A program made the translations under genes and the position numbers. A model generated the notes under the pieces. It was not told where the DNA came from. It worked only from the letters and a program-made list of their open reading frames with translations, and did not search any database. A stretch of DNA of 60,606 bases from a virus: positions 1-60,606 of the IMG/VR virus record IMGVR_UViG_3300044619_001853, one strand, 5' to 3'. Position 1 is the first letter of the stretch. Each line of letters starts with the position of its first letter. Shown piece by piece: positions 1 to 60,606 of this stretch.

Positions 1-1778
1 GAAATAAGAGTTCCAAAAGCGCTCAAAGCATTTCCAAAACCTTCTCCTAGCTTTTTTACTATATCTGGAGCTGTCTTAAATATCTCATTAAGCTCGCCAG
101 TTGCATCTTTAAGCTCCACAGTTTTTCTAAAAGCTTCTGCTTTCTTTTCAATAAACTGGGAAAATTCTATTGTGTATGGGATAAAAGCAGCTTGAAGAGT
201 TACAAAAGCTGAAGCAAGATCAATAAATGCTCCACCCAAAGCATCAAGAATAGGGGTAAAGGAATCAAATAAATCGTTTATTTCTTTTTGTTTTCTAGCT
301 GATGTAAATACTTCTGCAAATTCAAGAGATAGCTCTCCAAGTTTTCCTGCAATTCTTACTAAAGCTCCTTCTAAGCTAGAAGGGGAGTTCGGGTTTAAGT
401 ATGTGTCGTAAAGAAGTTTTACTGCTTCTGTAAACTTAGGAAAAAATGCTTCTTGTAGTTTTTTACGAAGCTCTTCAAAGGCTTCTTTTAAACTAATAAT
501 ATACTTAACAAAATCTTGAGCAGCTGGGGATAGTTTATCTAGAGCAGCCTTATACTCATCAAAACCAGATCCTTTAGCAGCCGCAGCTTGAGCCTTAATT
601 GCAGCTTCAACTTCTCTATTAGCAAGCTCTAAAGCACGAAGATTTTGACGATCTACTTCTCCACCAGCTGTTACTGCGTCTTGTGCTTTTTTAAGATCTT
701 CTAAAGCTTCTCTATAAGAAATAGTTGATCGTGCAGCATCTATTTGAGCATCGCTTTCTGCTTGTTTAGAGTCTGCAAGTTTTTCTTGTGCAGCAATTAC
801 TAATTTATTGCCATCTACACCTTCACGATTTGCTTTAGCTGTTGATTTACGCAAGTCGTTGTTTTTATCAATTGCACGTCGAAGATTGAGATCTGCTTCA
901 GCAAATGCAAGTTCTGCCTCACGGCGAGCACGAGAATTTGGTGGAAGATCTTGAACACGTTGCAGAGAGTCACGAGCTTTTTCAAACTCAAGACGTGCTT
1001 TCTTTTCAGAAATAACTCCGCCTTCAAGTTCAAAACGAAGTTGCTGGATTGCTTCTTTAGCTTCTTCACGAGCTTCTGTAACTGCTTCAAGGGCTTTTTC
1101 AGTATTTCTAACAGCACCTTGATAAGCTCTTTCAGCTCTTTCTACTGCAATAGCTGCATCTGCAACTGCAATAGATGCATCTGATTCTGCTTCTACTGCA
1201 TCTGCTTTTCTTTTATTGTTTTGACGAATTGTGTCATCTAAATTGTAATATGCATCTGATAATCTTAAATTTGCTTCAGTAAGTCTGTCTGCGTCTTGGG
1301 CAGCATTTGATCCAATTTTAGCTCCAGCACTTATTGCTTCGCCTACTCCACCAAAAGCAGCTCTTAATACTCCAGCTCCAGCGGCAACAGCTAAAAATGC
1401 GCCAGAAAGTCCTAATAAAGCAGGAGTAGCAGCGGCTGTTATTGAAATTAAAACACCTAAACCACCTATTACTGAACCTAAAACTCCACCAAGAGCAGTT
1501 AAGGCTGTAACTACTATATAACCAGTTCTAGCGAGAGATAAAAATCTTTCTCTAGCCGTAGTAAACCTGTCTACATCAGCTTGAGATAAAGATTTACCAA
1601 ATAAATAACCTATATCTCCACTTGATTTACTTCTAAAACCTCTACTAAAACTTGCACCAGCGTCTGCACCAGCACGTTCTCCAACTCTATCAATACCATC
1701 AAATGCACGTTGAATATCGTTTTTTACGCCAGTGGTGACGGCACGAACAATTACGGATGCTTCACCTACAACTGCCAT
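1..1778 (-). CDS. Tape measure protein, N-terminal part (cut by window edge)
   Basis: An open frame runs from an ATG at 1778 to the left edge without a stop, so about 592 residues are visible. It begins MAVVGEASVIVRAVTTGVKN. Residues about 80-145 form a Gly/Ala-rich hydrophobic stretch. A long Ala/Glu/Lys/Arg-rich region with coiled-coil character follows, and then an amphipathic helical part. This order of helix, hydrophobic patch and long coil is typical of tape measure proteins, which set tail length and are ejected during DNA entry. It directly follows the tail-assembly chaperone pair, the classical position for this gene. The remainder lies outside the window. Confidence 0.85.
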   Translation of the reverse strand, partial: MAVVGEASVIVRAVTTGVKNDIQRAFDGIDRVGERAGADAGASFSRGFRSKSSGDIGYLFGKSLSQADVDRFTTARERFLSLARTGYIVVTALTALGGVLGSVIGGLGVLISITAAATPALLGLSGAFLAVAAGAGVLRAAFGGVGEAISAGAKIGSNAAQDADRLTEANLRLSDAYYNLDDTIRQNNKRKADAVEAESDASIAVADAAIAVERAERAYQGAVRNTEKALEAVTEAREEAKEAIQQLRFELEGGVISEKKARLEFEKARDSLQRVQDLPPNSRARREAELAFAEADLNLRRAIDKNNDLRKSTAKANREGVDGNKLVIAAQEKLADSKQAESDAQIDAARSTISYREALEDLKKAQDAVTAGGEVDRQNLRALELANREVEAAIKAQAAAAKGSGFDEYKAALDKLSPAAQDFVKYIISLKEAFEELRKKLQEAFFPKFTEAVKLLYDTYLNPNSPSSLEGALVRIAGKLGELSLEFAEVFTSARKQKEINDLFDSFTPILDALGGAFIDLASAFVTLQAAFIPYTIEFSQFIEKKAEAFRKTVELKDATGELNEIFKTAPDIVKKLGEGFGNALSAFGTLI

Positions 1779-1789
1779 GCCATCACCTC

Positions 1790-2224
1790 CTAGCTACCTA
1801 ATGGTGCATCTAATATGTCTCCGAAAGGATTTTCGGAGTCTGGATTGAAGTCCGTCGGTGGGACATAAGACTTCGTTGGTCCTTTTTCAGGATCAAAAAC
1901 AGATATATCTTCCTCAAAACCATTTGCTGATGTTTGAGAATAAGTATTACTGTTAGATTTAAATCTATAATCTTTGTTGTATAGACTTTTATAGATAATG
2001 CCTCTAGCTTTATCACGAGCTTCTGCTTGTTCTGCACTCGATGTATTAAAATCGGTTTCCATATAGTAATGAAGGACATCTAACATGTCTGACATATCCA
2101 TACTCTCCAATTTTAATCCGTTAGTTAAGGCTTTACCATTTACATAAGGCCAGAGGTCTACTGCCCACTCTGTGATTGCTCTGGCCCCGACGTAGGGCGG
2201 CCTGAATACTGTTCTACTAGCCAA
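1790..2224 (-). CDS. Tail assembly chaperone, downstream frame (gpGT-type extension)
   Basis: This frame lies in the -1 frame relative to the chaperone gene upstream and overlaps its end by 67 bases. It opens with TTG and has no clear ribosome-binding site, so it is probably expressed mainly as a frameshift extension rather than on its own. The product has a hydrophobic start (ITEWAVDLWPYVNG) and an acidic, Asn/Pro-rich tail. A short chaperone plus a frameshifted longer form immediately before the tape measure gene is a very conserved arrangement in long-tailed phages. The function (coating the tape measure during tail assembly) is inferred from that layout, not from a recognised domain. Confidence 0.75.
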   Translation of the reverse strand: MASRTVFRPPYVGARAITEWAVDLWPYVNGKALTNGLKLESMDMSDMLDVLHYYMETDFNTSSAEQAEARDKARGIIYKSLYNKDYRFKSNSNTYSQTSANGFEEDISVFDPEKGPTKSYVPPTDFNPDSENPFGDILDAPLGS

Positions 2225-2508
2225 GCGGTAATTTCGCCTAGTGTTTCTACAGTTACAATCTTGTCCTTATCATCAATAAGCTTTTCAAATCTTTCATAGC
2301 TTTCTGCTAGAAGAGCTCTTGAAAAGATATCTTTAATGGTATCTGCTGCATCTGTAGCGTTTCCACTACCAGCTTTTGCAACAAGACTTAAAAGCGCATT
2401 ACCTTGTAGGTTTTTTACGCACTCGAAGTCTTCACCATGAAGTTTAAATGAGATTGGATCGGTGTTTTGAGCTCCACCATCTCCAAAATCTTTAAATCGT
2501 GTTGTCAT
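2158..2508 (-). CDS. Tail assembly chaperone, upstream frame (gpG-type)
   Basis: A 116-residue protein starting MTTRFKDFGDGG, of the usual size for the short tail chaperone. It contains an alpha-helical segment (about residues 35-95) like actinophage chaperones. It ends in Gln/Ser/Gly-rich residues inside the overlap with the next frame. A run of four G residues (minus strand, positions 2188-2185), read as TCG GGG CCA, is the best slippage point for a -1 shift into the next frame. The start is preceded by an AAGGAAAAA-type ribosome-binding site. The function is assigned from position and overlap. Confidence 0.75.
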   Translation of the reverse strand: MTTRFKDFGDGGAQNTDPISFKLHGEDFECVKNLQGNALLSLVAKAGSGNATDAADTIKDIFSRALLAESYERFEKLIDDKDKIVTVETLGEITAWLVEQYSGRPTSGPEQSQSGQ

Positions 2509-2537
2509 CAGTTTTTCCTTTTCTGTCGTTGTGTTAA

Positions 2538-2921
2538 TTATATCTTGGCTTTAAGAGCATTACTTAAATAACGATTAGCTTTAGTTCCTGGATGCTGAAC
2601 TGAATGTGCATAAACAATCTGTCCTCTTGAAACAAACCTAAGCATTTTTCCGCTTTTTGGGGTTATTACTCTAGGAGCAGTTCCTTCATGATGTGCTAGT
2701 GCGTAATTTAAGGTTGACCCAACCCAGATACGTTGACCTCGTGGATCTCTCATGTGTCTCATATGGATAGAGCTACGAAGATTTCCAGTTCTTACACCTA
2801 CCATTGCTCTGGCAGCTGTAATTATTTCTTTTCCTTTATTATTTAGAAACCGACCTACTTCTCCGTTAGGATTGTTAAGAAAGTTATCTAAAACTGTATC
2901 GTAAAACTTAACTCTAGCCAT
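2538..2921 (-). CDS. HK97 gp10-like head-tail/neck protein
   Basis: A 127-residue basic protein with the pattern of the HK97-gp10 family: an early helical part, then VRTGNLRSSI (RTGxLRxSI is the family hallmark), a segment ending YALAHHEGTAPR, and a C-terminal His/Pro-Gly segment. These proteins sit at the head-tail interface, usually annotated as tail completion or minor tail proteins. It lies between the tail chaperones and a terminator-like gene, and its ATG overlaps the stop of the gene upstream. The family call is strong. The exact structural position is inferred. Confidence 0.8.
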   Translation of the reverse strand: MARVKFYDTVLDNFLNNPNGEVGRFLNNKGKEIITAARAMVGVRTGNLRSSIHMRHMRDPRGQRIWVGSTLNYALAHHEGTAPRVITPKSGKMLRFVSRGQIVYAHSVQHPGTKANRYLSNALKAKI

Positions 2922-3427
2922 TATGGAACCGCCATAGTTATAGTCATACTTACTGTTTGAAACCCACCCTCAGGAGAGCTAGTTTCTACTGTTGCAATAA
3001 CTCCAAGACCAAAGTTTGCTGGATCCCATTGATCCAACAGTCTTGAGCTATCCAACAGAATCCATGCGTCGTATGCAGAAATTTCTGAACCATCTTGAAT
3101 TGCATCTCCAGATGGTGCTCTGCCATTTGTTCCTACTGTAGGAACTTCACGAGAAACTTGAACTAAAAGAGTTACTGAGCGAGGATCATTGCATCTGCGT
3201 GGAGAGGTTGCTTCATCTCCTGGAGATCCAATGTACATTTGCAACATAGAAACAACTACCTGCTCGCAATCAACAGCTGGTGTACCTAATGTCCAATAGC
3301 GACGACCAGGAAGTGGCATCGTGTAAGAAGTATATGTATTTATTACAGCATTAAGAACGTTTTGCATAAGAACAGCTAAATTCTTAGCATCGTTAGATAC
3401 TGTAGCTGGGTTCACATCTAGTCCCAT
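2921..3427 (-). CDS. Probable tail terminator/neck protein
   Basis: A 168-residue protein with no motif I can name firmly. Its place, between an adaptor-like protein and an HK97 gp10-like protein, is where tail terminator proteins normally sit. The N-terminal half is helical (AKNLAVLMQNVLNAVINTY). The C-terminal half is beta-rich and ends in an alternating hydrophobic strand (TVSMTITMAVP), as in tail terminator folds. The start ATG follows an AGGACA-type ribosome-binding site. The stop overlaps the next gene's start. Confidence 0.55.
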   Translation of the reverse strand: MGLDVNPATVSNDAKNLAVLMQNVLNAVINTYTSYTMPLPGRRYWTLGTPAVDCEQVVVSMLQMYIGSPGDEATSPRRCNDPRSVTLLVQVSREVPTVGTNGRAPSGDAIQDGSEISAYDAWILLDSSRLLDQWDPANFGLGVIATVETSSPEGGFQTVSMTITMAVP

Positions 3428-3455
3428 ATGTCCTCTTGTCCTTTAGTTTCTTTAG

Positions 3456-4595
3456 TTATACGGTATAAATTGGAATTGTTCGTTCGCCTAATTGCATAAT
3501 AATGTTACTAGAAATTAGCGGAACAATCTCGTCGACAGCTGGATTTGCAAGACTTGGGCGAACAGCGTACATATCTAAAATTCCTGGGTCACGAGGACCT
3601 AGTACATCTAATACATCTTTATAAGTTGTACTAATTCTTATTGTATTTTCTACTCTATCAACTGCAGCTGCGTTAGCAATTGTTGTAGTTGTGAGGTTAT
3701 TAATGTCAGAAAAATCAATTTGTATGGTCCAGTTATTGTCAGAATCTAAGAAGTCTCCATTAATTTCTGAGAAATAATAAAGATTAGCTGCGCCATCGGC
3801 TGTTACATAGAGATCAAATGCGCTAAGTGGATAGAGAGGAGATGCTCCAGTAATACGACGAGCACGAGGTTGATCAGGGCTAAAGACACGAGCGCGGGCG
3901 CGAGCTTTGTCTGGGTTAGCTGTTTTAAGAAAAAGATCAATTGCATATATACCAGTGCGAAGTTCATCAATAAAATCTTGGCTGTCAAGAAGGGTATATG
4001 AAACACCTTGACGAGAGATAGATGTAACTCGTTGTGGAAGAGCACAGGTGTCATCATTTTCATAAAGCTTTACAAGCTCTGTAGCAAGAACACGGGCAGC
4101 AGCACGACCTGCAGTAGGCGCTGGTGTTCCGTAGGTATAAGTAACTTCTACTTGAGATGGTGACCAACCTGCTCCGGGTACTCCAAGAATTGTTGAGTGG
4201 TCAGATAAATAATATTTGTTTGGCTCGATAATGTTTCCATCAAGATCACGAAGGGTATGCACTTTAATTACCTTGCGACCACGAAGACGTACACGAGAGT
4301 TTGCAGAGGTTCCATCACCTTGGAAGTCATCATCTGCGTAGCGATTAAATCCGCCAGATGCAATATTTACAATGTTGCCATCTACTAAAACTGGAGTGTA
4401 GGTAAGGCTTGATCCGCCTGAGCGAAGATAAGGATCGTAAGAAGATACATATCTCTCTGTTACTGTTGTTACACCGCTAAATTTACGGCCTGACATTCCC
4501 CAAAGAAGATAAGAGGCTGTTTTACAAGCTTCGTAGGCGTAATCAGAGTTAGTGTATGTACCTAACTCTTCTGGTGTTACCCAAAGATTACTCAC
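3456..4595 (-). CDS. Head-to-tail connector/adaptor protein
   Basis: A 379-residue protein. The N-terminal about 200 residues match the plan of gp6-like head-tail adaptors: TPEELGTYT, a helix, LLWGMSGRKF, then a beta-rich domain and helices (RVLATELVKLYEN). In actinophages this adaptor domain often begins with a similar W-x-T-P-E-E-L motif. The C-terminal about 160 residues (from RITGASPLYPLSAFDLYVT) look like an added beta-sandwich and are unusual for a plain adaptor, which is generally half this size. It follows the major tail gene on the strand but, by function, links the portal to the tail. Confidence 0.6.
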   Translation of the reverse strand: MSNLWVTPEELGTYTNSDYAYEACKTASYLLWGMSGRKFSGVTTVTERYVSSYDPYLRSGGSSLTYTPVLVDGNIVNIASGGFNRYADDDFQGDGTSANSRVRLRGRKVIKVHTLRDLDGNIIEPNKYYLSDHSTILGVPGAGWSPSQVEVTYTYGTPAPTAGRAAARVLATELVKLYENDDTCALPQRVTSISRQGVSYTLLDSQDFIDELRTGIYAIDLFLKTANPDKARARARVFSPDQPRARRITGASPLYPLSAFDLYVTADGAANLYYFSEINGDFLDSDNNWTIQIDFSDINNLTTTTIANAAAVDRVENTIRISTTYKDVLDVLGPRDPGILDMYAVRPSLANPAVDEIVPLISSNIIMQLGERTIPIYTV

Positions 4596-4679
4596 ACTCT
4601 CACCTCGTCTCTAAGTAAGAAGGCGGGCACAAACCGTAGTTTAAAAACCATCGGCTCGATGCCCGCCTTTCCTAATGAA

Positions 4680-5726
4680 TTAAGCGGTTGGATCCTCGGT
4701 TGACGCAATAATGAAGTCAACTGGTAGATCCGCGTTGTATTCTTCGCTACCTGGAACGTTGAATGAAGATGTTGAGCCTTGTGAGTCAAAATCTGTCACT
4801 GCAAGGTATCCACGGTTACGAAGTACTGAACCAACTGGGCTAACTGCTGTAGATGCAACATCTGATGCAGTCTTTGCATAGCGGAAGGTTGTTGTGGTTG
4901 GAACTGCTGTGATTGTGTAAGTACCGTTAAATGTTGAATCAACGCCGCTTACAGTCACGCTCTGACCAACTTCAAACCCATGTGCAGCACCTGTTGTAAG
5001 CGTTGCAATGTTTGATGTTAAAGCTTTGTTTGAAACTGTCTTTGTTGAGTTATTAAACCAGCGGTAGAAGCCTTTTAGACCTGTAGGTGAGTATGAAGTA
5101 CGAGCATATGAGTATGAACGCTCAGTAGCTACTGGATACTCCCAACGGCCATCTAGACCTGAACCAAAGTTAACATTTCCAAGTCCATAACCTTCAAAGG
5201 TTGTGGCAAGCATTCCATTTTCAATTACGCGGTCTCCGCTTTGGCGAAGCTTTGCGTATGGGAATACCCAGTGGAAGTATGGGTTAGTTGAAGCACGGCG
5301 GCCATCTGCGACAGCAAAAGACCAGCATTCAAGAGCAACACCGTTGCCTGAAGGGTCATCGCCAACGGAAGGTGCGGCCCAACCGACTGACTTATTCTGT
5401 GGTGATGCAAAAGAACCGAAGTTCTTACGAAGCAACAAACCGCCAGAGATTAGTTGTGAAAGTTCTGTATCTGGTTCGCAAATTGCGAGTTCCATTGTAA
5501 TTCGCTTAAGTGTGTCAGGGGCTTTGTATGACACGCATACAGTGCCGTCTGCTGACTTCTCAACGATTTCGTCACCCTCTTCATATTCAGGGGTGAAAGA
5601 TGTGCGGAGGAACGCCGAGGTTGTGTAGCTGTCTCCTGCTCCATTGAGCAAATTGCCAGCGGCGTCCAGTCTTGTGACTCGGATCGCCACACCTTGGACG
5701 CTAGCCGCATAGTCCTGAGTGGCCAT
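4680..5726 (-). CDS. Major tail (tube) protein with inserted beta domain
   Basis: A 348-residue protein placed directly after the capsid genes, beginning MATQDYAASVQGVAIRVTRL. The core resembles actinophage tail tube proteins. At about residues 233-300 there is an insertion with the motifs ATLTTGAAHGFEVGQSVTVSG and TFNGTYTITAVP. This is a small beta-domain that is common as a decorative insert in phage tail and head proteins. The Val/Thr-rich region and the ending (DLPVDFIIASTEDPTA) fit a surface-exposed tube subunit. The tube call is based on size, order and general pattern. The insert is clear in the sequence. Confidence 0.75.
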   Translation of the reverse strand: MATQDYAASVQGVAIRVTRLDAAGNLLNGAGDSYTTSAFLRTSFTPEYEEGDEIVEKSADGTVCVSYKAPDTLKRITMELAICEPDTELSQLISGGLLLRKNFGSFASPQNKSVGWAAPSVGDDPSGNGVALECWSFAVADGRRASTNPYFHWVFPYAKLRQSGDRVIENGMLATTFEGYGLGNVNFGSGLDGRWEYPVATERSYSYARTSYSPTGLKGFYRWFNNSTKTVSNKALTSNIATLTTGAAHGFEVGQSVTVSGVDSTFNGTYTITAVPTTTTFRYAKTASDVASTAVSPVGSVLRNRGYLAVTDFDSQGSTSSFNVPGSEEYNADLPVDFIIASTEDPTA

Positions 5727-5754
5727 TCCAGTGTTCTCCTTTGTTTATTTCTTA

Positions 5755-6633
5755 CTAGGTTGTGGGTAGTGCTAGACGAATTGTGTAAAAGATACTTGGA
5801 TCAAAGTATACCGCAGCTGAACGAACCGCTCTGACTGTTAAGTCATTTGTATTCGTACTTACAGTTGCACCTTGACCTAGGTTCTCATTTACAATTTCAA
5901 CTTTACTTAGGTGTATATCAACAGGGCCAGTTGCAAACATCCACTTATTTGAAGCAGAAGCAGTGGTGTTGGCATCTTCTAAACGCCCAGCACCTGTGTA
6001 ACCAGATCCAATGACAACATCTGTTCCTAAGCGAGTCATTGCTTTACCTGTTTTTCCTCCATCTGCTGGTAGGTAGATGATGCGAGATCCTAGGATCGAA
6101 GCAACATCGCGGGTCATGTGAATGACTCCGTTTGTTCCTGCTGGCGATGAAGAAATTGCTTGTTCCAACAGCATAAGTGCTGTTGCTGGAGCTAGAGCAC
6201 CGCTATTTACTACGGTTGCTACTCCTGTTTCCCTTAAAAAATCATTCCCATTTGTTTCAGCAATTGAAGCTTTGCCTTCCCAAAACTCAAGCTCTACTGC
6301 TTTTTGTGTTGCTGCTTCTAACTGCTTTCTAGCGATTGCAAAACGATCTTCACCATTAATACCAAAATATGAACGAGTATCTGTTACTTGAATAAAGAAA
6401 GGTTCGTACTCTTTGAATTGTGGAAGAGTTGATGTTCCTACAACTGCACTAGCAGCTGCGTCATTTACTGTAAATATTTCTACTTCTGGTTGTGAATCAA
6501 ACTCGTAGCTAAAGCCACGAACCCAACGCTCATCGTAATTTGCGGTGGTATGAGTCATAACCCGAGCGACACTTAGAAGTCCGCAAGGTGCCTGAACCAA
6601 ATCTGGTGCTGGATAGATTCCTCTAAACGCCAT
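5755..6633 (-). CDS. Second HK97-like capsid protein (possible pentamer or vertex subunit)
   Basis: A 292-residue protein between the major capsid and major tail genes. It has features of an HK97-fold subunit: an extended N-terminal arm, a helix resembling the spine helix (IARKQLEAATQKAVELEFWEGK), and a P-domain-like helix pair with ALMLLEQAISSS and HMTRDVASIL. The C-terminal beta segment contains AVRSAAVYFDP. Some actinophages encode separate hexamer- and pentamer-forming capsid proteins, and this gene fits the second role. It lacks the acidic N-terminal extension of its neighbour. Alternatives are a decoration or connector protein. Confidence 0.6.
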   Translation of the reverse strand: MAFRGIYPAPDLVQAPCGLLSVARVMTHTTANYDERWVRGFSYEFDSQPEVEIFTVNDAAASAVVGTSTLPQFKEYEPFFIQVTDTRSYFGINGEDRFAIARKQLEAATQKAVELEFWEGKASIAETNGNDFLRETGVATVVNSGALAPATALMLLEQAISSSPAGTNGVIHMTRDVASILGSRIIYLPADGGKTGKAMTRLGTDVVIGSGYTGAGRLEDANTTASASNKWMFATGPVDIHLSKVEIVNENLGQGATVSTNTNDLTVRAVRSAAVYFDPSIFYTIRLALPTT

Positions 6634-6704
6634 TTCTAGTTTTCTCCTGTTTCTTTCTAAGTGTCTGCTCGGGTTTTGACTTAATTACTTTAGGCTACCG
6701 AATT

Positions 6705-8789
6705 TTAGTATTCGATTGCCGCAGCGGTTGCGCCACCTGTTGTGTCACGGAGAGCTGCTGCTACACCGTTCACTGAGATGGTTGATGTGACCTTGAGTGA
6801 CTCAACGCCAACCTTTGCTACACCTTCGAAGGTTTCAACGAACATCTTGTAGTCGTTGGTTCCAACAAGGGTAGAATCACGGATAACTCCGAGATCCAAT
6901 GTACCGCCATCTAGGAACAAGAATGTTCCTTCTGCGAACATGTACCAGACGAATGTGTCTGCGAACTCGTTCATTGCAGCAGCACCTTGTGCATCGGTGA
7001 AATCATCGATGTGGTAGGTGATGTTGATGTTGCGAGATGCGATGTAACCATCGATCTCTGCGGCTGCATTAAGGGTGTTGTCACCAGGAGCTGCGATAGC
7101 AAGATCTGCAACCATTGCATCCTTGATCCAATATGGAGCAATGACGCGAAGTGGAGCATCTGCCTCTAGGCGATGGCGACCACGGTAGTTAGCTGCTGCG
7201 CGACCTAGTTGTACTAGGAAGTCACGAGCTACACCGATTAGTGATGTTGATGTAACAGCTGTTGACAGTGCTGTCAAGCGAGTAAGGATTTGTCCTTCTG
7301 CTTCACGAGCGTGCTGAATAAGACCAAGCTCATTGTGGCGAGCGATCAATTCAGGATATGCACGAGTCATCAAGTTACCGAATTGTAGCTGTAGTGTTAC
7401 AGCATCAGTAGCAACAGTGTTTTCACCAGCAGCAGTTACAGTCAAACTAAGCTTTGCAGCTGGGTTTGGTGTTTCTGCTGAGTCGTTTGCTGCGGTCCAG
7501 ATTCCAACAGCGTTAGCGTATGAGCTAAGTACTGGTGGAGTTACGAAGCGGATACCGCCACGGTCAGCCTGGAATTTTGGAAGTGCATCACGAAGTGGAC
7601 GAGCAGTGGTACCAAGACCAAAGATGTCGTACTTAACTTCGAATGGTGTTGAATGTCCACCAGATGCAACAAGTGCTTCAGGACCAGTTACGGCCTGAAC
7701 CTTTGCCCAGTTTGACTCAGCATCTGTTGTCAGAGTGCGAGCTTCTGGGTATTGAGTAGCGATAGATGCAACGATGTGTTGCTCTCCATCTCCACCATTT
7801 ACGCGACGTAGAGCGTGGATACGCTTTTCGAACGCTGAAGCAACATCGATCATGTTGTTCATTGGGCTGCCAGCTGTGTAGCCAGGAATGTCAGCACCCG
7901 CAGTGATTGCCACGGGAGCTACAGATGCCTGTGCAACAGGGCGACGGTCAGCCGGGACCTCGATATTGAGGTTATCTGCATTATCAGCAGCGGCGGTCAC
8001 AGGTGCCTCCATCTTTTCTTGAACCTCTGTAGGTTCTGTTTGTGTTTGGATTGATGCTTCTGCATCTTCTGTAACTTCTGCAACTGCAGCTTCTGAATCT
8101 GCAACAACTGCTGCATCTTCAACAACTACTTCTGCTTCTGTTACAACTGCTTCAACAGCTTCTGCTGCTTCAACAGGTGCTGCTTCTGCGGCTGGAGCAT
8201 CTTCTGCACCATCTGCAACAACAGCGGTTGCCTCTACAGCGGCAGCTGCTTCGGTAACAACTTCGTTTGATTCTGTCGAAAGTTCGACGGTCTTATCTGC
8301 ATCGATTGACGCTTCGGACATTTTTTCCTCTTCCTTTTTCTTTTCCTCATCCATCACTGGAGTTGGTGCTTCTTCTTCCATTGGCATTTCTTCTGCCATA
8401 GGAGCTTCGGCTGCAGGAACTTCTTCAGAAGGCATGTCTTCTTCTTTTTTATCTTCAGCCATTGCAGCTTCAGATTCAGAAGTCATCTCTTCTTTCTTTT
8501 CCTCTGAGGAATCGGATTCCATATCCTTTTCTTTGTCTTCGCCGTACACACGAGAGGCTGCTTCTGCTGCCCGCTGTGCGAGCTCTTGAACCGCGGCCTC
8601 GCGTCGCTTGAATTCACCTTGAACGGTGCCAAGCATGTCGGCTAATGACGACATTGCGTCAACTGATTGCGGAGTAAGGTCATCTTTTTCTACAGACTCA
8701 AATTCTTTGATTATCTTGTTCTGTAACTCAGTAACTTGATCGTCATTGAGTTCAGACAACGAATCAAATGATTCTTTAATTTGGTCCAT
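6705..8789 (-). CDS. Major capsid protein with fused acidic scaffold domain
   Basis: A 694-residue protein. Residues 1-90 are helical. Residues about 90-265 are an extremely Glu/Ala/Asp-rich low-complexity stretch, which looks like a built-in scaffold (delta) domain. From about residue 290 the sequence becomes an HK97-fold capsid protein, with ITAGADIPGYTAG, the helical region LIARHNELGLIQHAREAEGQIL, and a C-terminal block with DTFVWYMFAEGTFLFLDGG and LDLGVIRDS. These blocks are typical of actinophage major capsids. The protease protein lies immediately upstream in the operon. The mature subunit is expected to start near residues 262-300 after cleavage. Confidence 0.88.
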   Translation of the reverse strand: MDQIKESFDSLSELNDDQVTELQNKIIKEFESVEKDDLTPQSVDAMSSLADMLGTVQGEFKRREAAVQELAQRAAEAASRVYGEDKEKDMESDSSEEKKEEMTSESEAAMAEDKKEEDMPSEEVPAAEAPMAEEMPMEEEAPTPVMDEEKKKEEEKMSEASIDADKTVELSTESNEVVTEAAAAVEATAVVADGAEDAPAAEAAPVEAAEAVEAVVTEAEVVVEDAAVVADSEAAVAEVTEDAEASIQTQTEPTEVQEKMEAPVTAAADNADNLNIEVPADRRPVAQASVAPVAITAGADIPGYTAGSPMNNMIDVASAFEKRIHALRRVNGGDGEQHIVASIATQYPEARTLTTDAESNWAKVQAVTGPEALVASGGHSTPFEVKYDIFGLGTTARPLRDALPKFQADRGGIRFVTPPVLSSYANAVGIWTAANDSAETPNPAAKLSLTVTAAGENTVATDAVTLQLQFGNLMTRAYPELIARHNELGLIQHAREAEGQILTRLTALSTAVTSTSLIGVARDFLVQLGRAAANYRGRHRLEADAPLRVIAPYWIKDAMVADLAIAAPGDNTLNAAAEIDGYIASRNINITYHIDDFTDAQGAAAMNEFADTFVWYMFAEGTFLFLDGGTLDLGVIRDSTLVGTNDYKMFVETFEGVAKVGVESLKVTSTISVNGVAAALRDTTGGATAAAIEY

Positions 8790-8957
8790 TACTGTTCCTT
8801 TTCCGGGCCAGTTACGACAAGAAGGTGTTAAGGCTTCTCGTCTCGCTTATCAGTCGAGGCCGAGGGACTCACAGACGCATTAGATGCGTGGAGGCACTCC
8901 ACCTGATTTATATAGTACATTATTTTTTATATGGTTATTTGTACGATTATCTTCTAC
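8790..8957 (-). promoter_or_regulatory. Leader between protease and capsid genes with hairpins
   Basis: This is the only sizeable gap inside the head operon. On the minus strand it holds a TATATAA-like AT patch, then two touching hairpins (ACGCAT/ATGCGT at 8875-8889 and GTGGAG/CTCCAC at 8888-8902), then a GC-rich stretch and a GGAAAAGGAAC ribosome-binding region. It could be an extra promoter or an RNA processing/stability element that raises capsid expression over its neighbours. That role is inferred from position only. Confidence 0.4.
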
Positions 8958-11900
8958 TTAGGTAAGTAAGCGAAGAAGCTTTGCCATCTGGGAAGATATT
9001 TCTGATTGATTATAGAGATCGCTACCTGAAATAAACTTCTTCAAACCCTCTGTTGCTTCGTCAGCATCTTCTTGACCAATCTTGTCCTCTACACGAGTAA
9101 TCATGTCTTTCATGAGGTCTCTAAGAGCTGGAGGAACGTCTGAGAAGCGAATCTTTTCTGCATCTTCACCGAAGGCAAAAGGTAGGTTAGCAATAACCTT
9201 TCCAAGCTCTCCAGCGCTAATTCGAACGTTCTCTAAAGCTTCAGCATTTAGTGCTCCAGAGTCCAATCGGTCAATAATTCCGAGTAAATCTCCTGCTGCT
9301 TTAGCTGCTCCAGCGTAATCGCCAGTGCTATCAAAGTTTTCAGCTTCTGCAATTTTATCTAGGACACGGTCTAAACCAGATGTTCCAAGATCCTGCTTGA
9401 TACGGGCTAATACCTGACGGAACTTGCCTGAGGCATCACGAGGTTGAGTTTCAGGGGTGTATTTAGCACGGCCATCTTCATCACGAGAGATACCATCATT
9501 TTCTTGATCTTTACGAGCTTTTGCTTCAGTTTTTAATGCTTCAATTTCTTCATCTGTAAGGTCAGCAATCTCTTCTTCTATAGGATCTTCAGCAAATTCT
9601 TGTGTTGAAAAAACTGCTTCTGAATTCATAGAAGCTGCTGCAAAAGTTGCTCGAGTTTTCATAGTCTCGACAATTTCATCTAAATTAGAGGCTGCACCTT
9701 TCCAACTTTCTGGAATGATTTCTTCTCTATTAAGACCAATAGCACGTTTCATGATATGACGTTTTACCTTGCCACGGCTTCCTGGCCTTGAGCGACCATA
9801 AGCACGGATAGCATTTTTTAAATCCTGAGGATTGCGGATAGGAAAGGATCCATCTGGAAGTGCTTTTCCTTCTTCAGCAAGACGCATACGAGTCTTACGA
9901 GAGATAACTCCCATTTCATTTTCTGGGTCATCATCGAACATCTCGGTCATATAGTCATAATCGAGATCCGAGTCTACTTTTATTTTTGAAACTTTTGCAG
10001 CAATTAAAGCTTTTTGCTCTGATAATTGTGCATTTTGAAAAGCTTGAATACGAGAACGAGCATCATTTGCTGAAGCAACTAAAGCTTCTTTTTGTGGACG
10101 CTCTAAAGCTTCAAGACGACCCTTCATTTCTAAAAGTGGATCGCTTTTTAGTTGTGCAAGAACACTTGCTCCAGCAGCAACAAGAGCCATAACAGATCCT
10201 GATGCAACACGAGCACGAGCAATTGGGAATCCTGGAACATTTACCTGACATACAGCAACTAGTTCTAAAGAATTTTTAATTGGGCGCCAGTCACCAGATG
10301 GTGCTGATGCACGAAGTGCACGAATTTGTTCTGGTGTAGATCCTGGACGAACTGATCCAGCTACCCAAATACCATAGGCATCTTCTCCAGCATGTACATC
10401 TGCAATTGCAGACGCTGTGTCGTCGTAGTGACGAACTGCTTCAGAGGCTGATGCTTCTAGTGATGCGTGTCCCCCCGCAAGAGTTAATTGCCCTACTGGT
10501 ACATCTGTACCATCATCTGTACGAACTACACCTGTGTGAAAATATGCATACTTGCTACGACTGCGTGGAGGCTTGGTTCCCATACTCATGCCGATATGAT
10601 CAACATTCCAAGCTGCGATATGACCGAATACACGACCATCATCATCAACAGTGAGTGGTGTTGCAGTTGTTAATTTTGGATCGTTAAACCACTCTTTTGG
10701 TGGATTAACTGGAATTGCACCTGCGATCATTCCGCAAGCAACAAGAGCCGAAGCATCGAGAGGGTTTACTCCTTCGACATATACGCCGTCAGGGATATTC
10801 ACTTCTTCCTCTTCTCCGCCGAGCTCATCGGCGAGTTGAATTGAGCATTCTTGGAAAGCTGGCTTCGGCACCAAAGTCACAGCCATGACTCGTGCTTTCT
10901 TGATCTTTATTTTACCGCTTTCTACCTTGGTGTCAGAAGTTTCTTTAACCTCTTGAACCTCTTCGTCACCCTCAAATTGATCGAGATCTGCCGAAACTCC
11001 ACGAATAAAGCCACCACGAACTAGTCGTTCAGCTTCTTGTCCATATGCGCCTTTATCAAAGTAGCCTTTAGCATTTCCTATTCCGCCATCTACTCTTTCC
11101 ATTACAACAATTTTTCCAACTACAACCGACCCATTATGGCCTTCTCCTGTTTGAATTTGCCATAAAAGAGGCAGTGGAAGATCTCTTATAGAAAGAGCAT
11201 CTTTAACAATAACTCTGCCATCTCCAGACTCGACTTCTTCTGGGATAACTAGAGGAATATAGAACTCTGACCCTTGGTCATAATCCATGTCGCCACCAGC
11301 GGTCATAACTCTAGCTTTAGCATCTGCTGCTCTAGCACGCATAATAAAAGTGCTCAAAAGTTCATCATAATTATGCAAAGTATCGACACTAAATGATGTC
11401 ATTTCACGATTCTTTTTATCGCCTGGCCAGTAACCATTTGCTTCTTTATGACGAAGAGCGCAGTAGCCCTTTGCACGAGGTCCCATGTATTTAGCTAATT
11501 GACGATAGCAACGGGTCCAGTCTCCTGGAGTTCTCCAACGAATTTTTGCTGCACCTTTACCGTATAACCAATAACGACGAAGCTTTTCTGCTTGACCGCG
11601 GTTACGATCTAGTCCTCCAGCAGCAGTCATTGACTCGCCTTTGTTGTCTACTTGCTCTAAAACGTCAACAAGAGTTTTGTCATCTAAGACAACCACTGGT
11701 GGAGGTGTTGCACTACGAAGATCATTTAATATCTGGGAATCAAGTATCCATTTACCATCTTTACGAGTGTAGGTAGCTGGTTCAATTGTTTTATTAGATG
11801 CAGGTACAAGAGCAACTAAATCCATAACAGCTTGCGGGTCATCTGGTGAAACTATTGCCATATGAAGAATAGGCACATCTGAAGTTTCAGGAGTCATTGC

Positions 11901-13730
11901 TTTTTCTTCTCCAGCAGAAGCTTTTAGAGGACGACCTTTAGAGTCAAGTTTAGGAGATTTAATTCCTCGTTCTTCAGTAATTTTTTTTGTTTTTTCTGGA
12001 TCTACAAAAGGATTATATTTACGACGAGTATCTGGTCCAGATTCAAGCCAAGGCTTAAGTATAGGAAGGTTGTATGCATTTACTTCCTTAGTCCAATTAG
12101 TAAACTTTTCTGGGTAATACTTGTATAAAGGATTGTCTTTAGAAACTTCTTTTTCTACGTTTTGAGGTTGTTGAGGAACTGCAGTTTGAGGAGTAGCTCT
12201 TAAATTAGAACTTGCAGGTGCTTGAGTTGGTTGTGGATCTGGAGACAGTCTTTGATCTGAAACCCATTGAGGATAATTAGTTAGCATTAAATTTAAATTT
12301 TGTGCGTTTAGTGAAGGAAGAGTTCCTGGCATACGGATAGGTGAATCCATAGGAGTACGAGGCTCACCAAGAATTCCAGATGTATCTAATTCTCCTTCTG
12401 CAACTGAAGTAGGAATAGGAACGTATGACTCTGCTGGTTCCGTCATATTTGCAGCAATACTAATTAAATTTCCGTTATCAAGTTCTACTTGAGCAGTTTG
12501 TGTTTTAGCGTCAAGAGCACGAATGTTTCCTTGATATTCAGGACGGCCACCGATAATTACACGGCCACCCATCTTTGCAAACTTACCTGTTTTATCCCTT
12601 AACTGAGCAGATGCTTTTTGAGAGCGTTCTTCTGGAGTATAAATACCATCACCTTCACCAGAACTTGGAGTCTCTCCTGCAGCAGTTAAGCTGTCATCAA
12701 AGGAGTCCCATGAATCAGACATTTCATCTTGAAAAGCTAGATCATCTAACAAATCCATATCAATATCTGGGTAGGCTTCTTGATAAATTTTGCTTTCTTC
12801 TGGGTATAGCTTTTCTACCTTATGTGCAATAAATGGTTCGTTGTCGATAAGTGCTGCAATAAAAAGTGCAGTTTCTGTATCTACTGGAACGTGTCCACAA
12901 GGTGTTTTATCGTTAGGGTTATCAAGAATTTTGTCGTACATAGACATATCAGCGTCTGGCATACCCATATCTTCCCAGTCGCCATCGTCCCACACATAAA
13001 TGTGCCCTGCTGGTTCAATTCGATATAAGCGATCAATGCCAGATCCGTCTAAGCGAATACGAGCAAAAAACTCAATAACATTGTCTTCAGGCATTGTCTT
13101 TGAAACAATAAAAGAATCGTAATTAATTCTTTTTGGCATTTCAAAATCCATAGGATCTAATCCGCCAGCAGTAATTGAATTTGATTTAGCCTTTTTATTT
13201 TCACGGTTTACAATTGCAGTAGCCCAAGACTTAGCCGCATCCCCACCCCAAAGAGCCCAAGCGATGCGGCCATTTGATGGGTAATTCTTTTGTCCCGGCT
13301 TGTAGCCAGTTCCCTTTTTATCTACTTCATGACGTGGGAAGTATTTGGCAATGTGTCGGACTTTTCTAATTCCGATTTGGCCACCCCGAGCAAGCGTGCG
13401 AGCGGTATTAAGCCCAACTGATGTTCCTCCTCTATCTTCTTCTTTGCGCCACTCAAGGCCGCGCTTTGCCTCAGCAACTACTGAGTCAGGAATCGTATAC
13501 ATACGATCATTATTTGAAAAAACTTTAATATCTAAATTTGTAAGAGCTGCTGCTGCAAGTTCTACAGATGCTCCACTTGGACGGTTATTTTCTGAATCCC
13601 AATTAACTGCTGCAATAAGAGGCTCTTTAACGTCTAAAGCAACAACAAGGTTTTTTGACTCGTCTACTACAGCACCAAAAGTTTCAGATATGAAGAGAAA
13701 TCTAGAGCCGTTACGACCAACGTAATCCAT
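8958..13730 (-). CDS. Prohead protease embedded in a 1590-residue multidomain head protein
   Basis: The start is the ATG at 13730, which overlaps the upstream stop (TAATG). Residues about 100-180 hold an actinophage domain (RHIAKYFPRHEVDKKG, GRIAWALWGGDAA). About 370-440 is an RDKTGKFAKMGGRV domain. About 705-775 holds RGQAEKLRRYWLYGKGAAKI and a Cys/His segment. The S78/U35-type protease occupies about 825-965, with candidate catalytic His865 (TGEGHNG) and Ser913 (IRGVSADL), 48 residues apart as in HK97 protease. A second conserved domain runs about 1010-1175 (DDDGRVFGHIAAWNVDHIG). Four internal S/V-x-T-A-A/G sites (near 186, 347, 700, 808) look like self-cleavage points. The role is to mature the capsid. 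Confidence 0.85.
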   Translation of the reverse strand: MDYVGRNGSRFLFISETFGAVVDESKNLVVALDVKEPLIAAVNWDSENNRPSGASVELAAAALTNLDIKVFSNNDRMYTIPDSVVAEAKRGLEWRKEEDRGGTSVGLNTARTLARGGQIGIRKVRHIAKYFPRHEVDKKGTGYKPGQKNYPSNGRIAWALWGGDAAKSWATAIVNRENKKAKSNSITAGGLDPMDFEMPKRINYDSFIVSKTMPEDNVIEFFARIRLDGSGIDRLYRIEPAGHIYVWDDGDWEDMGMPDADMSMYDKILDNPNDKTPCGHVPVDTETALFIAALIDNEPFIAHKVEKLYPEESKIYQEAYPDIDMDLLDDLAFQDEMSDSWDSFDDSLTAAGETPSSGEGDGIYTPEERSQKASAQLRDKTGKFAKMGGRVIIGGRPEYQGNIRALDAKTQTAQVELDNGNLISIAANMTEPAESYVPIPTSVAEGELDTSGILGEPRTPMDSPIRMPGTLPSLNAQNLNLMLTNYPQWVSDQRLSPDPQPTQAPASSNLRATPQTAVPQQPQNVEKEVSKDNPLYKYYPEKFTNWTKEVNAYNLPILKPWLESGPDTRRKYNPFVDPEKTKKITEERGIKSPKLDSKGRPLKASAGEEKAMTPETSDVPILHMAIVSPDDPQAVMDLVALVPASNKTIEPATYTRKDGKWILDSQILNDLRSATPPPVVVLDDKTLVDVLEQVDNKGESMTAAGGLDRNRGQAEKLRRYWLYGKGAAKIRWRTPGDWTRCYRQLAKYMGPRAKGYCALRHKEANGYWPGDKKNREMTSFSVDTLHNYDELLSTFIMRARAADAKARVMTAGGDMDYDQGSEFYIPLVIPEEVESGDGRVIVKDALSIRDLPLPLLWQIQTGEGHNGSVVVGKIVVMERVDGGIGNAKGYFDKGAYGQEAERLVRGGFIRGVSADLDQFEGDEEVQEVKETSDTKVESGKIKIKKARVMAVTLVPKPAFQECSIQLADELGGEEEEVNIPDGVYVEGVNPLDASALVACGMIAGAIPVNPPKEWFNDPKLTTATPLTVDDDGRVFGHIAAWNVDHIGMSMGTKPPRSRSKYAYFHTGVVRTDDGTDVPVGQLTLAGGHASLEASASEAVRHYDDTASAIADVHAGEDAYGIWVAGSVRPGSTPEQIRALRASAPSGDWRPIKNSLELVAVCQVNVPGFPIARARVASGSVMALVAAGASVLAQLKSDPLLEMKGRLEALERPQKEALVASANDARSRIQAFQNAQLSEQKALIAAKVSKIKVDSDLDYDYMTEMFDDDPENEMGVISRKTRMRLAEEGKALPDGSFPIRNPQDLKNAIRAYGRSRPGSRGKVKRHIMKRAIGLNREEIIPESWKGAASNLDEIVETMKTRATFAAASMNSEAVFSTQEFAEDPIEEEIADLTDEEIEALKTEAKARKDQENDGISRDEDGRAKYTPETQPRDASGKFRQVLARIKQDLGTSGLDRVLDKIAEAENFDSTGDYAGAAKAAGDLLGIIDRLDSGALNAEALENVRISAGELGKVIANLPFAFGEDAEKIRFSDVPPALRDLMKDMITRVEDKIGQEDADEATEGLKKFISGSDLYNQSEISSQMAKLLRLLT

Positions 13731-14440
13731 TATTTGCTCTCCTCTGTAACTGGTCCACCAGCGACCCATGCACGACATGTGCGGGATGCAGCGCATTTAA
13801 AGTCGAATGCTTCACAATACCCTAAATCTCCAGCTTCGATTGAGCCCCAAGCATCATTTCCTTCTTCATTTCCAAGCCCAGAAGCAATACAATCCAGCAT
13901 CCTTGGGGTCTGAATAAACACGGCACAATTGCCGCAAAGTTGTTTCTTTGCAGTCTCTTTATCGACAGACCATTCATCTGCAATTGCTTCCCAATACTCA
14001 TCGTTTGGTTCTAGAGGATTAAGGGGTCCATACATAGCGGTGTCAATAGCGTTTTTACGGTTATCAAGATTAATGCCAATATCTTGAGTAGCTGGAGGGC
14101 ATCCTTCAGATGTCTCAACAGCTGCTGTCATCGATCTACCTTCGATAGAATAAGCTACTTCATACTTTTTAACATTGTCATATGTTAAAGGAGTTTTAGT
14201 AGCACTGGCATTATCAAACATTTCTGTAACTATTTTGTAGTCTTCTGGGAGAATGTCCATAATAGACATATTTTCCAAACTCTCATCGTCTTCGGATAGC
14301 AGTTCCCATTGATTGTTTATTCGAGTAAAAATTCCGTAATCTTCTGTATAAAAAATTTGTTGAAGAATAATGTTGTCACCATTTGAGTAGACTAATGAGA
14401 CACCCTCTTTAGGGTACTCTTTAGCGGAAGAGATCTTCAT
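13730..14440 (-). CDS. Head-associated Cys-rich protein with candidate cleavage site
   Basis: A 236-residue protein I cannot assign to a named family. Residues about 1-100 are beta-rich. SMTAAVETSEG at 103-113 matches the recurrent candidate prohead-protease site. The C-terminal part has a cysteine module (CGNCAVF, LDCIASG, YCEAFDFKCAASRTCRAW), which would suit zinc or iron-sulphur binding. It overlaps both neighbours by a few bases (ATGA and TAATG), so it is co-translated with the protease. A role in the capsid interior is inferred from the site and the position. Confidence 0.6.
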   Translation of the reverse strand: MKISSAKEYPKEGVSLVYSNGDNIILQQIFYTEDYGIFTRINNQWELLSEDDESLENMSIMDILPEDYKIVTEMFDNASATKTPLTYDNVKKYEVAYSIEGRSMTAAVETSEGCPPATQDIGINLDNRKNAIDTAMYGPLNPLEPNDEYWEAIADEWSVDKETAKKQLCGNCAVFIQTPRMLDCIASGLGNEEGNDAWGSIEAGDLGYCEAFDFKCAASRTCRAWVAGGPVTEESK

Positions 14441-14565
14441 AGTTCCTCCATTTCGTCTTCATCTGCCTCGACAGCGTTAGGGTCTGACTCGGCAATATCC
14501 ATCAACTTTTTATAAGCTGCGGCAACGAGCTCAGCATACTTTTCTTTATCTGACTTAGTAACCAT
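14437..14565 (-). CDS. Small acidic head-operon protein, 42 residues
   Basis: The frame begins ATG GTT ACT AAG TCA and ends with an acidic tail (EADEDEMEEL). Its start overlaps the stop of the giant gene (TAATG) and its stop overlaps the next start (ATGA), so it is tightly coupled on both sides. No homology is recognised. Its size and acidity would suit a small scaffold or chaperone, which is only a guess. Confidence 0.55.
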   Translation of the reverse strand: MVTKSDKEKYAELVAAAYKKLMDIAESDPNAVEADEDEMEEL

Positions 14566-17500
14566 TATACAGTCCTTTCATCTTTGTTTTCAGGTTCAGC
14601 TTTTTTCTCTGCAGCAATCTCTTCTCCAGTTTTACCTTCACTTCCAACTCCGCTGCCAATTGGATTGCCGTCTTCATCGACAGGACCTTCTGGCTCTTCT
14701 TGCTTTCCAAGCATATGGTCAACTGCTCTTTGAGCTTGTTTTGCTGCTTTAACGATCATCTGTGGATTATTTTTTACAGCTGGTAGCCAAGACTTGGCAT
14801 ATGCTGCAACGTTTTCGAAGTCAATTTTTACACCAAGACGACCTGCAACAAGTGCAACGGTAATTTCTGCAATAAGCTCTTCTTCACCACGGCTTTCTAA
14901 GTGCTTTCCATAATTGTCCAGAAGTTCTGTTCTATCCAAACGTGACCTATGACCAGTGCTATGCGCTAATTCGTGAACAAGAGTTTCAAAGAATGATTGC
15001 TCAGACTTGAACTGCTCACGTTGTGGAAGCTTAATAATGTCATCTATAGGGCTATAGAAAGCTTGATCTTGAGCTACAAATAGAATTTCTGGCTTGTCTT
15101 TGTATGCTTCAAGAATTGCTGTTTCGCCTTCTGTAACTGGAATTGGTTCTCCCTTTACAATTGCTGGAAGATCAATATTCTCAGCTTGCTCTACGTTAAA
15201 GACTGTACGAATTGTAGGTGGTCGATAGACACGAACTTTTTCTTTTGTACCGTCTGGCTTTTCAACCTCTTTAAATATTTGTGGCCAGTGGATAACTTGA
15301 GTTCCCTTTTCACCACGACGAATATTTCCGCCAAGTTTTTCTGCTTTATTGTATGTAAGGAATCTGTTGTCTGTCCAGCCATTCTTTTCCATAGCTGCCC
15401 ATAAAACAAGGATGTTTGATCCTTCATAAGTTTTACCTGTAGCAACGCTAGTTGGAAGGAATCCTCCACCAGTCCAAGGCTTTTGCCATGGGACAGTTCC
15501 TCTTTCGATTGCTTCAATAATTGCATTAGCAACTTTTTCAACAGCTGGATCAATTTTTTCAGCTGTTTTAACAGTGCTTTCATTAAACTCATCTTCAGTT
15601 ACTTTTTCAGTAGGAAGAGCCATTCCCATAGCTGTTTCTACGGCAGTTGGCTTCTTTGGAGACTCGTCTTCATCTTCAGTGTATTCTTTAATCCAATTAA
15701 GTGGACCTGGATCTAACTTTTTCTGTGCACGAGTAAGTGCAACATATGCAAGACGAAGTTCCTCGTCTACTGGCATTTCAAGTTCGCCAGTTTTTTTGTT
15801 TGTACGAGGACCCCAGAAGTCATCAAAAATACGAACGTTGTTCCACTGTAAGCCCTTTGACTTATGTGCAGTGGTTACAATTACATCAATTTCATCTTCT
15901 TCTTCACCTGCATCAGGTGCAAAACCTCCTACACCTCTGCGTAGGTCATTAATAGCTTTTTGACGATCTAAATCGTCTTCAACTTCTTTAAACCACTGCT
16001 TACCTGTCGCATCCCAACGGAAATTTTGATCTTTAATTTTGTCCTTACCTTTAAATGTTCCATTACCAGAAAGACGAATTGCTTTATCTTTAACTTCATA
16101 ATTAATACCTTCTCCAATAGAACCCTTAGCTCCATCTTCAGCTTGATCTAAAGTAATCTTCTTAAAATCAGATGATGGTTTTAGGTCTTTCTTTTCAGAC
16201 TCAGGTGTAGCAACCTTTACTCTGCTAAGAATATCTTTAATAGATCCAATTCCATTTTGTACAACTAAATCGTATAGGGCTTTTACTTTTCTACCTTCGC
16301 CCTTTTCAACAGCTTCTTTTACCTCAGACCAATTTTTAAATTCTGCAAGATCTGGGTGCATTGTTGGCTTTTTAAACTTTGTCTGGTCTCCTATAAGCCA
16401 TGAAGCACTAAGAACAAGGCTTTCTAATTCGTCTTTTGTTCCTTTTGTAATTCCAACAACCTTGCCAGCATCAAGAAGTTCAATCATTGCTCGGAATCCA
16501 CCAGAGTTAGTACGGGTGATTACAACATCTGGATCTTCCATTCCATCTACTACTTCACCTTTTGACCCAGAACCTTCAACGCGGTACTTAGAATCAAGTT
16601 GAGTAAGGAAGCGATTTGCCATTCCAGCAATTTCAGGGCCAAAACGGAAAGATTGAGTTAGTGGAAGATCCCATTTAGCTGTTGTCCTATCTAACTGGTC
16701 TTCTGCTCCACGGAATGCATAGATTGCTTGGTTTCCATCGCCAACATAAACTTTTTGAATAGTTTGATCGGCAATAACCTTTGCAATAACTGGGTTAATG
16801 TCTTGAGCTTCATCAAAAAAGATTACATCTGCTGGAGTTTTCATTCCAGAGCCAATAGAACCTAAATCTGGATTGCTTAACGCCCAAATTTTTGTAATGT
16901 GAGCATTGTTGATACCAAATACTCCTGCAGGACTGTTTAGATCGTCCCAATAAGCATTGGCATACTCTACAAATGAGCGAGGAACTTCATCAAGCTCTTC
17001 TGTAAAATGTTTAGCACCAAGCTCATCGTCTGCGCTAATTGAAAAGTTATTAACTGCTTGCTTAATTATTGCTGGGATTTCTCGTGAAGAAAGACTTACT
17101 TCTACACCCTTAAGTTTTACACCAGTTGGTTTGATTCCAAGCTCGTCTGCAATATCTTCAGCACGAAGCTTCATATTTGCAGTTTTACCCTTTTGGTTTA
17201 AAAATTTTTGACGAATATCGTTGCTTACACCTTGGAAAGCAATTGAATCACCTGTGCGTGATTCAACATTTTTAGGCATCTTGCCTTCTGCTTCCATCTG
17301 TACTGTTTTGTTAAATGCAATATAAACAATCTTTTTCTTAGGTTGTTCCTCAAGAAGTCGACGAGCAGCAAGTGTGAGTGTGCTTGTTTTACCTGTACCA
17401 GCTAAGGCACGAACAACGACGTTATCACCAGTCATAATTGCTGTAACTACATTTCGTTGCTCGGCTGTAGGAGGGAATTTTTCTCCTGCATATTCGTAGT

Positions 17501-20500
17501 TATCTTCTGGAAGAGCGTTAGGAACAGCTGAACCTTCTTCAGAAAGCGGTGCCATGTCATAAACTTCAGCTCCCATGTCTGGAAGTGCCATACCCATTGG
17601 AGTTTCTGGAGTATCTTCAGGTTTTCTCCAAACCTTTACCTTATCTGTTAAAAGGTAAACGTCGCCGCCGCCTCCTCTAGAACCTCTAGTTTTTTTGCCA
17701 GTATAAACTTTGTCGTCTCTAATCATCATCTTATGAATCGTAGTTTTTCCACTAGGGTCTAGCTTGTCTCCAGGCTTAAGATCCTTTGCATCAACTATTG
17801 ATGAAACTAAACCTCTGGTAGTAGGACCTTCTGGAATAGACATTCCCATTCCCATATCTTCCACACCAGAAGAAAGGATGTTATCTCCATCATCAAGGTT
17901 AAATACTTCTAAGCTGCTAGCACTAACATTTTCTCTTCTCTTAGTGTCATCATATCTGACCTTGAGATAATTTTTGTATTTATTTTTTCCGTACTCTTCC
18001 CAGAAAACCGACACTGTTCCAGTTCTTCCATTTTTAACGTTTCTAACTCTATCTCCAGCTTTTATGGCTACGTTGTTAGCGTCTATGTGGAACTTAGAAG
18101 AGCCTTCTCGTGCAATAACCTGATCTTTAATTGTTTCGTCAATATTAAGATCCTTAATTGCTTCTTTAACTTTTTTACCAGACTTAGCTCCAGATGTAAT
18201 AGTTTCAATAGCATCTGCAACAACTGAAGCCGCTTGAGGGTCTGTAACCTCTTGACCCTTGACTGGCTTTTGTTTTTCTGAAATTTTTGGAGTAGGGTCG
18301 CTTGGTATTGGTTTTGGCAGAATGTCTTTAATATCTTCAGGTTTAATTTTGCCAATAGAAGATCTACGACGAACTACTCCTCTAAGTACTTTTCCTCTAG
18401 CCCAACCAACTCCTGGAGTTGAAGAAGGTTCTACACGTTCTGAAAAAGGTTTTCCATCTCTTAATCTCTTGCGATAAATAATAAGTTTGTCAGAGTTTTC
18501 TGGGTCAATTTGAATATCTACAACTTCAACTAATCCTGATGTACCTTCAAGAATATCTCCAATTTGTAGTTCGTCAACTACAACAGATCCTCCACCATTA
18601 ACTGCATAGGTATTCTCATCATCAAGTGCCCAAGCTTCGTTAATAATGTCTCCGAATATAGAAACGTGAGCGTAATCTGTTACTTTATCTGTAGGTCCAT
18701 CTGAACCAAAGGTTGATGGTGAAACAGCTTCAGGTTGATCTCCTTGGGCTTTAAAGTCAGCTAAATCTTTTTCATATTGTTCAAGTTTACTTTCATATTC
18801 TGCCTTACGCAGTTCTGGCTCAAATTCTCTATTTTCTGGTTTCATTTTCTTAAGAAGATCTTCTAAAACTATTGGAAGAACTTCAGAATCTGTCACGGCA
18901 TTGTGCCACTGCTTATCTTTTGCATCAACTCCAGCCTTCTTTGCAACAGTTACAAGAGAACTACCTCTAGCAACACCTTTATTAGCAGCATCTATTTCAA
19001 TAGTGTCAATAACTCCACCGAAAGAATACTCAATTCCAAATTTTTTGGCCCACTTTTCAAAAGTGTTTGTATCAAATTCTGCGTTATGAGCAACTAAAAT
19101 TGCGTCTTTTCCAATAAATTCTGCAAATTTACGAAGCTGATCTTCAATGCTTGGTTGAGTAGATAACCACTCGTCATCAACTTTTACACCTTTATTGTCA
19201 ATAACTTTTTCTGGATTTAGAGCTCTATTGCCATTTTCATCAAGGTAAGGCTCTACTATTCTAGTTTTTCCTACATACCGTTCTTTTGTGTAGTAGTAGT
19301 CATCTAGAGGTTGTCCAGGATTCATAAAGAGATCTATTTCGCCAACTTTTTTACCTTTTTCATATAAAGATGCAGCAAGTTGAATAGGTGCATCTGGATC
19401 ATCATAATCAAAACGACCAGTGCCTACCGTTTCAAAGTCAAAGTAAACAACTCTTTCGTCTTTAAGAGCTTCCCAAATAGCAGCGCCATCTTTTAGTTTT
19501 GTTAGTTTTTCAGCTGACCCGAAAAATGCTGGTCTGTTTGGACGATCAGGCTTGCTTAAAGCAGGAGATACTGATGGTTTGTAATCCTTACCTGCTTCTC
19601 TGCGGGCTTCTTCAATTTCAGCTCTCTTTTCAAAATATTCTTTGCCCTTTAAAGTTCCATTTGGAATTCTTTCAATTTCTGGTTTGTCACCAGATTTTGG
19701 CATATTAGCTTCAGACTCTCCTCTGATAGCGCTAATTATTGCTCCTTCATTCCAATCATTCTCTTGGATTGTATGTCCAGGATAGTAACCACGAACAATT
19801 GCTTTTATTTCTACTTCGCCATTGTCTGGTCTTACATATTCTCTCGTTTCTTCAAGAACTTCTGTTACAACAAAGAAACGTTCTAATTCTTTAGTTTTTT
19901 CATTTACGCTAAATGTAATATCTCCTGGTTTAAGGTCCCTAGCTTTAACCGAAACAATAGAAGCTCTAGGAGCTTGAGCAGTAGATACAGACTCGACGTC
20001 TGTTGGAGGAGTCCATGTTGATTTACGACGATCCAACTCTTCATCGTATTTGGCTCTTGCTTCATTGTAGCCTGGGCTATCCCCTCTAAAATCTTCACGC
20101 TTTGGTTGACGAAGTTCTGGTAAGTCTCCCTTTTCTGGAGGAGTTGCACCACGATAAACATCAAACAATGTGTCATCTGCCCAAAGCTTGCTTGATTGTT
20201 CAACAGATCCTGGGTAGTAGCCGCTAACAATTGATGCTGGTACTTCTACGCCTTTAACTGTCTTCTTATACCCACCTTCAACATTTGTAATTGTGAAGAA
20301 ATCATTGACAGTTACATCGCCTGGTTGAAGATCTGCGCCACGAACTGAGGTCTTAATTGGCTTTGAAGCTTCTGGAGTTACTTCTTCAGTTGTAGAAGTT
20401 TCTTCAGTAGGAACCTCTACTGACTCTGCTGGTCTCTCACCAAGAACAATTTCATCAATTATTCTGGTAACTTCATCTAGCTCATCTTTAAGAGCTTTTT

Positions 20501-23500
20501 TCTGAGCTGGAGTTGTTTCTTCGGAAAGATCTGCTCTATCAATCTTTCTTTGTATTTTGCGACGTCTGTCAACAAGTGCTTTAAGAACTTCTTTATCTTT
20601 AACGGAAAGAGGAGTTGGTTTTTCTTCAGCTACTTTTGGAGTCTCTTCTTCGGTTGAAGTTTCTTCAGGCTTATCTTCAGATTCTTCGAGAAGTTTGTCT
20701 TCACGCTCTTTACGTTTTCTAGCACGAGCATCAGCCAGCTTGCGACTTCTTTCTTTTCGCTCGTTTTGATCAGCAATAATGGCATCCATCTCGTCATAAT
20801 AAAGATTTAACATATCAATCATGTCTTGATCAGAAAGATTTTCTAGTTTTTTCTTATAATCTTTCATAGAAGAGCGAATATATTGAGACTCATTTCTGTA
20901 AGCTCCTGCACCCCACTTAAACCACATAAGTTTAGAGATCATATCTTTTCTGGTACCAAAGTTCCCTGAAACTTTATCGTCACTTTCTAACTTATCTTTT
21001 ACTTTATTAACTAGATCGTCAACAGTGGGCTTTGGTCCCTCTTCTGTTATTACATCAACAATAGTTTCTTCAACAATAGTTTCTTCTGGCTTAGGAGTTC
21101 TGGAAGGCTTTTCTGTTTCTTCGTCGAGTATAACTTCTGGAGTTTCTACGGTTTCAGAAGTTGTTTCATCTCCTTCAACAGGTTCAGTGTCTTCTTTTTC
21201 TCTGTCTTTTCCAAATATAGCGTCTTCTAAACGTTTAAGCGCTTTTGCCTCATCTAAGTTTTTCTTAAGAAGATCTTCTTCTTCCTTTACTCTTTCTTCA
21301 TCTCCACTAATTTTTGCAAGTGCAATTGCTCTATTTCCATAAACAATAGCGTTTTCATAGTAGCGACCAGGCGTTAAATCTTGATTTACTTGTTCACGGA
21401 GCTCGTCAGTAAGATCTTCAAATTCTGGCATATTTTCTTTACGAATATCCCCGATGTTTGCGTTAAGCCACTCTGCTGCTTCTTTTAATTCTGGGCTTCC
21501 AAAGTAGTCATTAATTTCTTCTTCGTTGCCCTTGTTAAACCATCCGTCAGCTCCAATTCCAAATATTGGGTACCACTTTCCTACAGGAACATTTTTCTTT
21601 CCTCCGCTACCTGTGCTAATATAAAACGGCATTCGTACTCCGTTAACATTAATTAACACGATAGGGCGACCAGCAAGATTAAATACTGGAGTTTCAATCT
21701 CTTCTCCGTTTGGCCCAGTGATTTTAATCATTTGAATTCCATCACGCTTTATTAATTTATCTTTTAATTCAGAAGATGGAGGTACTGGTGTTGATTCTGT
21801 TGTAGCAGCAGTCTCATCTACTTCATCCTCTGAATCAAAATCAATAGGGTCTTGTCCAGAACGAGGCTGTAAATCAATATTAAAACGATCACGAAGCTCA
21901 CGGGCAAAAGCCTTAAACTCTTTATCTTCTTGTAGTGCTGTTTGTGCCTTAACGTTAATAGTTCTACCATCACGTTCTACGGTGTCAGACCAAGTAAAAC
22001 CATTTTCAGCTAAGAAGTCTGCAATATCTTTGTCACGGAAAGGAGCTCCTTTACCGCCACGAAGCAGTGTTCGCTTTCCAGAACGCTTGTATGTAATTAT
22101 CTTTTTTGGAGGTCCTTCGTCTCCGTCAGTTGGTGGGGGACCTGATGGAGGAGCGCCAGCGGCTTCTTTTTCTTCTTCTTCAAGAATTTCTTCATCAATT
22201 TTACCTTGCTGTGTAGCGTCATACTCACCTGCAGGAGTTCCTTCAGGATACACACGTTCTACATCTTTGTAATTATCATTCCAATACTTAAGTGCATCTT
22301 CAAAACTAGGAAATTCGTCAGTTGAGTCATTATCTATGTTTGCATCAGTAATGATGTACCAGTGAGGTTTAGTACCTTCTCTATCTTGATAACCAATAAT
22401 GTCTCCAGTTTTTTTATCGGAGACCATTTGGTTATCTGTTCCTTCTACAAGACCCCAACCTTCGGGAAGAGTCTCTGGAACCGATACTTTTCCTGTATCT
22501 GTTTCATCTTCTGAAATATCTTCAGATAAAGGATTCGGGTTACGCTCTCTCCAACCTTCAATAGATTCTAAAGAATCATTAATAGATTCTTTAACTGCAT
22601 CTACAAGTTTTTGATATTTCTCATCGTCAGAAGTTGTAGAATCTACAGCTTCTTTAAACTCTTTTAATGCTGCTTCTGCATCATCATATTTGTCTAAATC
22701 TTTTCCTTCTAAGAAAGACTTGTAAGACTCTATAAGATCGTTGAGGTCCTTTTCATAGTCAGGATCATCACCAAATAGATTTTGAGCTCTTAAAATTGGA
22801 TTCAGAATATCTAAATCATTCCAACTATCTGTTTTTGTAAAACCTAAAGCTTTTCGTAAATTATCTCTGCGCTTTTGCCCTTTTTTAGCGGCTTCCTGCT
22901 GTCTCTTACGAGCACGACTTTCTGATTCTTTCTTTTCTTTAGCTAAATCTAATGTGCCGTTAGCAATATCTTTAAGAACTCTATTTGCATCTTGACCACG
23001 CAATGCAATGGCATCACGCCAAGATTCTGCAGAAACTGAAGAAGGGACAAACTCCCCATTTTCATCAAGAGTTAATACATCTGAGCTTCCACCATTTTTA
23101 ATGGAATCGTCAAGACCTTTAATAAGGTCATCATCAGAAAAATTTCTAACTGAAGCTAAACTAACAGCTTCTTCTTTATCAGCTTTAGAAGACTCTAAAG
23201 GCGTATACATTCCTTCAGGAAAATTAATATTTTCGTTTTTAGGTATAAACGGCATGTAGTCATCGTTATCAATTACTGACTGTTTTTCTGCCCTAGAAAG
23301 ACCCGCTAAAGCTGGTATTCGATTTAAAGCTTCTAACATATCTTCATTGCTTACAGTTTCGTCTTCTTCAGAGATTTCAGCAACTGGCTTTTCTGGTGTT
23401 TCTGATTCTTTTGAAACTACCTCATCAAAAACTTCATCTAACTCTTTAGGCTCTGCTGCTTTTTCTTTTCTTTCCTTTGAACGAGATTCAGTTAAAGCTT

Positions 23501-25148
23501 TTTCGTTTTCAGAGTTATTGTTGATCGTGTCATAAGCTTTTGCAAGAGCCATCTCTGTATCTCCACCTTGCTCGGAGATTGCACTTAGGATTGCCTCAGC
23601 TGGTACTTCAAACTCTTCCCCATTTTCATCTTCAAGACGACCTAAACCAGTTGCAGGTGTTTTTGAATTTACAGGCTCTAAAGCATCAACAAGACCGTTT
23701 TGCAGTTCATCTTCACTTTGCATTGCAGCAAGCATTGCTGGATCGTCTTCAGATCCTTCTGGAATATAGTTGTAGTTTGGATCTAATTCTAAAGAGCGCT
23801 CTGGTACGTTGTATTTAAATTGGTCTGAAGGAAGTTTTGCTTTTTCTTCTGTTTTCTTAGCTGCTTTTTTCTTTCCACCTTTAAGATCTTTAGCTAAAGC
23901 AACTGATTCCTCTTCTTCGCCCTGCTCAAATTTTTCTTCATCGTCTATTTTTTCTTTACGAGAAATTTCAGCTAAAGCATCTTTCCAATTTTGTGCAAAA
24001 GCAAACTGAGTGTTTTCTCCACGCTTATTAACAGCAAAAAGTTTACGATCTGGATCCCAAAGCTTTCCATCCTCTCCAAGCTTTACTTGACGAGGATCTT
24101 CTAAATCTAATTCTCTACTACGTTTAATTGCTGCATCAATAAGGTCACGAGTTTGTGGGCTTGGCCCATCAAAAACTGTTACATCAAATGATTCATCTGT
24201 ATATTTATTTCCTGGACCTTTATAATCTTTATCTGAACGAAAACCCGATGGTGCTTCCATAAAAGCTAGGCTGTCTTCAGGAACTACTGGTGCATTATCA
24301 TCAATATCTAAATCTGATGCTCTTACATAACCATTTTTACGAGCTTCATCGCTTGAGTCATCTAGGAAAGCTTCTGGCTGCTCACCTTGTGAAATTGGGA
24401 CTGCTGCAATACGACCATCTGGAAGTTCCATATCAAGAAGATCTGGACTAAAGATGTTTTGACCTAAGATGCGACCTGTAGCACTTGCCTTACCGCCATC
24501 ACGAAGACCAAGAATAAGTTTAAATGTTCCAAACATCTCTGCGAATCGACCCTTACGGTCACGGCGCTGTAGCTTTGCACGAGCAGAACGGGCGGCTCGA
24601 GAGTTTCCATCTCCGTATGCTGCAACTAAAGCTTGAAGAGGAACTGTTCCTTGTGGAAGAAGTTCTATGCGCTTCATTGCATATATGTGCTCTGGTGAAT
24701 CTGGGTGAGACATCATTGCTGAAGCTAGTAGAGTCTTTACAGAGTCATCTTTAAGCTTTGGATCGTCTATTACCCAATTAATCTGAGCCTGACGTACTGC
24801 TGCTGCAGTCATTGAATGAGCTCTTGTTGATCTTGGGTGTGATATTGGAAGTAAATCTGTATTAAAAGCAGTAAGTCCTACTACTTTATTATTTTTAGCT
24901 AATGCTATGTATGTAGATAGCTCAGAAAAAGCTTGATACTTACGAATGGAAAAAGGAAGTCCTTTGCTTTTAGCAAGAGATCTAGCAATTACTTTATAAG
25001 CAGATCTTTTACTTACACGACGTGATGTGGAAGAGAACTCGTTTGCTTTTTCTAAAATTTCTAAGGCTTCAGATCTAATAATACGAGCTTGTTCTCTAGT
25101 AGAAAATACTCTTTCTGAAGTATGAAGTATTGGAGATTTATTATCCAT
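14565..25148 (-). CDS. Giant polyvalent protein: exonuclease, helicase and ArdC-like domains
   Basis: A 3527-residue protein between portal and protease genes. Residues 1-111 end in DLLPISHPRSTRAH followed by SMTAAA, a candidate protease site. About 190-215 is an RDRKGRFAEMFG motif. About 230-1700 is acidic, Lys/Glu-rich, with small domains (VLINVNGVRMPFYISTGSGG). Two or more related DLKPGD beta modules lie at about 1590-1790, and a DnaQ-like DEDDh exonuclease at about 1895-2130 (VYFDFETVGTG, LVAHNAEFDTN, HNAVTDSEV). A UvrD-like helicase spans about 2555-3170 (ALAGTGKTST, FFDEAQDINP, TAHKSKGLQW, LAYVALTRAQKK). An ArdC-like module spans about 3205-3480: ssDNA-binding part (GTVPWQKPW), then zinc metallopeptidase HELAHSTGH near 3393. 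This matches the polyvalent-protein concept: factors delivered with phage DNA. Confidence 0.85.
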   Translation of the reverse strand: MDNKSPILHTSERVFSTREQARIIRSEALEILEKANEFSSTSRRVSKRSAYKVIARSLAKSKGLPFSIRKYQAFSELSTYIALAKNNKVVGLTAFNTDLLPISHPRSTRAHSMTAAAVRQAQINWVIDDPKLKDDSVKTLLASAMMSHPDSPEHIYAMKRIELLPQGTVPLQALVAAYGDGNSRAARSARAKLQRRDRKGRFAEMFGTFKLILGLRDGGKASATGRILGQNIFSPDLLDMELPDGRIAAVPISQGEQPEAFLDDSSDEARKNGYVRASDLDIDDNAPVVPEDSLAFMEAPSGFRSDKDYKGPGNKYTDESFDVTVFDGPSPQTRDLIDAAIKRSRELDLEDPRQVKLGEDGKLWDPDRKLFAVNKRGENTQFAFAQNWKDALAEISRKEKIDDEEKFEQGEEEESVALAKDLKGGKKKAAKKTEEKAKLPSDQFKYNVPERSLELDPNYNYIPEGSEDDPAMLAAMQSEDELQNGLVDALEPVNSKTPATGLGRLEDENGEEFEVPAEAILSAISEQGGDTEMALAKAYDTINNNSENEKALTESRSKERKEKAAEPKELDEVFDEVVSKESETPEKPVAEISEEDETVSNEDMLEALNRIPALAGLSRAEKQSVIDNDDYMPFIPKNENINFPEGMYTPLESSKADKEEAVSLASVRNFSDDDLIKGLDDSIKNGGSSDVLTLDENGEFVPSSVSAESWRDAIALRGQDANRVLKDIANGTLDLAKEKKESESRARKRQQEAAKKGQKRRDNLRKALGFTKTDSWNDLDILNPILRAQNLFGDDPDYEKDLNDLIESYKSFLEGKDLDKYDDAEAALKEFKEAVDSTTSDDEKYQKLVDAVKESINDSLESIEGWRERNPNPLSEDISEDETDTGKVSVPETLPEGWGLVEGTDNQMVSDKKTGDIIGYQDREGTKPHWYIITDANIDNDSTDEFPSFEDALKYWNDNYKDVERVYPEGTPAGEYDATQQGKIDEEILEEEEKEAAGAPPSGPPPTDGDEGPPKKIITYKRSGKRTLLRGGKGAPFRDKDIADFLAENGFTWSDTVERDGRTINVKAQTALQEDKEFKAFARELRDRFNIDLQPRSGQDPIDFDSEDEVDETAATTESTPVPPSSELKDKLIKRDGIQMIKITGPNGEEIETPVFNLAGRPIVLINVNGVRMPFYISTGSGGKKNVPVGKWYPIFGIGADGWFNKGNEEEINDYFGSPELKEAAEWLNANIGDIRKENMPEFEDLTDELREQVNQDLTPGRYYENAIVYGNRAIALAKISGDEERVKEEEDLLKKNLDEAKALKRLEDAIFGKDREKEDTEPVEGDETTSETVETPEVILDEETEKPSRTPKPEETIVEETIVDVITEEGPKPTVDDLVNKVKDKLESDDKVSGNFGTRKDMISKLMWFKWGAGAYRNESQYIRSSMKDYKKKLENLSDQDMIDMLNLYYDEMDAIIADQNERKERSRKLADARARKRKEREDKLLEESEDKPEETSTEEETPKVAEEKPTPLSVKDKEVLKALVDRRRKIQRKIDRADLSEETTPAQKKALKDELDEVTRIIDEIVLGERPAESVEVPTEETSTTEEVTPEASKPIKTSVRGADLQPGDVTVNDFFTITNVEGGYKKTVKGVEVPASIVSGYYPGSVEQSSKLWADDTLFDVYRGATPPEKGDLPELRQPKREDFRGDSPGYNEARAKYDEELDRRKSTWTPPTDVESVSTAQAPRASIVSVKARDLKPGDITFSVNEKTKELERFFVVTEVLEETREYVRPDNGEVEIKAIVRGYYPGHTIQENDWNEGAIISAIRGESEANMPKSGDKPEIERIPNGTLKGKEYFEKRAEIEEARREAGKDYKPSVSPALSKPDRPNRPAFFGSAEKLTKLKDGAAIWEALKDERVVYFDFETVGTGRFDYDDPDAPIQLAASLYEKGKKVGEIDLFMNPGQPLDDYYYTKERYVGKTRIVEPYLDENGNRALNPEKVIDNKGVKVDDEWLSTQPSIEDQLRKFAEFIGKDAILVAHNAEFDTNTFEKWAKKFGIEYSFGGVIDTIEIDAANKGVARGSSLVTVAKKAGVDAKDKQWHNAVTDSEVLPIVLEDLLKKMKPENREFEPELRKAEYESKLEQYEKDLADFKAQGDQPEAVSPSTFGSDGPTDKVTDYAHVSIFGDIINEAWALDDENTYAVNGGGSVVVDELQIGDILEGTSGLVEVVDIQIDPENSDKLIIYRKRLRDGKPFSERVEPSSTPGVGWARGKVLRGVVRRRSSIGKIKPEDIKDILPKPIPSDPTPKISEKQKPVKGQEVTDPQAASVVADAIETITSGAKSGKKVKEAIKDLNIDETIKDQVIAREGSSKFHIDANNVAIKAGDRVRNVKNGRTGTVSVFWEEYGKNKYKNYLKVRYDDTKRRENVSASSLEVFNLDDGDNILSSGVEDMGMGMSIPEGPTTRGLVSSIVDAKDLKPGDKLDPSGKTTIHKMMIRDDKVYTGKKTRGSRGGGGDVYLLTDKVKVWRKPEDTPETPMGMALPDMGAEVYDMAPLSEEGSAVPNALPEDNYEYAGEKFPPTAEQRNVVTAIMTGDNVVVRALAGTGKTSTLTLAARRLLEEQPKKKIVYIAFNKTVQMEAEGKMPKNVESRTGDSIAFQGVSNDIRQKFLNQKGKTANMKLRAEDIADELGIKPTGVKLKGVEVSLSSREIPAIIKQAVNNFSISADDELGAKHFTEELDEVPRSFVEYANAYWDDLNSPAGVFGINNAHITKIWALSNPDLGSIGSGMKTPADVIFFDEAQDINPVIAKVIADQTIQKVYVGDGNQAIYAFRGAEDQLDRTTAKWDLPLTQSFRFGPEIAGMANRFLTQLDSKYRVEGSGSKGEVVDGMEDPDVVITRTNSGGFRAMIELLDAGKVVGITKGTKDELESLVLSASWLIGDQTKFKKPTMHPDLAEFKNWSEVKEAVEKGEGRKVKALYDLVVQNGIGSIKDILSRVKVATPESEKKDLKPSSDFKKITLDQAEDGAKGSIGEGINYEVKDKAIRLSGNGTFKGKDKIKDQNFRWDATGKQWFKEVEDDLDRQKAINDLRRGVGGFAPDAGEEEDEIDVIVTTAHKSKGLQWNNVRIFDDFWGPRTNKKTGELEMPVDEELRLAYVALTRAQKKLDPGPLNWIKEYTEDEDESPKKPTAVETAMGMALPTEKVTEDEFNESTVKTAEKIDPAVEKVANAIIEAIERGTVPWQKPWTGGGFLPTSVATGKTYEGSNILVLWAAMEKNGWTDNRFLTYNKAEKLGGNIRRGEKGTQVIHWPQIFKEVEKPDGTKEKVRVYRPPTIRTVFNVEQAENIDLPAIVKGEPIPVTEGETAILEAYKDKPEILFVAQDQAFYSPIDDIIKLPQREQFKSEQSFFETLVHELAHSTGHRSRLDRTELLDNYGKHLESRGEEELIAEITVALVAGRLGVKIDFENVAAYAKSWLPAVKNNPQMIVKAAKQAQRAVDHMLGKQEEPEGPVDEDGNPIGSGVGSEGKTGEEIAAEKKAEPENKDERTV

Positions 25149-25151
25149 TTA

Positions 25152-26297
25152 CTACTTCTCTACATTTGGTAGTAAGTCTGCATCTAAACTTTCTTTTCCT
25201 AAAGAAGCTAAGATAGATGCTCTTTTAAATGGATCTTCTCCATTACGAACTGCACGAAGCCAAGATGCACGAATTGCGTGCTCTGCTTCATATCCATAGC
25301 CAGAATATTCAGCCATAGCAAGAATTGCTTGCTCTGGTGACTCGTAGTCTTCTTCTTTACCTAAGAAAGACTCTAGCTCTTCCTGATAACTCCACTGTTC
25401 TGAAAGCTCTGCTAGTTCTTGTTCTGATTGGATTTCGTTTCCAAGTTTTTCCCCTTCGAGAACTCCAACATCAACGACGCCATCTGGAATAACCGCGAAA
25501 CGACACTTACCTTCGTCTTCGACTTCAAGTTCGATGATTCGGCATTGGCTATTACCCATGTATAAAACACAGTTAGAGCATTTGACTCCGATACCTCTGA
25601 CGTCATTTTCTTCTGGTGGTGTATATCCTGCCCAGATTCCTGTGGCATCTTCATTAAATTTTCCATATTTGTCTGCAATCTCGATTAGCGCTTCTGCTAA
25701 ATCGCTCTCTTCAGGAACCAAACCTGCTGAAGCTGCAATGGAGTTTGATTTCTTTGTTGAACGTGGGTGACCAGAAGGCAGTAAATCATTATCTGTTGTG
25801 TATGCAGAGTTTGATGGCTTTCCAGACTTCAACAATTTTAAAAACGCATTTACGCGACCCATTGCCCATTGGTTGCGAGTCATTCCTGGTCGATGCGAAA
25901 CGCTGTAAGCACCTGCACCTCTGCGATAAACAGCTTTTAACATTCCAACTGTTGCACGACGACCTTTTTTAGCTTTTTCGTTATGAGTTTCAACTTTATT
26001 CTTCAAAGACTTTTCTACAGCTGCTGAAAATTTAACTTTACGAGTTCCTGATGCAGATCCTTTTTTATTTTTGCTAGAACCTTTAATTTGATCTTTTTTA
26101 GGGGCAGGTGTTTGAGAAATTGTTCTTTTTTTCTTTGCTGCAAACTCTGAATCATCTGAAGCATCAACAGGAACACAGTTAGGAACCATTTTTCCGTCTT
26201 TGCCCTTTTTCATTCCAACTTGCTTATAGCCGTCCCAGCAAGGGTCTCCTGCAGATACAAGTGAGGTAGTTACAATGTCGATTGATTCGTCAGACAT
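25152..26297 (-). CDS. Head protein with conserved basic domain and cleavage motif
   Basis: A 381-residue protein overlapping the portal stop (TAATG). Residues 12-45 hold a PCWDGYKQVGMKKGKDGKMV segment common in phage head polyproteins. About 110-165 is a DUF5824-like stretch (VYRRGAGAYSVSHRPGMTRN, WAMGRVNAFLKLL). At 170-192 the sequence DLLPSGHPRSTKKSNSIAAS parallels the giant protein's pre-cleavage region. A cysteine module follows (CSNCVLYMGNSQC, GKCRFAVIP). The family is not named with certainty. It is probably a packaged or scaffold-like head component processed by the phage protease. Confidence 0.65.
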   Translation of the reverse strand: MSDESIDIVTTSLVSAGDPCWDGYKQVGMKKGKDGKMVPNCVPVDASDDSEFAAKKKRTISQTPAPKKDQIKGSSKNKKGSASGTRKVKFSAAVEKSLKNKVETHNEKAKKGRRATVGMLKAVYRRGAGAYSVSHRPGMTRNQWAMGRVNAFLKLLKSGKPSNSAYTTDNDLLPSGHPRSTKKSNSIAASAGLVPEESDLAEALIEIADKYGKFNEDATGIWAGYTPPEENDVRGIGVKCSNCVLYMGNSQCRIIELEVEDEGKCRFAVIPDGVVDVGVLEGEKLGNEIQSEQELAELSEQWSYQEELESFLGKEEDYESPEQAILAMAEYSGYGYEAEHAIRASWLRAVRNGEDPFKRASILASLGKESLDADLLPNVEK

Positions 26298-28033
26298 TAC
26301 TGCTCTTGCCCTTCTGTGGGGGCCTCTGCATCAATTCCTGCTGCTTCTGCACCTTGGGTTGCCGCATCTAAAGCTGACTGTAGCTCTGGCGGAATTGGAG
26401 CGACTGAAGACTGTTGCTGTTGTTCTCTAACAGTGTTAATAACCTCTGGTGCAATTGCTGAAAGCATTGCTTCGGTAAATTCTGGAGTAAGTACACCACG
26501 CTCTTGTAGAAGTCTAATTGAAAGTTCTTTTGGAGTTGGTGCATCTGCATCTGAGAAGCCATGAGCACGGCGCCATGTGTTTGCAGAGACTGCCATGCGA
26601 TCAAAACCTGAGTCAGCATCTGATGCACGGTCATTGCGAGTTGCAATTGCTGATGGGTCATACCAAACAACAATTCGATTTACCTGTGACTCTTCATAAC
26701 CATTTGCAATAAGGTATGGGCGAAGATAAACAACTGTTAAAGCATCTGCAATGAGCAACATAAGTGGCTCGATGTGCGCCTTGTATAGTGACTCATCAAT
26801 TTGCATTGCGTTTGAGTACTTAACATTTGCTAAACCTGTTACAACATCTTTTGGAACATCTAGTCCCTGCAAGATGCGCTCTAGAACACGATCAGAACGC
26901 TCAGCTAATGCTGGGTCAAATGAACGCTCAAACTTAAACTGCTTAATCTTGTCGCCAAGCTCTGCAGGACCACGAATGATAAGAGGGACAACTGCTGATG
27001 CTGACTCTTCGTCACGAATCGGAGTCGTCATCGCATCCATTAATTGTTCTTCGAATTCATCCTCTGCTTCTTCAGCAGTAAAGTTTGGACCAATGCCGTC
27101 TTCGGAGTCGTAAGGGAAATCACCATCGCCTTGTGAAGCAACAGAAAGTCCGTCTGGCAAGTAAAGAGCACCTGCATTTAGACGAGAACGTGCAGTTGCA
27201 CGAAATGTTCTGTTGAGGAGAAGAAGTTCAGCGCACAGATCTAGCAAACCACGAAGTGATGAGTCTGCTTCATCTGAGAAGCGAGGGTGTGAACGCCAAA
27301 TGCGTCCTACAAATGCATCTTTACCTAACTTAGAAGTTTTATCTATGCCACCTTGTGTAGTAGTTGACTGTTCACGTCTTCCAATGACATTAAAACCGCC
27401 ACGAGGGTCAGTTGTTACTTCATCAACAGAACGAATGTCCCAAGACTCTGGCAATCTTTGAGATGGCTTGCTTGGCATTTGAACTAGATAACATTCACCT
27501 GCTACTGAAAGGTTCAGTGCGGCATCTCTAAGCAATCCTGCTTGTCCACCGTATGCAGAATTTAATCGTGCAAGTGCACGCTCTGCTGCAGCCGCTATAC
27601 GATCATCTACTAATTCTGATTGACGAACAGAAATTGGAGTCTCTGATGGATCATCAATTACTGCAGCATATATACGAATACGAGAGACAACGGAGGCAAC
27701 TAAATTAAAAGCGTATTTAATTTCACCAATTGCGTCATAATATTCCCATGCTTCTGACTGCCACGCACTTGATCCAGCAGATCGACGAATTCTAAATTGC
27801 TCAAACTCACCCTTGTCATTGACTTTAATTTGAGCTGCTGCAGCTGTAAGAGTTCTAGGAGTTGAGTAACTTGCAGACTGTGCTGTATTAGTAAATACAG
27901 ATGAAATTGTTGAAGGCTTTGGAGCCTGAATTATTTGTGTAGAACGAGAAAATGTTGACTTAGTTCTTTTGCGCTTTGGCTGGGACGGTGGAGGAGTAGG
28001 TTGATCTGGTGTGTCGTTAGTAAATAGACCCAC
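26297..28033 (-). CDS. Portal protein
   Basis: A 578-residue protein with a GTG start behind GGAGTAACC. After a Pro/Lys-rich N-terminus and a TLTAAAAQIK motif (residues 61-70), it has a portal body: EAWEYYDAIGEIKYAFNLVA, SVVSRIRIYAAV, then the helical LLDLCAELLLLNRTFRATAR, typical of actinophage portals. It ends with a long helical stem/crown (NTVREQQQQ). The portal forms the dodecameric DNA channel at one capsid vertex. The candidate cleavage site near residue 62 suggests that its N-terminal 60 residues may be removed during maturation. Confidence 0.88.
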   Translation of the reverse strand: MGLFTNDTPDQPTPPPSQPKRKRTKSTFSRSTQIIQAPKPSTISSVFTNTAQSASYSTPRTLTAAAAQIKVNDKGEFEQFRIRRSAGSSAWQSEAWEYYDAIGEIKYAFNLVASVVSRIRIYAAVIDDPSETPISVRQSELVDDRIAAAAERALARLNSAYGGQAGLLRDAALNLSVAGECYLVQMPSKPSQRLPESWDIRSVDEVTTDPRGGFNVIGRREQSTTTQGGIDKTSKLGKDAFVGRIWRSHPRFSDEADSSLRGLLDLCAELLLLNRTFRATARSRLNAGALYLPDGLSVASQGDGDFPYDSEDGIGPNFTAEEAEDEFEEQLMDAMTTPIRDEESASAVVPLIIRGPAELGDKIKQFKFERSFDPALAERSDRVLERILQGLDVPKDVVTGLANVKYSNAMQIDESLYKAHIEPLMLLIADALTVVYLRPYLIANGYEESQVNRIVVWYDPSAIATRNDRASDADSGFDRMAVSANTWRRAHGFSDADAPTPKELSIRLLQERGVLTPEFTEAMLSAIAPEVINTVREQQQQSSVAPIPPELQSALDAATQGAEAAGIDAEAPTEGQEQ

Positions 28034-28071
28034 GGTTACTCCTTGTCATCCTAGTTACGGAATATGAAGTC

Positions 28072-28368
28072 TTACTTATCTTCATATGCAGTCAACAGTC
28101 CCGCAATAGCAGATACAGCAAAAACTGTAGCAACTATATAAGTTACTGATGGAATAATGATAGCCGAAATTACGAACCCTGATCCTATCCAAACGCTAAA
28201 ACACCACTCACAAGTAGATAAATAACCTAGTCGAGAAGACTCTGGCGGAAACTTACCCCAAAAAGCATTACGAAGGGAGGCTGTAATGGTATCCCTTGTT
28301 ATCAAGCGAGTCACACGATAAGTGCCTAGCCCAAGAAGTAGAAACTGAAGAAGGGTCATATCTGTCAT
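28072..28368 (-). CDS. DUF1360-like small membrane protein
   Basis: A 98-residue protein with an N-terminal hydrophobic helix, the motif GTYRVTRLITRDTITASLR, then CEWCFSVWIGSGFVISAIII and a second hydrophobic region. This matches the DUF1360 plan (LxRLxTxD, CxWCxxxW, two or three membrane segments) seen in many actinophages. Its function is unknown. A membrane role such as a holin-like or superinfection function has been suggested for such genes elsewhere but is not shown here. Its start overlaps the upstream stop. Confidence 0.75.
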   Translation of the reverse strand: MTDMTLLQFLLLGLGTYRVTRLITRDTITASLRNAFWGKFPPESSRLGYLSTCEWCFSVWIGSGFVISAIIIPSVTYIVATVFAVSAIAGLLTAYEDK

Positions 28369-28733
28369 TCCATTGGATCCTCACTTGAGTAGACCGAACT
28401 ATTCTGTCCGTAGGGGTTCCAAGCTCTTAATCTTGATCCGCAGCCGCAGCTGGCATCTTTGATAAAAGCTATGACCTTTCCAGATTCTGTTAAAACTGCT
28501 TGAAGCTTCCCGTCGACATGTCTATGGGTGTATTTCTCTCTAAAGACAAGTGTAGGACCTTGTGGAGAGTCTTGCGCTATCAAAATGCTATCGCCAAAAA
28601 CAACTACTCGAACTCTATCAACTTTGCGGGTTCCTTCAGGTGATTTTCCAGGTATTGAAAGTTCATCTAACCCAATTGAATTGGGTGGAGCTATCCAGAC
28701 TAGGGCTGGAAAAACATCCGAAACTGCTCTCAA
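28365..28733 (-). CDS. Hypothetical protein, 122 residues
   Basis: No family recognised. The frame starts with TTG at 28733, overlapping the upstream stop. It encodes a beta-rich protein with RKVDRVRVVVFGDSILIAQD and a Cys pair (SCGCGSRLRAW). The tail YSSEDPME overlaps the membrane-protein gene start. It is part of the start of the late operon. Confidence 0.55.
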   Translation of the reverse strand: MRAVSDVFPALVWIAPPNSIGLDELSIPGKSPEGTRKVDRVRVVVFGDSILIAQDSPQGPTLVFREKYTHRHVDGKLQAVLTESGKVIAFIKDASCGCGSRLRAWNPYGQNSSVYSSEDPME

Positions 28734-29077
28734 GTATTTAATCCAAACTCTGTATATTCCTCTGGGATATAAAAATCATTCCAGCCCAATGCGTAACCTG
28801 CTAGTTGTAGGTCAAGCATAATTGGAGCCTCTCTAGAACTATCTTCAATGCTTGAATCAAAGTCCTCTGAACTTTTTACATGCTTTGCGCTCTTCCAAGC
28901 ATAATGATTTTTAAGAGAAACTAAGGGGAAAGCCATAGGGTAGCTTGAGTTAGGGGCAGACATAGTCTCGAGAGATCGTGACTGAGGTCTTTTAGATTTT
29001 TTAGGGTTCTTCCAAACAACTACAACAAGCTCTGTATCTTTGTAAGTACCTGTTTTGGTTTTATAGAGTCTACTCAT
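28730..29077 (-). CDS. Hypothetical protein, 115 residues
   Basis: No family recognised. A basic N-terminus (KNPKKSKRPQSRSLE) precedes a C-terminal part with aromatic residues (YALGWNDFYIPEEY). The start overlaps the stop of the HTH gene (ATGA), so it is translated in series with it. Confidence 0.55.
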   Translation of the reverse strand: MSRLYKTKTGTYKDTELVVVVWKNPKKSKRPQSRSLETMSAPNSSYPMAFPLVSLKNHYAWKSAKHVKSSEDFDSSIEDSSREAPIMLDLQLAGYALGWNDFYIPEEYTEFGLNT

Positions 29078-29571
29078 TGACTTAGACGCCTTGCCATAGC
29101 TCGGTAGGTAACCCCAGCGGCTTCAGCAATGGCTGCGGTAGGCACTCCACGATTTTTTAGCTGCCTAGCAATCTGAGTTAATTCATTGTTTGCCTGAGCT
29201 AGTGGGCTAGTAGGAGAAGTCTTTGCTCTATAACGCTTTGATAGGGCAGATAGCTCACGGAGTCGAATCCTTAGCTCTGGAGGGACGCCCGGAGAAACAG
29301 ATCTGAGGCGAGGGGCATGTTTGGTTGGAACTGAGGTTGTAAGAGATTTAGGTGGGGGTAGAGGGAGTGCTCTCAACTGCTTCACGTCTGGCGCTCTACG
29401 AACCCAGAAATGAATAGTGGTCTTAGGCACAGCGGGGCTTAGAGAGCTTCCTATGACTCCTAAGGACCATCCAGCTTTCCACAGTCCGCGTAGGCGGGAC
29501 TCCATCTCTGAGCGTGTGAGCGTAGAGAGGAACATAACCTCCTCTATGGGAAGTTTTGGTGGATTAAGCAT
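29074..29571 (-). CDS. HTH DNA-binding protein at the head of the late operon
   Basis: A 165-residue basic protein with two helix-turn-helix-like segments: LRGLWKAGWSLGVIGSSL followed by PKTTIHFWVRRAP, and a C-terminal GVPTAAIAEAAGVTYRAMAR. It is the first gene of the structural operon. It may be a late-gene regulator, or a DNA-recognition component of packaging given its place ahead of the portal. No large terminase adjoins it. The HTH call is solid. The role is inferred. Confidence 0.65.
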   Translation of the reverse strand: MLNPPKLPIEEVMFLSTLTRSEMESRLRGLWKAGWSLGVIGSSLSPAVPKTTIHFWVRRAPDVKQLRALPLPPPKSLTTSVPTKHAPRLRSVSPGVPPELRIRLRELSALSKRYRAKTSPTSPLAQANNELTQIARQLKNRGVPTAAIAEAAGVTYRAMARRLSQ

Positions 29572-29934
29572 GGTCCTATTGTACCGACTTTTTAAAGGGT
29601 GTACGAAAAGATAGTCTGCCTAATCTTGTACGGAATAGCTAAATATATGAACCTTTCCATATTTTGCTTTTGACCCCGGAGAAGGATATGTATGTTTTTG
29701 GCAATTCTGCAAATCGTTCCGGGCCTTTTTTCTAAAAAAATCTTTTTATTTTTTACCCCCTAAAAATAATCTTTTTTACTATAAAAAAACCTAAAGACAA
29801 AGCAAGGAACTAATTTTTTATTGTTTTTTAGGTTATTTTTAAAGATCTTTATTATTTCTTTTTTCTTAATCCTTTTTATTTTTTAATTTCTTAAAAGCTT
29901 TTTTTTTTTTTTTTTATTTTTAAACATTTAACTC

Positions 29935-30069
29935 TTACTCACTAGTAACTTACTTACTAGTAATTTACTTACTAGTAACTTATTGAGTCTTATAAACTAC
30001 TCACTAGTAACTTAGTGGGTCTTATAGAAAAAAGTTACTGACTAGTAACCCTCTAAAACTATAACTAGT
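29935..30069. repeat. Iteron-like array built on TTACTNACTAGTAA
   Basis: Three perfect-spacing 15-base tandem copies lie at 29935-29949, 29950-29964 and 29965-29979. Related copies with ACTAGT cores at 30003, 30041 and 30064 follow. Each unit is nearly palindromic (TTACT/AGTAA around ACTAGT). A second motif, GTCTTATA, occurs twice between copies (near 29987 and 30019). The array sits next to a long AT-rich tract, as iterons do beside an unwinding element. It may bind a replication initiator or a repressor. Confidence 0.7.
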
Positions 30070-30094
30070 CATCTATAAAAAATCTTGTTTAGAC

Positions 30095-30124
30095 TTGCAA
30101 AAGTGCAGGAAAGTAGGGTATCTT
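30095..30124 (+). promoter_or_regulatory. Promoter with TGCAGGAAAGTAGG spacer element
   Basis: TTGCAA and TATCTT are separated by 18 bases. The spacer contains TGCAGGAAAGTAGG (30104-30117), the phage's recurrent promoter element. It lies about 45 bases before the ATG of the first plus-strand gene. Confidence 0.75.
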
Positions 30125-30170
30125 TTACTTATTGGAGCAAGGGGCTTCAATAACACAAAGGGAGAAACAA

Positions 30171-30431
30171 ATGTCTTATGGAGTATCAATAACAGTTAAA
30201 TACACAGAAACAACTTCAACAGGAACTATCACTAAAGAAACAAACTACAACTTCCATGTTGATACCGCATCAGGTGCAAGTGACTTAATCTCACAGACCG
30301 CAAAGAATGCAAAGGAAATGAATGCAGTTGTTCAAGAAGTAAAGGTCACAGAAGAGAACCAAAACTCTTATGAGAACCCTTACCGCAAATTATCAGACGG
30401 CGAAATCTTGGACTTACTCCTAACCAAGTAA
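30171..30431 (+). CDS. Hypothetical protein, 86 residues
   Basis: The start is the ATG at 30171 after GGGAGAAACAA; an upstream in-frame ATG lacks a ribosome-binding site. The product (MSYGVSITVKYTETTSTG...) is beta-strand rich at the start and ends in a short acidic helix (SDGEILDLLLTK). The family was not recognised. It has its own promoter and terminator, so it is a monocistronic, probably strongly expressed gene. Confidence 0.7.
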   Translation: MSYGVSITVKYTETTSTGTITKETNYNFHVDTASGASDLISQTAKNAKEMNAVVQEVKVTEENQNSYENPYRKLSDGEILDLLLTK

Positions 30432-30442
30432 CCGCAAGACTT

Positions 30443-30476
30443 AGCCCCCCTATCCAAGGGGGGCTTTTTCTTTTTC
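30443..30476 (+). terminator. Rho-independent terminator
   Basis: AGCCCCCC and GGGGGGCT form an 8-bp GC stem with a short loop, followed by TTTTTCTTTTT, immediately after the stop of the 86-residue gene. Confidence 0.9.
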
Positions 30477-30508
30477 AAGACACACCGCAAAAGCTTTTAC
30501 TTTTGATC

Positions 30509-30538
30509 TTGACAAAGTGCAGGAAAGTAGGTTATTCT
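30509..30538 (+). promoter_or_regulatory. Promoter with TGCAGGAAAGTAGG spacer element
   Basis: TTGACA and TATTCT with an 18-base spacer containing TGCAGGAAAGTAGG. This is the best consensus copy of the family, about 45 bases before the next ATG. Confidence 0.8.
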
Positions 30539-30582
30539 TTTCCTAGTGAGGTCAAGGGGACTTCACAAAAGGGAGAAATAAA

Positions 30583-30855
30583 ATGACAACACTAGCAATG
30601 ACCGCAACACTAGAAATCACTCCAGTTCAATTATCTTTAATTGAAATGGCGCTACAAATTGAAATCGATACTTACGGCAACAAAACTAAAATGCAAATGA
30701 CTAGAGAACCTGCTCTCCGTATCTTCTCTCGTCTTATTGGTGACCCTCTACATCTTCCAAAGTTTAGAGGACTACAGGGACGCAAGGACGCTCTTGCAAT
30801 AGTTAAAGACTTCCTCATGCAACTTGAGGACGGCAGGGCTACCGTAGTGAAGTAG
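30583..30855 (+). CDS. Hypothetical protein, 90 residues
   Basis: The start follows AAGGGAGAAATAAA. The product is helical, with PVQLSLIEMALQIEIDTYG and AIVKDFLMQLEDGRATVVK. No known domain was seen. It has a dedicated promoter and terminator, like its two neighbours. Confidence 0.7.
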   Translation: MTTLAMTATLEITPVQLSLIEMALQIEIDTYGNKTKMQMTREPALRIFSRLIGDPLHLPKFRGLQGRKDALAIVKDFLMQLEDGRATVVK

Positions 30856-30870
30856 CCAACTCCCTAGAGA

Positions 30871-30900
30871 ACCCCCCTAGAAATAGGGGGGTTTTTCTTT
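30871..30900 (+). terminator. Rho-independent terminator
   Basis: ACCCCCCTA and TAGGGGGGT form a 9-bp stem with a GAAA loop, followed by TTTTTCTTTT. Confidence 0.9.
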
Positions 30901-30910
30901 TGGCGTGTTG

Positions 30911-30939
30911 TTGCAAAATGCAGGAAGGTAGGTTATTAT
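30911..30939 (+). promoter_or_regulatory. Promoter with TGCAGGAAGGTAGG spacer element
   Basis: TTGCAA and TATTAT are spaced by 17 bases, with the element differing from consensus at one base. It serves the DUF3846-like gene. Confidence 0.75.
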
Positions 30940-30983
30940 TTTCTTAGTGGGAAACCAATTACCACTATAGGGAGAGAGACAAA

Positions 30984-31325
30984 ATGAAAACAGCAATTAA
31001 ATTAACAACAGAGGGCAAGGCTTCTTTGATCGACTTAACCGCAGATAGCAACGAACTTGTAACACTTCAAATGGCGGTAGGTGGATACATTGAAGCAAAA
31101 ACTCTTGAAGGTGGTTACACACTTTTTATGAACGAAGAAGGAAAGTTAATGCAACTTCCAATTAACGAAAGAGCAACCGAAATTTGGTTAGCCAACTTTC
31201 CTAACTTCCCAGATGTAATTGTGGGAGATGTAGTTATCGCAGGTGGAACAGATGATGAAGGCGAGCAACTAGGTCTTGACTCTGACTATGCTGACCGCTT
31301 GTTGGAACTTTTTGCACAAGCATAA
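30984..31325 (+). CDS. DUF3846-like protein
   Basis: A 113-residue protein with the DUF3846 pattern: VGGYIEAKTLEGGYTLFMNE, EGKLMQLPINERATEIW, then DVIVGDVVIAGGTDDEGE. The family is widespread in phages and plasmids and has no established function. The start follows GGGAGAGAGACAAA. It is monocistronic between its own promoter and terminator. Confidence 0.75.
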   Translation: MKTAIKLTTEGKASLIDLTADSNELVTLQMAVGGYIEAKTLEGGYTLFMNEEGKLMQLPINERATEIWLANFPNFPDVIVGDVVIAGGTDDEGEQLGLDSDYADRLLELFAQA

Positions 31326-31339
31326 GAACTAAAGCAAAG

Positions 31340-31372
31340 AACCCCCTACCAAAAGGCAGGGGGTTTTTTGTT
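31340..31372 (+). terminator. Rho-independent terminator
   Basis: ACCCCCT and AGGGGGT pair around CCAAAAGGC and are followed by TTTTTT. It stops plus-strand transcription before the convergent lysis genes. Confidence 0.85.
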
Positions 31373-31380
31373 GTCTTTAT

Positions 31381-31809
31381 TTAAGGAAGAACTCCAACGC
31401 TCTCACCTTGAAAAAGATAAGCCAAGACTTCTTCATCAAAGCAACCGCATTCATCAAGTCCCTTGGACTTTCTGAAAGCATTGATCGCTTCAACTGCTCC
31501 TTCTTCAAGACGACCAAACTTATCGTTCATTACTGAACTAAAGCCTAAATCACTCAACCGAAGTTGAACTGTCTTGACTGACTCGGAGTTGCCTTCATAA
31601 GCATTTACTTTTAATGCAGAAAGATAAACATACTTTTCAGGATTAGCTTGAAAAGTTGGGGCTTTCTTTTCTTTCTTTGGTTCTTCTTTTACTGCTACTG
31701 GTTTAACTTCTTCAACCTCTACTGGCTTGGACTCGAAAGAGAGCGCTTGCTCATTAGTTGAAGGTGCTACAGAACCAAGCAACGGCATAAGATTTTCTTG
31801 CTCGCTCAT
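31381..31809 (-). CDS. Peptidoglycan-binding protein (PG_binding_1-like)
   Basis: The chosen ATG at 31809 lies behind AAGAAGTGAGACT, giving 142 residues. A longer frame to 31875 would read back into the upstream gene. The N-terminal 60 residues are Glu/Lys/Pro-rich. The C-terminal part (VKTVQLRLSDLGFSSV, FGRLEEGAVEAINAFRKSKG) is a peptidoglycan-binding repeat as in endolysins. It lies 4 bases after a transglycosylase gene. There is no signal peptide, so it may act as a separate wall-binding subunit of the lysin, released after holin action. Confidence 0.75.
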   Translation of the reverse strand: MSEQENLMPLLGSVAPSTNEQALSFESKPVEVEEVKPVAVKEEPKKEKKAPTFQANPEKYVYLSALKVNAYEGNSESVKTVQLRLSDLGFSSVMNDKFGRLEEGAVEAINAFRKSKGLDECGCFDEEVLAYLFQGESVGVLP

Positions 31810-31813
31810 AGTC

Positions 31814-32413
31814 TCACTTCTTTTCTGTGGGGAAATTGCCAAGCCATTGTTTGAACTTAGCGTAGTGACTTCCACTACTACTAGTATAAGCGTCTTTACC
31901 TATGTGCCATGCTCTCCAAACCTCTCCACCTTGACTCATGTGGAAAGCAATTTGAGCATTTACAACAGGGTTAAACAAATCTGCATTATGGGAAAGATCA
32001 AACTTCTCTCGTCTATCCTCTCCAAGACTGTTTATCATGTTGATTTGGAAGATACCGTAGGAGTTATCTCCTGTGAGAGTGTTTCCATTGAAGGCTAGGG
32101 GGCGACCATTACTTTCTTTCTTGGCTATTGCCCAAGCTTCTTTTAGTTCTTGACCTTCAAAGCCAACTGCTTCTAAAAGCCACACCAACTCAATGTCGGT
32201 AAGGTTGGTCTTGTTTTCAAAGTAGGACAGAGGCTTAGTCTTTTTGACTGGCTCTAACTGAACTACTGCTACTGCTTGCGTTGCCACTTGCTCTGTTGCG
32301 ACAACCTCTTGGACTTTATTCTCTACCGCTACTGCTACTGCTCCTGATGATAGAACTATCATGAGCGACAACAGCGCCAGCACCTTTTCAGGGGTCTTTA
32401 GAGTTGGGTTCAT
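31814..32413 (-). CDS. Secreted transglycosylase/lysozyme-like endolysin
   Basis: A 199-residue protein. Residues about 10-32 form a signal peptide or membrane anchor (VLALLSLMIVLSSGAVAVAV). A Val/Gln-rich linker follows. The catalytic domain at about 75-190 has an SLT-like pattern: AWAIAKKESNGRPLAFNGN with a candidate catalytic Glu, SYGIFQINM, and NPVVNAQIAFHMSQGG. This resembles Rpf/SLT-type glycan cleavage enzymes. It is probably the wall-degrading lysin, or a virion-independent wall hydrolase. Confidence 0.8.
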   Translation of the reverse strand: MNPTLKTPEKVLALLSLMIVLSSGAVAVAVENKVQEVVATEQVATQAVAVVQLEPVKKTKPLSYFENKTNLTDIELVWLLEAVGFEGQELKEAWAIAKKESNGRPLAFNGNTLTGDNSYGIFQINMINSLGEDRREKFDLSHNADLFNPVVNAQIAFHMSQGGEVWRAWHIGKDAYTSSSGSHYAKFKQWLGNFPTEKK

Positions 32414-32541
32414 TTGGTTTTTCCTTTGTTAGGTTACGGGGACAAGGTTGCTAACTGAGCCAACCCGACCATCGCCTCTTAGGGGATAGCCTTACTTCAA
32501 GTGTCTAATTCGTAAATCTCCTTGTGTCGTTAGTTCTTACT
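32414..32541 (-). promoter_or_regulatory. Long leader of the lysin operon, possibly structured
   Basis: About 130 bases separate the predicted start of transcription from the lysin ATG, whereas most genes here have short leaders. The transcript contains GGTTG-GCTCAGTTAG-CAACC, a 5-bp stem with a 9-base loop, and other GC-rich runs (TATCCCC, GTCCCCG). It may form an RNA control element. No known riboswitch consensus was recognised. Confidence 0.4.
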
Positions 32542-32552
32542 GTATAAACTCT

Positions 32553-32582
32553 AGCATAAATGCAGGAAAGTCCACTCGTCAA
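32553..32582 (-). promoter_or_regulatory. Lysin promoter with inverted TGCAGGAAAGT element
   Basis: On the minus strand TTGACG and TATGCT are 18 bases apart. The spacer carries the recurrent element in the opposite orientation (TGCAGGAAAGT reads on the plus strand at 32561-32571). All other clear copies read with transcription. Confidence 0.65.
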
Positions 32583-32731
32583 ATCCGCATTAAGCGTGTC
32601 TTCAAACTATTTTTTACGCTTAAAAACCCTGCTGAGCGTGCTAGATCTATAAAAATCCCTAAATGCCCCAAAAAAAGTGCAGGAAGGACTGTTTTTAGCC
32701 CTTCCGCACACTTTTAGAGACTTGCGAGCGC

Positions 32732-32887
32732 CTAGCGTCTTTCCCTTGCTGAAAGGGTTGCAAGAGCGATAGAACTTAGTCCAAGAGACAAAACAAGACT
32801 GTCTTCTCCTTGTAGTCCAGCAATTATTGAGCCTACGGCAAGTATCATAGAGATTACCGCAGTCCAAACAACTCTTTTTAGATCCAT
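32732..32887 (-). CDS. Candidate holin, 51 residues, two membrane segments
   Basis: The start ATG at 32887 follows AAAGAGGTAAAAA. The protein has two hydrophobic helices, VVWTAVISMILAVGSIIAGL and SLVLSLGLSSIALATLS, separated by a charged turn (QGEDS). It ends in a basic tail (ARERR). Size, topology and location just upstream of the lysin suggest a small class II holin. A longer frame in another phase (32607-32867) lacks these features. Confidence 0.6.
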   Translation of the reverse strand: MDLKRVVWTAVISMILAVGSIIAGLQGEDSLVLSLGLSSIALATLSARERR

Positions 32888-32890
32888 TTT

Positions 32891-33121
32891 TTACCTCTTT
32901 CTTTTTTTATTAGAAGGTTTCTTTTTTGGCTCTGCTTTTTTTCCAGTAGGACTCGTCCTACCAACTAGCCTTGCAGAAGGGTCTCTAGCCTCTACCCCTT
33001 TTGAATAGACGGCTTTTCTTGCAGTTCGGTAGGCAACCCCTAACTCTTTAGCGACTGCCTCCATAGATAGACCGCTCTTATAAAGCTTTACTGCTTCGTC
33101 TTGAATACTAGCGACTTTCAA
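32891..33121 (-). CDS. Small HTH DNA-binding protein
   Basis: A 76-residue, very basic protein. The N-terminal 40 residues form a clear helix-turn-helix (IQDEAVKLYKSGLSMEAVAK, ELGVAYRTARKAVYSKG), as in resolvase-type or sigma-like HTH domains. The C-terminal half is a Lys/Arg/Pro tail (KKAEPKKKPSNKKRKR). It could be a small regulator of this block. It overlaps the upstream membrane gene by 14 bases. Confidence 0.65.
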   Translation of the reverse strand: MKVASIQDEAVKLYKSGLSMEAVAKELGVAYRTARKAVYSKGVEARDPSARLVGRTSPTGKKAEPKKKPSNKKRKR

Positions 33122-33293
33122 CTTTATCTCTCCTTAGTCTAGAGATTTCTCCTTCAAGAAATCTTATCTTTTCATTTTTCTTGTTTATTACTCGGTGCAA
33201 CTGACCTTGCGCCCTGATACCAACAACCATAACAAAGCAAGAGCCAGCGAGCGCAATAATTATTGCGAGCATTGTTCCTGTATCTAAAACCAT
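33108..33293 (-). CDS. Membrane-anchored coiled-coil protein (61 residues)
   Basis: One N-terminal membrane helix (TMLAIIIALAGSCFVMVVGI) is followed by a basic coiled coil (VINKKNEKIRFLEGEISRL). This resembles the small spanin/Rz-like or accessory holin genes in lysis cassettes. The position near the holin candidate supports a lysis role, but there is no direct proof. Confidence 0.55.
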   Translation of the reverse strand: MVLDTGTMLAIIIALAGSCFVMVVGIRAQGQLHRVINKKNEKIRFLEGEISRLRRDKVESR

Positions 33294-33296
33294 TTT

Positions 33297-33464
33297 CTAC
33301 CTCCTTACGCTTCTAGGGTCTACCTGTTTTGTCCCCTGACAAAATCCACACTCTTCCGCATGGGCATAACCTAAAGCCCCAACTAGATTAGATACTCCGC
33401 AAGACCTCATCAACAGACAGGCGAACTCTTGGTCGGTAAGTCCTGCTTGTAAATCATCAGCCAT
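33297..33464 (-). CDS. Hypothetical protein with Cys motif, 55 residues
   Basis: The start at 33464 (MADDLQAGL) is preferred over an upstream in-frame ATG because AGAGGCTAAAA lies before it. The sequence is a helical N-terminus and a short Cys/His segment (AHAEECGFCQGTKQ). Family unknown. Confidence 0.55.
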   Translation of the reverse strand: MADDLQAGLTDQEFACLLMRSCGVSNLVGALGYAHAEECGFCQGTKQVDPRSVRR

Positions 33465-33627
33465 TTTTAGCCTCTTCTTTTTCAAATTGAATTGCTTTAT
33501 CTAAATCTATGTCGCAATAAGGGATACCCTTGTAAATTGTTATAGGTATCTCACTTGTATCTGCCCAGCAAACTTCGCAAGACTCCAACCCCGTGTATGG
33601 ACTTGGGTGTTTAACTTTTTTACTCAT
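33457..33627 (-). CDS. Small zinc-ribbon-like protein, 56 residues
   Basis: The frame from ATG 33627 encodes a protein with CEVC near the N-terminus and one more Cys near residue 38 (IPYCDIDLDKAI). The start overlaps the upstream stop (ATGA) and the end overlaps the next start. A small metal-binding protein is likely. Function unknown. Confidence 0.55.
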   Translation of the reverse strand: MSKKVKHPSPYTGLESCEVCWADTSEIPITIYKGIPYCDIDLDKAIQFEKEEAKNG

Positions 33628-33839
33628 ACCAAAATCCCTTCTAATCCTTCGTCATTTCCAAAGTCGCTTGGACTTATTAAATCCAGCCACTCCCTAAATA
33701 AATAAACCAAACCTTCCTGCTCATTATTCCTTTTCTCAACAAGTCCCTCGTATAAGAAATAGGCTTGATCTTCTACTAAATCTTCATAGGTTTCATAAGC
33801 TTCAATAAGCCGTAACTCTTCTAGCGTATAGGTTGGCAT
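33624..33839 (-). CDS. Hypothetical acidic protein, 71 residues
   Basis: A highly acidic helical protein (EDLVEDQAYFLYEGLVEKRN). The start follows GGGGTAAAA, provided by the end of the gene upstream. No family recognised. Confidence 0.55.
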   Translation of the reverse strand: MPTYTLEELRLIEAYETYEDLVEDQAYFLYEGLVEKRNNEQEGLVYLFREWLDLISPSDFGNDEGLEGILV

Positions 33840-33841
33840 TT

Positions 33842-34075
33842 TTACCCCTGCTCTTTAGTAAAGAGAAACGCAAAACCCGGACCATTACCTTCGGGGTCTT
33901 GGGATAAACATAAGCCTTCGCCATTATCGAACTCTAAGAAAGGAATTGGCTCATGGGCTGAAACTTCCCACCCCAACTCTTCTGCTTCTTCGGCAGTAGC
34001 ATTTCTAACTTTTATGAGAGTCGCCCCTACGAGCGACCCCCACTCCTTCTCTAAGTATTTCGATAGGTCGCTCAT
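33842..34075 (-). CDS. Hypothetical protein, 77 residues
   Basis: The chosen start at 34075 (MSDLSKYLEKEWG) overlaps the upstream stop (ATGA), which argues against a longer frame to 34129. It is acidic and ends LFTKEQG, so its last Gly codon and stop form the ribosome-binding site of the next gene. Family unknown. Confidence 0.55.
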   Translation of the reverse strand: MSDLSKYLEKEWGSLVGATLIKVRNATAEEAEELGWEVSAHEPIPFLEFDNGEGLCLSQDPEGNGPGFAFLFTKEQG

Positions 34076-34260
34076 GGGTATAACAAATCTAGGCAAAATT
34101 GGTTCATCTGCTCTGTTGGAACTTTGCACTCATCAGGTGTTGTTGCGTCATTAGCCCAAGCAAACAAACCTAGCAAGATAACGCCAACGGCAATTCGGCG
34201 TCTAATAAACTTTGCTTCTGTTTTCACTTTGTCCCTGCTTTCTGTGACTCCCTTAGCCAC
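34072..34260 (-). CDS. Single-pass membrane protein, 62 residues
   Basis: A basic N-terminus is followed by one hydrophobic helix (IAVGVILLGLFAWA). A short external part with two Cys follows (ECKVPTEQMNQFCLDLLYP). Tandem promoter-like elements lie just upstream. Function unknown; a small envelope protein. Confidence 0.55.
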   Translation of the reverse strand: MAKGVTESRDKVKTEAKFIRRRIAVGVILLGLFAWANDATTPDECKVPTEQMNQFCLDLLYP

Positions 34261-34272
34261 TAGTAGAACTTT

Positions 34273-34305
34273 ACACTACTTTCCTGCTTTTTTCTACTTT
34301 CCTGC
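34273..34305 (-). promoter_or_regulatory. Tandem GCAGGAAAGTAG elements before the membrane gene
   Basis: Two copies of GCAGGAAAGTAG, 18 bases apart in the same orientation (304-293 and 286-275 of the 34 kb block), are followed by TGTAAAGT. This is the only tandem copy of the family and may give stronger control or two start points. Confidence 0.6.
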
Positions 34306-34494
34306 TTTTTCCTTCTCTTTGGCGTGTCGCTTGGCTTCCTCTAGCAACTCCTCGAAACTTCTAAAGTCCTGCTCGAAAGAACTCCAACTCTGTGCCAAAA
34401 CTTTCTCTTTTCTTTTTGAGGAACTAATACGGCGTGATTTTTTAGTAAGTCTCTTTACAGTTCCGTAAATTGCACTATCAGGCAAACCCCACAT
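34294..34494 (-). CDS. Basic helical protein, 66 residues
   Basis: A short protein beginning MWGLPDSAIYGTVKRL, then a Lys/Arg/Ser-rich part and a coiled-coil C-terminus (LLEEAKRHAKEKEKAGK). The end overlaps the tandem promoter elements of the next gene. Possibly DNA-binding. Function unknown. Confidence 0.5.
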   Translation of the reverse strand: MWGLPDSAIYGTVKRLTKKSRRISSSKRKEKVLAQSWSSFEQDFRSFEELLEEAKRHAKEKEKAGK

Positions 34495-34605
34495 TTTTTA
34501 CCCCTTCCCTTAGTTAAGACTTAGTAGGGAGTCGTATTGTTTCCGCCCCTTGCAAGTTCTAGGCGTTCAGGTGACCAGCGACTTCCCCCTACTAAGTTAA
34601 AAGAA

Positions 34606-34634
34606 ATAATACACGACTTCCCTGACATTTTCAA
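34606..34634 (-). promoter_or_regulatory. Promoter with TGTCAGGGAAGTCG element
   Basis: On the minus strand TTGAAA and TATTAT are 17 bases apart. The spacer carries a variant of the recurrent element. It starts the 34.5-32.6 kb minus-strand block. Confidence 0.65.
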
Positions 34635-34729
34635 ATTGACCGCACACGACACGCCAAGCCCCAAGTTCCCACACTTTTGTTTTTAGATAGAATAAAATTA
34701 AGACACAAGCCAAGAGAAAGGGAACTCAA

Positions 34730-34852
34730 ATGGCAAGAGTAAAAGCAAGAGAAGTAATGATTTGGATAAATTGCTATCGGTGTGGAGAGCAATTCCAAAT
34801 TAGACAGATAGATTATTACCGCAACCTAATTTGTAATGGTTGCTTAAAATGA
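34730..34852 (+). CDS. Zinc-ribbon miniprotein, 40 residues
   Basis: The ATG at 34730 lies after GAGAAAGGGAACTCAA. The product has two cysteine pairs (CYRCGEQF and LICNGCLK), typical of a four-Cys zinc ribbon. Its stop overlaps the next start (ATGA). Likely a small nucleic-acid or protein-binding protein. Confidence 0.6.
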   Translation: MARVKAREVMIWINCYRCGEQFQIRQIDYYRNLICNGCLK

Positions 34853-34929
34853 ATTGCCAAACCGCAAAATGGCTTTATGAGATTTACGGATACGGAAAAG
34901 CTCATGAGTGCGAAAAGTGTTCAAATTGA
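34849..34929 (+). CDS. Possible 26-residue protein with Cys pair
   Basis: A short frame starting in the previous gene's stop codon and ending HECEKCSN. The overlap and Cys pair suggest translation in series, but the length gives little confidence. Confidence 0.35.
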   Translation: MNCQTAKWLYEIYGYGKAHECEKCSN

Positions 34930-34954
34930 GAAATGCAGGAAAGTAGTGTATCGT
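34926..34954 (+). promoter_or_regulatory. Promoter with TGCAGGAAAGTAGT element
   Basis: TTGAGA and TATCGT are separated by 17 bases and contain TGCAGGAAAGTAGT. It precedes the ArdA-like gene by about 50 bases. Confidence 0.7.
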
Positions 34955-35005
34955 TAAGCCAGTTGGTTAATCATAGGGAATAACCACACTAACAAAGGGA
35001 AACAA

Positions 35006-35338
35006 ATGCCAGTTGCAAGTCGTGAAGTAATTGAGGAACAAATAGAAAACGCAGATAGAAGTCTTGCAGTTCTTTCTATCTTTGCTATGAACTACCACCT
35101 AGACCTTTCCAAATGGGAAAGCTTTGCAGATGACGCAGAGAATAATTATCTCGGTAACTATGGAAGTCGTAGAACCTTTGCAGAGAATTATGCAGACCGC
35201 ATTGGGATACTAAACTCAGGGGGCAACGGACAAATAGAAACTCTTGCTCGTTATTTTAACTATGACCTTTGGGTGCATAACCTTTTCCAAGACGGAACAG
35301 TTTGGGAACATGAAGGTCATTACTTCCAAGCTCTTTAA
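35006..35338 (+). CDS. ArdA-like antirestriction protein
   Basis: A 110-residue acidic protein resembling the C-terminal ArdA domain: NNYLGNYGSRRTFAENYAD, LARYFNYDLWVHNL, then a terminal WEHEGHYFQ similar to the HVFR/HYF ending of ArdA. ArdA mimics DNA and blocks type I restriction-modification enzymes. The protein is shorter than full ArdA (about 165 residues), so it may be a minimal form. It has its own promoter and terminator, consistent with early expression. The family call is by pattern only. Confidence 0.6.
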   Translation: MPVASREVIEEQIENADRSLAVLSIFAMNYHLDLSKWESFADDAENNYLGNYGSRRTFAENYADRIGILNSGGNGQIETLARYFNYDLWVHNLFQDGTVWEHEGHYFQAL

Positions 35339-35350
35339 GAAGTGAGAGTA

Positions 35351-35380
35351 GCCCCCCAAGAAATTGGGGGGTTATTTTTA
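35351..35380 (+). terminator. Rho-independent terminator between convergent genes
   Basis: CCCCCCAA and TTGGGGGG make an 8-bp stem with a GAAA loop, followed by TTATTTTTA. It lies between the ends of the ArdA-like gene and the convergent hydrolase gene. Confidence 0.85.
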
Positions 35381-35947
35381 TTCTCGGTATTGAGTTAAGA
35401 GGTAAAAAGGCTCGGCAGTTTTATTATCAAACTTTGAAGATACGGCGAGCGCAGTTTTAATTCCTGATCTTGCATTAGTTAAAGTTCTTTTCTTTCCTTC
35501 TGATAAAGCATTAAGAACACCTAAAGCATAAGCTGAACCTGAACCTACCGCATAAGCCCCGACAGTATCGTGACACCAAGAGAAGTCTTCGCCTATCTCA
35601 TAAACAGTTCCATTAACTAAAACAATTATTTGGCTTTCGTGTTCCCCGTCCTTTGAGTATGAGGATTCCTCAAAACACTTCTTAAGTTCAGGGATAAAGA
35701 CGGCAGTAATAAACTTATCTAGTTTTACCCCTAGAGTCGAAACAGTGCAGACAGGTGGCTTAAAGACATGAGCCAACAAGTTAATAGCCCGCACATCACC
35801 AGCTACTCCAATTATGTAATTTCCATTCTTAAAAACTTTCCCATTATCTTTCGGCAGAATGTAACTACGCCCGTCCTCTTCTGAAACCCTAGAGTCATAG
35901 CCAATAACTGACCAGCCTTCACCCTGAACCGCAGCTATTGTTGTCAC
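35378..35947 (-). CDS. Proteasome beta/HslV-like Ntn-hydrolase
   Basis: A 189-residue protein beginning MTTIAAVQGEGWSVIGYDSR. Removing Met1 would expose Thr as residue 1, as in proteasome beta and HslV. The aligned catalytic set is present: Thr2, Asp18 (GYDSR) and Lys37 (NGKVF). The downstream motif AVGSGSAYALGVLNAL matches the HslV/proteasome GSG segment. It is probably a threonine protease that assembles into a ring. No unfoldase of the ClpX/HslU type is next to it; a host ATPase or the phage MoxR-type protein could partner it. The stop lies at the shared terminator. Confidence 0.8.
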   Translation of the reverse strand: MTTIAAVQGEGWSVIGYDSRVSEEDGRSYILPKDNGKVFKNGNYIIGVAGDVRAINLLAHVFKPPVCTVSTLGVKLDKFITAVFIPELKKCFEESSYSKDGEHESQIIVLVNGTVYEIGEDFSWCHDTVGAYAVGSGSAYALGVLNALSEGKKRTLTNARSGIKTALAVSSKFDNKTAEPFYLLTQYRE

Positions 35948-35959
35948 TTCAATCCTTAC

Positions 35960-36205
35960 CTAGTAGTTAAAATTATCCCATAATTCATCACGCAAGGCGT
36001 ATTCATACCTATCGGCAACCATAGAGTTTTTACCCCCTATGTCCTCACTTTCAATAAGTTTATCTAGTGAAAGAACCGCAGTGTATTCTTCGTCTTCAAA
36101 CATGATTACTAACTTTGTATCTCCCTCGGCAGGATCATCAACTATAGCCACGACATACGGAGCGTTAGTTCCATTAGAGTGATAAACCTTTTGCACAATT
36201 TCCAT
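35960..36205 (-). CDS. Hypothetical acidic protein, 81 residues
   Basis: Beta-rich N-terminus (TNAPYVVAIVDDPAEGDTKL), acidic overall, ending YALRDELWDNFNY. It is transcribed just ahead of the hydrolase gene, so a partner role is possible. Family unknown. Confidence 0.55.
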   Translation of the reverse strand: MEIVQKVYHSNGTNAPYVVAIVDDPAEGDTKLVIMFEDEEYTAVLSLDKLIESEDIGGKNSMVADRYEYALRDELWDNFNY

Positions 36206-36211
36206 ACTCTA

Positions 36212-36240
36212 AAGAATAACCGCATCCAGCTTTCCTGATT
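36212..36240 (-). promoter_or_regulatory. Weak promoter with TCAGGAAAGCTGG element
   Basis: TATTCT is preceded by a divergent copy of the recurrent element (TCAGGAAAGC). The -35 part is poor. It lies just before the 81-residue gene. Confidence 0.45.
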
Positions 36241-36248
36241 TTTACCCC

Positions 36249-36282
36249 CCAAAAAGAAACCCCCCACTTTTCGGTGAGGGGC
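36249..36282 (-). terminator. Rho-independent terminator
   Basis: On the minus strand CCCCTCACC pairs with GTGGGGGG around a GAAAA loop, followed by TTTCTTTTT. It ends the zinc-protein gene just upstream. Confidence 0.85.
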
Positions 36283-36295
36283 TTAGAGAGTTTTA

Positions 36296-36532
36296 TTATG
36301 CTTCTCCCCATAGTTCTTCTAGGGTGTCGGGTTCATAGGGGTCGCCCATTTCTTCCTTCTCCTTTTCGAAAGTCCAAGCGTGTCCGCACTCGCACTTTAC
36401 TTCTGAGGATACATTTCCCCAGTCGTCTGTCATAAAGTCTTCTTCCCAAGCCTTACCGCACTCATAGCACTCTACTTCTAGAGTTACATCTTCGGCGTAT
36501 ATACCTGAGCCCTTCATACTTCCTTCGCTCAT
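36296..36532 (-). CDS. Zinc-ribbon protein, 78 residues
   Basis: Residues about 18-52 hold two cysteine pairs (CYECGKAWEED and VKCECGHAW), the pattern of a zinc ribbon. The ends are acidic. Likely a small nucleic-acid or protein-binding adaptor. It has its own promoter and terminator. Confidence 0.65.
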   Translation of the reverse strand: MSEGSMKGSGIYAEDVTLEVECYECGKAWEEDFMTDDWGNVSSEVKCECGHAWTFEKEKEEMGDPYEPDTLEELWGEA

Positions 36533-36561
36533 TTTCTTTCTCCCTTCTGAGCAAGTGTTTT

Positions 36562-36591
36562 AATTCTACACTACCTACCTGACATTTTCAA
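36562..36591 (-). promoter_or_regulatory. Promoter with TGTCAGGTAGGTAG element
   Basis: On the minus strand TTGAAA and TAGAAT are 18 bases apart with a variant element between. It precedes the zinc-ribbon gene. Confidence 0.6.
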
Positions 36592-36595
36592 TAGG

Positions 36596-36712
36596 GACAC
36601 TTCACCCCTGCTAGGGAGGCAAGGGTAAAGTGCGATAGGCATTGGAATACCTATCTCATCAGGGAGCGATAGGAAGGGAATCCGCGCTACTACCTGGACT
36701 CCTATTCTAGCA
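36596..36712 (-). ncRNA. Possible structured RNA with three hairpins
   Basis: A 117-base gene-free stretch. It holds three inverted repeats in a row: ATAGGA...TCCTAT around 36670-36706, GATAGG...CCTATC at about 36636-36657, and a 10-bp stem CACTTTACCC/GGGTGAAGTG at about 36598-36632. It is more GC-rich than its surroundings. It lies between the end of one small-gene block and the promoter of the next. It may be a small RNA or a DNA-level structure; no tRNA or known RNA family was recognised. Confidence 0.4.
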
Positions 36713-36746
36713 CCTACGATTTACCGCAAAAAACTTTTTACCCCTC

Positions 36747-37058
36747 TTAACCATTAAAACAATCAGGACACTCTAACTCTCTAACCGCACCAGCTACTTC
36801 ACTATTAACTTTCCCTCTTCCGTAACAAGTCTCGCAATTAGGGTCACCTTCATCTAAGACTCCTATGTGATTACAAACCGCTTCTACATCCCACCCGTAG
36901 TGATGCTTCATTAACGCCTTTGCACTTCTAAGACAAGCGTCTTCATACACTTCGCCCTTTTCTACATCTTCTTCTCTTACCGCAACACTTACGATCATAG
37001 AGAAATAATCTCCTATAAAGATTACATTCTTCGGTGTAATTAAATTATCCATAGACAT
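36747..37058 (-). CDS. Small protein with DnaJ-like zinc knuckle
   Basis: A 103-residue protein with a C-terminal CETCYGRGKV and CPDCFNG pair, like the DnaJ central repeats (CxxCxGxG). The N-terminal half has DNLITPKNVIFIGDYFSMIV. The stop is provided in AAC GGT TAA. No further family call. Confidence 0.6.
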   Translation of the reverse strand: MSMDNLITPKNVIFIGDYFSMIVSVAVREEDVEKGEVYEDACLRSAKALMKHHYGWDVEAVCNHIGVLDEGDPNCETCYGRGKVNSEVAGAVRELECPDCFNG

Positions 37059-37087
37059 ACCTTACCGCTTTTTACCCCCAACAAACA

Positions 37088-37117
37088 AGAAACCCCCGCC
37101 ATTTCTGACGGGGGCTT
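37088..37117 (-). terminator. Rho-independent terminator
   Basis: GCCCCCGTC and GGCGGGGGT pair across an AGAAAT loop on the minus strand, followed by TTTCTTG. It ends the 74-residue gene. Confidence 0.85.
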
Positions 37118-37128
37118 CCTTTAATTTA

Positions 37129-37353
37129 TTACGCTACCGATACCCATTTAACGGCAGTGCTTAATACATTGTCGTAATCGCCTGACATACTTTCATCAAG
37201 ATAAGCATTTATTTCTTCCTGAGAAACTCCTGCCTTTCTAAGTGCGTTAGCGACTCGTCCCATAATTGCAACGGCATTTCCGTCTTCGCCGACAAGTGCT
37301 ACTTCAATCTCCGCATACTTTGGTGCATCAATCCCTATAAATTCTCTAGCCAT
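37129..37353 (-). CDS. Conserved actinophage small protein, 74 residues
   Basis: The pattern GEDGNAVAIMGRVANALRKA, GVSQEEINAYLDE and SGDYDNVLSTAVKWV matches a small helical protein often found in actinophage genomes. Its function is unknown. The start lies behind GAAAGGAGGGAAAA. Confidence 0.65.
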   Translation of the reverse strand: MAREFIGIDAPKYAEIEVALVGEDGNAVAIMGRVANALRKAGVSQEEINAYLDESMSGDYDNVLSTAVKWVSVA

Positions 37354-37383
37354 TTTTCCCTCCTTTCGTCCCTAGTGTCTTTA

Positions 37384-37551
37384 TTATACTCCCGATAACT
37401 CTAATTTCAATTCATTTACAATCTTTTCTGCTTCGTGTGCCGTTAAGTATCTAGCCATAGCCCTGATAACTACAATCGGATTAGCTCCTGCTTCCAATAC
37501 TTCGCCGATCACTTTTCTATTAAACTCATACTTATCCAATTCTTTTTCCAT
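37384..37551 (-). CDS. Hypothetical protein, 55 residues
   Basis: The frame from ATG 37551 encodes a helical protein (MEKELDKYEFNRKVIGEVLE...). It starts two bases after the stop of the previous gene, and GGGGTAAAAATG forms both stop and ribosome-binding site. Unknown function. Confidence 0.6.
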   Translation of the reverse strand: MEKELDKYEFNRKVIGEVLEAGANPIVVIRAMARYLTAHEAEKIVNELKLELSGV

Positions 37552-37553
37552 TT

Positions 37554-37946
37554 TTACCCCTCCTCTTCTTCATCTTTAATAAGGGTGAATGAGAAACCTG
37601 CGCCAGTAGGCTCGTCGTGGCTTGACCGTGTTGCAGTAAGGACTGTGCCTTCGTGCTTAAACCGTAAATTAAAGTCGCCATTTATAGTTAGCGTGTTTAA
37701 TACTTTGTCGAAAGAAACTATGGCTTCTCCACTTCTGTGTTGCCAACCCATATTTCTGCCAGTAATTCTTACGGTGTTCCAATCAACGCCTACTGCCTTG
37801 CGCCAGTTATTCATCATCTCTTTGAACAACCATTTAGAATCTTCCCAGCAATCGAAACAATAATCGCTAGGCGTATCGTCTTCGTTAGTGCAAGTGCAAT
37901 CGCTAGTCATTTCTAGCGTAATCTTTTCTTCGGTGTTTATGCTCAT
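37554..37946 (-). CDS. Hypothetical Cys-containing protein, 130 residues
   Basis: An N-terminal CTCTNEDD...CFDC segment may bind metal. A beta-rich C-terminal half follows (LRFKHEGTVLTATRSSHDEP, GAGFSFTLI), resembling a small barrel. It ends with EEEEG-stop, where GAGGGGTAA also forms the ribosome-binding site of the next gene. Function unknown. Confidence 0.6.
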   Translation of the reverse strand: MSINTEEKITLEMTSDCTCTNEDDTPSDYCFDCWEDSKWLFKEMMNNWRKAVGVDWNTVRITGRNMGWQHRSGEAIVSFDKVLNTLTINGDFNLRFKHEGTVLTATRSSHDEPTGAGFSFTLIKDEEEEG

Positions 37947-38045
37947 AGTTTTACCTTTCCCTAGTTTTTATGAACAAGATAATTTTATCATACCTTTATG
38001 CAAATAGGGCTCTTTAACTCCGTATTCTTTTTTCCCAGCGTCCAG

Positions 38046-38264
38046 CTAAGAAACAATTACATCATCTAGCCAATAGCCCGCATACTTTTCTCCGTCTTTC
38101 ATTTCATCATTGAAACTTTCCGCAAACAAGTCTCCCTCTTCGCTATCTATCCAGTTTTTACCCTCGGCAAGAGTATCGAAAGAGATATGAGCCCAAACAA
38201 TTTCTACATCATCATCTTCATTTCTAAGTATTGCTATCGCTTTATACGGCTTATCTATGATCAT
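38046..38264 (-). CDS. Hypothetical acidic protein, 72 residues
   Basis: Beta-alpha pattern (KAIAILRNEDDDVEIVWAHI), acidic, ending YAGYWLDDVIVS. The start follows the GGGGTAAAAA coupling element. Family unknown. Confidence 0.55.
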   Translation of the reverse strand: MIIDKPYKAIAILRNEDDDVEIVWAHISFDTLAEGKNWIDSEEGDLFAESFNDEMKDGEKYAGYWLDDVIVS

Positions 38265-38266
38265 TT

Positions 38267-38572
38267 TTACCCCCCGTAGTCCTCATCTGTTCCATACCCT
38301 GCGCTTGCAAGAGTATCTGCGTCCGCTTCTACATCACTCATCTGTGGGATACCTTCGTCCGTTACCCAATAACCTGTTCCATCTGCGTTCAGAGTATTTT
38401 CCTCAATAGTCCAATCCGCTTCGTCCCAGCGAACTTCGTCCGTCATAATCTTGCCGATTTCATCTATGAACCTCTGCATAACCGCTTCGGCTTCTTCCAT
38501 ACTGCTCGCCTTGATTTCTACTATTGAGATAGTTAGGTCTCGCCCCGTTGAGTAATACTTTTCTGCGCTCAT
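38267..38572 (-). CDS. Hypothetical acidic protein, 101 residues
   Basis: The start ATG at 38572 (MSAEKYYSTGRDL) overlaps the upstream stop and follows GAGGTAGCG, so it is preferred to the longer frame. It is an alpha-beta protein with SSMEEAEAVMQRFIDEIGKI. It ends in Gly-Gly-stop within GGGGGTAAAA. Function unknown. Confidence 0.55.
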   Translation of the reverse strand: MSAEKYYSTGRDLTISIVEIKASSMEEAEAVMQRFIDEIGKIMTDEVRWDEADWTIEENTLNADGTGYWVTDEGIPQMSDVEADADTLASAGYGTDEDYGG

Positions 38573-38682
38573 CACGCTACCTCGCAATCGTGTCCGTATG
38601 CCCACTCGCTTGCTTCTATTTCATCTAATAAATCAAACACACGCTTACACTCAACGCATCTTGCCTTAGTGCTAATTTTCAT
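38572..38682 (-). CDS. Small Cys-pair protein, 36 residues
   Basis: A short frame with CVECKRVFDLL and one later Cys (HDCEVA), likely metal-binding. ATGA overlap joins it to the next gene. The start follows a TAACGGCTAGGGAAAGAG leader. Confidence 0.5.
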   Translation of the reverse strand: MKISTKARCVECKRVFDLLDEIEASEWAYGHDCEVA

Positions 38683-38726
38683 TTTTATCTCTTTCCCTAG
38701 CCGTTAGCCCCTTGCTAACAATTCTT

Positions 38727-38754
38727 ATTATACACGACCTTCCTGCAATTTCAT
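38727..38754 (-). promoter_or_regulatory. Promoter with TTGCAGGAAGGTCG element
   Basis: ATGAAA and TATAAT are about 16 bases apart on the minus strand. The recurrent element lies in between. It precedes the 36-residue gene. Confidence 0.65.
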
Positions 38755-38810
38755 ACGATCCCCTGCCGTTTCTTTTTTACCCCTCGCCTTTTTACCTTGC
38801 CGTAGAAAGC

Positions 38811-38840
38811 AAAAACCCCCTGCTTTCGCAAGGGGCTTCT
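38811..38840 (-). terminator. Rho-independent terminator
   Basis: GCCCCTTGC and GCAGGGGG pair over a GAAA loop, followed by TTTTTGC on the minus strand, after the 144-residue gene. Confidence 0.85.
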
Positions 38841-38856
38841 GCCGACTAGGGATTGT

Positions 38857-39291
38857 CTATTTGGTAAGAACAACTGTGAAAGTGCTTTCCACCTTAGTCT
38901 TAGCAAAGACTTCAGGGAAATCCAATTCCAACTTTTTCTTATCTACATCTGTGCGATTACGCTCGGAGATTGTAATTCTCGTTGCGCCGTTTAGTGTTCC
39001 CTTTTTAGCAACGCCGACCCATTTCTCGGTGCTACCAACTAACACTTTTTCCCAACCCATTAGCAAATAAATTGCTTCTGTGGCTTCTTGCTTTTGCTTT
39101 TCCAAATCAGTAATCGCTTCACGCAATCTAACTAATTCGGCAACTGTGGCTTCTGCCTTTTTCTTGTTCTTATCAAGCGAAATAACTTCACTTGTTGCTA
39201 CAACTGTTGTTTCATCAACAACTGTCTTGATTGTTTTTCCAGCAACCTTTTTAGTGGTGCTAGTGGTGGTGCTTTTGATAGTGCTACCCAT
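38857..39291 (-). CDS. Thr/Lys-rich coiled-coil protein, 144 residues
   Basis: The N-terminus is Thr/Val/Lys-rich. A coiled coil follows (VAELVRLREAITDLEKQKQE). The C-terminus has DKKKLELDFPEVFAKTKVES, a motif that recurs at the ends of small phage proteins near recombination genes. No domain is certain. It has its own strong promoter and terminator, implying high expression. Confidence 0.55.
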   Translation of the reverse strand: MGSTIKSTTTSTTKKVAGKTIKTVVDETTVVATSEVISLDKNKKKAEATVAELVRLREAITDLEKQKQEATEAIYLLMGWEKVLVGSTEKWVGVAKKGTLNGATRITISERNRTDVDKKKLELDFPEVFAKTKVESTFTVVLTK

Positions 39292-39346
39292 TTGGATACT
39301 TCCTATTCATTTCGTCATTTCCTAGGCGTTGTTGCCTAGTAAAAGA

Positions 39347-39376
39347 ATAATAACCTACTTTCCTGCCTTTCGTCAA
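39347..39376 (-). promoter_or_regulatory. Promoter with GCAGGAAAGTAGG element
   Basis: On the minus strand TTGACG and TATTAT are 18 bases apart with GCAGGAAAGTAGG in the spacer. It precedes the coiled-coil gene; its leader contains AAATGACGAAAT. Confidence 0.8.
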
Positions 39377-39400
39377 ATCCAAACCTATCGTGTCGGGAAA

Positions 39401-39604
39401 TTAGTATCCCTCGGCATAGACTTCCTGTTCCTCGTCATAGAGTCCTGTGTAAATAACTACCTGCCCCTCATTGTCGTATTCGTGTCCAACCCTTTTGGCT
39501 AGGTTATCCACAAGGTATTCGGTAGTAATTGTCCAGCGTGAAATACCAAATCCAATCCCAGCACCGATAATCATCATCAGTAAAGTGAAACCATTGAAAA
39601 ACAT
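39401..39604 (-). CDS. Single-pass membrane protein, 67 residues
   Basis: An N-terminal hydrophobic helix (GFTLLMMIIGAGIGFGI) is followed by an acidic soluble tail (YDEEQEVYAEGY). The start lies in the GGGGTAAAAATG coupling site. Function unknown. Confidence 0.55.
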   Translation of the reverse strand: MFFNGFTLLMMIIGAGIGFGISRWTITTEYLVDNLAKRVGHEYDNEGQVVIYTGLYDEEQEVYAEGY

Positions 39605-39606
39605 TT

Positions 39607-39864
39607 TTACCCCTTATCCGTATTAGCGACAACTTTTTGTGCGATCTCTACAAAGTCCTCAGCAGCAGAGCTTTGGAAATACCACTCTCCGTTTTCGTAA
39701 TTCTCTATTACCTCAGACCATTGTTCGTCCGTTAGTGTTAGGTCAGGCTTTTCTCCCCAACCCGAGCCGTATGACTCAATAATCTTTTTATCCCAATAAG
39801 CGACAATCAACTCGTCCTCGCCGTCATAACTTTTCAATTGTTCTAATAAATCTTTTACTTTCAT
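39607..39864 (-). CDS. Hypothetical acidic protein, 85 residues
   Basis: The ATG at 39864 (MKVKDLLEQLKSYDGEDELI) follows AAGGGTAAAA and matches a common phage protein start. The longer frame has no ribosome-binding site. It is acidic, with an EDFVEIAQKVV helix at the end. Ends in DKG-stop inside GGGGTAA. Confidence 0.6.
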   Translation of the reverse strand: MKVKDLLEQLKSYDGEDELIVAYWDKKIIESYGSGWGEKPDLTLTDEQWSEVIENYENGEWYFQSSAAEDFVEIAQKVVANTDKG

Positions 39865-39926
39865 TTTTACCCTTCCCCTTTGGTAAGGCACGCCGTTAGA
39901 CGTGCCCTATAAGTTGTGTGACGCCG

Positions 39927-40163
39927 TTAGTAAGAGGCTCCTAGTTTGTCAGGATTATTTACTGCATAGTCCATGCCGTCATTGTATCCAGCATAATAAA
40001 GACTCTCTAGCCGTTCGGCTAAAGCCTTTGTTGCCTTGTCTATGTTAGACATACTCGCCTCAAAATACATTATTTCTTCGGCTTGTTCTTTTACATCTTT
40101 ACGAACTTCTTTTTTTGTTCTCAATTTTTCTACATCACCCCCCCGTAAGTTTCTTTCCAACAA
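39927..40163 (-). CDS. Hypothetical helical protein (start uncertain)
   Basis: A Lys/Glu-rich helical protein with KALAERLESLYYAGYNDGMD. The frame from 40163 reads back over the previous gene. A TTG at 40124 (giving RTKKEVRKDVKEQ...) is an alternative start close to the upstream stop. Family unknown. Confidence 0.5.
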   Translation of the reverse strand: MLERNLRGGDVEKLRTKKEVRKDVKEQAEEIMYFEASMSNIDKATKALAERLESLYYAGYNDGMDYAVNNPDKLGASY

Positions 40164-40363
40164 TTAGGGTGCGTGCCTGTAAGCATTTGCTCACGCAACG
40201 CTTTATCTAAATCAGGGTAAGCCTCTTGAATAAGTCCACCAAGTTGCCTAACCAAAAAACCTTCCATAGGAACTTCTACTTGCCCGTAATCTCCACACAC
40301 AAAACATTTTGGAGTTTCCACAATGTAAGTCGTGTTCTTTACCATTTCACCGAAAGCCGTCAT
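40130..40363 (-). CDS. Conserved actinophage zinc-binding protein, 77 residues
   Basis: The N-terminal CFVCGDYGQVEV and the C-terminal REQMLTGTHPNCW follow a pattern common in small actinophage proteins (CxxC, then THPxCW). It probably binds zinc. The start follows AAGGGAAAAAA. Function unknown. Confidence 0.65.
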   Translation of the reverse strand: MTAFGEMVKNTTYIVETPKCFVCGDYGQVEVPMEGFLVRQLGGLIQEAYPDLDKALREQMLTGTHPNCWKETYGGVM

Positions 40364-40405
40364 TTTTTTCCCTTTCTGTTCGGTAAGTTTATTGTATCAG
40401 ATTTA

Positions 40406-40702
40406 CTATTCAATTCCAAGTTCTTGGCGAATAGTGTCTACCGCTTCCATCCACGCTGCTGCTCGGACTTCATTGAGGACATCATCGTTCACGAAAAGTC
40501 TGAGAAACTTCAACCATTGTTCGTTTGTAATCTCAACTCCAAGATCAGACTCTACATCTGACTTACACCAGACGCCCCAATGAACGAGTTCATTTTCGTC
40601 AAACTCTTGCGAAATAAACTCCGCAACTTGACCAGCCGTAAGGAACTCTGCATCTTCTTCTAATTCATCATCATCTATCTCTATGTCATTTTGATTTGTC
40701 AT
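40406..40702 (-). CDS. Hypothetical acidic protein, 98 residues
   Basis: A strongly acidic N-terminus (EIDDDELEEDAEF) followed by helical segments (NEQWLKFLRLFVNDDVLNEV). Its start overlaps the stop of the HTH gene (ATGA). It could be a partner of that regulator. Family unknown. Confidence 0.55.
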   Translation of the reverse strand: MTNQNDIEIDDDELEEDAEFLTAGQVAEFISQEFDENELVHWGVWCKSDVESDLGVEITNEQWLKFLRLFVNDDVLNEVRAAAWMEAVDTIRQELGIE

Positions 40703-41211
40703 TTTATATCACCCCCTAAAAAACCTTGATTCTTTTTATGGCGAAAGTTCTTTATATTGAAAGTAGTGTGACCCGTAGCCTCTGCTATTTCACGGGCAGT
40801 TATTTTATTGTCGATAGCAAGGATTATTAGTTCTTGCTTTCTTTTTTTCAGGTCGGAATATTGTTTAGAAATAATTTCCAACTCGGTGAGAATTTTTACC
40901 GCAGTAGTGTCTACTGTTACTGACTTTGGTCTGCCCACTCTAAACTTCTGTGTAGATTTCACCTCACCTTTTTGAGTGAAACCAATAGAGTAACTCTGCT
41001 TTACTCTTTTATAGCGATTAGTTATTGCTTGACTGCTTTGATAACCTAGAGCAAGAGCAAGTTCTACTGCCGAAACTCCTCGCTCAATCTCATCTACAAT
41101 CAGTCTGTCAAACTCTAAAACTTCAACCGCAGCTCTATTACCGCCCCACGCTTTCTTTTGGTCTGGTTTTAGTTCTAGCAATCTTTCGATTACCTTCTCG
41201 TCTGCTTTCAT
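40699..41211 (-). CDS. HTH DNA-binding protein, 170 residues
   Basis: Two HTH-like segments are visible: VSAVELALALGYQSSQAITN and a C-terminal ITAREIAEATGHTTFNIKNF. The middle is a helical linker (LTELEIISKQYSDLKKRKQE). A regulator is likely. Transcription probably begins at TATAAT near 41245-41250. The leader has the ATGACGAAAGG motif. Confidence 0.65.
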   Translation of the reverse strand: MKADEKVIERLLELKPDQKKAWGGNRAAVEVLEFDRLIVDEIERGVSAVELALALGYQSSQAITNRYKRVKQSYSIGFTQKGEVKSTQKFRVGRPKSVTVDTTAVKILTELEIISKQYSDLKKRKQELIILAIDNKITAREIAEATGHTTFNIKNFRHKKNQGFLGGDIK

Positions 41212-41256
41212 CAGCGAGATACCCCTTTCGTCATTTGGATAGTTATTATAGCATTT

Positions 41257-41751
41257 TTAGTGGTGGAAATCTGCAATAACCGCAAATTGTTTTTTCGGGT
41301 CTTTTTCTATTCTTTCCATAAGATAAAAAAGCCCCCCTGTTCCTGCCTCTAAATCCCAGATAGCACTATCGCTATTCCAGTAATCAGCAATCAAAGTTCC
41401 AATCCTTCTTATGTAAAAACCAACCATACCTAAATCAAAGTTATTTATTCTTGGGTCATAACTATCTATAACTTCACCTAAAGTTTTACCCTCTTTATCG
41501 AAAGCAGCTAAACTTTCTTTCATGTGAGTATGGCGATACTCGGAAAAAGTATTTATCCATTTCATAAATACTTCAGGGTCATTAGCGTAATTCAGAGCAT
41601 TAGTAGGTTCATCATCTCCGAACATACCTGTCCAGCGACCACCAACTTCAGACCAATCAGACCAATCTGCTTCTTCTAGTCTGCTTTCAACTATCCCTAT
41701 TGCTTCTTGGTGAGTATCTGCCTCAACCAAAAGTAATTGAACACAATGCAT
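41257..41751 (-). CDS. Hypothetical protein, 164 residues
   Basis: An N-terminal beta segment (VQLLLVEADTHQEAIGI) precedes DWSDWSEVGGRWTGMF, a tryptophan-rich motif seen in several small phage proteins of unknown function. A helical middle and a YWNSDSAIWDLEAGTGG region follow. Family not named. Confidence 0.55.
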   Translation of the reverse strand: MHCVQLLLVEADTHQEAIGIVESRLEEADWSDWSEVGGRWTGMFGDDEPTNALNYANDPEVFMKWINTFSEYRHTHMKESLAAFDKEGKTLGEVIDSYDPRINNFDLGMVGFYIRRIGTLIADYWNSDSAIWDLEAGTGGLFYLMERIEKDPKKQFAVIADFHH

Positions 41752-41796
41752 TTTTTACCCCTCGTCATTTTGTCTTAGGTCTATTCTACCAAAAAT

Positions 41797-42264
41797 CTAC
41801 TCCAAATCAAGAACCACGACTTGTCTGCCCTCAACTTGTGGCATTTGATTATTTTCAATCATGCAGACATTTACAAATTGTTCAATCAGGTATTGGCAAG
41901 CATGGTCAAAGGCTTCATCTGCTTGGTGATTGACCATGTCCAAATGCTCTCCGTCAGAACTGTAAACATCAAACCACGAATTGTTTTGCCAATCCAATCG
42001 GGGATAATTCCCAGAACTTGCTTCTGCTAAAGCTTTATCCGTAAGTAGATCATCAGGGAACTCGCTACTGTTTGTGTAAGTGCTACCCGTTTCCCTGTCC
42101 TCAATCTTGGTATCTCCGTCTACATAAATCGTGACTTCAAAATCTCCTAGTCCTACTTTGCAGACCGCTCCCTTTTCCCACCACACGCTTTCTTGGTGGT
42201 CGCCGTCAGGTGTGTTTCCATCAAGCCAAAAGAACTCAATCTCGTATTCCCCTGCCGTTGGCAT
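41797..42264 (-). CDS. Hypothetical protein, 155 residues
   Basis: A beta-rich acidic protein with EYEIEFFWLDGNTPDGDHQE and GLGDFEVTIYVDGDTKIED. A C-terminal helix contains FDHACQYLIEQFVNV. No domain recognised. The start is coupled to the previous gene through GAGGGGTAAAAATG. Confidence 0.55.
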   Translation of the reverse strand: MPTAGEYEIEFFWLDGNTPDGDHQESVWWEKGAVCKVGLGDFEVTIYVDGDTKIEDRETGSTYTNSSEFPDDLLTDKALAEASSGNYPRLDWQNNSWFDVYSSDGEHLDMVNHQADEAFDHACQYLIEQFVNVCMIENNQMPQVEGRQVVVLDLE

Positions 42265-42266
42265 TT

Positions 42267-42494
42267 TTACCCCTCGTTCAGTTTTTTCAAGAGCGAGCCT
42301 ACTTGTTCCGTTGCTTCGTATTCCAAATCCATTTCGATAGGGTCGTCATAATTTAATGTTCTCCACCTGCCCTCATCATGATCTACTCCGTCCCATACCG
42401 GGCCGTTCTTAAACCATGAACCTAAAGCTTCGTCTGCCGATGCCCATTTTTTTGTTTCCGTATTAAAACAAATTAAGTAATGGATTTCTGCCAT
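42267..42494 (-). CDS. Hypothetical protein, 75 residues
   Basis: A small acidic alpha-beta protein (MAEIHYLICFNTETKKWASA). Start overlaps the upstream stop (TAATG). Its terminal Glu-Gly-stop forms the next ribosome-binding site. Function unknown. Confidence 0.55.
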   Translation of the reverse strand: MAEIHYLICFNTETKKWASADEALGSWFKNGPVWDGVDHDEGRWRTLNYDDPIEMDLEYEATEQVGSLLKKLNEG

Positions 42495-42646
42495 TACAAA
42501 ATCTCTCTTGCGTCAAAGTTCGCCTTATGAACTAGGTCGCCGTATTCCTCTGCCGTCCAAGCCTCTGCTTGTCGTAGAGCCTCGTCCTTGCTATCGGCTT
42601 CCCATACTGTTCTGATACTTGCCGATACTACAACTTCGTATTTCAT
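42494..42646 (-). CDS. Hypothetical protein, 50 residues
   Basis: A frame with a good ribosome-binding site (AAAGGGAAAAA) encodes MKYEVVVSASIRTVWEADSK and an acidic helix. The beta-alpha start is common in small phage proteins. The leader carries ATGACGAAAGGG. Function unknown. Confidence 0.6.
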   Translation of the reverse strand: MKYEVVVSASIRTVWEADSKDEALRQAEAWTAEEYGDLVHKANFDAREIL

Positions 42647-42768
42647 TTTTTCCCTTTCGTCATTTGTTCTTGTTATCCAATCCTATCATACCTATCCAAA
42701 TACCCGTCAATACCAAATTAAAGTTTTTACTTCCTATGCTCTCTTTTTAATTTTTGAGCGTAATTCCC

Positions 42769-42790
42769 GGTAGGGTGCTACCTTTTTTTC
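42769..42790 (+). terminator. Plus-oriented terminator-like hairpin
   Basis: GGTAG and CTACC pair around GGTG, followed by seven T residues. It points opposite to all neighbouring genes, so it may end antisense transcription. Confidence 0.55.
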
Positions 42791-42969
42791 GGAACTAAAA
42801 ACTTCTAGTTAAAGGTGTTTAGTTTTACTGTGGTGCGGAAAATAAGTTATTCACTTCCGTCATGCTTCAGCTAATCCACGCTCACGACTACTTCGGTCTG
42901 CTGACTTGGTGGGGAACTGAAAACTTCCACACGATCTTGCGACCCGTTTCTTTTTACCCCGACAACGAA

Positions 42970-43007
42970 AAACCCCCTACGCAACACCGATTCCGTAGGG
43001 GGCTTCC
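42970..43007 (-). terminator. Rho-independent terminator of the VWA gene
   Basis: CCCCCTACG and CGTAGGGGG pair; on the minus strand the stem is followed by TTTTTCGTTG. It ends the VWA/MoxR operon. Confidence 0.8.
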
Positions 43008-43078
43008 GTTAATCGTAATCGGGGGGACACACGCACCAATAAGGACGATACCCGACCACGAAATCTCTTGCCGTTATC

Positions 43079-44860
43079 TCACGCCACGAACCTTTGCCCT
43101 GCCGTTGATAAAACTTTCTCGGCGTTCTTGCCGATAATTAAAGCAGACACACTTGGGTCAGTTATGTTCTCAACAACTTGGGCGTTCGCCGTTCCACAAA
43201 TATGTTTAGCAGTTGAGCCGTTATCGCCAATCGGTAGCCATAGAACTGCTACGCCGTTCTTTGAGCAACGAGCAACCCACGCCTTTGCGTTCTCTGTTTC
43301 CTCATGTGTGTAGTGTCCGTCAGATACAACAACTAATAATCTTGCGCCCTCACCATTAAGTAGATTGAGTGCGCCGTCCAAAGCACGAAACGCTTTATCA
43401 AACTTTTCAGTTCCGTCAGGGGCAGAATAAACATTTACTTCTTTTAGTCGTTGCCCTGCTTTTAGAGTTGGGAAAACATCTGAACCATAATAAACCATAG
43501 CGCAACGACCCTGAACTCGGCGAACTGCCTCACTCATAATCCAAGCAGTAGAAGCCATTGGGTTCATAGCAGAACTCATTGACCCTGAAATATCTACCAT
43601 TACGCCAACTGAAAGTGTTGGTTCATCTGTGTGCTTACGAACTTTTTTTGAGAAAGCAGTTGGTTGAGAATAAACTCCACGACTTTCCAAAGCCTTAGCC
43701 TCAATTACTTTTCTCATGTTTAATTTTCCGGGTGGAACAATACTTTTAACTTTAGTTATTCCACGCTCACGATACTTTGCTCTTTCTAAAGCCTTAGCAA
43801 TTTTAACTGCGCTATTGCGTTCTTGACCATTAGGGCTTCGCTTCTCAACTAACTTAGAAGCAGTATGCGCTTCCCCCGGACCTGAACTCTTTGAGAATAC
43901 TTGACGAGCAATTTCCTCATTTTTCTTTTGCTCTTTAGAAGTATTGGCTTTAGCAGTTGCGCTCTCTTTCATATCCTCTGATTGCTTTTGGTCTGCTAAT
44001 TCATTGGCATTAGAAATAGAAATACTTTCGCTCATCTCGCCAAGCATTTCGCTAATCATTTCAGCAAAGGCTTCTTGTTGTTCTTGGGTTGGTTGTTCCC
44101 CTGCTTCCTCTGCCTTTTCACGAACTAATTTCGCCCACTCAATCGCTAGTGGATAGCAAGCAGAAATATCAGTATGAGTTGCGTGGTCTTGGAACTGATA
44201 AATAATTTCTTTTAATTTCATAACTAAATCAGAACCTAAAATCCCATTGACTTTATCTACTAAATCAAAGGCTTCTAATTCATCAAGCGACCCTGCGATA
44301 ATTCTTGCGTGGCATAATCCAACTAAAGAACTAGCAGAACGAATTGTTGATTGCTCTGAAAATACTTCTTTGGCTTCGTCAATAATTAAACCCATAGCAC
44401 TTGCTCGTAAAAAAACTTTTGCGTCAGCGTGGGTCTTAATACCCCATGCTTCTATGCGACCTTCCTCTAGCAACATCAAAGCCTCAAACTCATCTTGCTT
44501 TAGTGTCTTACCTGCTAGTGGAATATCCCATGCTGAAAACTTTGCGTGGTATGCCTCATGGCGAATTGCGCCAACTGCTTTAGCAAACTCGTATTGGTTC
44601 TTTCGCTTTGTTAAATCGTCAATCATGTTAGGTGTAGTGATTTCGCCAAAGGCTACTTTTGTATTTACTTCTACTTCTGCGAGAGCAGGTAAGAAACAAG
44701 CAGGTGCGCCTTGACCTGCTTCTGTTCCTAGTAAAGCAACTAGGTCAGTTCTATCAGCCCAAGTATTTACTAATTGAGTAATTTCATATCCAACTCCTAG
44801 CCAATCGCTAGGTGTCTTAATCTTGGAACGATTAAGTTCCTGTGGCTTTATGTGTGCCAT
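43079..44860 (-). CDS. VWA-domain protein (CobT-like, partner of MoxR ATPase)
   Basis: A 593-residue protein. Residues about 1-250 are helical (VWA-associated region). About 250-340 are Lys/Glu/Ser-rich. The C-terminal VWA domain has its metal site near residue 420 (VMVDISGSMSSAM), with LLVVVSDGHYTHEE and a later VLWLPIGDNGS. The plan resembles CobT of cobaltochelatase and other MoxR-linked VWA proteins. It lies 240 bases downstream of the MoxR gene. Such pairs remodel protein complexes with ATP. A link to cobalamin metabolism is possible here but not shown. Confidence 0.8.
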   Translation of the reverse strand: MAHIKPQELNRSKIKTPSDWLGVGYEITQLVNTWADRTDLVALLGTEAGQGAPACFLPALAEVEVNTKVAFGEITTPNMIDDLTKRKNQYEFAKAVGAIRHEAYHAKFSAWDIPLAGKTLKQDEFEALMLLEEGRIEAWGIKTHADAKVFLRASAMGLIIDEAKEVFSEQSTIRSASSLVGLCHARIIAGSLDELEAFDLVDKVNGILGSDLVMKLKEIIYQFQDHATHTDISACYPLAIEWAKLVREKAEEAGEQPTQEQQEAFAEMISEMLGEMSESISISNANELADQKQSEDMKESATAKANTSKEQKKNEEIARQVFSKSSGPGEAHTASKLVEKRSPNGQERNSAVKIAKALERAKYRERGITKVKSIVPPGKLNMRKVIEAKALESRGVYSQPTAFSKKVRKHTDEPTLSVGVMVDISGSMSSAMNPMASTAWIMSEAVRRVQGRCAMVYYGSDVFPTLKAGQRLKEVNVYSAPDGTEKFDKAFRALDGALNLLNGEGARLLVVVSDGHYTHEETENAKAWVARCSKNGVAVLWLPIGDNGSTAKHICGTANAQVVENITDPSVSALIIGKNAEKVLSTAGQRFVA

Positions 44861-45035
44861 GTCTTTCGTCCTTTTCTAATCGTGTGTCCTTACAAAACCT
44901 ATCATACCATTTTGGGGGGGATAATCAAACTTAGGGCTTGGCGTGGGGTGGGGAACTTGGGAAGTGATTTTAGATCCTGGAACCAAAGCTTTAACCCTGC
45001 CCTGCGTTATTTAGTTTTATTTACCCCTAGTTATT

Positions 45036-45068
45036 TAGAGAGTGGGAGTAGAGATACCTAACTCCCAC
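45036..45068 (-). terminator. Hairpin after the MoxR gene
   Basis: GTGGGAGT and ACTCCCAC form an 8-bp stem. The T tract after it is weak, so it may attenuate rather than end transcription. Confidence 0.5.
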
Positions 45069-45100
45069 CCTCAAAGCCAACACTAGGTTCTAGGGAAAAC

Positions 45101-46159
45101 CTAGATTTTCGCTGGCTTATGCTCTGCGCCGAACGCCCGAGCAATTACATCAACAACTACATCTCTATCTATTTCAGGTGCGCTCGCAATTAAATTAGAA
45201 ATTGCGAACTCTGTTCCAAAGACTTCACTTGTATCTCTGAAACCTAGCAACTCACGCATTTGTGGCGACCATGAGATTTCAGCACTATCGCCTTGTGTGC
45301 GCTTGTATAGATTTTGAGCAACGCTAACCATTGTCGCTGGCACTCCTAACTTCTTTGCCAACGCCCAATCAGTAGTTAGTTCTGCTTGGATTTGGAAACG
45401 AGATATTAACGCTTCACTCATGCGAACCCCCGGAGCATTTGGGTTAGTAGCAGAAACTACATAAAAATCCTCATGGACTTTAATAGTTCCTCTTTCAGGG
45501 TTCATTGGAATTGTGATTTCTTTTCGTCCGTCCATTACTGAATAGACAACTGCTAAGGCTTTAGGGTCAATCAAACCAATCTCGTCAATAAAGAAAGGCT
45601 TTCCAAACTCAACTGCCTTAATAAATCCTGCGTCAATCCACTCAAACTTTCCACTTGGGGTCTGAATAAACGAACCATAAAAATCATTGGTATCAGTATC
45701 ACCATTACCAATTAAAGTTATTACTTCGTCATTAGAAAAACTTGCTTCTACTAAAGCAGTTTTTCCTGTTCCCGGAACTCCATAGAAAAATGCGAATTGT
45801 GGAGAACCAACGCCCTCTGAAAAGAACTTCTTAGTTGCTTCTCTTGCTCGGCGTAGAACTGCTACATCAGTATGAACTCCCCATTGGCGAGTGAAATACT
45901 TTTGTCCATTAGGGCGAACATAGAACTCATCAGCACTCATGTTATCCACCTCAACTCCACTAGGGGTCATAGCACTAACTCGCTCTCTCGCTTTTCTTTT
46001 ATCGCCACTTGCTCGCTCAACGCAACGACCACTTGGTAGAACTTTTGCGCTAAGTCGCAAAGAAGTATCCTCATGGACACTTTGGGTCAAGCAATCAGAA
46101 ACGATATTCCAAAAATCGCCTCTTAAAGAAGCCAACTTGTCTTTGATAATTGTATCCAT
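45101..46159 (-). CDS. MoxR-family AAA+ ATPase (CobS-like)
   Basis: A 352-residue protein with Walker A GVPGTGKT (127-134), Walker B PFFIDEIG (about 188-195), the Asn/sensor motif VVSATNPNAPGVRMSEAL and the arginine-finger region LISRFQIQAEL. The N-terminal 115 residues are unlike core MoxR. The C-terminal helical lid follows. CobS and CobT are the ATPase and VWA subunits of aerobic cobaltochelatase, and cobS occurs in cyanophages. Here a wider MoxR/VWA chaperone role is equally possible. Transcribed before the VWA gene. Confidence 0.85.
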   Translation of the reverse strand: MDTIIKDKLASLRGDFWNIVSDCLTQSVHEDTSLRLSAKVLPSGRCVERASGDKRKARERVSAMTPSGVEVDNMSADEFYVRPNGQKYFTRQWGVHTDVAVLRRAREATKKFFSEGVGSPQFAFFYGVPGTGKTALVEASFSNDEVITLIGNGDTDTNDFYGSFIQTPSGKFEWIDAGFIKAVEFGKPFFIDEIGLIDPKALAVVYSVMDGRKEITIPMNPERGTIKVHEDFYVVSATNPNAPGVRMSEALISRFQIQAELTTDWALAKKLGVPATMVSVAQNLYKRTQGDSAEISWSPQMRELLGFRDTSEVFGTEFAISNLIASAPEIDRDVVVDVIARAFGAEHKPAKI

Positions 46160-46171
46160 TTTTATTGCCCC

Positions 46172-46630
46172 CTAAGCAATCTCAACAGGAAAGCCAAGTG
46201 CTTTTCTGCTTTGGTTGATACGATAAACAACTTTGATAGGTGTTTCACCTTTGTAAATCTCAATTAAATCATTTTGAGAAGTTTCTATCAGAATTGGGTC
46301 ATTTACTAATTGCCAATCACCCTCAACCAATCCTGCGAAAATAGAGTTCAGGTGTTCTAAACGCTTAGAAACATAAGTGTCTTTAAGACCTAGTTCTGCT
46401 AAATCTTGTGAGCCAACTTTTGCTAATTCCTCTGCGAACTGAACAGTTGTCTGTTGCCATAACTTCTTTGGCTTTTCTCTAGAAACAATCCTGCGATAAA
46501 TCTTGGCAGGAACTAAATCACCTGACGGCGTAAATCCGTCAGGGGTAATAAACATTTCTGTTCTGTATCCCGATTTTGCGAACTCGGCATAAACAGAAAC
46601 ACCCTGAATTGACTTTTCTTTGTCTAGCAT
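46172..46630 (-). CDS. Hypothetical protein, first gene of the MoxR/VWA operon
   Basis: A 152-residue protein with a beta-rich start (VSVYAEFAKSGYRTEMFITP), a helical middle and a final TPIKVVYRINQSRKALGFPV. Unknown family. Its place 12 bases before the MoxR gene suggests that it is a substrate or adaptor of that ATPase. The leader contains ATGACGAAAAG. Confidence 0.6.
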   Translation of the reverse strand: MLDKEKSIQGVSVYAEFAKSGYRTEMFITPDGFTPSGDLVPAKIYRRIVSREKPKKLWQQTTVQFAEELAKVGSQDLAELGLKDTYVSKRLEHLNSIFAGLVEGDWQLVNDPILIETSQNDLIEIYKGETPIKVVYRINQSRKALGFPVEIA

Positions 46631-46849
46631 TGGTATCTCTTTTCGTCATTTACCTAATTCCCTACGAACTAGGTGTTGGGTCAATCTTACCATTTTCTAT
46701 CATAGAAGCAAATTAGGCTAGGTGTGTCTTAAAAAAGGTTCTACCCCCACACTAAAATGACGAGTAAAAGTATGGGGGTAGAAATCTATGTTTCCAGTTC
46801 CTAAGAAAGAGAAGCTTTAGAAAACCCTTTCTATGAGAACTGAAAGTTA
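46631..46849. other. Spacer with terminator before the MoxR operon
   Basis: Contains the terminator hairpin at 46741-46781, and the promoter-like TATGAT (699-704 of the 46 kb block) plus the ATGACGAAA leader of the MoxR operon. No gene seen. Confidence 0.5.
46741..46781 (-). terminator. Hairpin terminator
   Basis: CTACCCCCA and TGGGGGTAG pair over a 20-base AT-rich loop. It lies about 70 bases after the stop of the 94-residue gene on the minus strand. Confidence 0.55.
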
Positions 46850-47134
46850 TCAGTTCATATCGACTTCGATCAACTGTGCTGGAAGTTCGTCGGCAGGGGG
46901 TAAAACTTTGTGCGGTTTAATTCCGTACTTTTTAAATTCTTTTTTATACTTCTTTGAGTCACGACCCTCTGTAATCCAATCCGATATCAGTCGTGCAACC
47001 AAAAAGCGTTCCTCGTCCTTAGCTTCACGAACTAACAAGAAGTCCTCGTGTATCCAGTTTTCTGTACCAATCACCGTTATCTTGTCAGCGTTTCCGTAGT
47101 TTCCGTCAACATCAAAATAATGTATACGTCCCAT
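46850..47134 (-). CDS. Hypothetical protein, 94 residues
   Basis: ATG 47134 (MGRIHYFDVDGNYGNADKIT) is preferred because GGAAAGGAG lies seven bases before it. The sequence is alpha-beta with a Lys-rich helix (RDSKKYKKEFKKYGIKP). The leader has TAACGGCTAGAGG. Family unknown. Confidence 0.6.
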   Translation of the reverse strand: MGRIHYFDVDGNYGNADKITVIGTENWIHEDFLLVREAKDEERFLVARLISDWITEGRDSKKYKKEFKKYGIKPHKVLPPADELPAQLIEVDMN

Positions 47135-47281
47135 GGGCACTCTCCTTTCCTCTAGCCGTTAGTCTACCTGCTGCTGCAGCGCTGTTACTCGTCTTGCCGT
47201 TTTTATTTCCGGGCATCTGGCCTGGATCCAAACTCCTCTTGCCGTTGAGTGGGGCAGGGTTTTACCCCCACCCCCTCGCCG

Positions 47282-47527
47282 TTATTCAATCCAAAGGTCT
47301 CCTCTAATGAACCCGTGTTCTTTCACAACTGCTACACCCTTCATGAATGCTTCGTCTTTTGTAGTAGCACCTCGGACTAGCGAGAAGTTGTGCTCGCCGT
47401 CTTCGTCCGTGTAGCCAACTTGCCATGCTTCCCATGCCTCGTTGTATTCCACCTTGACGGCTTGCCGTAAGTCCTCTATCTCGCCGTTTCGTAGTTCAAT
47501 CTCAAAGTAGCCCTCGTTCTTAATCAT
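47282..47527 (-). CDS. Hypothetical protein, 81 residues
   Basis: Acidic alpha-beta protein (GYFEIELRNGEIEDLRQAVK...). The start overlaps the upstream stop (ATGA). No family known. Confidence 0.55.
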   Translation of the reverse strand: MIKNEGYFEIELRNGEIEDLRQAVKVEYNEAWEAWQVGYTDEDGEHNFSLVRGATTKDEAFMKGVAVVKEHGFIRGDLWIE

Positions 47528-48129
47528 GCCGTTGCCTTTGCTTTCTCTAGTGCTGGTGGGCAGTCGTCATAAAGATACTCTTCATACTCTTCAGGGTCTT
47601 CCGCATACTGTTCGCAGTTATAGCACTCAACACCAAGAGTTTCCCAAGCCGAATGGTTTAACTCGCCACCTTCTTCGGAAACCATCTCGCCAGCCTTGTA
47701 GATTTCAATACCCCAGAAATCACAACCAGACTCGTAATACTTATGTTCAATACTTAGTTCCGGGAAAATCTCTGACAGCGTTTTTGTTGTTAGTGTTGGT
47801 GGGGCCCAAGCAGAGTCAAACGAATAACTAATAAACTCATCTCCCTCTTTATAGTCATTCATATAAACATTGCCATAGACATCCCACTTAGTTCCCCAAG
47901 AGTTGATGTTGTTGTGATACCAGTCGTCTGGACCTTTGCTCTCAAAATCTTTTCCTAGCAATGATTCTGAATCAGGAACAGATGGTTTGATATTGGCAAG
48001 TGAGTAAAGAACATTCTCTATCTGCTTACCATCTTCATCAGTTATTGGTCTGCCAACAAACTCTTTTAACTTCTTGACTGCATCAGCGTTTCCACTAATG
48101 CTGATTGTGTTATCGCACCAATTAGGCAT
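47524..48129 (-). CDS. DUF1281/YubB-like ferredoxin-fold protein
   Basis: The ATG at 48129 gives MPNWCDNTISISGNADAVKK, the standard start of DUF1281-type (YubB/Api92-like) proteins of plasmids and phages. The middle contains YSFDSAWAPPTLTTKTLSE and a Tyr/Glu-rich region with CDFWGIEIY. The last part has a Cys pair (VECYNCEQYAED). It is about 200 residues, the usual size. Function unknown. It overlaps the previous gene by 8 bases. Confidence 0.75.
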   Translation of the reverse strand: MPNWCDNTISISGNADAVKKLKEFVGRPITDEDGKQIENVLYSLANIKPSVPDSESLLGKDFESKGPDDWYHNNINSWGTKWDVYGNVYMNDYKEGDEFISYSFDSAWAPPTLTTKTLSEIFPELSIEHKYYESGCDFWGIEIYKAGEMVSEEGGELNHSAWETLGVECYNCEQYAEDPEEYEEYLYDDCPPALEKAKATA

Positions 48130-48370
48130 TGTGTTCCTCATGTTCTATTACAGACTGAGTAATCTCTAAACCAAGAGCCTCAATCGCTGTCCCTAAATCG
48201 TCAATCGCTTCATCTATATTTTGACGAACATCAAAGTAATCCCATGGATTCTCGTCAGTCTTTGGTGAGCGAATGTATTGCAAATCAACTGCACATGAAA
48301 CTGCAATGTTAATTACCTTAATTGCATTCTCATCACCAGCCAAATACTTTTCTGCTAGTTCTTGATACAT
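48122..48370 (-). CDS. Hypothetical acidic protein, 82 residues
   Basis: ATG 48370 (MYQELAEKYLAGDENAIKVI) is chosen because AAAGGGAAAAC precedes it; a longer frame to 48469 lacks a site. Helical, acidic. The leader has ATGACGAAAGGG. Unknown function. Confidence 0.55.
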   Translation of the reverse strand: MYQELAEKYLAGDENAIKVINIAVSCAVDLQYIRSPKTDENPWDYFDVRQNIDEAIDDLGTAIEALGLEITQSVIEHEEHNA

Positions 48371-48600
48371 GTTTTCCCTTTCGTCATTTGTTTGGTCAAG
48401 CAATAGAAAATCTATCATAGAGATTCCAATGACGCAAGCACCTGAGTCAGGAGTTTCTTTCTTAACCAAAAGTTTTCATTTCCCCTCCAGGTCCCTGCAC
48501 CTCCAGGTGGTTTTACGCTCAAAGGCCTGGGCGCTTAACAGCACGCCAATAACTTATTTTCCGGGCTGATGACCTTCTTCTGGTGTCCCATCTGAATTTA

Positions 48601-48810
48601 TTAGTTCCCGGTGACCTGGTCATCAACGAAACTTGTTTGGGCGAGCGCAATTGAAAACAACTCGTTGTACTTCACCATTTGCTCAATGTCCTCCGTGAAG
48701 CAAGTGGCAGCGTGCTGCAGCAGATCTTCATCCGACATTATGTTTTCCGGGTCCTCGAGCATCACAGCTTCGTCGAACTCGAACTCTATCTTGGTGCGAA
48801 TCTTCCTCAT
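48601..48810 (-). CDS. Hypothetical acidic protein, 69 residues
   Basis: Starts MRKIRTKIEFEFDEAVMLED and continues with helices. The start follows GGATAGGAAAAATCG. The gene end is overlapped by one copy of the GGAACTAATAA repeat. Unknown function. Confidence 0.5.
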   Translation of the reverse strand: MRKIRTKIEFEFDEAVMLEDPENIMSDEDLLQHAATCFTEDIEQMVKYNELFSIALAQTSFVDDQVTGN

Positions 48811-48976
48811 TCGATTTTTCCTATCCGTTAGTAGTTTAAAAATTAAGGAGACCAGACCTGCTACACAAAGCGCTAACCGTTAGCGACCCTGCAGGTCTGG
48901 CCTCCTATAGTCAAGCCGTCTTGCCCGTTCACTGACGCAGCTTAAAGGCGGGCCTGAATTCTTTTTTCCGGGCTTT

Positions 48977-49132
48977 CTAGCTTGCCGCTTTTTGATTTTC
49001 CTCAATCAGCGTTCTTAGTTGACTAGCCGTTGTTATGCTAGCAATGGCACCGACCAAATACTCGATACCGTTATCACCCCACTTAGAGCGGACCACATCA
49101 GCGAGCCGTGTTTCTAACTCCGACTGAATCAT
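48977..49132 (-). CDS. Hypothetical protein, 51 residues
   Basis: A helical protein (MIQSELETRLADVVRSKWGD...) starting in the upstream stop (ATGA). A GCCCGGAAAAAA repeat copy follows its stop. Unknown function. Confidence 0.5.
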   Translation of the reverse strand: MIQSELETRLADVVRSKWGDNGIEYLVGAIASITTASQLRTLIEENQKAAS

Positions 49133-49470
49133 GCCGTCTCCAATGCCAAGTGATAACTTATAAAGGTTTCAAATGGAACGGGCGTGCCGTTGTGGATAAC
49201 TAGTTGTTTCTCAAAGTCGACGGTTGTGGTGTCGTAAGACTCCTCGCCGCCAATGTCGACAGACAAGCCGTAGCCTGTTTCTGAATCCCACTGGTTACCG
49301 ATTAACTGTGAGACAGCAATCCGAATGGCGTAGTTGTTGTCTTCCCATCGTGGCTTTGCTTTAGCAATTGCATAAGCAAGGTCCGCTAGTTTGGAGTCGC
49401 CGCCCCAATGTGAGTAGAGCACTACGTCATGCCCGTTTGATTTGAAATTGAAGTTTGTTCTTGAACCCAA
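49129..49470 (-). CDS. Hypothetical protein, 113 residues (TTG start preferred)
   Basis: An in-frame ATG at 49488 lies inside the recurrent leader motif AAATGACGAAAGG, which elsewhere is not the gene start. The TTG at 49470, behind AAAGGAAAACAA, is a better start. The protein is alpha-beta with a SHWGGDSKLADLAYAIAKAK segment. Family unknown. Confidence 0.5.
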   Translation of the reverse strand: MGSRTNFNFKSNGHDVVLYSHWGGDSKLADLAYAIAKAKPRWEDNNYAIRIAVSQLIGNQWDSETGYGLSVDIGGEESYDTTTVDFEKQLVIHNGTPVPFETFISYHLALETA

Positions 49471-49628
49471 TTGTTTTCCTTTCGTCATTTAAATCCCTAG
49501 GGTCCCCTAGTAAATCTATTATATAACTATCCTAAGGGCATGTGTCAACTACTGACGCCGAAGAATTTTTGATGTCTTCTGGCCCATCAATAGATAATGT
49601 TATTTCCGGGGATCCAGATCTGCAGCTG

Positions 49629-50066
49629 TCAGGCGGCCAAAACGTTTTCACTTCCTGGCCATATGTATGGGAGATTTTCAGGTACCTCTGGCCAATGCAT
49701 CCTGTAGTGCTCTGGAAATTTTCGAATCAAGTTACTTTGGTGTGAGACGTGGAAGTTTTCATTTCCCAGCCAAGATGGCAGCTGCAGCTCCTCGCTGTGC
49801 CCGGAAAGTATTAATTCAAATCGCGGCAGCATCGAATCGTTGTAACCTCTTCGAATCCATTCTTCGCAAATAACTTTTCCATACAGTGCAAGCGCTGGGA
49901 CATGGTCCCTCCACATCACTGCTGCTGGATGATTCCTCCAGCCTCTGGTCTCACCGTTAATTGCTCTTATCAGTTGCCATGTCTCTACCCGTTGTTTACC
50001 TAGTCGGCGATAGTCCAGTACTTCTGCACTCCGTTCGAACTCTGCGTATGGCAAGAATGTTTGCAT
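49629..50066 (-). CDS. Pyrimidine-dimer glycosylase-like protein (Pyr_excise family)
   Basis: A 145-residue protein with MQTFLPYAEFERSAEVLDYR, RLGKQRVETWQLIRAI, NGETRGWRNHPAAVMWRDH and ALYGKVICEEWIRRGY. These blocks match the small MSMEG_6728/Pyr_excise family related to T4 endonuclease V-type pyrimidine-dimer glycosylases. It would start repair of UV damage in phage DNA. Six-base palindromes are unusually frequent in its 3-prime part. Start after GGGAGTGACAAC. Confidence 0.7.
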   Translation of the reverse strand: MQTFLPYAEFERSAEVLDYRRLGKQRVETWQLIRAINGETRGWRNHPAAVMWRDHVPALALYGKVICEEWIRRGYNDSMLPRFELILSGHSEELQLPSWLGNENFHVSHQSNLIRKFPEHYRMHWPEVPENLPYIWPGSENVLAA

Positions 50067-50907
50067 GTTGTCACTCCCTCATCCGTTTGAATATATAACC
50101 CTACCCATCCCTCGCCGCTAAATCAACAACCGTTAATAAATTCCTGCAGCTATCCCTCGCCGCCTGGAACAAACAAGCCGCGATGTCAATGCAGCTGCAG
50201 CTGTGATCAACGGTTATATTTTCCGGGCACTACCTCGCCGCTGTCAGCTCGAACTACTCCTCAGTAACTTGCCGTTTTATTTCCGGGTGCGGATCGGGCC
50301 CGAAGCTCTTCAGCTCGCCGCTGCCGTTATATTATATTTTCCGGGCTTGATGCAAGCACGCCGCCTCCGCCTGAACCACCGCCACCGCCAGCTCAGCACC
50401 AGGTGCACTGGAAACCAGGAACAAACAATCCGTTGTTGGAGGGACGGATCCGTCTTCGCGGGGTTGAGCCAAGCCGACTCAAGTTTGGAATCCCTCGCCG
50501 CCATCCAGGGCCGGGAGAAAAAACATTGTTATTTCCTGGTCCGCAGATCTGCAGCTTGAGCTCGTAACCGACCCGGTGATTCATTGCTCACGTTATTAGT
50601 TCCAGGCATCTGGAGCTACAGCTGCGGCCAACCGTTTGATTTGTTTTTTCCCGGCTTGTGGACCCGTTGGTCCCATTGGTCCTGTTGGTACTTTCTCATC
50701 CGTTAGGTTTCTTAAGGTTCATTAGTTCGCACTAGTCGTACAGGGTTAATTCTAAGTCTGTCCGTTTATCCACAGGCTGTTGTGGATCTGCGGGTAGCTG
50801 GTACCCGGAACTAACAACACCGTTTCACGATGTGGATCCTGAGCTCAGACGCTAACCGTTATATATTTGCGAGCGCTTATCCCACGCCGCTTTTGTTGAA
50901 ACTTAAA
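50067..50907. repeat. GC-rich, repeat-rich spacer without a convincing gene
   Basis: An 841-base stretch, GC-richer than nearly all of the rest. It has copies of the GCCCGGAAAATAACGG-like element at about 50211, 50271, 50323, 50527, 50591, 50632 and (inverted) 50801. It is also dense in six-base palindromes. Only very short frames occur, some starting MPG or ending PGK, because the repeat itself is read in different phases. One 26-residue frame (MGPTGPQAGKKQIKRLAAA...) has a plausible AGGA site. Could hold small RNAs, promoters or gene remnants. Confidence 0.6.
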
Positions 50908-51072
50908 CTATCCCGCTGCGCTCGCCGTTTTCATTTCCAGGGCGATGGCAGCAGCTTCATTTGCCCGTGCCGTTAAACGGATGTGTTCTTCGCGGGACTT
51001 GGCTAAAGTTATATCTTCCTGAAGGCGGGCCGCTAGCTCATCGAGCTTCTGTAAGTTATTATTTCCTGGCAT
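50908..51072 (-). CDS. Small helical protein, 54 residues
   Basis: A frame starting MPGNNNLQKLDELAARLQED and ending in an Ala-rich helix (AAIALEMKTASAAG). It overlaps the end of the small-terminase-like gene by 14 bases. The start and stop coincide with two copies of the dispersed repeat. Likely real by helical pattern. Function unknown. Confidence 0.5.
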   Translation of the reverse strand: MPGNNNLQKLDELAARLQEDITLAKSREEHIRLTARANEAAAIALEMKTASAAG

Positions 51073-51997
51073 CTTGATCCGATCCGTCTTCTGGTTTGGG
51101 GGTTACATCTGTGATTGTATAAACTTCCGTGACATCCACGCCGTCATTAACAAGTTGAGTTGTTCGTTCCGATGCCACAGCTTCGAGCCTGGCGAGCCGT
51201 TCCGCAAGAACCTCTGCTGGGGAGCGGTCTGTGGTTTTGACATCAATGTTTAGTTCCATGCCGCCTCGGACTCCAGCACGGTCAAGGATTTCTGTAGCCG
51301 CTTTAAGTTTGACTGGTTCGGAGACAGCCGTCTCCATTAGTTCCTCAAGAACATCCACAGCGTAGGTGGAAGCCTGACTTATTTTTTGACGGGCAATCTC
51401 GACATTGTTTGCCGTCCGTCTGGTCGAGCCCAAATGAATACGACACAGACCGTCATCTTTGATTCGCCCACTGTTCCATAGTTGGCATCTTGTTCCATCC
51501 GTCTTGGTCATCCGACATCTTCCCGGTAATCCAAGTGGTGCTCGCTTTGCGGATTTCGGGCCGCCCTCTTCCTGTTCTTTTAACCAGTTGCGAGTTGCGC
51601 CCAACACCCAAGGGGGTGCAATCTTTAAAGCCTCGTCATCTAAAAGTAGATCGAGGCCCGTTACGAAATCTGAGTTTACATTTCCAGGATCTGACAACAG
51701 CTGTTTCTTGTTGTTGATGCTGATGAGCGCTCGCTCTTTATCCTGCTCTATTGACCTAGCTATAATAAGATTAGTGGCAGCGCCTGTCTGGTCGTCAAAG
51801 ACTGGAGACCACTTCAGCATTGAACGCCGAAGCATGGCACGGTTCTCAAATGTGTCTTGGCAGATGCCTCGTTCAATTTCTATGATGCCGAGCTCTTCTA
51901 GGTTAGGCCGACGATCATATGGAGTTTCGACAATTGGGATTATATTTTCCGGGGTGTCTTCCTCTTCAAAGTATTCAACAATCTCACTCACAAACAA
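51059..51997 (-). CDS. Terminase small subunit-like protein with zinc knuckle
   Basis: A 312-residue protein. The middle holds RCRMTKTDGTRCQLW and DDGLCRIHLGSTRRT, a Cys/His knuckle typical of actinophage small-terminase-like proteins. After this comes a helical region with VDVLEELMETAVSEPVKLKA and ATEILDRAGVRGG. The first 110 residues are specific to this phage. It would recognise phage DNA for packaging. No large subunit is adjacent, which is unusual. Confidence 0.65.
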   Translation of the reverse strand: MFVSEIVEYFEEEDTPENIIPIVETPYDRRPNLEELGIIEIERGICQDTFENRAMLRRSMLKWSPVFDDQTGAATNLIIARSIEQDKERALISINNKKQLLSDPGNVNSDFVTGLDLLLDDEALKIAPPWVLGATRNWLKEQEEGGPKSAKRAPLGLPGRCRMTKTDGTRCQLWNSGRIKDDGLCRIHLGSTRRTANNVEIARQKISQASTYAVDVLEELMETAVSEPVKLKAATEILDRAGVRGGMELNIDVKTTDRSPAEVLAERLARLEAVASERTTQLVNDGVDVTEVYTITDVTPKPEDGSDQDARK

Positions 51998-52016
51998 TTT
52001 CCCATTTCTCTATGAT

Positions 52017-52036
52017 AAAAACCCTGAGGGTTTTTT
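52017..52036 (-). terminator. Rho-independent terminator of the holin-like gene
   Basis: AAAACCC and GGGTTTT pair over a three-base loop, followed by T residues on the minus strand. Confidence 0.8.
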
Positions 52037-52060
52037 ACCCCCAGGGCTTTTACCCCTTAA

Positions 52061-52342
52061 TTACTTTTTAGCTTTTTTCGCTGCTTCGGCGGCTAGTTTT
52101 TTTCCAGCTTCCTTAGCAACACCTTCGGCGATACGGCCAAAGGCTGGGTCTTTCTTGTTCAACCAGCGGAGTGCGGTTGGGATGATGGAGGCCCAAAGTG
52201 CGTTGGCTACAAGGAGCCACTCACCTGCACCGAACTCGAGAGGTGACCCGATACCTGAGGTTTGCATGACGATCATTACTGCGCCAATAACTTGACCTGC
52301 AAGGTTACGGAGGTACGACTCGATTGCTACTTTGTTAATCAC
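52061..52342 (-). CDS. Holin-like two-helix membrane protein
   Basis: A 93-residue protein with a GTG start. Hydrophobic segments are VIGAVMIVMQTSGI and WLLVANALWASIIPTAL, then WLNKKDPAFGRIAEG and a Lys/Ala tail (AAEAAKKAKK). This plan is common in actinophage genes annotated as holins. It lies far from the lysin at 32 kb, so the phage may have two membrane-active genes, or one serves another role. Confidence 0.6.
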   Translation of the reverse strand: MINKVAIESYLRNLAGQVIGAVMIVMQTSGIGSPLEFGAGEWLLVANALWASIIPTALRWLNKKDPAFGRIAEGVAKEAGKKLAAEAAKKAKK

Positions 52343-52576
52343 GAGTACTCGTTTCTACGGGGGTAAAAAGATTTGCCCCGTGATACATATAATGGCATGG
52401 GTTTGATTGGCCAAAAGTTTTTTGGGAAAGTTGTTTGAAACAGTAGGGGTCTGACGCTTTTATAAACAATAAACTGATTTTGAGCGTGTTTTATTAGATT
52501 TATTGCCCTACTTCATTATAGAGAATGTTGTACGAAAAAGTTAAAAGTATGTCTAAAAAAGTGCTTCCTGGATTCC
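52343..52576. other. Spacer upstream of the holin-like gene
   Basis: Holds a 6-bp stem ACGGGG/CCCCGT (52358-52382) on the leader side and otherwise AT-rich DNA. No gene or strong promoter seen. Confidence 0.45.
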
Positions 52577-52714
52577 CTAAAAGGTTTCTTGGTTAGGGTG
52601 TTTTGGTTTTCTCTTGTATTTCTTTTTGGATTCAACTGGTCGAGAAGCAGACGATCTTCGTAGTTCTAAAAGTCGCCTAAGTTCTTCTTTTGTCTTCTTA
52701 AACTTAAAATCCAT
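52577..52714 (-). CDS. Basic miniprotein, 45 residues
   Basis: A very basic frame (MDFKFKKTKEELRRLLELRR..., tail KKKYKRKPKHPNQETF). The start lies inside the upstream gene end behind AGGAGAACAGGAA. Likely nucleic-acid binding. Function unknown. Confidence 0.5.
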   Translation of the reverse strand: MDFKFKKTKEELRRLLELRRSSASRPVESKKKYKRKPKHPNQETF

Positions 52715-52931
52715 TTTCCTGTTCTCCTATGAAGTTCTCTACTTTGGTCAGGTGAAAGCCCATTGTCTTTTCGCACTTGAACCATGTTAGCTCGATTCCA
52801 TATTTGTCCCTAGTAGAGATTATTATAGAGAAGATTGTTTTTGGGTCTCTATAGATTTTCTTATAATTATGATGATGACATCTGGTTAGGGTTGACCATG
52901 TCTTGGGTTTTCTAGGATGCTCTGATTTCAT
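52704..52931 (-). CDS. Hypothetical basic protein, 75 residues
   Basis: Contains TRCHHHNYKKIYRDPKTIFS and a later Cys (WFKCEKTMGFHL). His/Cys content hints at a metal site, and the early part vaguely recalls HNH-type proteins, but no full motif is present. Start after GGAGAAGAG. Confidence 0.45.
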   Translation of the reverse strand: MKSEHPRKPKTWSTLTRCHHHNYKKIYRDPKTIFSIIISTRDKYGIELTWFKCEKTMGFHLTKVENFIGEQENGF

Positions 52932-53139
52932 CTCTTCTCCACCCTACAAATGATTTAACATATACAACTCCATAAGCAAGTGCAGATACAATAAAACCAT
53001 ACTGCTTAGTTTCTAAGGCATACACAATCCAAAGACATTCGCTGACACAGAGAATGAGCCAACCCCAAATGGTTTTTCTTCCCACAAAAAAGATTCCTGT
53101 GACACCAATTATTGCCAATACATAGGACCAGTACTCCAT
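52912..53139 (-). CDS. Small PnuC-like membrane protein
   Basis: A 75-residue protein with about three hydrophobic helices: WSYVLAIIGVTGIFFV, IWGWLILCVSECLWIVYAL and YGFIVSALAYGVVYV. The W-G-W and YALETKQYGF motifs resemble a half of PnuC-type transporters and are common in actinophages. It may affect nicotinamide riboside or related uptake. The role is inferred by pattern only. Confidence 0.55.
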   Translation of the reverse strand: MEYWSYVLAIIGVTGIFFVGRKTIWGWLILCVSECLWIVYALETKQYGFIVSALAYGVVYVKSFVGWRRDEIRAS

Positions 53140-53480
53140 TAAATATCCTCTACTGCTTTATCAAGTTTAAACTCTTGACCCTCCACATAGGGTTTGTCAT
53201 TAAAGCCGTTAGCATCTGTAGCCGTTTGACCAGTGAGTATATCCATGGCATGTCTAAGTCCTAGGGTGTAAAGACTTGTATCTGCTTGTCCATAGACAGA
53301 CTCCCAGTAGTCGATCTTCTCTTGGAGCTTTTCTACTTGGCTATCTTGTAAATCCATGGCTGCTTTTTTCATGGCAAGGTAGATGTCCAACTGAGTATCT
53401 GAGTCAAACTTCTTTTGGGCAAGTAAAGAAGTTAGGGTGTTGAAAATGGTTTCTTGAAAGTTTTTATCTAGTTCGCTCAT
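53139..53480 (-). CDS. Hypothetical protein, 113 residues
   Basis: Helical, acidic protein with DIYLAMKKAAMDLQDSQVEK and a coiled-coil-like LQEKIDYWESVYG. Overlaps both neighbours. Unknown function. Confidence 0.55.
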   Translation of the reverse strand: MSELDKNFQETIFNTLTSLLAQKKFDSDTQLDIYLAMKKAAMDLQDSQVEKLQEKIDYWESVYGQADTSLYTLGLRHAMDILTGQTATDANGFNDKPYVEGQEFKLDKAVEDI

Positions 53481-54016
53481 GAGGCAACTCTACACTTCTG
53501 ACAAACAAAATCATCGTAGCCAATAGAGCCTTCAGTCTGCTTTAAGGTTTTATCTGAGTTAAAGACTGCAGGGATGATTCTGTCTTGTTCTGTTGTGCAA
53601 CCGCAGAGAAGGCAGGTGCGTTCTACTAACCATTTTATTGTACTATTTTCAACTTTAGATAGAGCCCTAATACCTCTAGTTAAAGCATGAAGTTCACCTG
53701 ACCCAGTAGTCTTCTTTAGGAAGTACTTGGTGTTAGAGACTTCTAGTACAGGTATCAACCTGCGACAACTACAACTCTGTGCATTAGGAGTGCATTTGAA
53801 TGGTTCAGTTGGATCGCTCCATTTTAAGATAGCAACAGGTTTTTCCCAACCTATTGTTGCTGCAGCCTTGTGTCTATCCATAGCATGACCACAGATACAG
53901 ATTCTTCGATCCACCCCTTGTTTATTTACTAGAGATGTATCGTGTGTATCTATTTCGTGAGGATCTATTCCCATGTCAGCCAACATATCTAAAGCTGGGT
54001 TACTCATTGAAGCCAC
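53477..54016 (-). CDS. Multi-Cys zinc-binding protein, 179 residues
   Basis: At least three Cys clusters: CICGHAMDRHKA, CTPNAQSCSCRR, RTCLLCGCTTEQDR and VCQKC near the end. Such patterns suggest structural zinc. The HAMDRH segment is typical of a small phage zinc domain. Function unknown. The start overlaps the membrane gene upstream. Confidence 0.6.
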   Translation of the reverse strand: MASMSNPALDMLADMGIDPHEIDTHDTSLVNKQGVDRRICICGHAMDRHKAAATIGWEKPVAILKWSDPTEPFKCTPNAQSCSCRRLIPVLEVSNTKYFLKKTTGSGELHALTRGIRALSKVENSTIKWLVERTCLLCGCTTEQDRIIPAVFNSDKTLKQTEGSIGYDDFVCQKCRVAS

Positions 54017-54233
54017 CTCTCTGTTCTTTTAGTCTTTCAACAATGTCAGAAAACTCTGCTTCAGTCTGAGCCCTATCGTGCATCTGACCAAGCATCTCTT
54101 CCATAACAATCATCTTTCGCTTTGTAGCATGACGCTTCATAAGAAGCATTGTCGTATACATCGACACTAGAGTTGTTAAACTGCATGTCGCACCAATTAA
54201 AGCCATATCTAAAATAGTCAGGCTCATTGTCAT
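54000..54233 (-). CDS. Membrane-anchored coiled-coil protein, 77 residues
   Basis: An N-terminal membrane helix (ILDMALIGATCSLTTLVSMY) precedes a basic turn and a helical region (MGQ/DRAQTEAEFSDIVERL type). It may tether another protein. Start overlaps the stop upstream. Confidence 0.5.
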   Translation of the reverse strand: MTMSLTILDMALIGATCSLTTLVSMYTTMLLMKRHATKRKMIVMEEMLGQMHDRAQTEAEFSDIVERLKEQRGGFNE

Positions 54234-54490
54234 TTATCTGTCCTTTCGTCTTTTTTGTTTATTGTATAACCTTCTTCATCAAGTGCCCTTAGCATTGCCA
54301 CAACATCGTCATAAGCAATCTCGGACCATTTTTCTATATCCGTTGGTATGTTTCTAGGAAACCACCGTTTTAGTAAACCCACTGCTGCTGTCTGAATTAT
54401 CTCAAACTCAACAGCATCAGCGAACTCATCATCAGAAAGATTGCTGACTAACTTAAGATGATTGGTTACATCACTTGGTTGATTCATCAT
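54230..54490 (-). CDS. Hypothetical protein, 86 residues
   Basis: An acidic helical protein (NHLKLVSNLSDDEFADAVEF...). Several in-frame ATGs lie close together near 54487-54499; the ATG at 54490 is preceded by GGTGG, so the start is uncertain by a few residues. Unknown function. Confidence 0.5.
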   Translation of the reverse strand: MMNQPSDVTNHLKLVSNLSDDEFADAVEFEIIQTAAVGLLKRWFPRNIPTDIEKWSEIAYDDVVAMLRALDEEGYTINKKDERTDK

Positions 54491-54653
54491 CCACCACATC
54501 CGAAACTAACTCCGTCCATGTTTTTTGAACACTCAACAAAACTTCAACATCTGCTTTTATAGAATTAACTGCCTTCATTAAAAGGTCAATCTTTTTCTCA
54601 AAAGCTTTGATCTCTTTTTCCAAGAGCCAAATCCTTTTCTCAACTTCGTCCAT
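54471..54653 (-). CDS. Coiled-coil protein, 60 residues
   Basis: A strong heptad pattern (VEKRIWLLEKEIKAFEKKID, LLMKAVNSIKADVEVLL). The start ATG follows AAGGAGAGACG. First gene of the 54.6-52.6 kb block. Confidence 0.6.
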   Translation of the reverse strand: MDEVEKRIWLLEKEIKAFEKKIDLLMKAVNSIKADVEVLLSVQKTWTELVSDVVDDESTK

Positions 54654-55167
54654 CGTCTCTCCTTCGTTACAATAAACCTATAGCATCTATAATCTATAGT
54701 CAAGCAATAATACTTGTCAATACTATACCACTATATTACTATATTTTACTATAGTGGGTATGTAGGACTATGGATTTTGATAGGTCCGTAGCGCACACAT
54801 ACACGCGATGTAAAACTATAGTTCTACATACTATATATAGTGTATAGTTTTATAATCATGCGGTAGCCATAACTCTTTCAAAATATTTAGTTTTTTCTGA
54901 CCGCATGTTTTTTAGAGCTTTTACCCCCTCTTTTTTCTAGTTTTAATTTTGATCTATTTTAGACCCCCTAAAAGGGAAAAGTCAATTATATCTTTAAAAT
55001 ACTTTAAAATTATTTTAGAACCGCATGATTATTAAATTATACCTCTATAGAGGGTATGTAGAACTATATTTTTGGAAAGTTTCGCCTAGGAAAAAATTAA
55101 TTATTTATCGCCCAGACTTGACAAAAAGTATAGTCCTACATAAGCACTATAGTCTTATAGTCAGTAT
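54654..55167. promoter_or_regulatory. AT-rich control spacer with four TATGTAGNACTATA operators
   Basis: A 514-base spacer upstream of the coiled-coil block and downstream of the glycosyltransferase-like gene. TATGTAGGACTATG occurs at 54759-54772, the reverse complement of TATGTAGAACTATA at 54817-54830, TATGTAGAACTATA at 55055-55068, and the reverse complement of TATGTAGGACTATA at 55129-55142. The copies form two inward-facing pairs. A TTGACA at 55118-55123 lies beside the last one. CCGCATG occurs three times nearby. No gene was found. Confidence 0.65.
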
Positions 55168-55827
55168 TTAGGGTAGGTAGACTGTCTCTTTATGATGCTT
55201 GACCCTGACCATAGGGTCGACCATAACCCTATACCCAGCTCTCCTAGCATTGTTGCAAAAAGAGTAATCCTCCCCAACATTGCACTCAAAGTCCACTTCG
55301 TCCCATTTGACCCTATCAATCAAAAACCATGGCCTAGGGGTATTTTCAAATACCTCAGCCTTCATAGCCACAAACCCAAATCCAACTCCCCCTACCTCTA
55401 GGGGTTCAACATCTAACATAAACTCGCTCCTATTGACCTTCTTAGGGCGACCCTTCTCATCTAACTTGTTAACTGCCACCGTTCCATCAGGCGAGGTCTG
55501 GTAAAGCCCGGAAATAATATCTAGGGGTGAGTCCAACAGCTTCAGGAAATCACCTACCTCCCATTCGATGTCTGAATCGATCCAGAAGATTTTTTCACAG
55601 CTGAAGGCCCCGGAACCAATAACCCGAGTTTCCCAGTTATGGCTGTAGGTGTCCGTTGCTGTAAGTTCTCGAGCACTTGGCACAAAGGATGAATACTTGT
55701 TTAGCCAAATGTAGGACTTACCCAAACGATCTAATTCAGAGCATGTAAGTATTAAACTTTTAACATACTCAGCTTTCATGCTATGGCCGGGAGTTGCTAT
55801 CGCTACATCGTAATGGGGTGTCGTCAT
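55168..55827 (-). CDS. Glycosyltransferase-like protein (GT-A fold)
   Basis: A 219-residue protein starting MTTPHYDVAIATPGHSMKAE. The first part has the GT-A nucleotide-binding pattern. A metal-binding DxD motif appears in IFWIDSDIEWEVGDFL. Later parts are FVAMKAEVFENTPRPWF and a Cys/Asp-rich NVGEDYSFCNNARRAGYRV. Phage enzymes of this kind modify DNA, virion or host-surface sugars. The substrate cannot be told. It stands alone on the minus strand beside the operator spacer. Confidence 0.75.
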   Translation of the reverse strand: MTTPHYDVAIATPGHSMKAEYVKSLILTCSELDRLGKSYIWLNKYSSFVPSARELTATDTYSHNWETRVIGSGAFSCEKIFWIDSDIEWEVGDFLKLLDSPLDIISGLYQTSPDGTVAVNKLDEKGRPKKVNRSEFMLDVEPLEVGGVGFGFVAMKAEVFENTPRPWFLIDRVKWDEVDFECNVGEDYSFCNNARRAGYRVMVDPMVRVKHHKETVYLP

Positions 55828-55863
55828 ATATCGAATACTACATTATGCGACTATTATTTGACT

Positions 55864-56079
55864 ATGCAAACACCCCAACAAGAACCCACAGAAGTAGAGT
55901 GTTCTTGGGAGGGTTGTCCTTCTCACCAAACTTTTACCCCAGCAAGAGCCATCACAGTTCATTGGCCAAGAGCGATACAGAAGGTAAGATATTTTCATTC
56001 AACAGAGTGCCTATCTTCATGGGCTCAAAGTTTTCCATCAGGACTATTGATTACTGGAGAGGATTCAGTTAATGTATAA
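55864..56079 (+). CDS. Zinc-binding small protein, 71 residues
   Basis: The ATG at 55864 (MQTPQQEPTEVECSWEGCPS) is chosen; a longer frame lies over the opposite gene. There is no ribosome-binding site, so it may be translated from a leaderless message. CSWEGC plus a later FHSTEC fits zinc binding. Function unknown. Confidence 0.5.
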   Translation: MQTPQQEPTEVECSWEGCPSHQTFTPARAITVHWPRAIQKVRYFHSTECLSSWAQSFPSGLLITGEDSVNV

Positions 56080-56096
56080 CTTGTTTCCTAATAAAT

Positions 56097-56279
56097 ATGT
56101 TTGACAAACAAACCAATACTCAAGAGGTAGCAGAAATGGCTGCCAAACTTATTACTCAAGGTTACATGGTTCAAAAAATTTGTTGTGGCGAGTGTGATCA
56201 AGATGACCTTCTAGTTCAGGTTCACACTTGCAATCCTCACAATTACACACATAATTGCACACCTAAAAGAAAGAAGTAA
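56097..56279 (+). CDS. Small Cys/His protein, 60 residues
   Basis: A helical N-terminus is followed by KICCGECDQDDLLV and HTCNPHNYTHNC, so a metal site is likely. Two bases after its stop the next gene starts. Function unknown. Confidence 0.5.
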   Translation: MFDKQTNTQEVAEMAAKLITQGYMVQKICCGECDQDDLLVQVHTCNPHNYTHNCTPKRKK

Positions 56280-56281
56280 TA

Positions 56282-56515
56282 ATGTGCGAGAACGTTGCAG
56301 TAACTTGGAGTCAGTACGATACAGTAAGAGATCAAATAGAAAACGATGTACGACATAAGATTTATGATGAACTTAAAGAAGTAATCGAATACTCTAAACT
56401 TCATAAGCTTTCGGATCAGTTTATTGCGGGACTTGAGTGCGCTCAGTCGAAGGTGATAGGCTTCAAAGTAGAAGAAATAGAGCAAAACGACCAAAGCGTG
56501 TTGTTCGACATCTAG
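56282..56515 (+). CDS. Hypothetical helical protein, 77 residues
   Basis: A mostly helical protein (VRDQIENDVRHKIYDELKEV...). Start after AAGAAGTAATA. It precedes the reductase gene by about 60 bases. Unknown function. Confidence 0.5.
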   Translation: MCENVAVTWSQYDTVRDQIENDVRHKIYDELKEVIEYSKLHKLSDQFIAGLECAQSKVIGFKVEEIEQNDQSVLFDI

Positions 56516-56576
56516 TAGAATTTCCATCTAGGGTTTCCTAGTAGTAATCAATCATTTTTGTTAAGAGGAGATAGTT

Positions 56577-58619
56577 ATGTCTGTTGCATTTTCATTTAAG
56601 CTTTCTGAAGAGTTTGTCTCCTCATATAAGGAAAAACAATCACCATTTGGTTACAAGGATGCAGGTGGAAACTCTGTAGGTGAGATTACCTTTCTTAGGA
56701 CTTATTCTCGCTTAAAAGAAGATGGAACCAAAGAGACTTGGGTTGATGTCTGTGAGCGTGTTATTAATGGCATGTACTCCATTCAAAAAGACCATTGCAA
56801 GACTTCACGACTCCCTTGGTCAGACACTCGTGCAGCAGCTTCAGCTAAAGAAGCATTTGACCGTTTATTTAATTTGAAGTGGACTCCACCCGGACGTGGT
56901 CTTTGGGTTATGGGAACACCACTTGTTAATGAGCAAAAGAACTCTGCAGCTTTACAAAATTGTGCTTTTGTATCTACAAAGGAAATGACAAAAAACGATC
57001 CAGCAAAACCATTTGCATTTCTTATGGAAGCATCAATGCTTGGCGTTGGCGTTGGTTTTGATGACCTTGGTGCAGATAAAGATTTCACTATCTATAAGCC
57101 AAAAGATGAAGTATCAATTGTTGTAGTTGCAGATACTCGTGAAGGTTGGGTAGACACAACTGCACAACTTATTAATTCATATTTAAAACCAGACCAACCA
57201 ACATTTGAATATGACTACTCACTTGTTCGTCCAGCAGGTGCTCCTATTAAAATCTTTGGTGGAACTGCAGCAGGTCCAGATCCACTTATTAAACTTCATA
57301 ACTACATTAGAAAGTTGTTTACTGGTCGTGAAAATGAAAAAGTCACTCGTACTGATATCGCCGATATTGGTAATCTCATTGGCGTGTGCGTTGTTTCTGG
57401 CAATGTTCGTCGCTCTGCTGAACTCCTTATCGGAAGATTAGACGATGAAACATTCCTTAATTTAAAGAACGCAGAAGTATTTCCAGAGCGCAACTCATAT
57501 GATCCTAAATCTCCCGGTTGGGGATGGATGTCTAACAACTCTGTTGCAGCAGAGGTTGGACAAGACCTATCAGGAATTGTTGAAGGCATTGCACTCAATG
57601 GAGAACCCGGAGTTGTTTGGCTTGACCTATCACGCAAGTATGGTCGCCTAATTGATCCACCTAATAACAAAGACCATCGCATTATGGGATACAACCCTTG
57701 CGCTGAACAATCTCTTGAGTCATATGAAATGTGCACCCTTGTTGAAACTTATTTAAATCGCCACGATGACTTAGAAGATTTCAAGCGCACTTTAAAGTTT
57801 GCATATCTTTACGCTAAGACTGTAACTCTTCTTCCAACACACTGGGAAGAAACAAATGCAATTATGCAACGCAATCGCAGAATTGGAACATCAATCTCTG
57901 GTGTAGCTAACTTTGCAGATCGTATTGGCTTACCAGTTCTAAAGGAATGGATGGATGCTGGATACAGCGTAGTTAAGAACTACGATATTACATACTCAGA
58001 ATGGCTTGGTATTCGTGAGTCGATCAAGACCACAACCGTTAAGCCATCAGGAACCGTTAGCATTCTTGCAGGTGAGTCTCCAGGAGTTCACTGGACTCCA
58101 GGTGGAAAGCACTTCAATCGTGCAATTCGTTTTGCTAACTCAGATCCAATGCTTCCACTCTTTAAGATGGCAAACTACAGAGTTGAACCAGCATCAGAGT
58201 CTCCTGACACAACATCTGTTGTTTTCTTCCCAATTGAATCGCTAGCAGAGCGTGCAGAAAAAGATGTAACTATTTTTGAAAAGATGGCTCTTGCAGCAAC
58301 TGCACAGCGCTACTGGTCTGATAATTCTGTGTCTGTAACTATTTCATTCAATCCAGAAACAGAGAAGGAACATGTTGGAACTGTCCTACATATGTATGAT
58401 GGCCAGCTCAAGACTGTTTCATTCCTACCATCTGGAAACTTTACATACCCTCAGATGCCATACACACAAATTACAAAAGAAGAGTACGAGGAATACACAA
58501 TGAAGTTATTCCCTATTGATTTCTCAGGTGTTTATGAAGGACTTGCTGCTGACGCTATCGGTGAGGCATACTGCACCACTGATGCTTGTGAGGTGAGGCT
58601 TATAAAGGAGAATCAATGA
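56577..58619 (+). CDS. nrdJ: Class II (adenosylcobalamin-dependent) ribonucleotide reductase
   Basis: A 680-residue protein of the monomeric RTPR type. Cys129 (ALQNCAF) and Cys386 (YEMCTLVE) are the reducible pair. Cys375 in NPCAE is the radical Cys, with Glu377. VKPSGTVSILAGESPG follows. The C-terminal CTTDAC (Cys666, Cys671) is the relay pair. It reduces ribonucleotides to deoxyribonucleotides using adenosylcobalamin, independent of oxygen. Strong ribosome-binding site (AGAGGAGATAG). Its stop overlaps the transcobalamin-like gene (ATGA). Confidence 0.93.
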   Translation: MSVAFSFKLSEEFVSSYKEKQSPFGYKDAGGNSVGEITFLRTYSRLKEDGTKETWVDVCERVINGMYSIQKDHCKTSRLPWSDTRAAASAKEAFDRLFNLKWTPPGRGLWVMGTPLVNEQKNSAALQNCAFVSTKEMTKNDPAKPFAFLMEASMLGVGVGFDDLGADKDFTIYKPKDEVSIVVVADTREGWVDTTAQLINSYLKPDQPTFEYDYSLVRPAGAPIKIFGGTAAGPDPLIKLHNYIRKLFTGRENEKVTRTDIADIGNLIGVCVVSGNVRRSAELLIGRLDDETFLNLKNAEVFPERNSYDPKSPGWGWMSNNSVAAEVGQDLSGIVEGIALNGEPGVVWLDLSRKYGRLIDPPNNKDHRIMGYNPCAEQSLESYEMCTLVETYLNRHDDLEDFKRTLKFAYLYAKTVTLLPTHWEETNAIMQRNRRIGTSISGVANFADRIGLPVLKEWMDAGYSVVKNYDITYSEWLGIRESIKTTTVKPSGTVSILAGESPGVHWTPGGKHFNRAIRFANSDPMLPLFKMANYRVEPASESPDTTSVVFFPIESLAERAEKDVTIFEKMALAATAQRYWSDNSVSVTISFNPETEKEHVGTVLHMYDGQLKTVSFLPSGNFTYPQMPYTQITKEEYEEYTMKLFPIDFSGVYEGLAADAIGEAYCTTDACEVRLIKENQ

Positions 58620-59068
58620 AAAATAGACTAGTACTGTCTTTTTTAGTTATTGGTTTGTTTTATGTTGGTTTGTCTTTTGTAAGTAAGTCCGACAACAACT
58701 GCGTCAACTTATATGTTGATTTTGGTTCTCTTAATGCTGAAACAAAAGTAGAAAAGTGTATAGAAGTTTCTGCTGAAACAAATGCATTAGAGTTGTTGAA
58801 AATGTCTGGTTATACAACAGAAGGCACACAAAAATACGGTGATGCTGTTATCTGCAGACTCAATGATCTTCCAAATCAAACTGTGGAATCTTGTGAGGTT
58901 ATGCCACCAGAAGATGCTTACTGGGCTGTCATAGTAAAAGAAAAGAAACTACTTCCTTTCTTTAACGAGTGGGGTTGGGCTCAGACAGGAATCAATGAGA
59001 TTTCCTTATCTGAAGGCGACTCTTTAGGTCTGGTCTTTTCTACAAATGGAGATCTAAAATGGCCTTGA
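58616..59068 (+). CDS. Membrane-anchored transcobalamin-like protein (DUF4430-type)
   Basis: A 150-residue protein. The first 25 residues are a signal or anchor helix (VLSFLVIGLFYVGLSF). The outer part (about 30-145) has VNLYVDFGS, TNALELLKMSGYTTEGTQ, DAVICRLNDLPNQTVESC, YWAVIVK and a GWAQ...SEGDSLGLVF ending. This is the pattern of transcobalamin-like C-terminal domains in actinobacteria. It would sit outside the cell membrane and may bind B12. The overlap with the reductase and adenosyltransferase genes supports a cobalamin role. Binding itself is not shown. Confidence 0.75.
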   Translation: MKNRLVLSFLVIGLFYVGLSFVSKSDNNCVNLYVDFGSLNAETKVEKCIEVSAETNALELLKMSGYTTEGTQKYGDAVICRLNDLPNQTVESCEVMPPEDAYWAVIVKEKKLLPFFNEWGWAQTGINEISLSEGDSLGLVFSTNGDLKWP

Positions 59069-59190
59069 TGTTAAAAACTAAAGGCAAGACTTCTGCTGAA
59101 ATTATCCTTCAACTATCAATAACTTTATCTTTTATGTATATTTCAAACAAACTTAGCGTAGACATTTGGCGCTCAATGACAGGACACTAA
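59059..59190 (+). CDS. Membrane peptide between transcobalamin-like and PduO genes, 43 residues
   Basis: The frame (MALMLKTKGKTSAEIILQLS...) starts inside the end of the transcobalamin-like gene and its stop overlaps the PduO start (TAATG). One hydrophobic helix (IILQLSITLSFMYISNKL) is likely membrane-spanning. The double overlap suggests a true gene. It could help present or transfer cobalamin, which is a guess. Confidence 0.55.
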   Translation: MALMLKTKGKTSAEIILQLSITLSFMYISNKLSVDIWRSMTGH

Positions 59191-59753
59191 TGGTTCACCT
59201 AACTAGAATTTACACAAAGACAGGCGACGATGGCACCACTTCTCTTGGAGACATGAGTAGAACTTCTAAAAATGACCCAAGACTTGAAGCCTTTGCAACC
59301 GTTGATGAAGCTAATTCCTACCTAGGTGTAGTGCTTTTACATGTAACTAATCCTGTTATAAAAGATTTACTAACAACAATTCAAAACAACATGTTTGATG
59401 TGGGAGCAGATCTTTGTACTCCAGTTGTCGACAATCCAAAAATAAAGCCACTCAGAGTTACACAGGAACAAATAGATTACTTAGAGCAACAGATTGATAC
59501 CTACAATTCAGAGTTAGAGCCTCTTAACTCATTTGTACTGCCATCTGGCTCTTCAGCTTCTTCGCATCTCCATGTGGCAAGGACAATAGTTCGTCGTGCA
59601 GAAAGAAGGACTTGGCATGCTATTCATAGTTTTGGAGAAGGTGTAAATCTTCTGACAGCAAAGTATTTAAATAGACTTTCAGATCTATTATTTGTTTTAG
59701 CTCGATATGAAAATAAAGAAAGCGGCGATCAGCTGTGGGTGCCTGGAAACTAA
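59190..59753 (+). CDS. PduO-type cob(I)alamin adenosyltransferase
   Basis: A protein of 187 residues (start ATG 59190). It has the family start RIYTKTGDDGTTSLGD, DEANSYLGVV, an acidic helix, and the conserved VARTIVRRAERR and KYLNRLSDLLFVLARY near the end. The enzyme transfers an adenosyl group from ATP to reduced B12, making the coenzyme that the class II reductase needs. It is translated in series with the membrane peptide. A longer upstream frame is less likely. The pairing of this gene with nrdJ in a phage is notable. Confidence 0.9.
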   Translation: MVHLTRIYTKTGDDGTTSLGDMSRTSKNDPRLEAFATVDEANSYLGVVLLHVTNPVIKDLLTTIQNNMFDVGADLCTPVVDNPKIKPLRVTQEQIDYLEQQIDTYNSELEPLNSFVLPSGSSASSHLHVARTIVRRAERRTWHAIHSFGEGVNLLTAKYLNRLSDLLFVLARYENKESGDQLWVPGN

Positions 59754-59844
59754 ATCTATTGTATTAAATAGTGTCGGCGAGGCTTGTTTAATAATCTATA
59801 CTTACGACACTAAACTTATAACATTAAATTCATAAGGGAGAATC

Positions 59845-60147
59845 GTGCCATCAGTTAGCACTTACCTAAAACCTATTCATTCCAATTGGGAGTGGCAGGA
59901 AGAAGGAGTATGTAGAAGTTTTGAGACTAATACTTTCTTTCTAGAGAATAGTCTTAGAGGAAAGAAAAAATCTCAAAAAGAAAAAATAGCCGTTTCTATA
60001 TGCAATACTTGTCCCGTGAAGATGCAGTGCCTAGAGCACGCTCTCAACACTCCAGAAATTTATGGCGTCTGGGGAGGTATGACTGAAGAACAGCGCCATC
60101 AGATTTTAAGAAAGAGAGGGATTAAGTTTGAGTACATACGAGTATAG
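59845..60147 (+). CDS. whiB: WhiB-family transcriptional regulator
   Basis: A 100-residue protein from a GTG start behind AAGGGAGAATC. The four cysteines of WhiB are present: GVCRSFE, CNTCPVKMQCLEHAL. The turn motif IYGVWGGMTEEQR and the basic C-terminus follow. WhiB proteins bind a 4Fe-4S cluster and regulate transcription with sigma factor partners. They occur only in actinobacteria and their phages, which supports the host call. It may switch host or phage genes. Confidence 0.9.
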   Translation: MPSVSTYLKPIHSNWEWQEEGVCRSFETNTFFLENSLRGKKKSQKEKIAVSICNTCPVKMQCLEHALNTPEIYGVWGGMTEEQRHQILRKRGIKFEYIRV

Positions 60148-60301
60148 ATGCGCTACCTGTAATAAATTAATGGATCTTGATTTCCCCTTTGGTCAAGCAC
60201 CTCAAACTGCCCCATGTCCTACTTGTGGCAGCGAGGCTAAGAAATTTTTCGGCAAAACATCTGTCATCTTTCGTGGTGGAGGTTGGGCTGGAAAGCGCTA
60301 G
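60128..60301 (+). CDS. FmdB-like zinc-ribbon protein, 57 residues
   Basis: A frame starting TTG at 60128, overlapping the WhiB end. The sequence STYEYRCATCNKLMDL, PCPTCGSEAKKFF and the ending FRGGGWAGKR follow the FmdB zinc-ribbon pattern (two CxxC pairs). Such proteins are often regulators. The start codon choice is by overlap and the family pattern. Confidence 0.7.
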   Translation: MSTYEYRCATCNKLMDLDFPFGQAPQTAPCPTCGSEAKKFFGKTSVIFRGGGWAGKR

Positions 60302-60335
60302 GATAATCTAGTTCATTCTCGAGAAAAGGACATAT

Positions 60336-60606
60336 ATGGACATTCAGTTAGTAATACTTGTTGTCGGAGCTATTGGTGTAGTAATTGCTTACTACGCTAT
60401 TAAGGAAGATAAACAAGATAAAGAAATTAAACGTCTTGTTGATCGCGCAATTGATCGTGACAACGACGGCTGGGTTTTAGAAGGAACTCCTTTAGCTACT
60501 TACAGAGGTTCTAAGAAAAAGGCAGTTGTAAAGAAAAAGACAGTTGCCAAAAAGAAACCAGTCAAAAAGGCAGTGGCAAAAAAGAAAGCTAGCCCTGCCA
60601 AAAAGT
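60336..60606 (+). CDS. Membrane protein with Lys/Ala-rich tail (cut by window edge)
   Basis: A frame open to the right edge. An N-terminal membrane helix (LVILVVGAIGVVIAYYA) is followed by an acidic/basic part (IKRLVDRAIDRDNDGWVL) and a histone H1-like tail rich in KKK, AK and PVKKAVAKKK. It could tether DNA to the membrane, or be a small nucleoid-like protein. The start follows GAGAAAAGGACATAT. Confidence 0.55.
   Translation, partial: MDIQLVILVVGAIGVVIAYYAIKEDKQDKEIKRLVDRAIDRDNDGWVLEGTPLATYRGSKKKAVVKKKTVAKKKPVKKAVAKKKASPAKK

Follow-up and report, generated by a model that had tools for sequence, protein, structure and literature searches.

The presence of four overlapping, apparently B12-related genes in a viral genome raises the question of what a phage would gain from carrying them together. 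The genes lie in the 60,606-nt record IMGVR_UViG_3300044619_001853, analysed over its full length (hereafter the window), whose source is a tailed phage with PHROGs matches to tape measure, major tail, major head and portal proteins. A preliminary description of this DNA had proposed an overlapping four-gene module, and all four open reading frames were found on the + strand, at positions 56577-59753:

56577..58619, + strand: nrdJ, predicted class II (AdoCbl-type) monomeric ribonucleoside-triphosphate reductase, 680 aa
58616..59068, + strand: TC, predicted transcobalamin-beta-domain-like protein, 150 aa, with a hydrophobic N-terminal signal/anchor
58697..59050, + strand: predicted beta-grasp (SLBB-type) domain of TC, residues 28-145, range from structural alignments
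59059..59190, + strand: small hydrophobic peptide, 43 aa, with the C-terminal tail IWRSMTGH
59164..59187, + strand: conserved C-terminal tail motif of the peptide, WRxx[T/R]GH
59190..59753, + strand: adenosyltransferase (ACAT), predicted PduO-type cob(I)alamin adenosyltransferase, 187 aa

The nrdJ/TC junction is an ATGA overlap, and a second in-frame ATG of the peptide, at 59068, would make a TGATG overlap with TC. The adenosyltransferase starts at ATG 59190 (TAATG overlap) and not at the upstream TTG 59166.

Class II reductases use AdoCbl to make dNTPs. The nrdJ product matches the Pfam domains RNR_Alpha (1.7e-29) and RNR-II_ins_dom (9.3e-13), the latter being the class II insertion domain, as well as phrog_367 (1.9e-138), and a PDB search with E up to 0.001 returned 1l1l (RTPR) as the sole match (2.1e-93). 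The NxCxE motif and the flanking cysteine positions align with 1l1l (NPCAEQSLESYEMC vs NPCGEISLANGEPC; QNCAFV vs NNCWFV) and a C-terminal cysteine pair is found in YCTTDACE; these residues presumably have the corresponding active-site roles. The NCBIfam RTPR model TIGR02505 was the best model by far (1.2e-100), with 337.7 bits, just below its cut-off of 340.05. Domains, structural match and aligned cysteines agree in predicting the B12-dependent class II enzyme proposed earlier. At the other end of the set, the predicted PduO-type adenosyltransferase passes the curated cut-offs of both Pfam Cob_adeno_trans (PF01923; 9e-62, 208.6 bits against 24) and NCBIfam TIGR00636 (1.6e-54, 184.2 bits against 108.45). 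PduO-type enzymes adenosylate cob(I)alamin using ATP. The protein is homologous over its full length (E ~4e-64) to PDB entries 2g2d and 6wgs, which we take to be the PduO-type enzyme of Mycobacterium; unlike the latter, it is phage-encoded and its gene shares a stop/start overlap with the TC-peptide pair.

The TC protein had no meaningful family match in Pfam, PHROG or NCBIfam, and a sequence search of the PDB returned nothing useful; the fold comparison alone was informative. The AF2 model (mean pLDDT 83) gave VIA Z values of 10.4-11.2 against the beta domains of transcobalamin, intrinsic factor and haptocorrin and against bacterial 3u7z, with rmsd 2.4-2.8 over 93-97 residues, the next fold scoring 6.4. 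The top 15 structures comprise 14 B12-carrier entries and 3u7z. Binary-toxin components (Z ~6) fall below this gap and were taken to reflect the common beta-grasp arrangement. The structure search, set beforehand as the test of the transcobalamin-like fold claimed for this 150-residue protein, places the modelled TC within that fold, and TC is predicted to have a transcobalamin-type beta-grasp fold. We do not file it as transcobalamin proper, the animal carrier, because the N-terminal alpha/alpha toroid is missing and its 150 aa hold only a hydrophobic N-terminus and the beta domain. Cysteines 29, 48, 80 and 93 are invariant across 40 aligned phage proteins. DUF4430 was absent among the 13 weak Pfam families reported for 40 TC members with E up to 10, and the cellular relatives scored under the cut-off of NCBIfam SCO2322_fam.

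Across 54 peptides (51 phage, three cellular), the best 19-residue Kyte-Doolittle value averaged 1.57 (range 1.19-2.17) and the N-side was the more positive one in 38; the hydrophobic stretch and the commoner positive N-side thus lend moderate support to the membrane peptide described earlier. The W, R, G and H of the tail are invariant across 32 aligned phage peptides, and the WRxxGH tail would probably lie on the outer side of the membrane.

Do these genes recur together elsewhere? Counting that of the window, the fetched loci L001-L088 give 65 distinct adenosyltransferase/TC combinations; the trio of TC, peptide and adenosyltransferase is complete in 55, and the reductase lies within the same fetched stretch in 36 of these 55. 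Relatives were limited to the 80 best of 222 for the adenosyltransferase and the 80 best of at least 599 for the reductase. With start codons picked by script, as they also were for the dN/dS measurements below, the peptide and adenosyltransferase overlap by one base in 47 of 50 measured cases. Order variants exist (ACAT-TC-peptide, RNR-ACAT-TC, and insertions of WhiB or tRNA) and keep most of the set. A search for the same gene order in other phages, as suggested in the preliminary description, therefore finds the set in dozens of viral contigs, and the four-gene arrangement is not due to chance. The 134-kb relative IMGVR_UViG_3300034200_001443 encodes cassette proteins identical to those of the window.

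Among 44 records searched whole, 35 encode a reductase like that of the window, 32 at 61-100% identity and three at 29-31%; one of these three was typed and its nearest structures are class II, so the reductases of cassette-bearing records look class II. The additional search with PF02867 speaks mainly to other reductases because this model is weak on RTPR (E 6e-5 for the RTPR control record L004). Some observations weigh against a cassette. No reductase was seen in the nine remaining records, all possibly fragments, two of which have the adenosyltransferase only. Conversely, among the 80 nearest loci with a reductase (the top 80 of at least 599), 76 have neither TC nor adenosyltransferase in the fetched stretch, 12 of the 76 having less than 2 kb downstream, and the complete relative DSL-LC01 has the reductase and no match to TC or the adenosyltransferase. 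One of the four other reductase loci is the window's own phage.

Cellular relatives of TC are informative about its role. In three of three small (1.2-Mb) actinobacterial genomes, provisionally labelled acI on the basis of size, GC and published acI traits, a cobalamin/AdoCbl riboswitch immediately precedes the TC gene, and a small peptide of the same type comes after it. The tail of this peptide was recognised by profile in one genome and by eye in two, and the detection of only one of three by the phage-peptide profile, at a weak E of 0.008, counts against the cassette reading. No transporter gene was recognised beside this riboswitch-TC-peptide unit. Rfam placed a cobalamin riboswitch upstream in three of 12 other actinobacterial TC loci (in L128 it immediately precedes TC, in L118 it precedes the gene ahead of TC, and in L114 it lies some 1.8 kb upstream); none was seen in the other nine, a point against the cassette. 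Elsewhere among actinobacteria, genes of ABC/ECF-type transporters come after TC, with a CbiQ-like region at one locus; a crude script found an ORF of at least 450 aa with a P-loop after TC in 35 of 39 cellular loci, and Pfam confirmed ABC ATPases at four of them (L091, L098, L114 and L128), L098 also having a B12-dependent metH nearby. Because the cellular relatives adjoin cobalamin riboswitches or ABC/ECF-type transporter genes, the predicted role of TC in B12 uptake is well founded. In the small genome G347, a tight three-sequence riboswitch model retrieved only the TC switch and three chance-level matches (E 0.2-0.5), Rfam on seven of 62 stretches gave no additional cobalamin switch, and two ATPase regions inspected as ECF candidates resemble other ABC systems. 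The existence of the TC-peptide pair as a riboswitch-linked cellular unit was absent from the preliminary description.

In the phages, a model derived from the host riboswitches found none in 75 sources, and Rfam found no cobalamin riboswitch in the window or in 14 phage loci; the cell's signal of sufficient B12 would then not shut the cassette off during infection. Taken together, we consider it probable that these four genes are a phage cassette for the supply and use of AdoCbl, with a TC-peptide pair that comes from a cellular two-gene unit and is carried without a detectable switch. The anchored TC would display its transcobalamin-beta-like domain outside the membrane and capture cobalamin, and the peptide, nearly always found with TC, may attach it either to the membrane or to a transporter of the host. 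From what is known of the two enzyme families, the PduO-type enzyme would adenosylate the imported cob(I)alamin with ATP and the reductase would use the resulting AdoCbl to make dNTPs for phage DNA. The TC and peptide genes would derive from the unit found after a cobalamin riboswitch in the closest cells; phages may have acquired the uptake pair of a host, shed its feedback switch and supplemented it with activation and use. We give an even chance to the broader proposal that streamlined actinobacteria, probably of fresh water, capture B12 with an undescribed unit of two parts, TC and the WRxxGH peptide, which they keep under the riboswitch, and that phages released this unit from the switch and linked it to the synthesis of AdoCbl and to a reductase that depends on AdoCbl, making a virus-encoded pathway from vitamin uptake to use.

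It is also conceivable, if unlikely, that TC and the peptide bind cobalamin without raising import, retaining or sensing it at the membrane or channelling it to the two cassette enzymes. Instead, TC has a hydrophobic N-terminus and invariant cysteines at four positions, which fit a domain on the outside, and several Microbacteriaceae relatives have a lipobox-like LxGC (by eye) with ABC/ECF-type transporter genes next to them; however, the cassette encodes no transporter, no S-component relative was found in G347, which was searched whole (a point against the cassette), and the stop/start coupling with the adenosyltransferase would fit a complex. Bacterial proteins of the same clade are, in the available text of Burroughs et al. 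2007 (PMC1796856), predicted extracellular B12 scavengers, which also speaks against channelling.

Trees and substitution rates bear on two further alternatives. In the adenosyltransferase tree (81 rows thinned to 61 by removing near-identical phage sequences; cellular rows mostly best scorers; ill-read G527 and G187 dropped; meeting long branches flagged by the tree program), enzymes of two separate lineages pair with TC, and phage clade A falls within the cellular enzymes (support of 99/93 for grouping with two small genomes). On the TC tree (61 rows thinned to 52), well-supported branches force at least three changes of adenosyltransferase label, the labels being hand-set from loci and the enzyme tree and that of L009 assumed because its contig ends before the gene; this suggests that the adenosyltransferase lineage was swapped next to TC. 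All genes measured appear to be under purifying selection, with dN/dS of 0.10-0.34 for TC and 0.17-0.39 for the peptide (eight pairs each), 0.05-0.11 for the reductase (six pairs) and 0.007-0.090 for the adenosyltransferase in seven of eight pairs, one being saturated. Small surface-anchored phage proteins often act in superinfection exclusion. TC could accordingly be a copy, displayed on the surface, of a host protein for B12 uptake and block a receptor that other phages use, its adenosyltransferase neighbourhood being secondary; its faster evolution than that of the enzymes (0.10-0.34 vs 0.007-0.11) would agree, but we find this very improbable given that TC pairs with adenosyltransferases of two lineages and with class II reductases, and nothing observed suggests TC as a phage receptor. 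Least probable, and already disfavoured, is that the genes merely co-travel as a block of host-derived DNA, their linkage reflecting inheritance among related phages with a cell-nested clade A: each of the three small genomes has 410-470 kb between TC and adenosyltransferase, so the genes would have been joined in phages if these genomes resemble the source, and the order variants, purifying selection and apparent adenosyltransferase exchange also argue against it.

How does the proposed cassette compare with known systems? No description of the four-gene set was found in the open-licence literature, among the matches listed, consistent with the earlier remark that a transcobalamin-like protein coupled to both enzymes is not known as an established phage system. 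The transcobalamin-clade bacterial SLBB proteins of Burroughs et al. 2007, predicted B12 scavengers of CbiO/CbiQ operons (PMC1796856, as far as its available text goes), share with TC the predicted fold, probable anchoring or secretion and, for the cellular relatives, adjacent ABC ATPase genes. Unlike them, TC is phage-borne, paired with a WRxxGH-tailed peptide and joined to an adenosyltransferase and a class II reductase; the cassette is without the toroid, a point against the reading proposed here, and no Pfam model reports TC. Lytic marine RTPR virioplankton encode the same kind of B12-dependent triphosphate reductase and are suggested as possible regulators or enhancers of B12 uptake or B12 production (PMC10547690); in the main text of that source, adenosyltransferase and transcobalamin do not occur, whereas genes for such steps here adjoin the reductase. 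Phage cobalamin AMG lists include cobS, cobT and cobA, with adenosyltransferase entered as cobA (PMC11183165), and are thus likewise viral and cobalamin-linked; in the accessible part of that source, however, they are single biosynthesis genes with neither an uptake protein nor a co-encoded AdoCbl user. Freshwater acI Actinobacteria are described in the text available from PMC5301498 as streamlined, unable to make B12 and equipped with cobalamin-riboswitch ECF modules for putative B12 uptake. The cellular unit is similarly riboswitch-linked and actinobacterial but, unlike those modules, consists of TC and peptide, no adjacent transporter gene being recognised, and the phages have no detectable switch.

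If the cassette reading holds, some phages manage B12 intake and activation, beyond using B12-dependent enzymes, and TC with its peptide would indicate an unstudied actinobacterial B12 uptake pair. It would also provide a test case for riboswitch escape, with a B12 switch ahead of the cell copy and apparently none ahead of the phage copy.

The idea of a phage-borne supply line, as first put forward, gains from the predicted fold, the recurrence and the cellular uptake context, but its premise of a host short of B12 is not supported, as an adenosyltransferase and a class II reductase of their own are present in the three genomes whose TC relatives are closest. For the same reason we rejected a host lacking the adenosyltransferase as the general case; in such genomes the phage would boost the step and not supply a missing one. 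The enzyme is found in 359 of 394 genomes in the class. Seven further genomes with TC (Aurantimicrobium, Pontimonas and additional Microbacteriaceae/Actinobacteria, some being MAGs that may be incomplete) showed neither PF01923 nor PF02572, and PF01923 was found in eight of 150 genomes in the family; supply of a missing adenosyltransferase to some hosts is a possibility. No tRNA was found in the window. The tmRNA of phage L038, considered as a host marker, matches 186 of 394 genomes and is uninformative because the matches listed span its last 30-55 bases only. Should the hosts be acI-like freshwater actinobacteria, vitamin cycling would be tied to viral replication in lakes. Relatives of the portal protein are in actinobacteriophages, namely DSL-LC01 (73%), whose host, Actinomycetia, is itself only predicted in the available text of PMC10611076, and Microbacterium phage Pumpernickel (62%), which points to an actinobacterial phage.

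The four-gene B12 cassette was located in a 60,606-base virus record that also encodes tape-measure, tail, head and portal proteins, and the window therefore derives from a tailed phage. Both WhiB and the relatives of the portal protein suggest that its host is an actinobacterium. The open reading frames of the window bear out the preliminary description, in which the four genes were said to overlap on one strand:

56577-58619, same strand as the other three: class II (AdoCbl-type) reductase, nrdJ product, 680 aa
58616-59068, same strand as the reductase: transcobalamin-beta-domain-like protein (TC), 150 aa
59059 or 59068 to 59190, same strand as TC: hydrophobic peptide, 43 aa
59190-59753, same strand as the peptide: PduO-type adenosyltransferase, 187 aa

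Downstream lie genes for WhiB and for an FmdB-type zinc ribbon. The reductase matched RNR_Alpha and the class II insertion domain, and its only PDB match at E up to 0.001 was the triphosphate reductase 1l1l (2.1e-93), with which its N-x-C-x-E motif and partner cysteines align; its score lies 2.4 bits below the RTPR equivalog cut-off. The adenosyltransferase far exceeded the PduO cut-offs, with 2g2d and 6wgs as best PDB relatives (about 4e-64).

The TC protein gave weak unrelated matches or none against Pfam, PHROGs and NCBIfam, nor did an alignment of 40 phage members bring an informative Pfam match. An AlphaFold2 model built on this 40-row alignment reached a mean pLDDT of 83 (at least 90 at 88 of 150 residues). 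Foldseek placed 3u7z and transcobalamin on top at E of about 1e-3, with none below, and VIA-align returned 15 rows at Z 10.4-11.2, namely 14 transcobalamin, intrinsic factor or haptocorrin entries and the Ruminococcus protein 3u7z, against 6.4 for the next fold. The transcobalamin-like fold initially proposed for this protein thus withstood, on a predicted model, the structure search that had been set as its refutation test. The alignment contains 23 invariant columns, among them four cysteines, MP, W103 and WGW; the N-terminus is hydrophobic, and a lipobox is absent from all 54 distinct phage TC proteins.

Two scans of viral sequences yielded eight relatives with TC as query and 222 with the adenosyltransferase, the latter limited to the best 80; the 88 fetched loci, with duplicates removed, gave 65 distinct versions including that of the window. 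The gene set recurs in other viral sequences: 36 of the 65 versions carry all four genes within the fetched stretch and 19 carry TC, peptide and adenosyltransferase, the others being peptide plus adenosyltransferase at a contig start (6/65), adenosyltransferase alone (3/65) and reductase, TC and adenosyltransferase (1/65). Spacing between peptide and adenosyltransferase is -1 base in 47/50 viral cases, TC and peptide overlap in 47/54 (with start codons chosen by script), and reductase and TC overlap or lie within 11 bases in 33/37. The order varies to adenosyltransferase-TC-peptide (L043-L045, L047-L049) or to reductase-adenosyltransferase-TC with no peptide match (L038, L039), a tmRNA and two tRNAs lying close by in L038 (7983-8827). 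The WhiB gene, just after the adenosyltransferase in the window, stands between reductase and TC in two loci (L023, 1080-1373; L024, 1564-1857), and tRNA genes are inserted in the cassettes of L019 and L020. GenBank phages contained no TC at E up to 1, and adenosyltransferase relatives were found in 15 of their records, all below 60% identity and 13 without annotation.

The link to B12-dependent reduction was examined across the full length of 44 records, of which 42 carry TC and two the adenosyltransferase only; some of these records are nearly identical to one another or to the window. Of the 44, 35 contain a relative of the reductase in the window, at 61-100% identity in 32 and 29-31% in three, one of which was typed and lies closest to class II structures; no large-subunit reductase was found in the remaining nine, which are 14-80 kb long and possibly fragments. 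Conversely, among the closest reductase loci (best 80 of at least 599), 76 have neither TC nor adenosyltransferase within the stretch fetched, 12 of these having less than 2 kb of downstream sequence, and the complete relative DSL-LC01 carries the reductase (79%) with neither of the two other genes matched. Some B12-dependent phages thus carry the cassette as an extra that is not required. Two phage reductase matches (G007, 12683-14713; G042, 7757-9778) each contain one TAG as reported, which may be a true stop near the match end.

Values of dN/dS indicate purifying selection on all four genes. The adenosyltransferase tree, whose deep joins are unsure because of long branches, separates the phage enzymes into two or more groups. 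One, of 19 rows, is nested with small-genome actinobacteria (99/93 support), the window enzyme sharing 77-79% identity with its best cellular relatives; another, deep and phage-only, also has 19 rows, and L041 and L042 lie near it. On the TC tree the two adenosyltransferase labels interleave, and branches with good support require three label changes or more. Judging from these trees, the adenosyltransferase appears to have been swapped beside the TC-peptide pair more than once, and such repeated exchange argues for a shared function.

Cellular TC relatives occur in 41 actinobacterial loci (26-44% identity). In 35/39, a crude script detected a downstream ORF of at least 450 aa with a P-loop, and ABC ATPases were confirmed by Pfam in all four loci tested (L091, L098, L114, L128). 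In L091 and L098, TC is followed by a gene for an ABC-ATPase protein, which in L091 includes a CbiQ-like region, and by another ORF of about 260-270 aa; metH is found nearby in L098. Rfam detected a cobalamin riboswitch in 3/12 loci, immediately 5' of TC (L128), 5' of the preceding gene (L118) or about 1.8 kb upstream of TC (L114), and none in the other nine. In L118, the gene preceding TC weakly matches a prenyltransferase toroid (E 0.023) and, below cut-off, SCO2321, an arrangement resembling the toroid-plus-beta design of transcobalamin. In 2007, operons of this kind led to the proposal that bacterial proteins of the transcobalamin clade (SLBB proteins) scavenge B12 (PMC1796856). At L091, L098 and similar loci, a gene 3' of the transporter ATPase (L091, 8135-8956; L098, 8193-8981) encodes a conserved protein of about 250-300 aa that looks hydrophobic, often has F-A-W-P near its N-terminus and has no Pfam match over cut-off; it may be the substrate-binding component of an ECF transporter for B12.

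Among 394 class members drawn evenly, 56 have TC relatives, and three genomes of 1.2 Mb are conspicuous for matches at E 1e-47 to 1e-50 over almost the full length. In all three, an AdoCbl or cobalamin riboswitch lies directly 5' of the TC gene (175 aa) and a small ORF follows it. The phage peptide profile matched the small ORF just behind TC in one genome (G317, E 0.008) and missed the other two, and by eye all three C-terminal ends read WRYWGGHY or WRLWGAC and the remaining neighbours are ordinary chromosomal genes. TC and the peptide therefore form a cellular two-gene unit tied to B12 feedback. Searched at E up to 1 with a covariance model built from the three riboswitches, 75 phage sources, among them the window, gave no match. 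The three genomes encode their own adenosyltransferase 410-470 kb from TC and a B12-dependent reductase; that of G317 has 7b9p as best PDB match, those of the other two are 92-94% identical to it, and G418 has an additional, different second reductase. They resemble published acI genomes, for which one report describes no B12 synthesis and a riboswitch-linked putative B12 uptake (PMC5301498).

We consider it fairly probable that the cassette serves the capture, membrane coupling, activation and use of B12: TC would bind cobalamin and capture it for uptake, the peptide would provide coupling at the membrane, the adenosyltransferase would activate the captured B12 and the reductase would use it, and the cell's feedback switch would have been lost in the phage copies. 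The observed part of this reading comprises the genes and their homologies, the predicted TC fold, the conservation, the traces of exchange, the riboswitch setting in cells and the absence of a detectable switch in phages; B12 binding, uptake, the part played by the peptide and the timing are inferred. In a host resembling the three small genomes, the phage genes would boost steps already present. Seven other TC-bearing genomes show neither PF01923 nor PF02572 (0/7), and six of them show a large-subunit reductase; one of these reductases was typed as class I, its small subunit being present. In a host of this type, AdoCbl that the cell itself may not produce would come from the phage. Among the matches listed, the open-licence literature held no account of such a gene set. 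RTPR phages (PMC10547690), adenosyltransferase in AMG lists (PMC11183165) and the SLBB proposal are already known, and the system is in kind phage auxiliary metabolism; the gene combination, the peptide and the cellular riboswitch unit with apparently switch-free phage copies appear to be new.

Elsewhere in the window, the minus strand at 43079-46159 encodes a MoxR/CobS-like AAA ATPase (phrog_249 'porphyrin biosynthesis', 8.7e-17; AAA_5, 1.6e-13) together with a VWA/CoxE-like protein of 593 aa (3.7e-5, below cut-off). The two make a CobS/CobT-like pair in the phage that carries the B12 cassette; a DSL-LC01 gene carries the annotation 'cobalamin biosynthesis protein'. A 3527-aa ORF (14565-25148, minus strand), with helicase and anti-restriction matches close to its C-terminus (phrog_1967, phrog_7245), perhaps encodes an injected internal protein.
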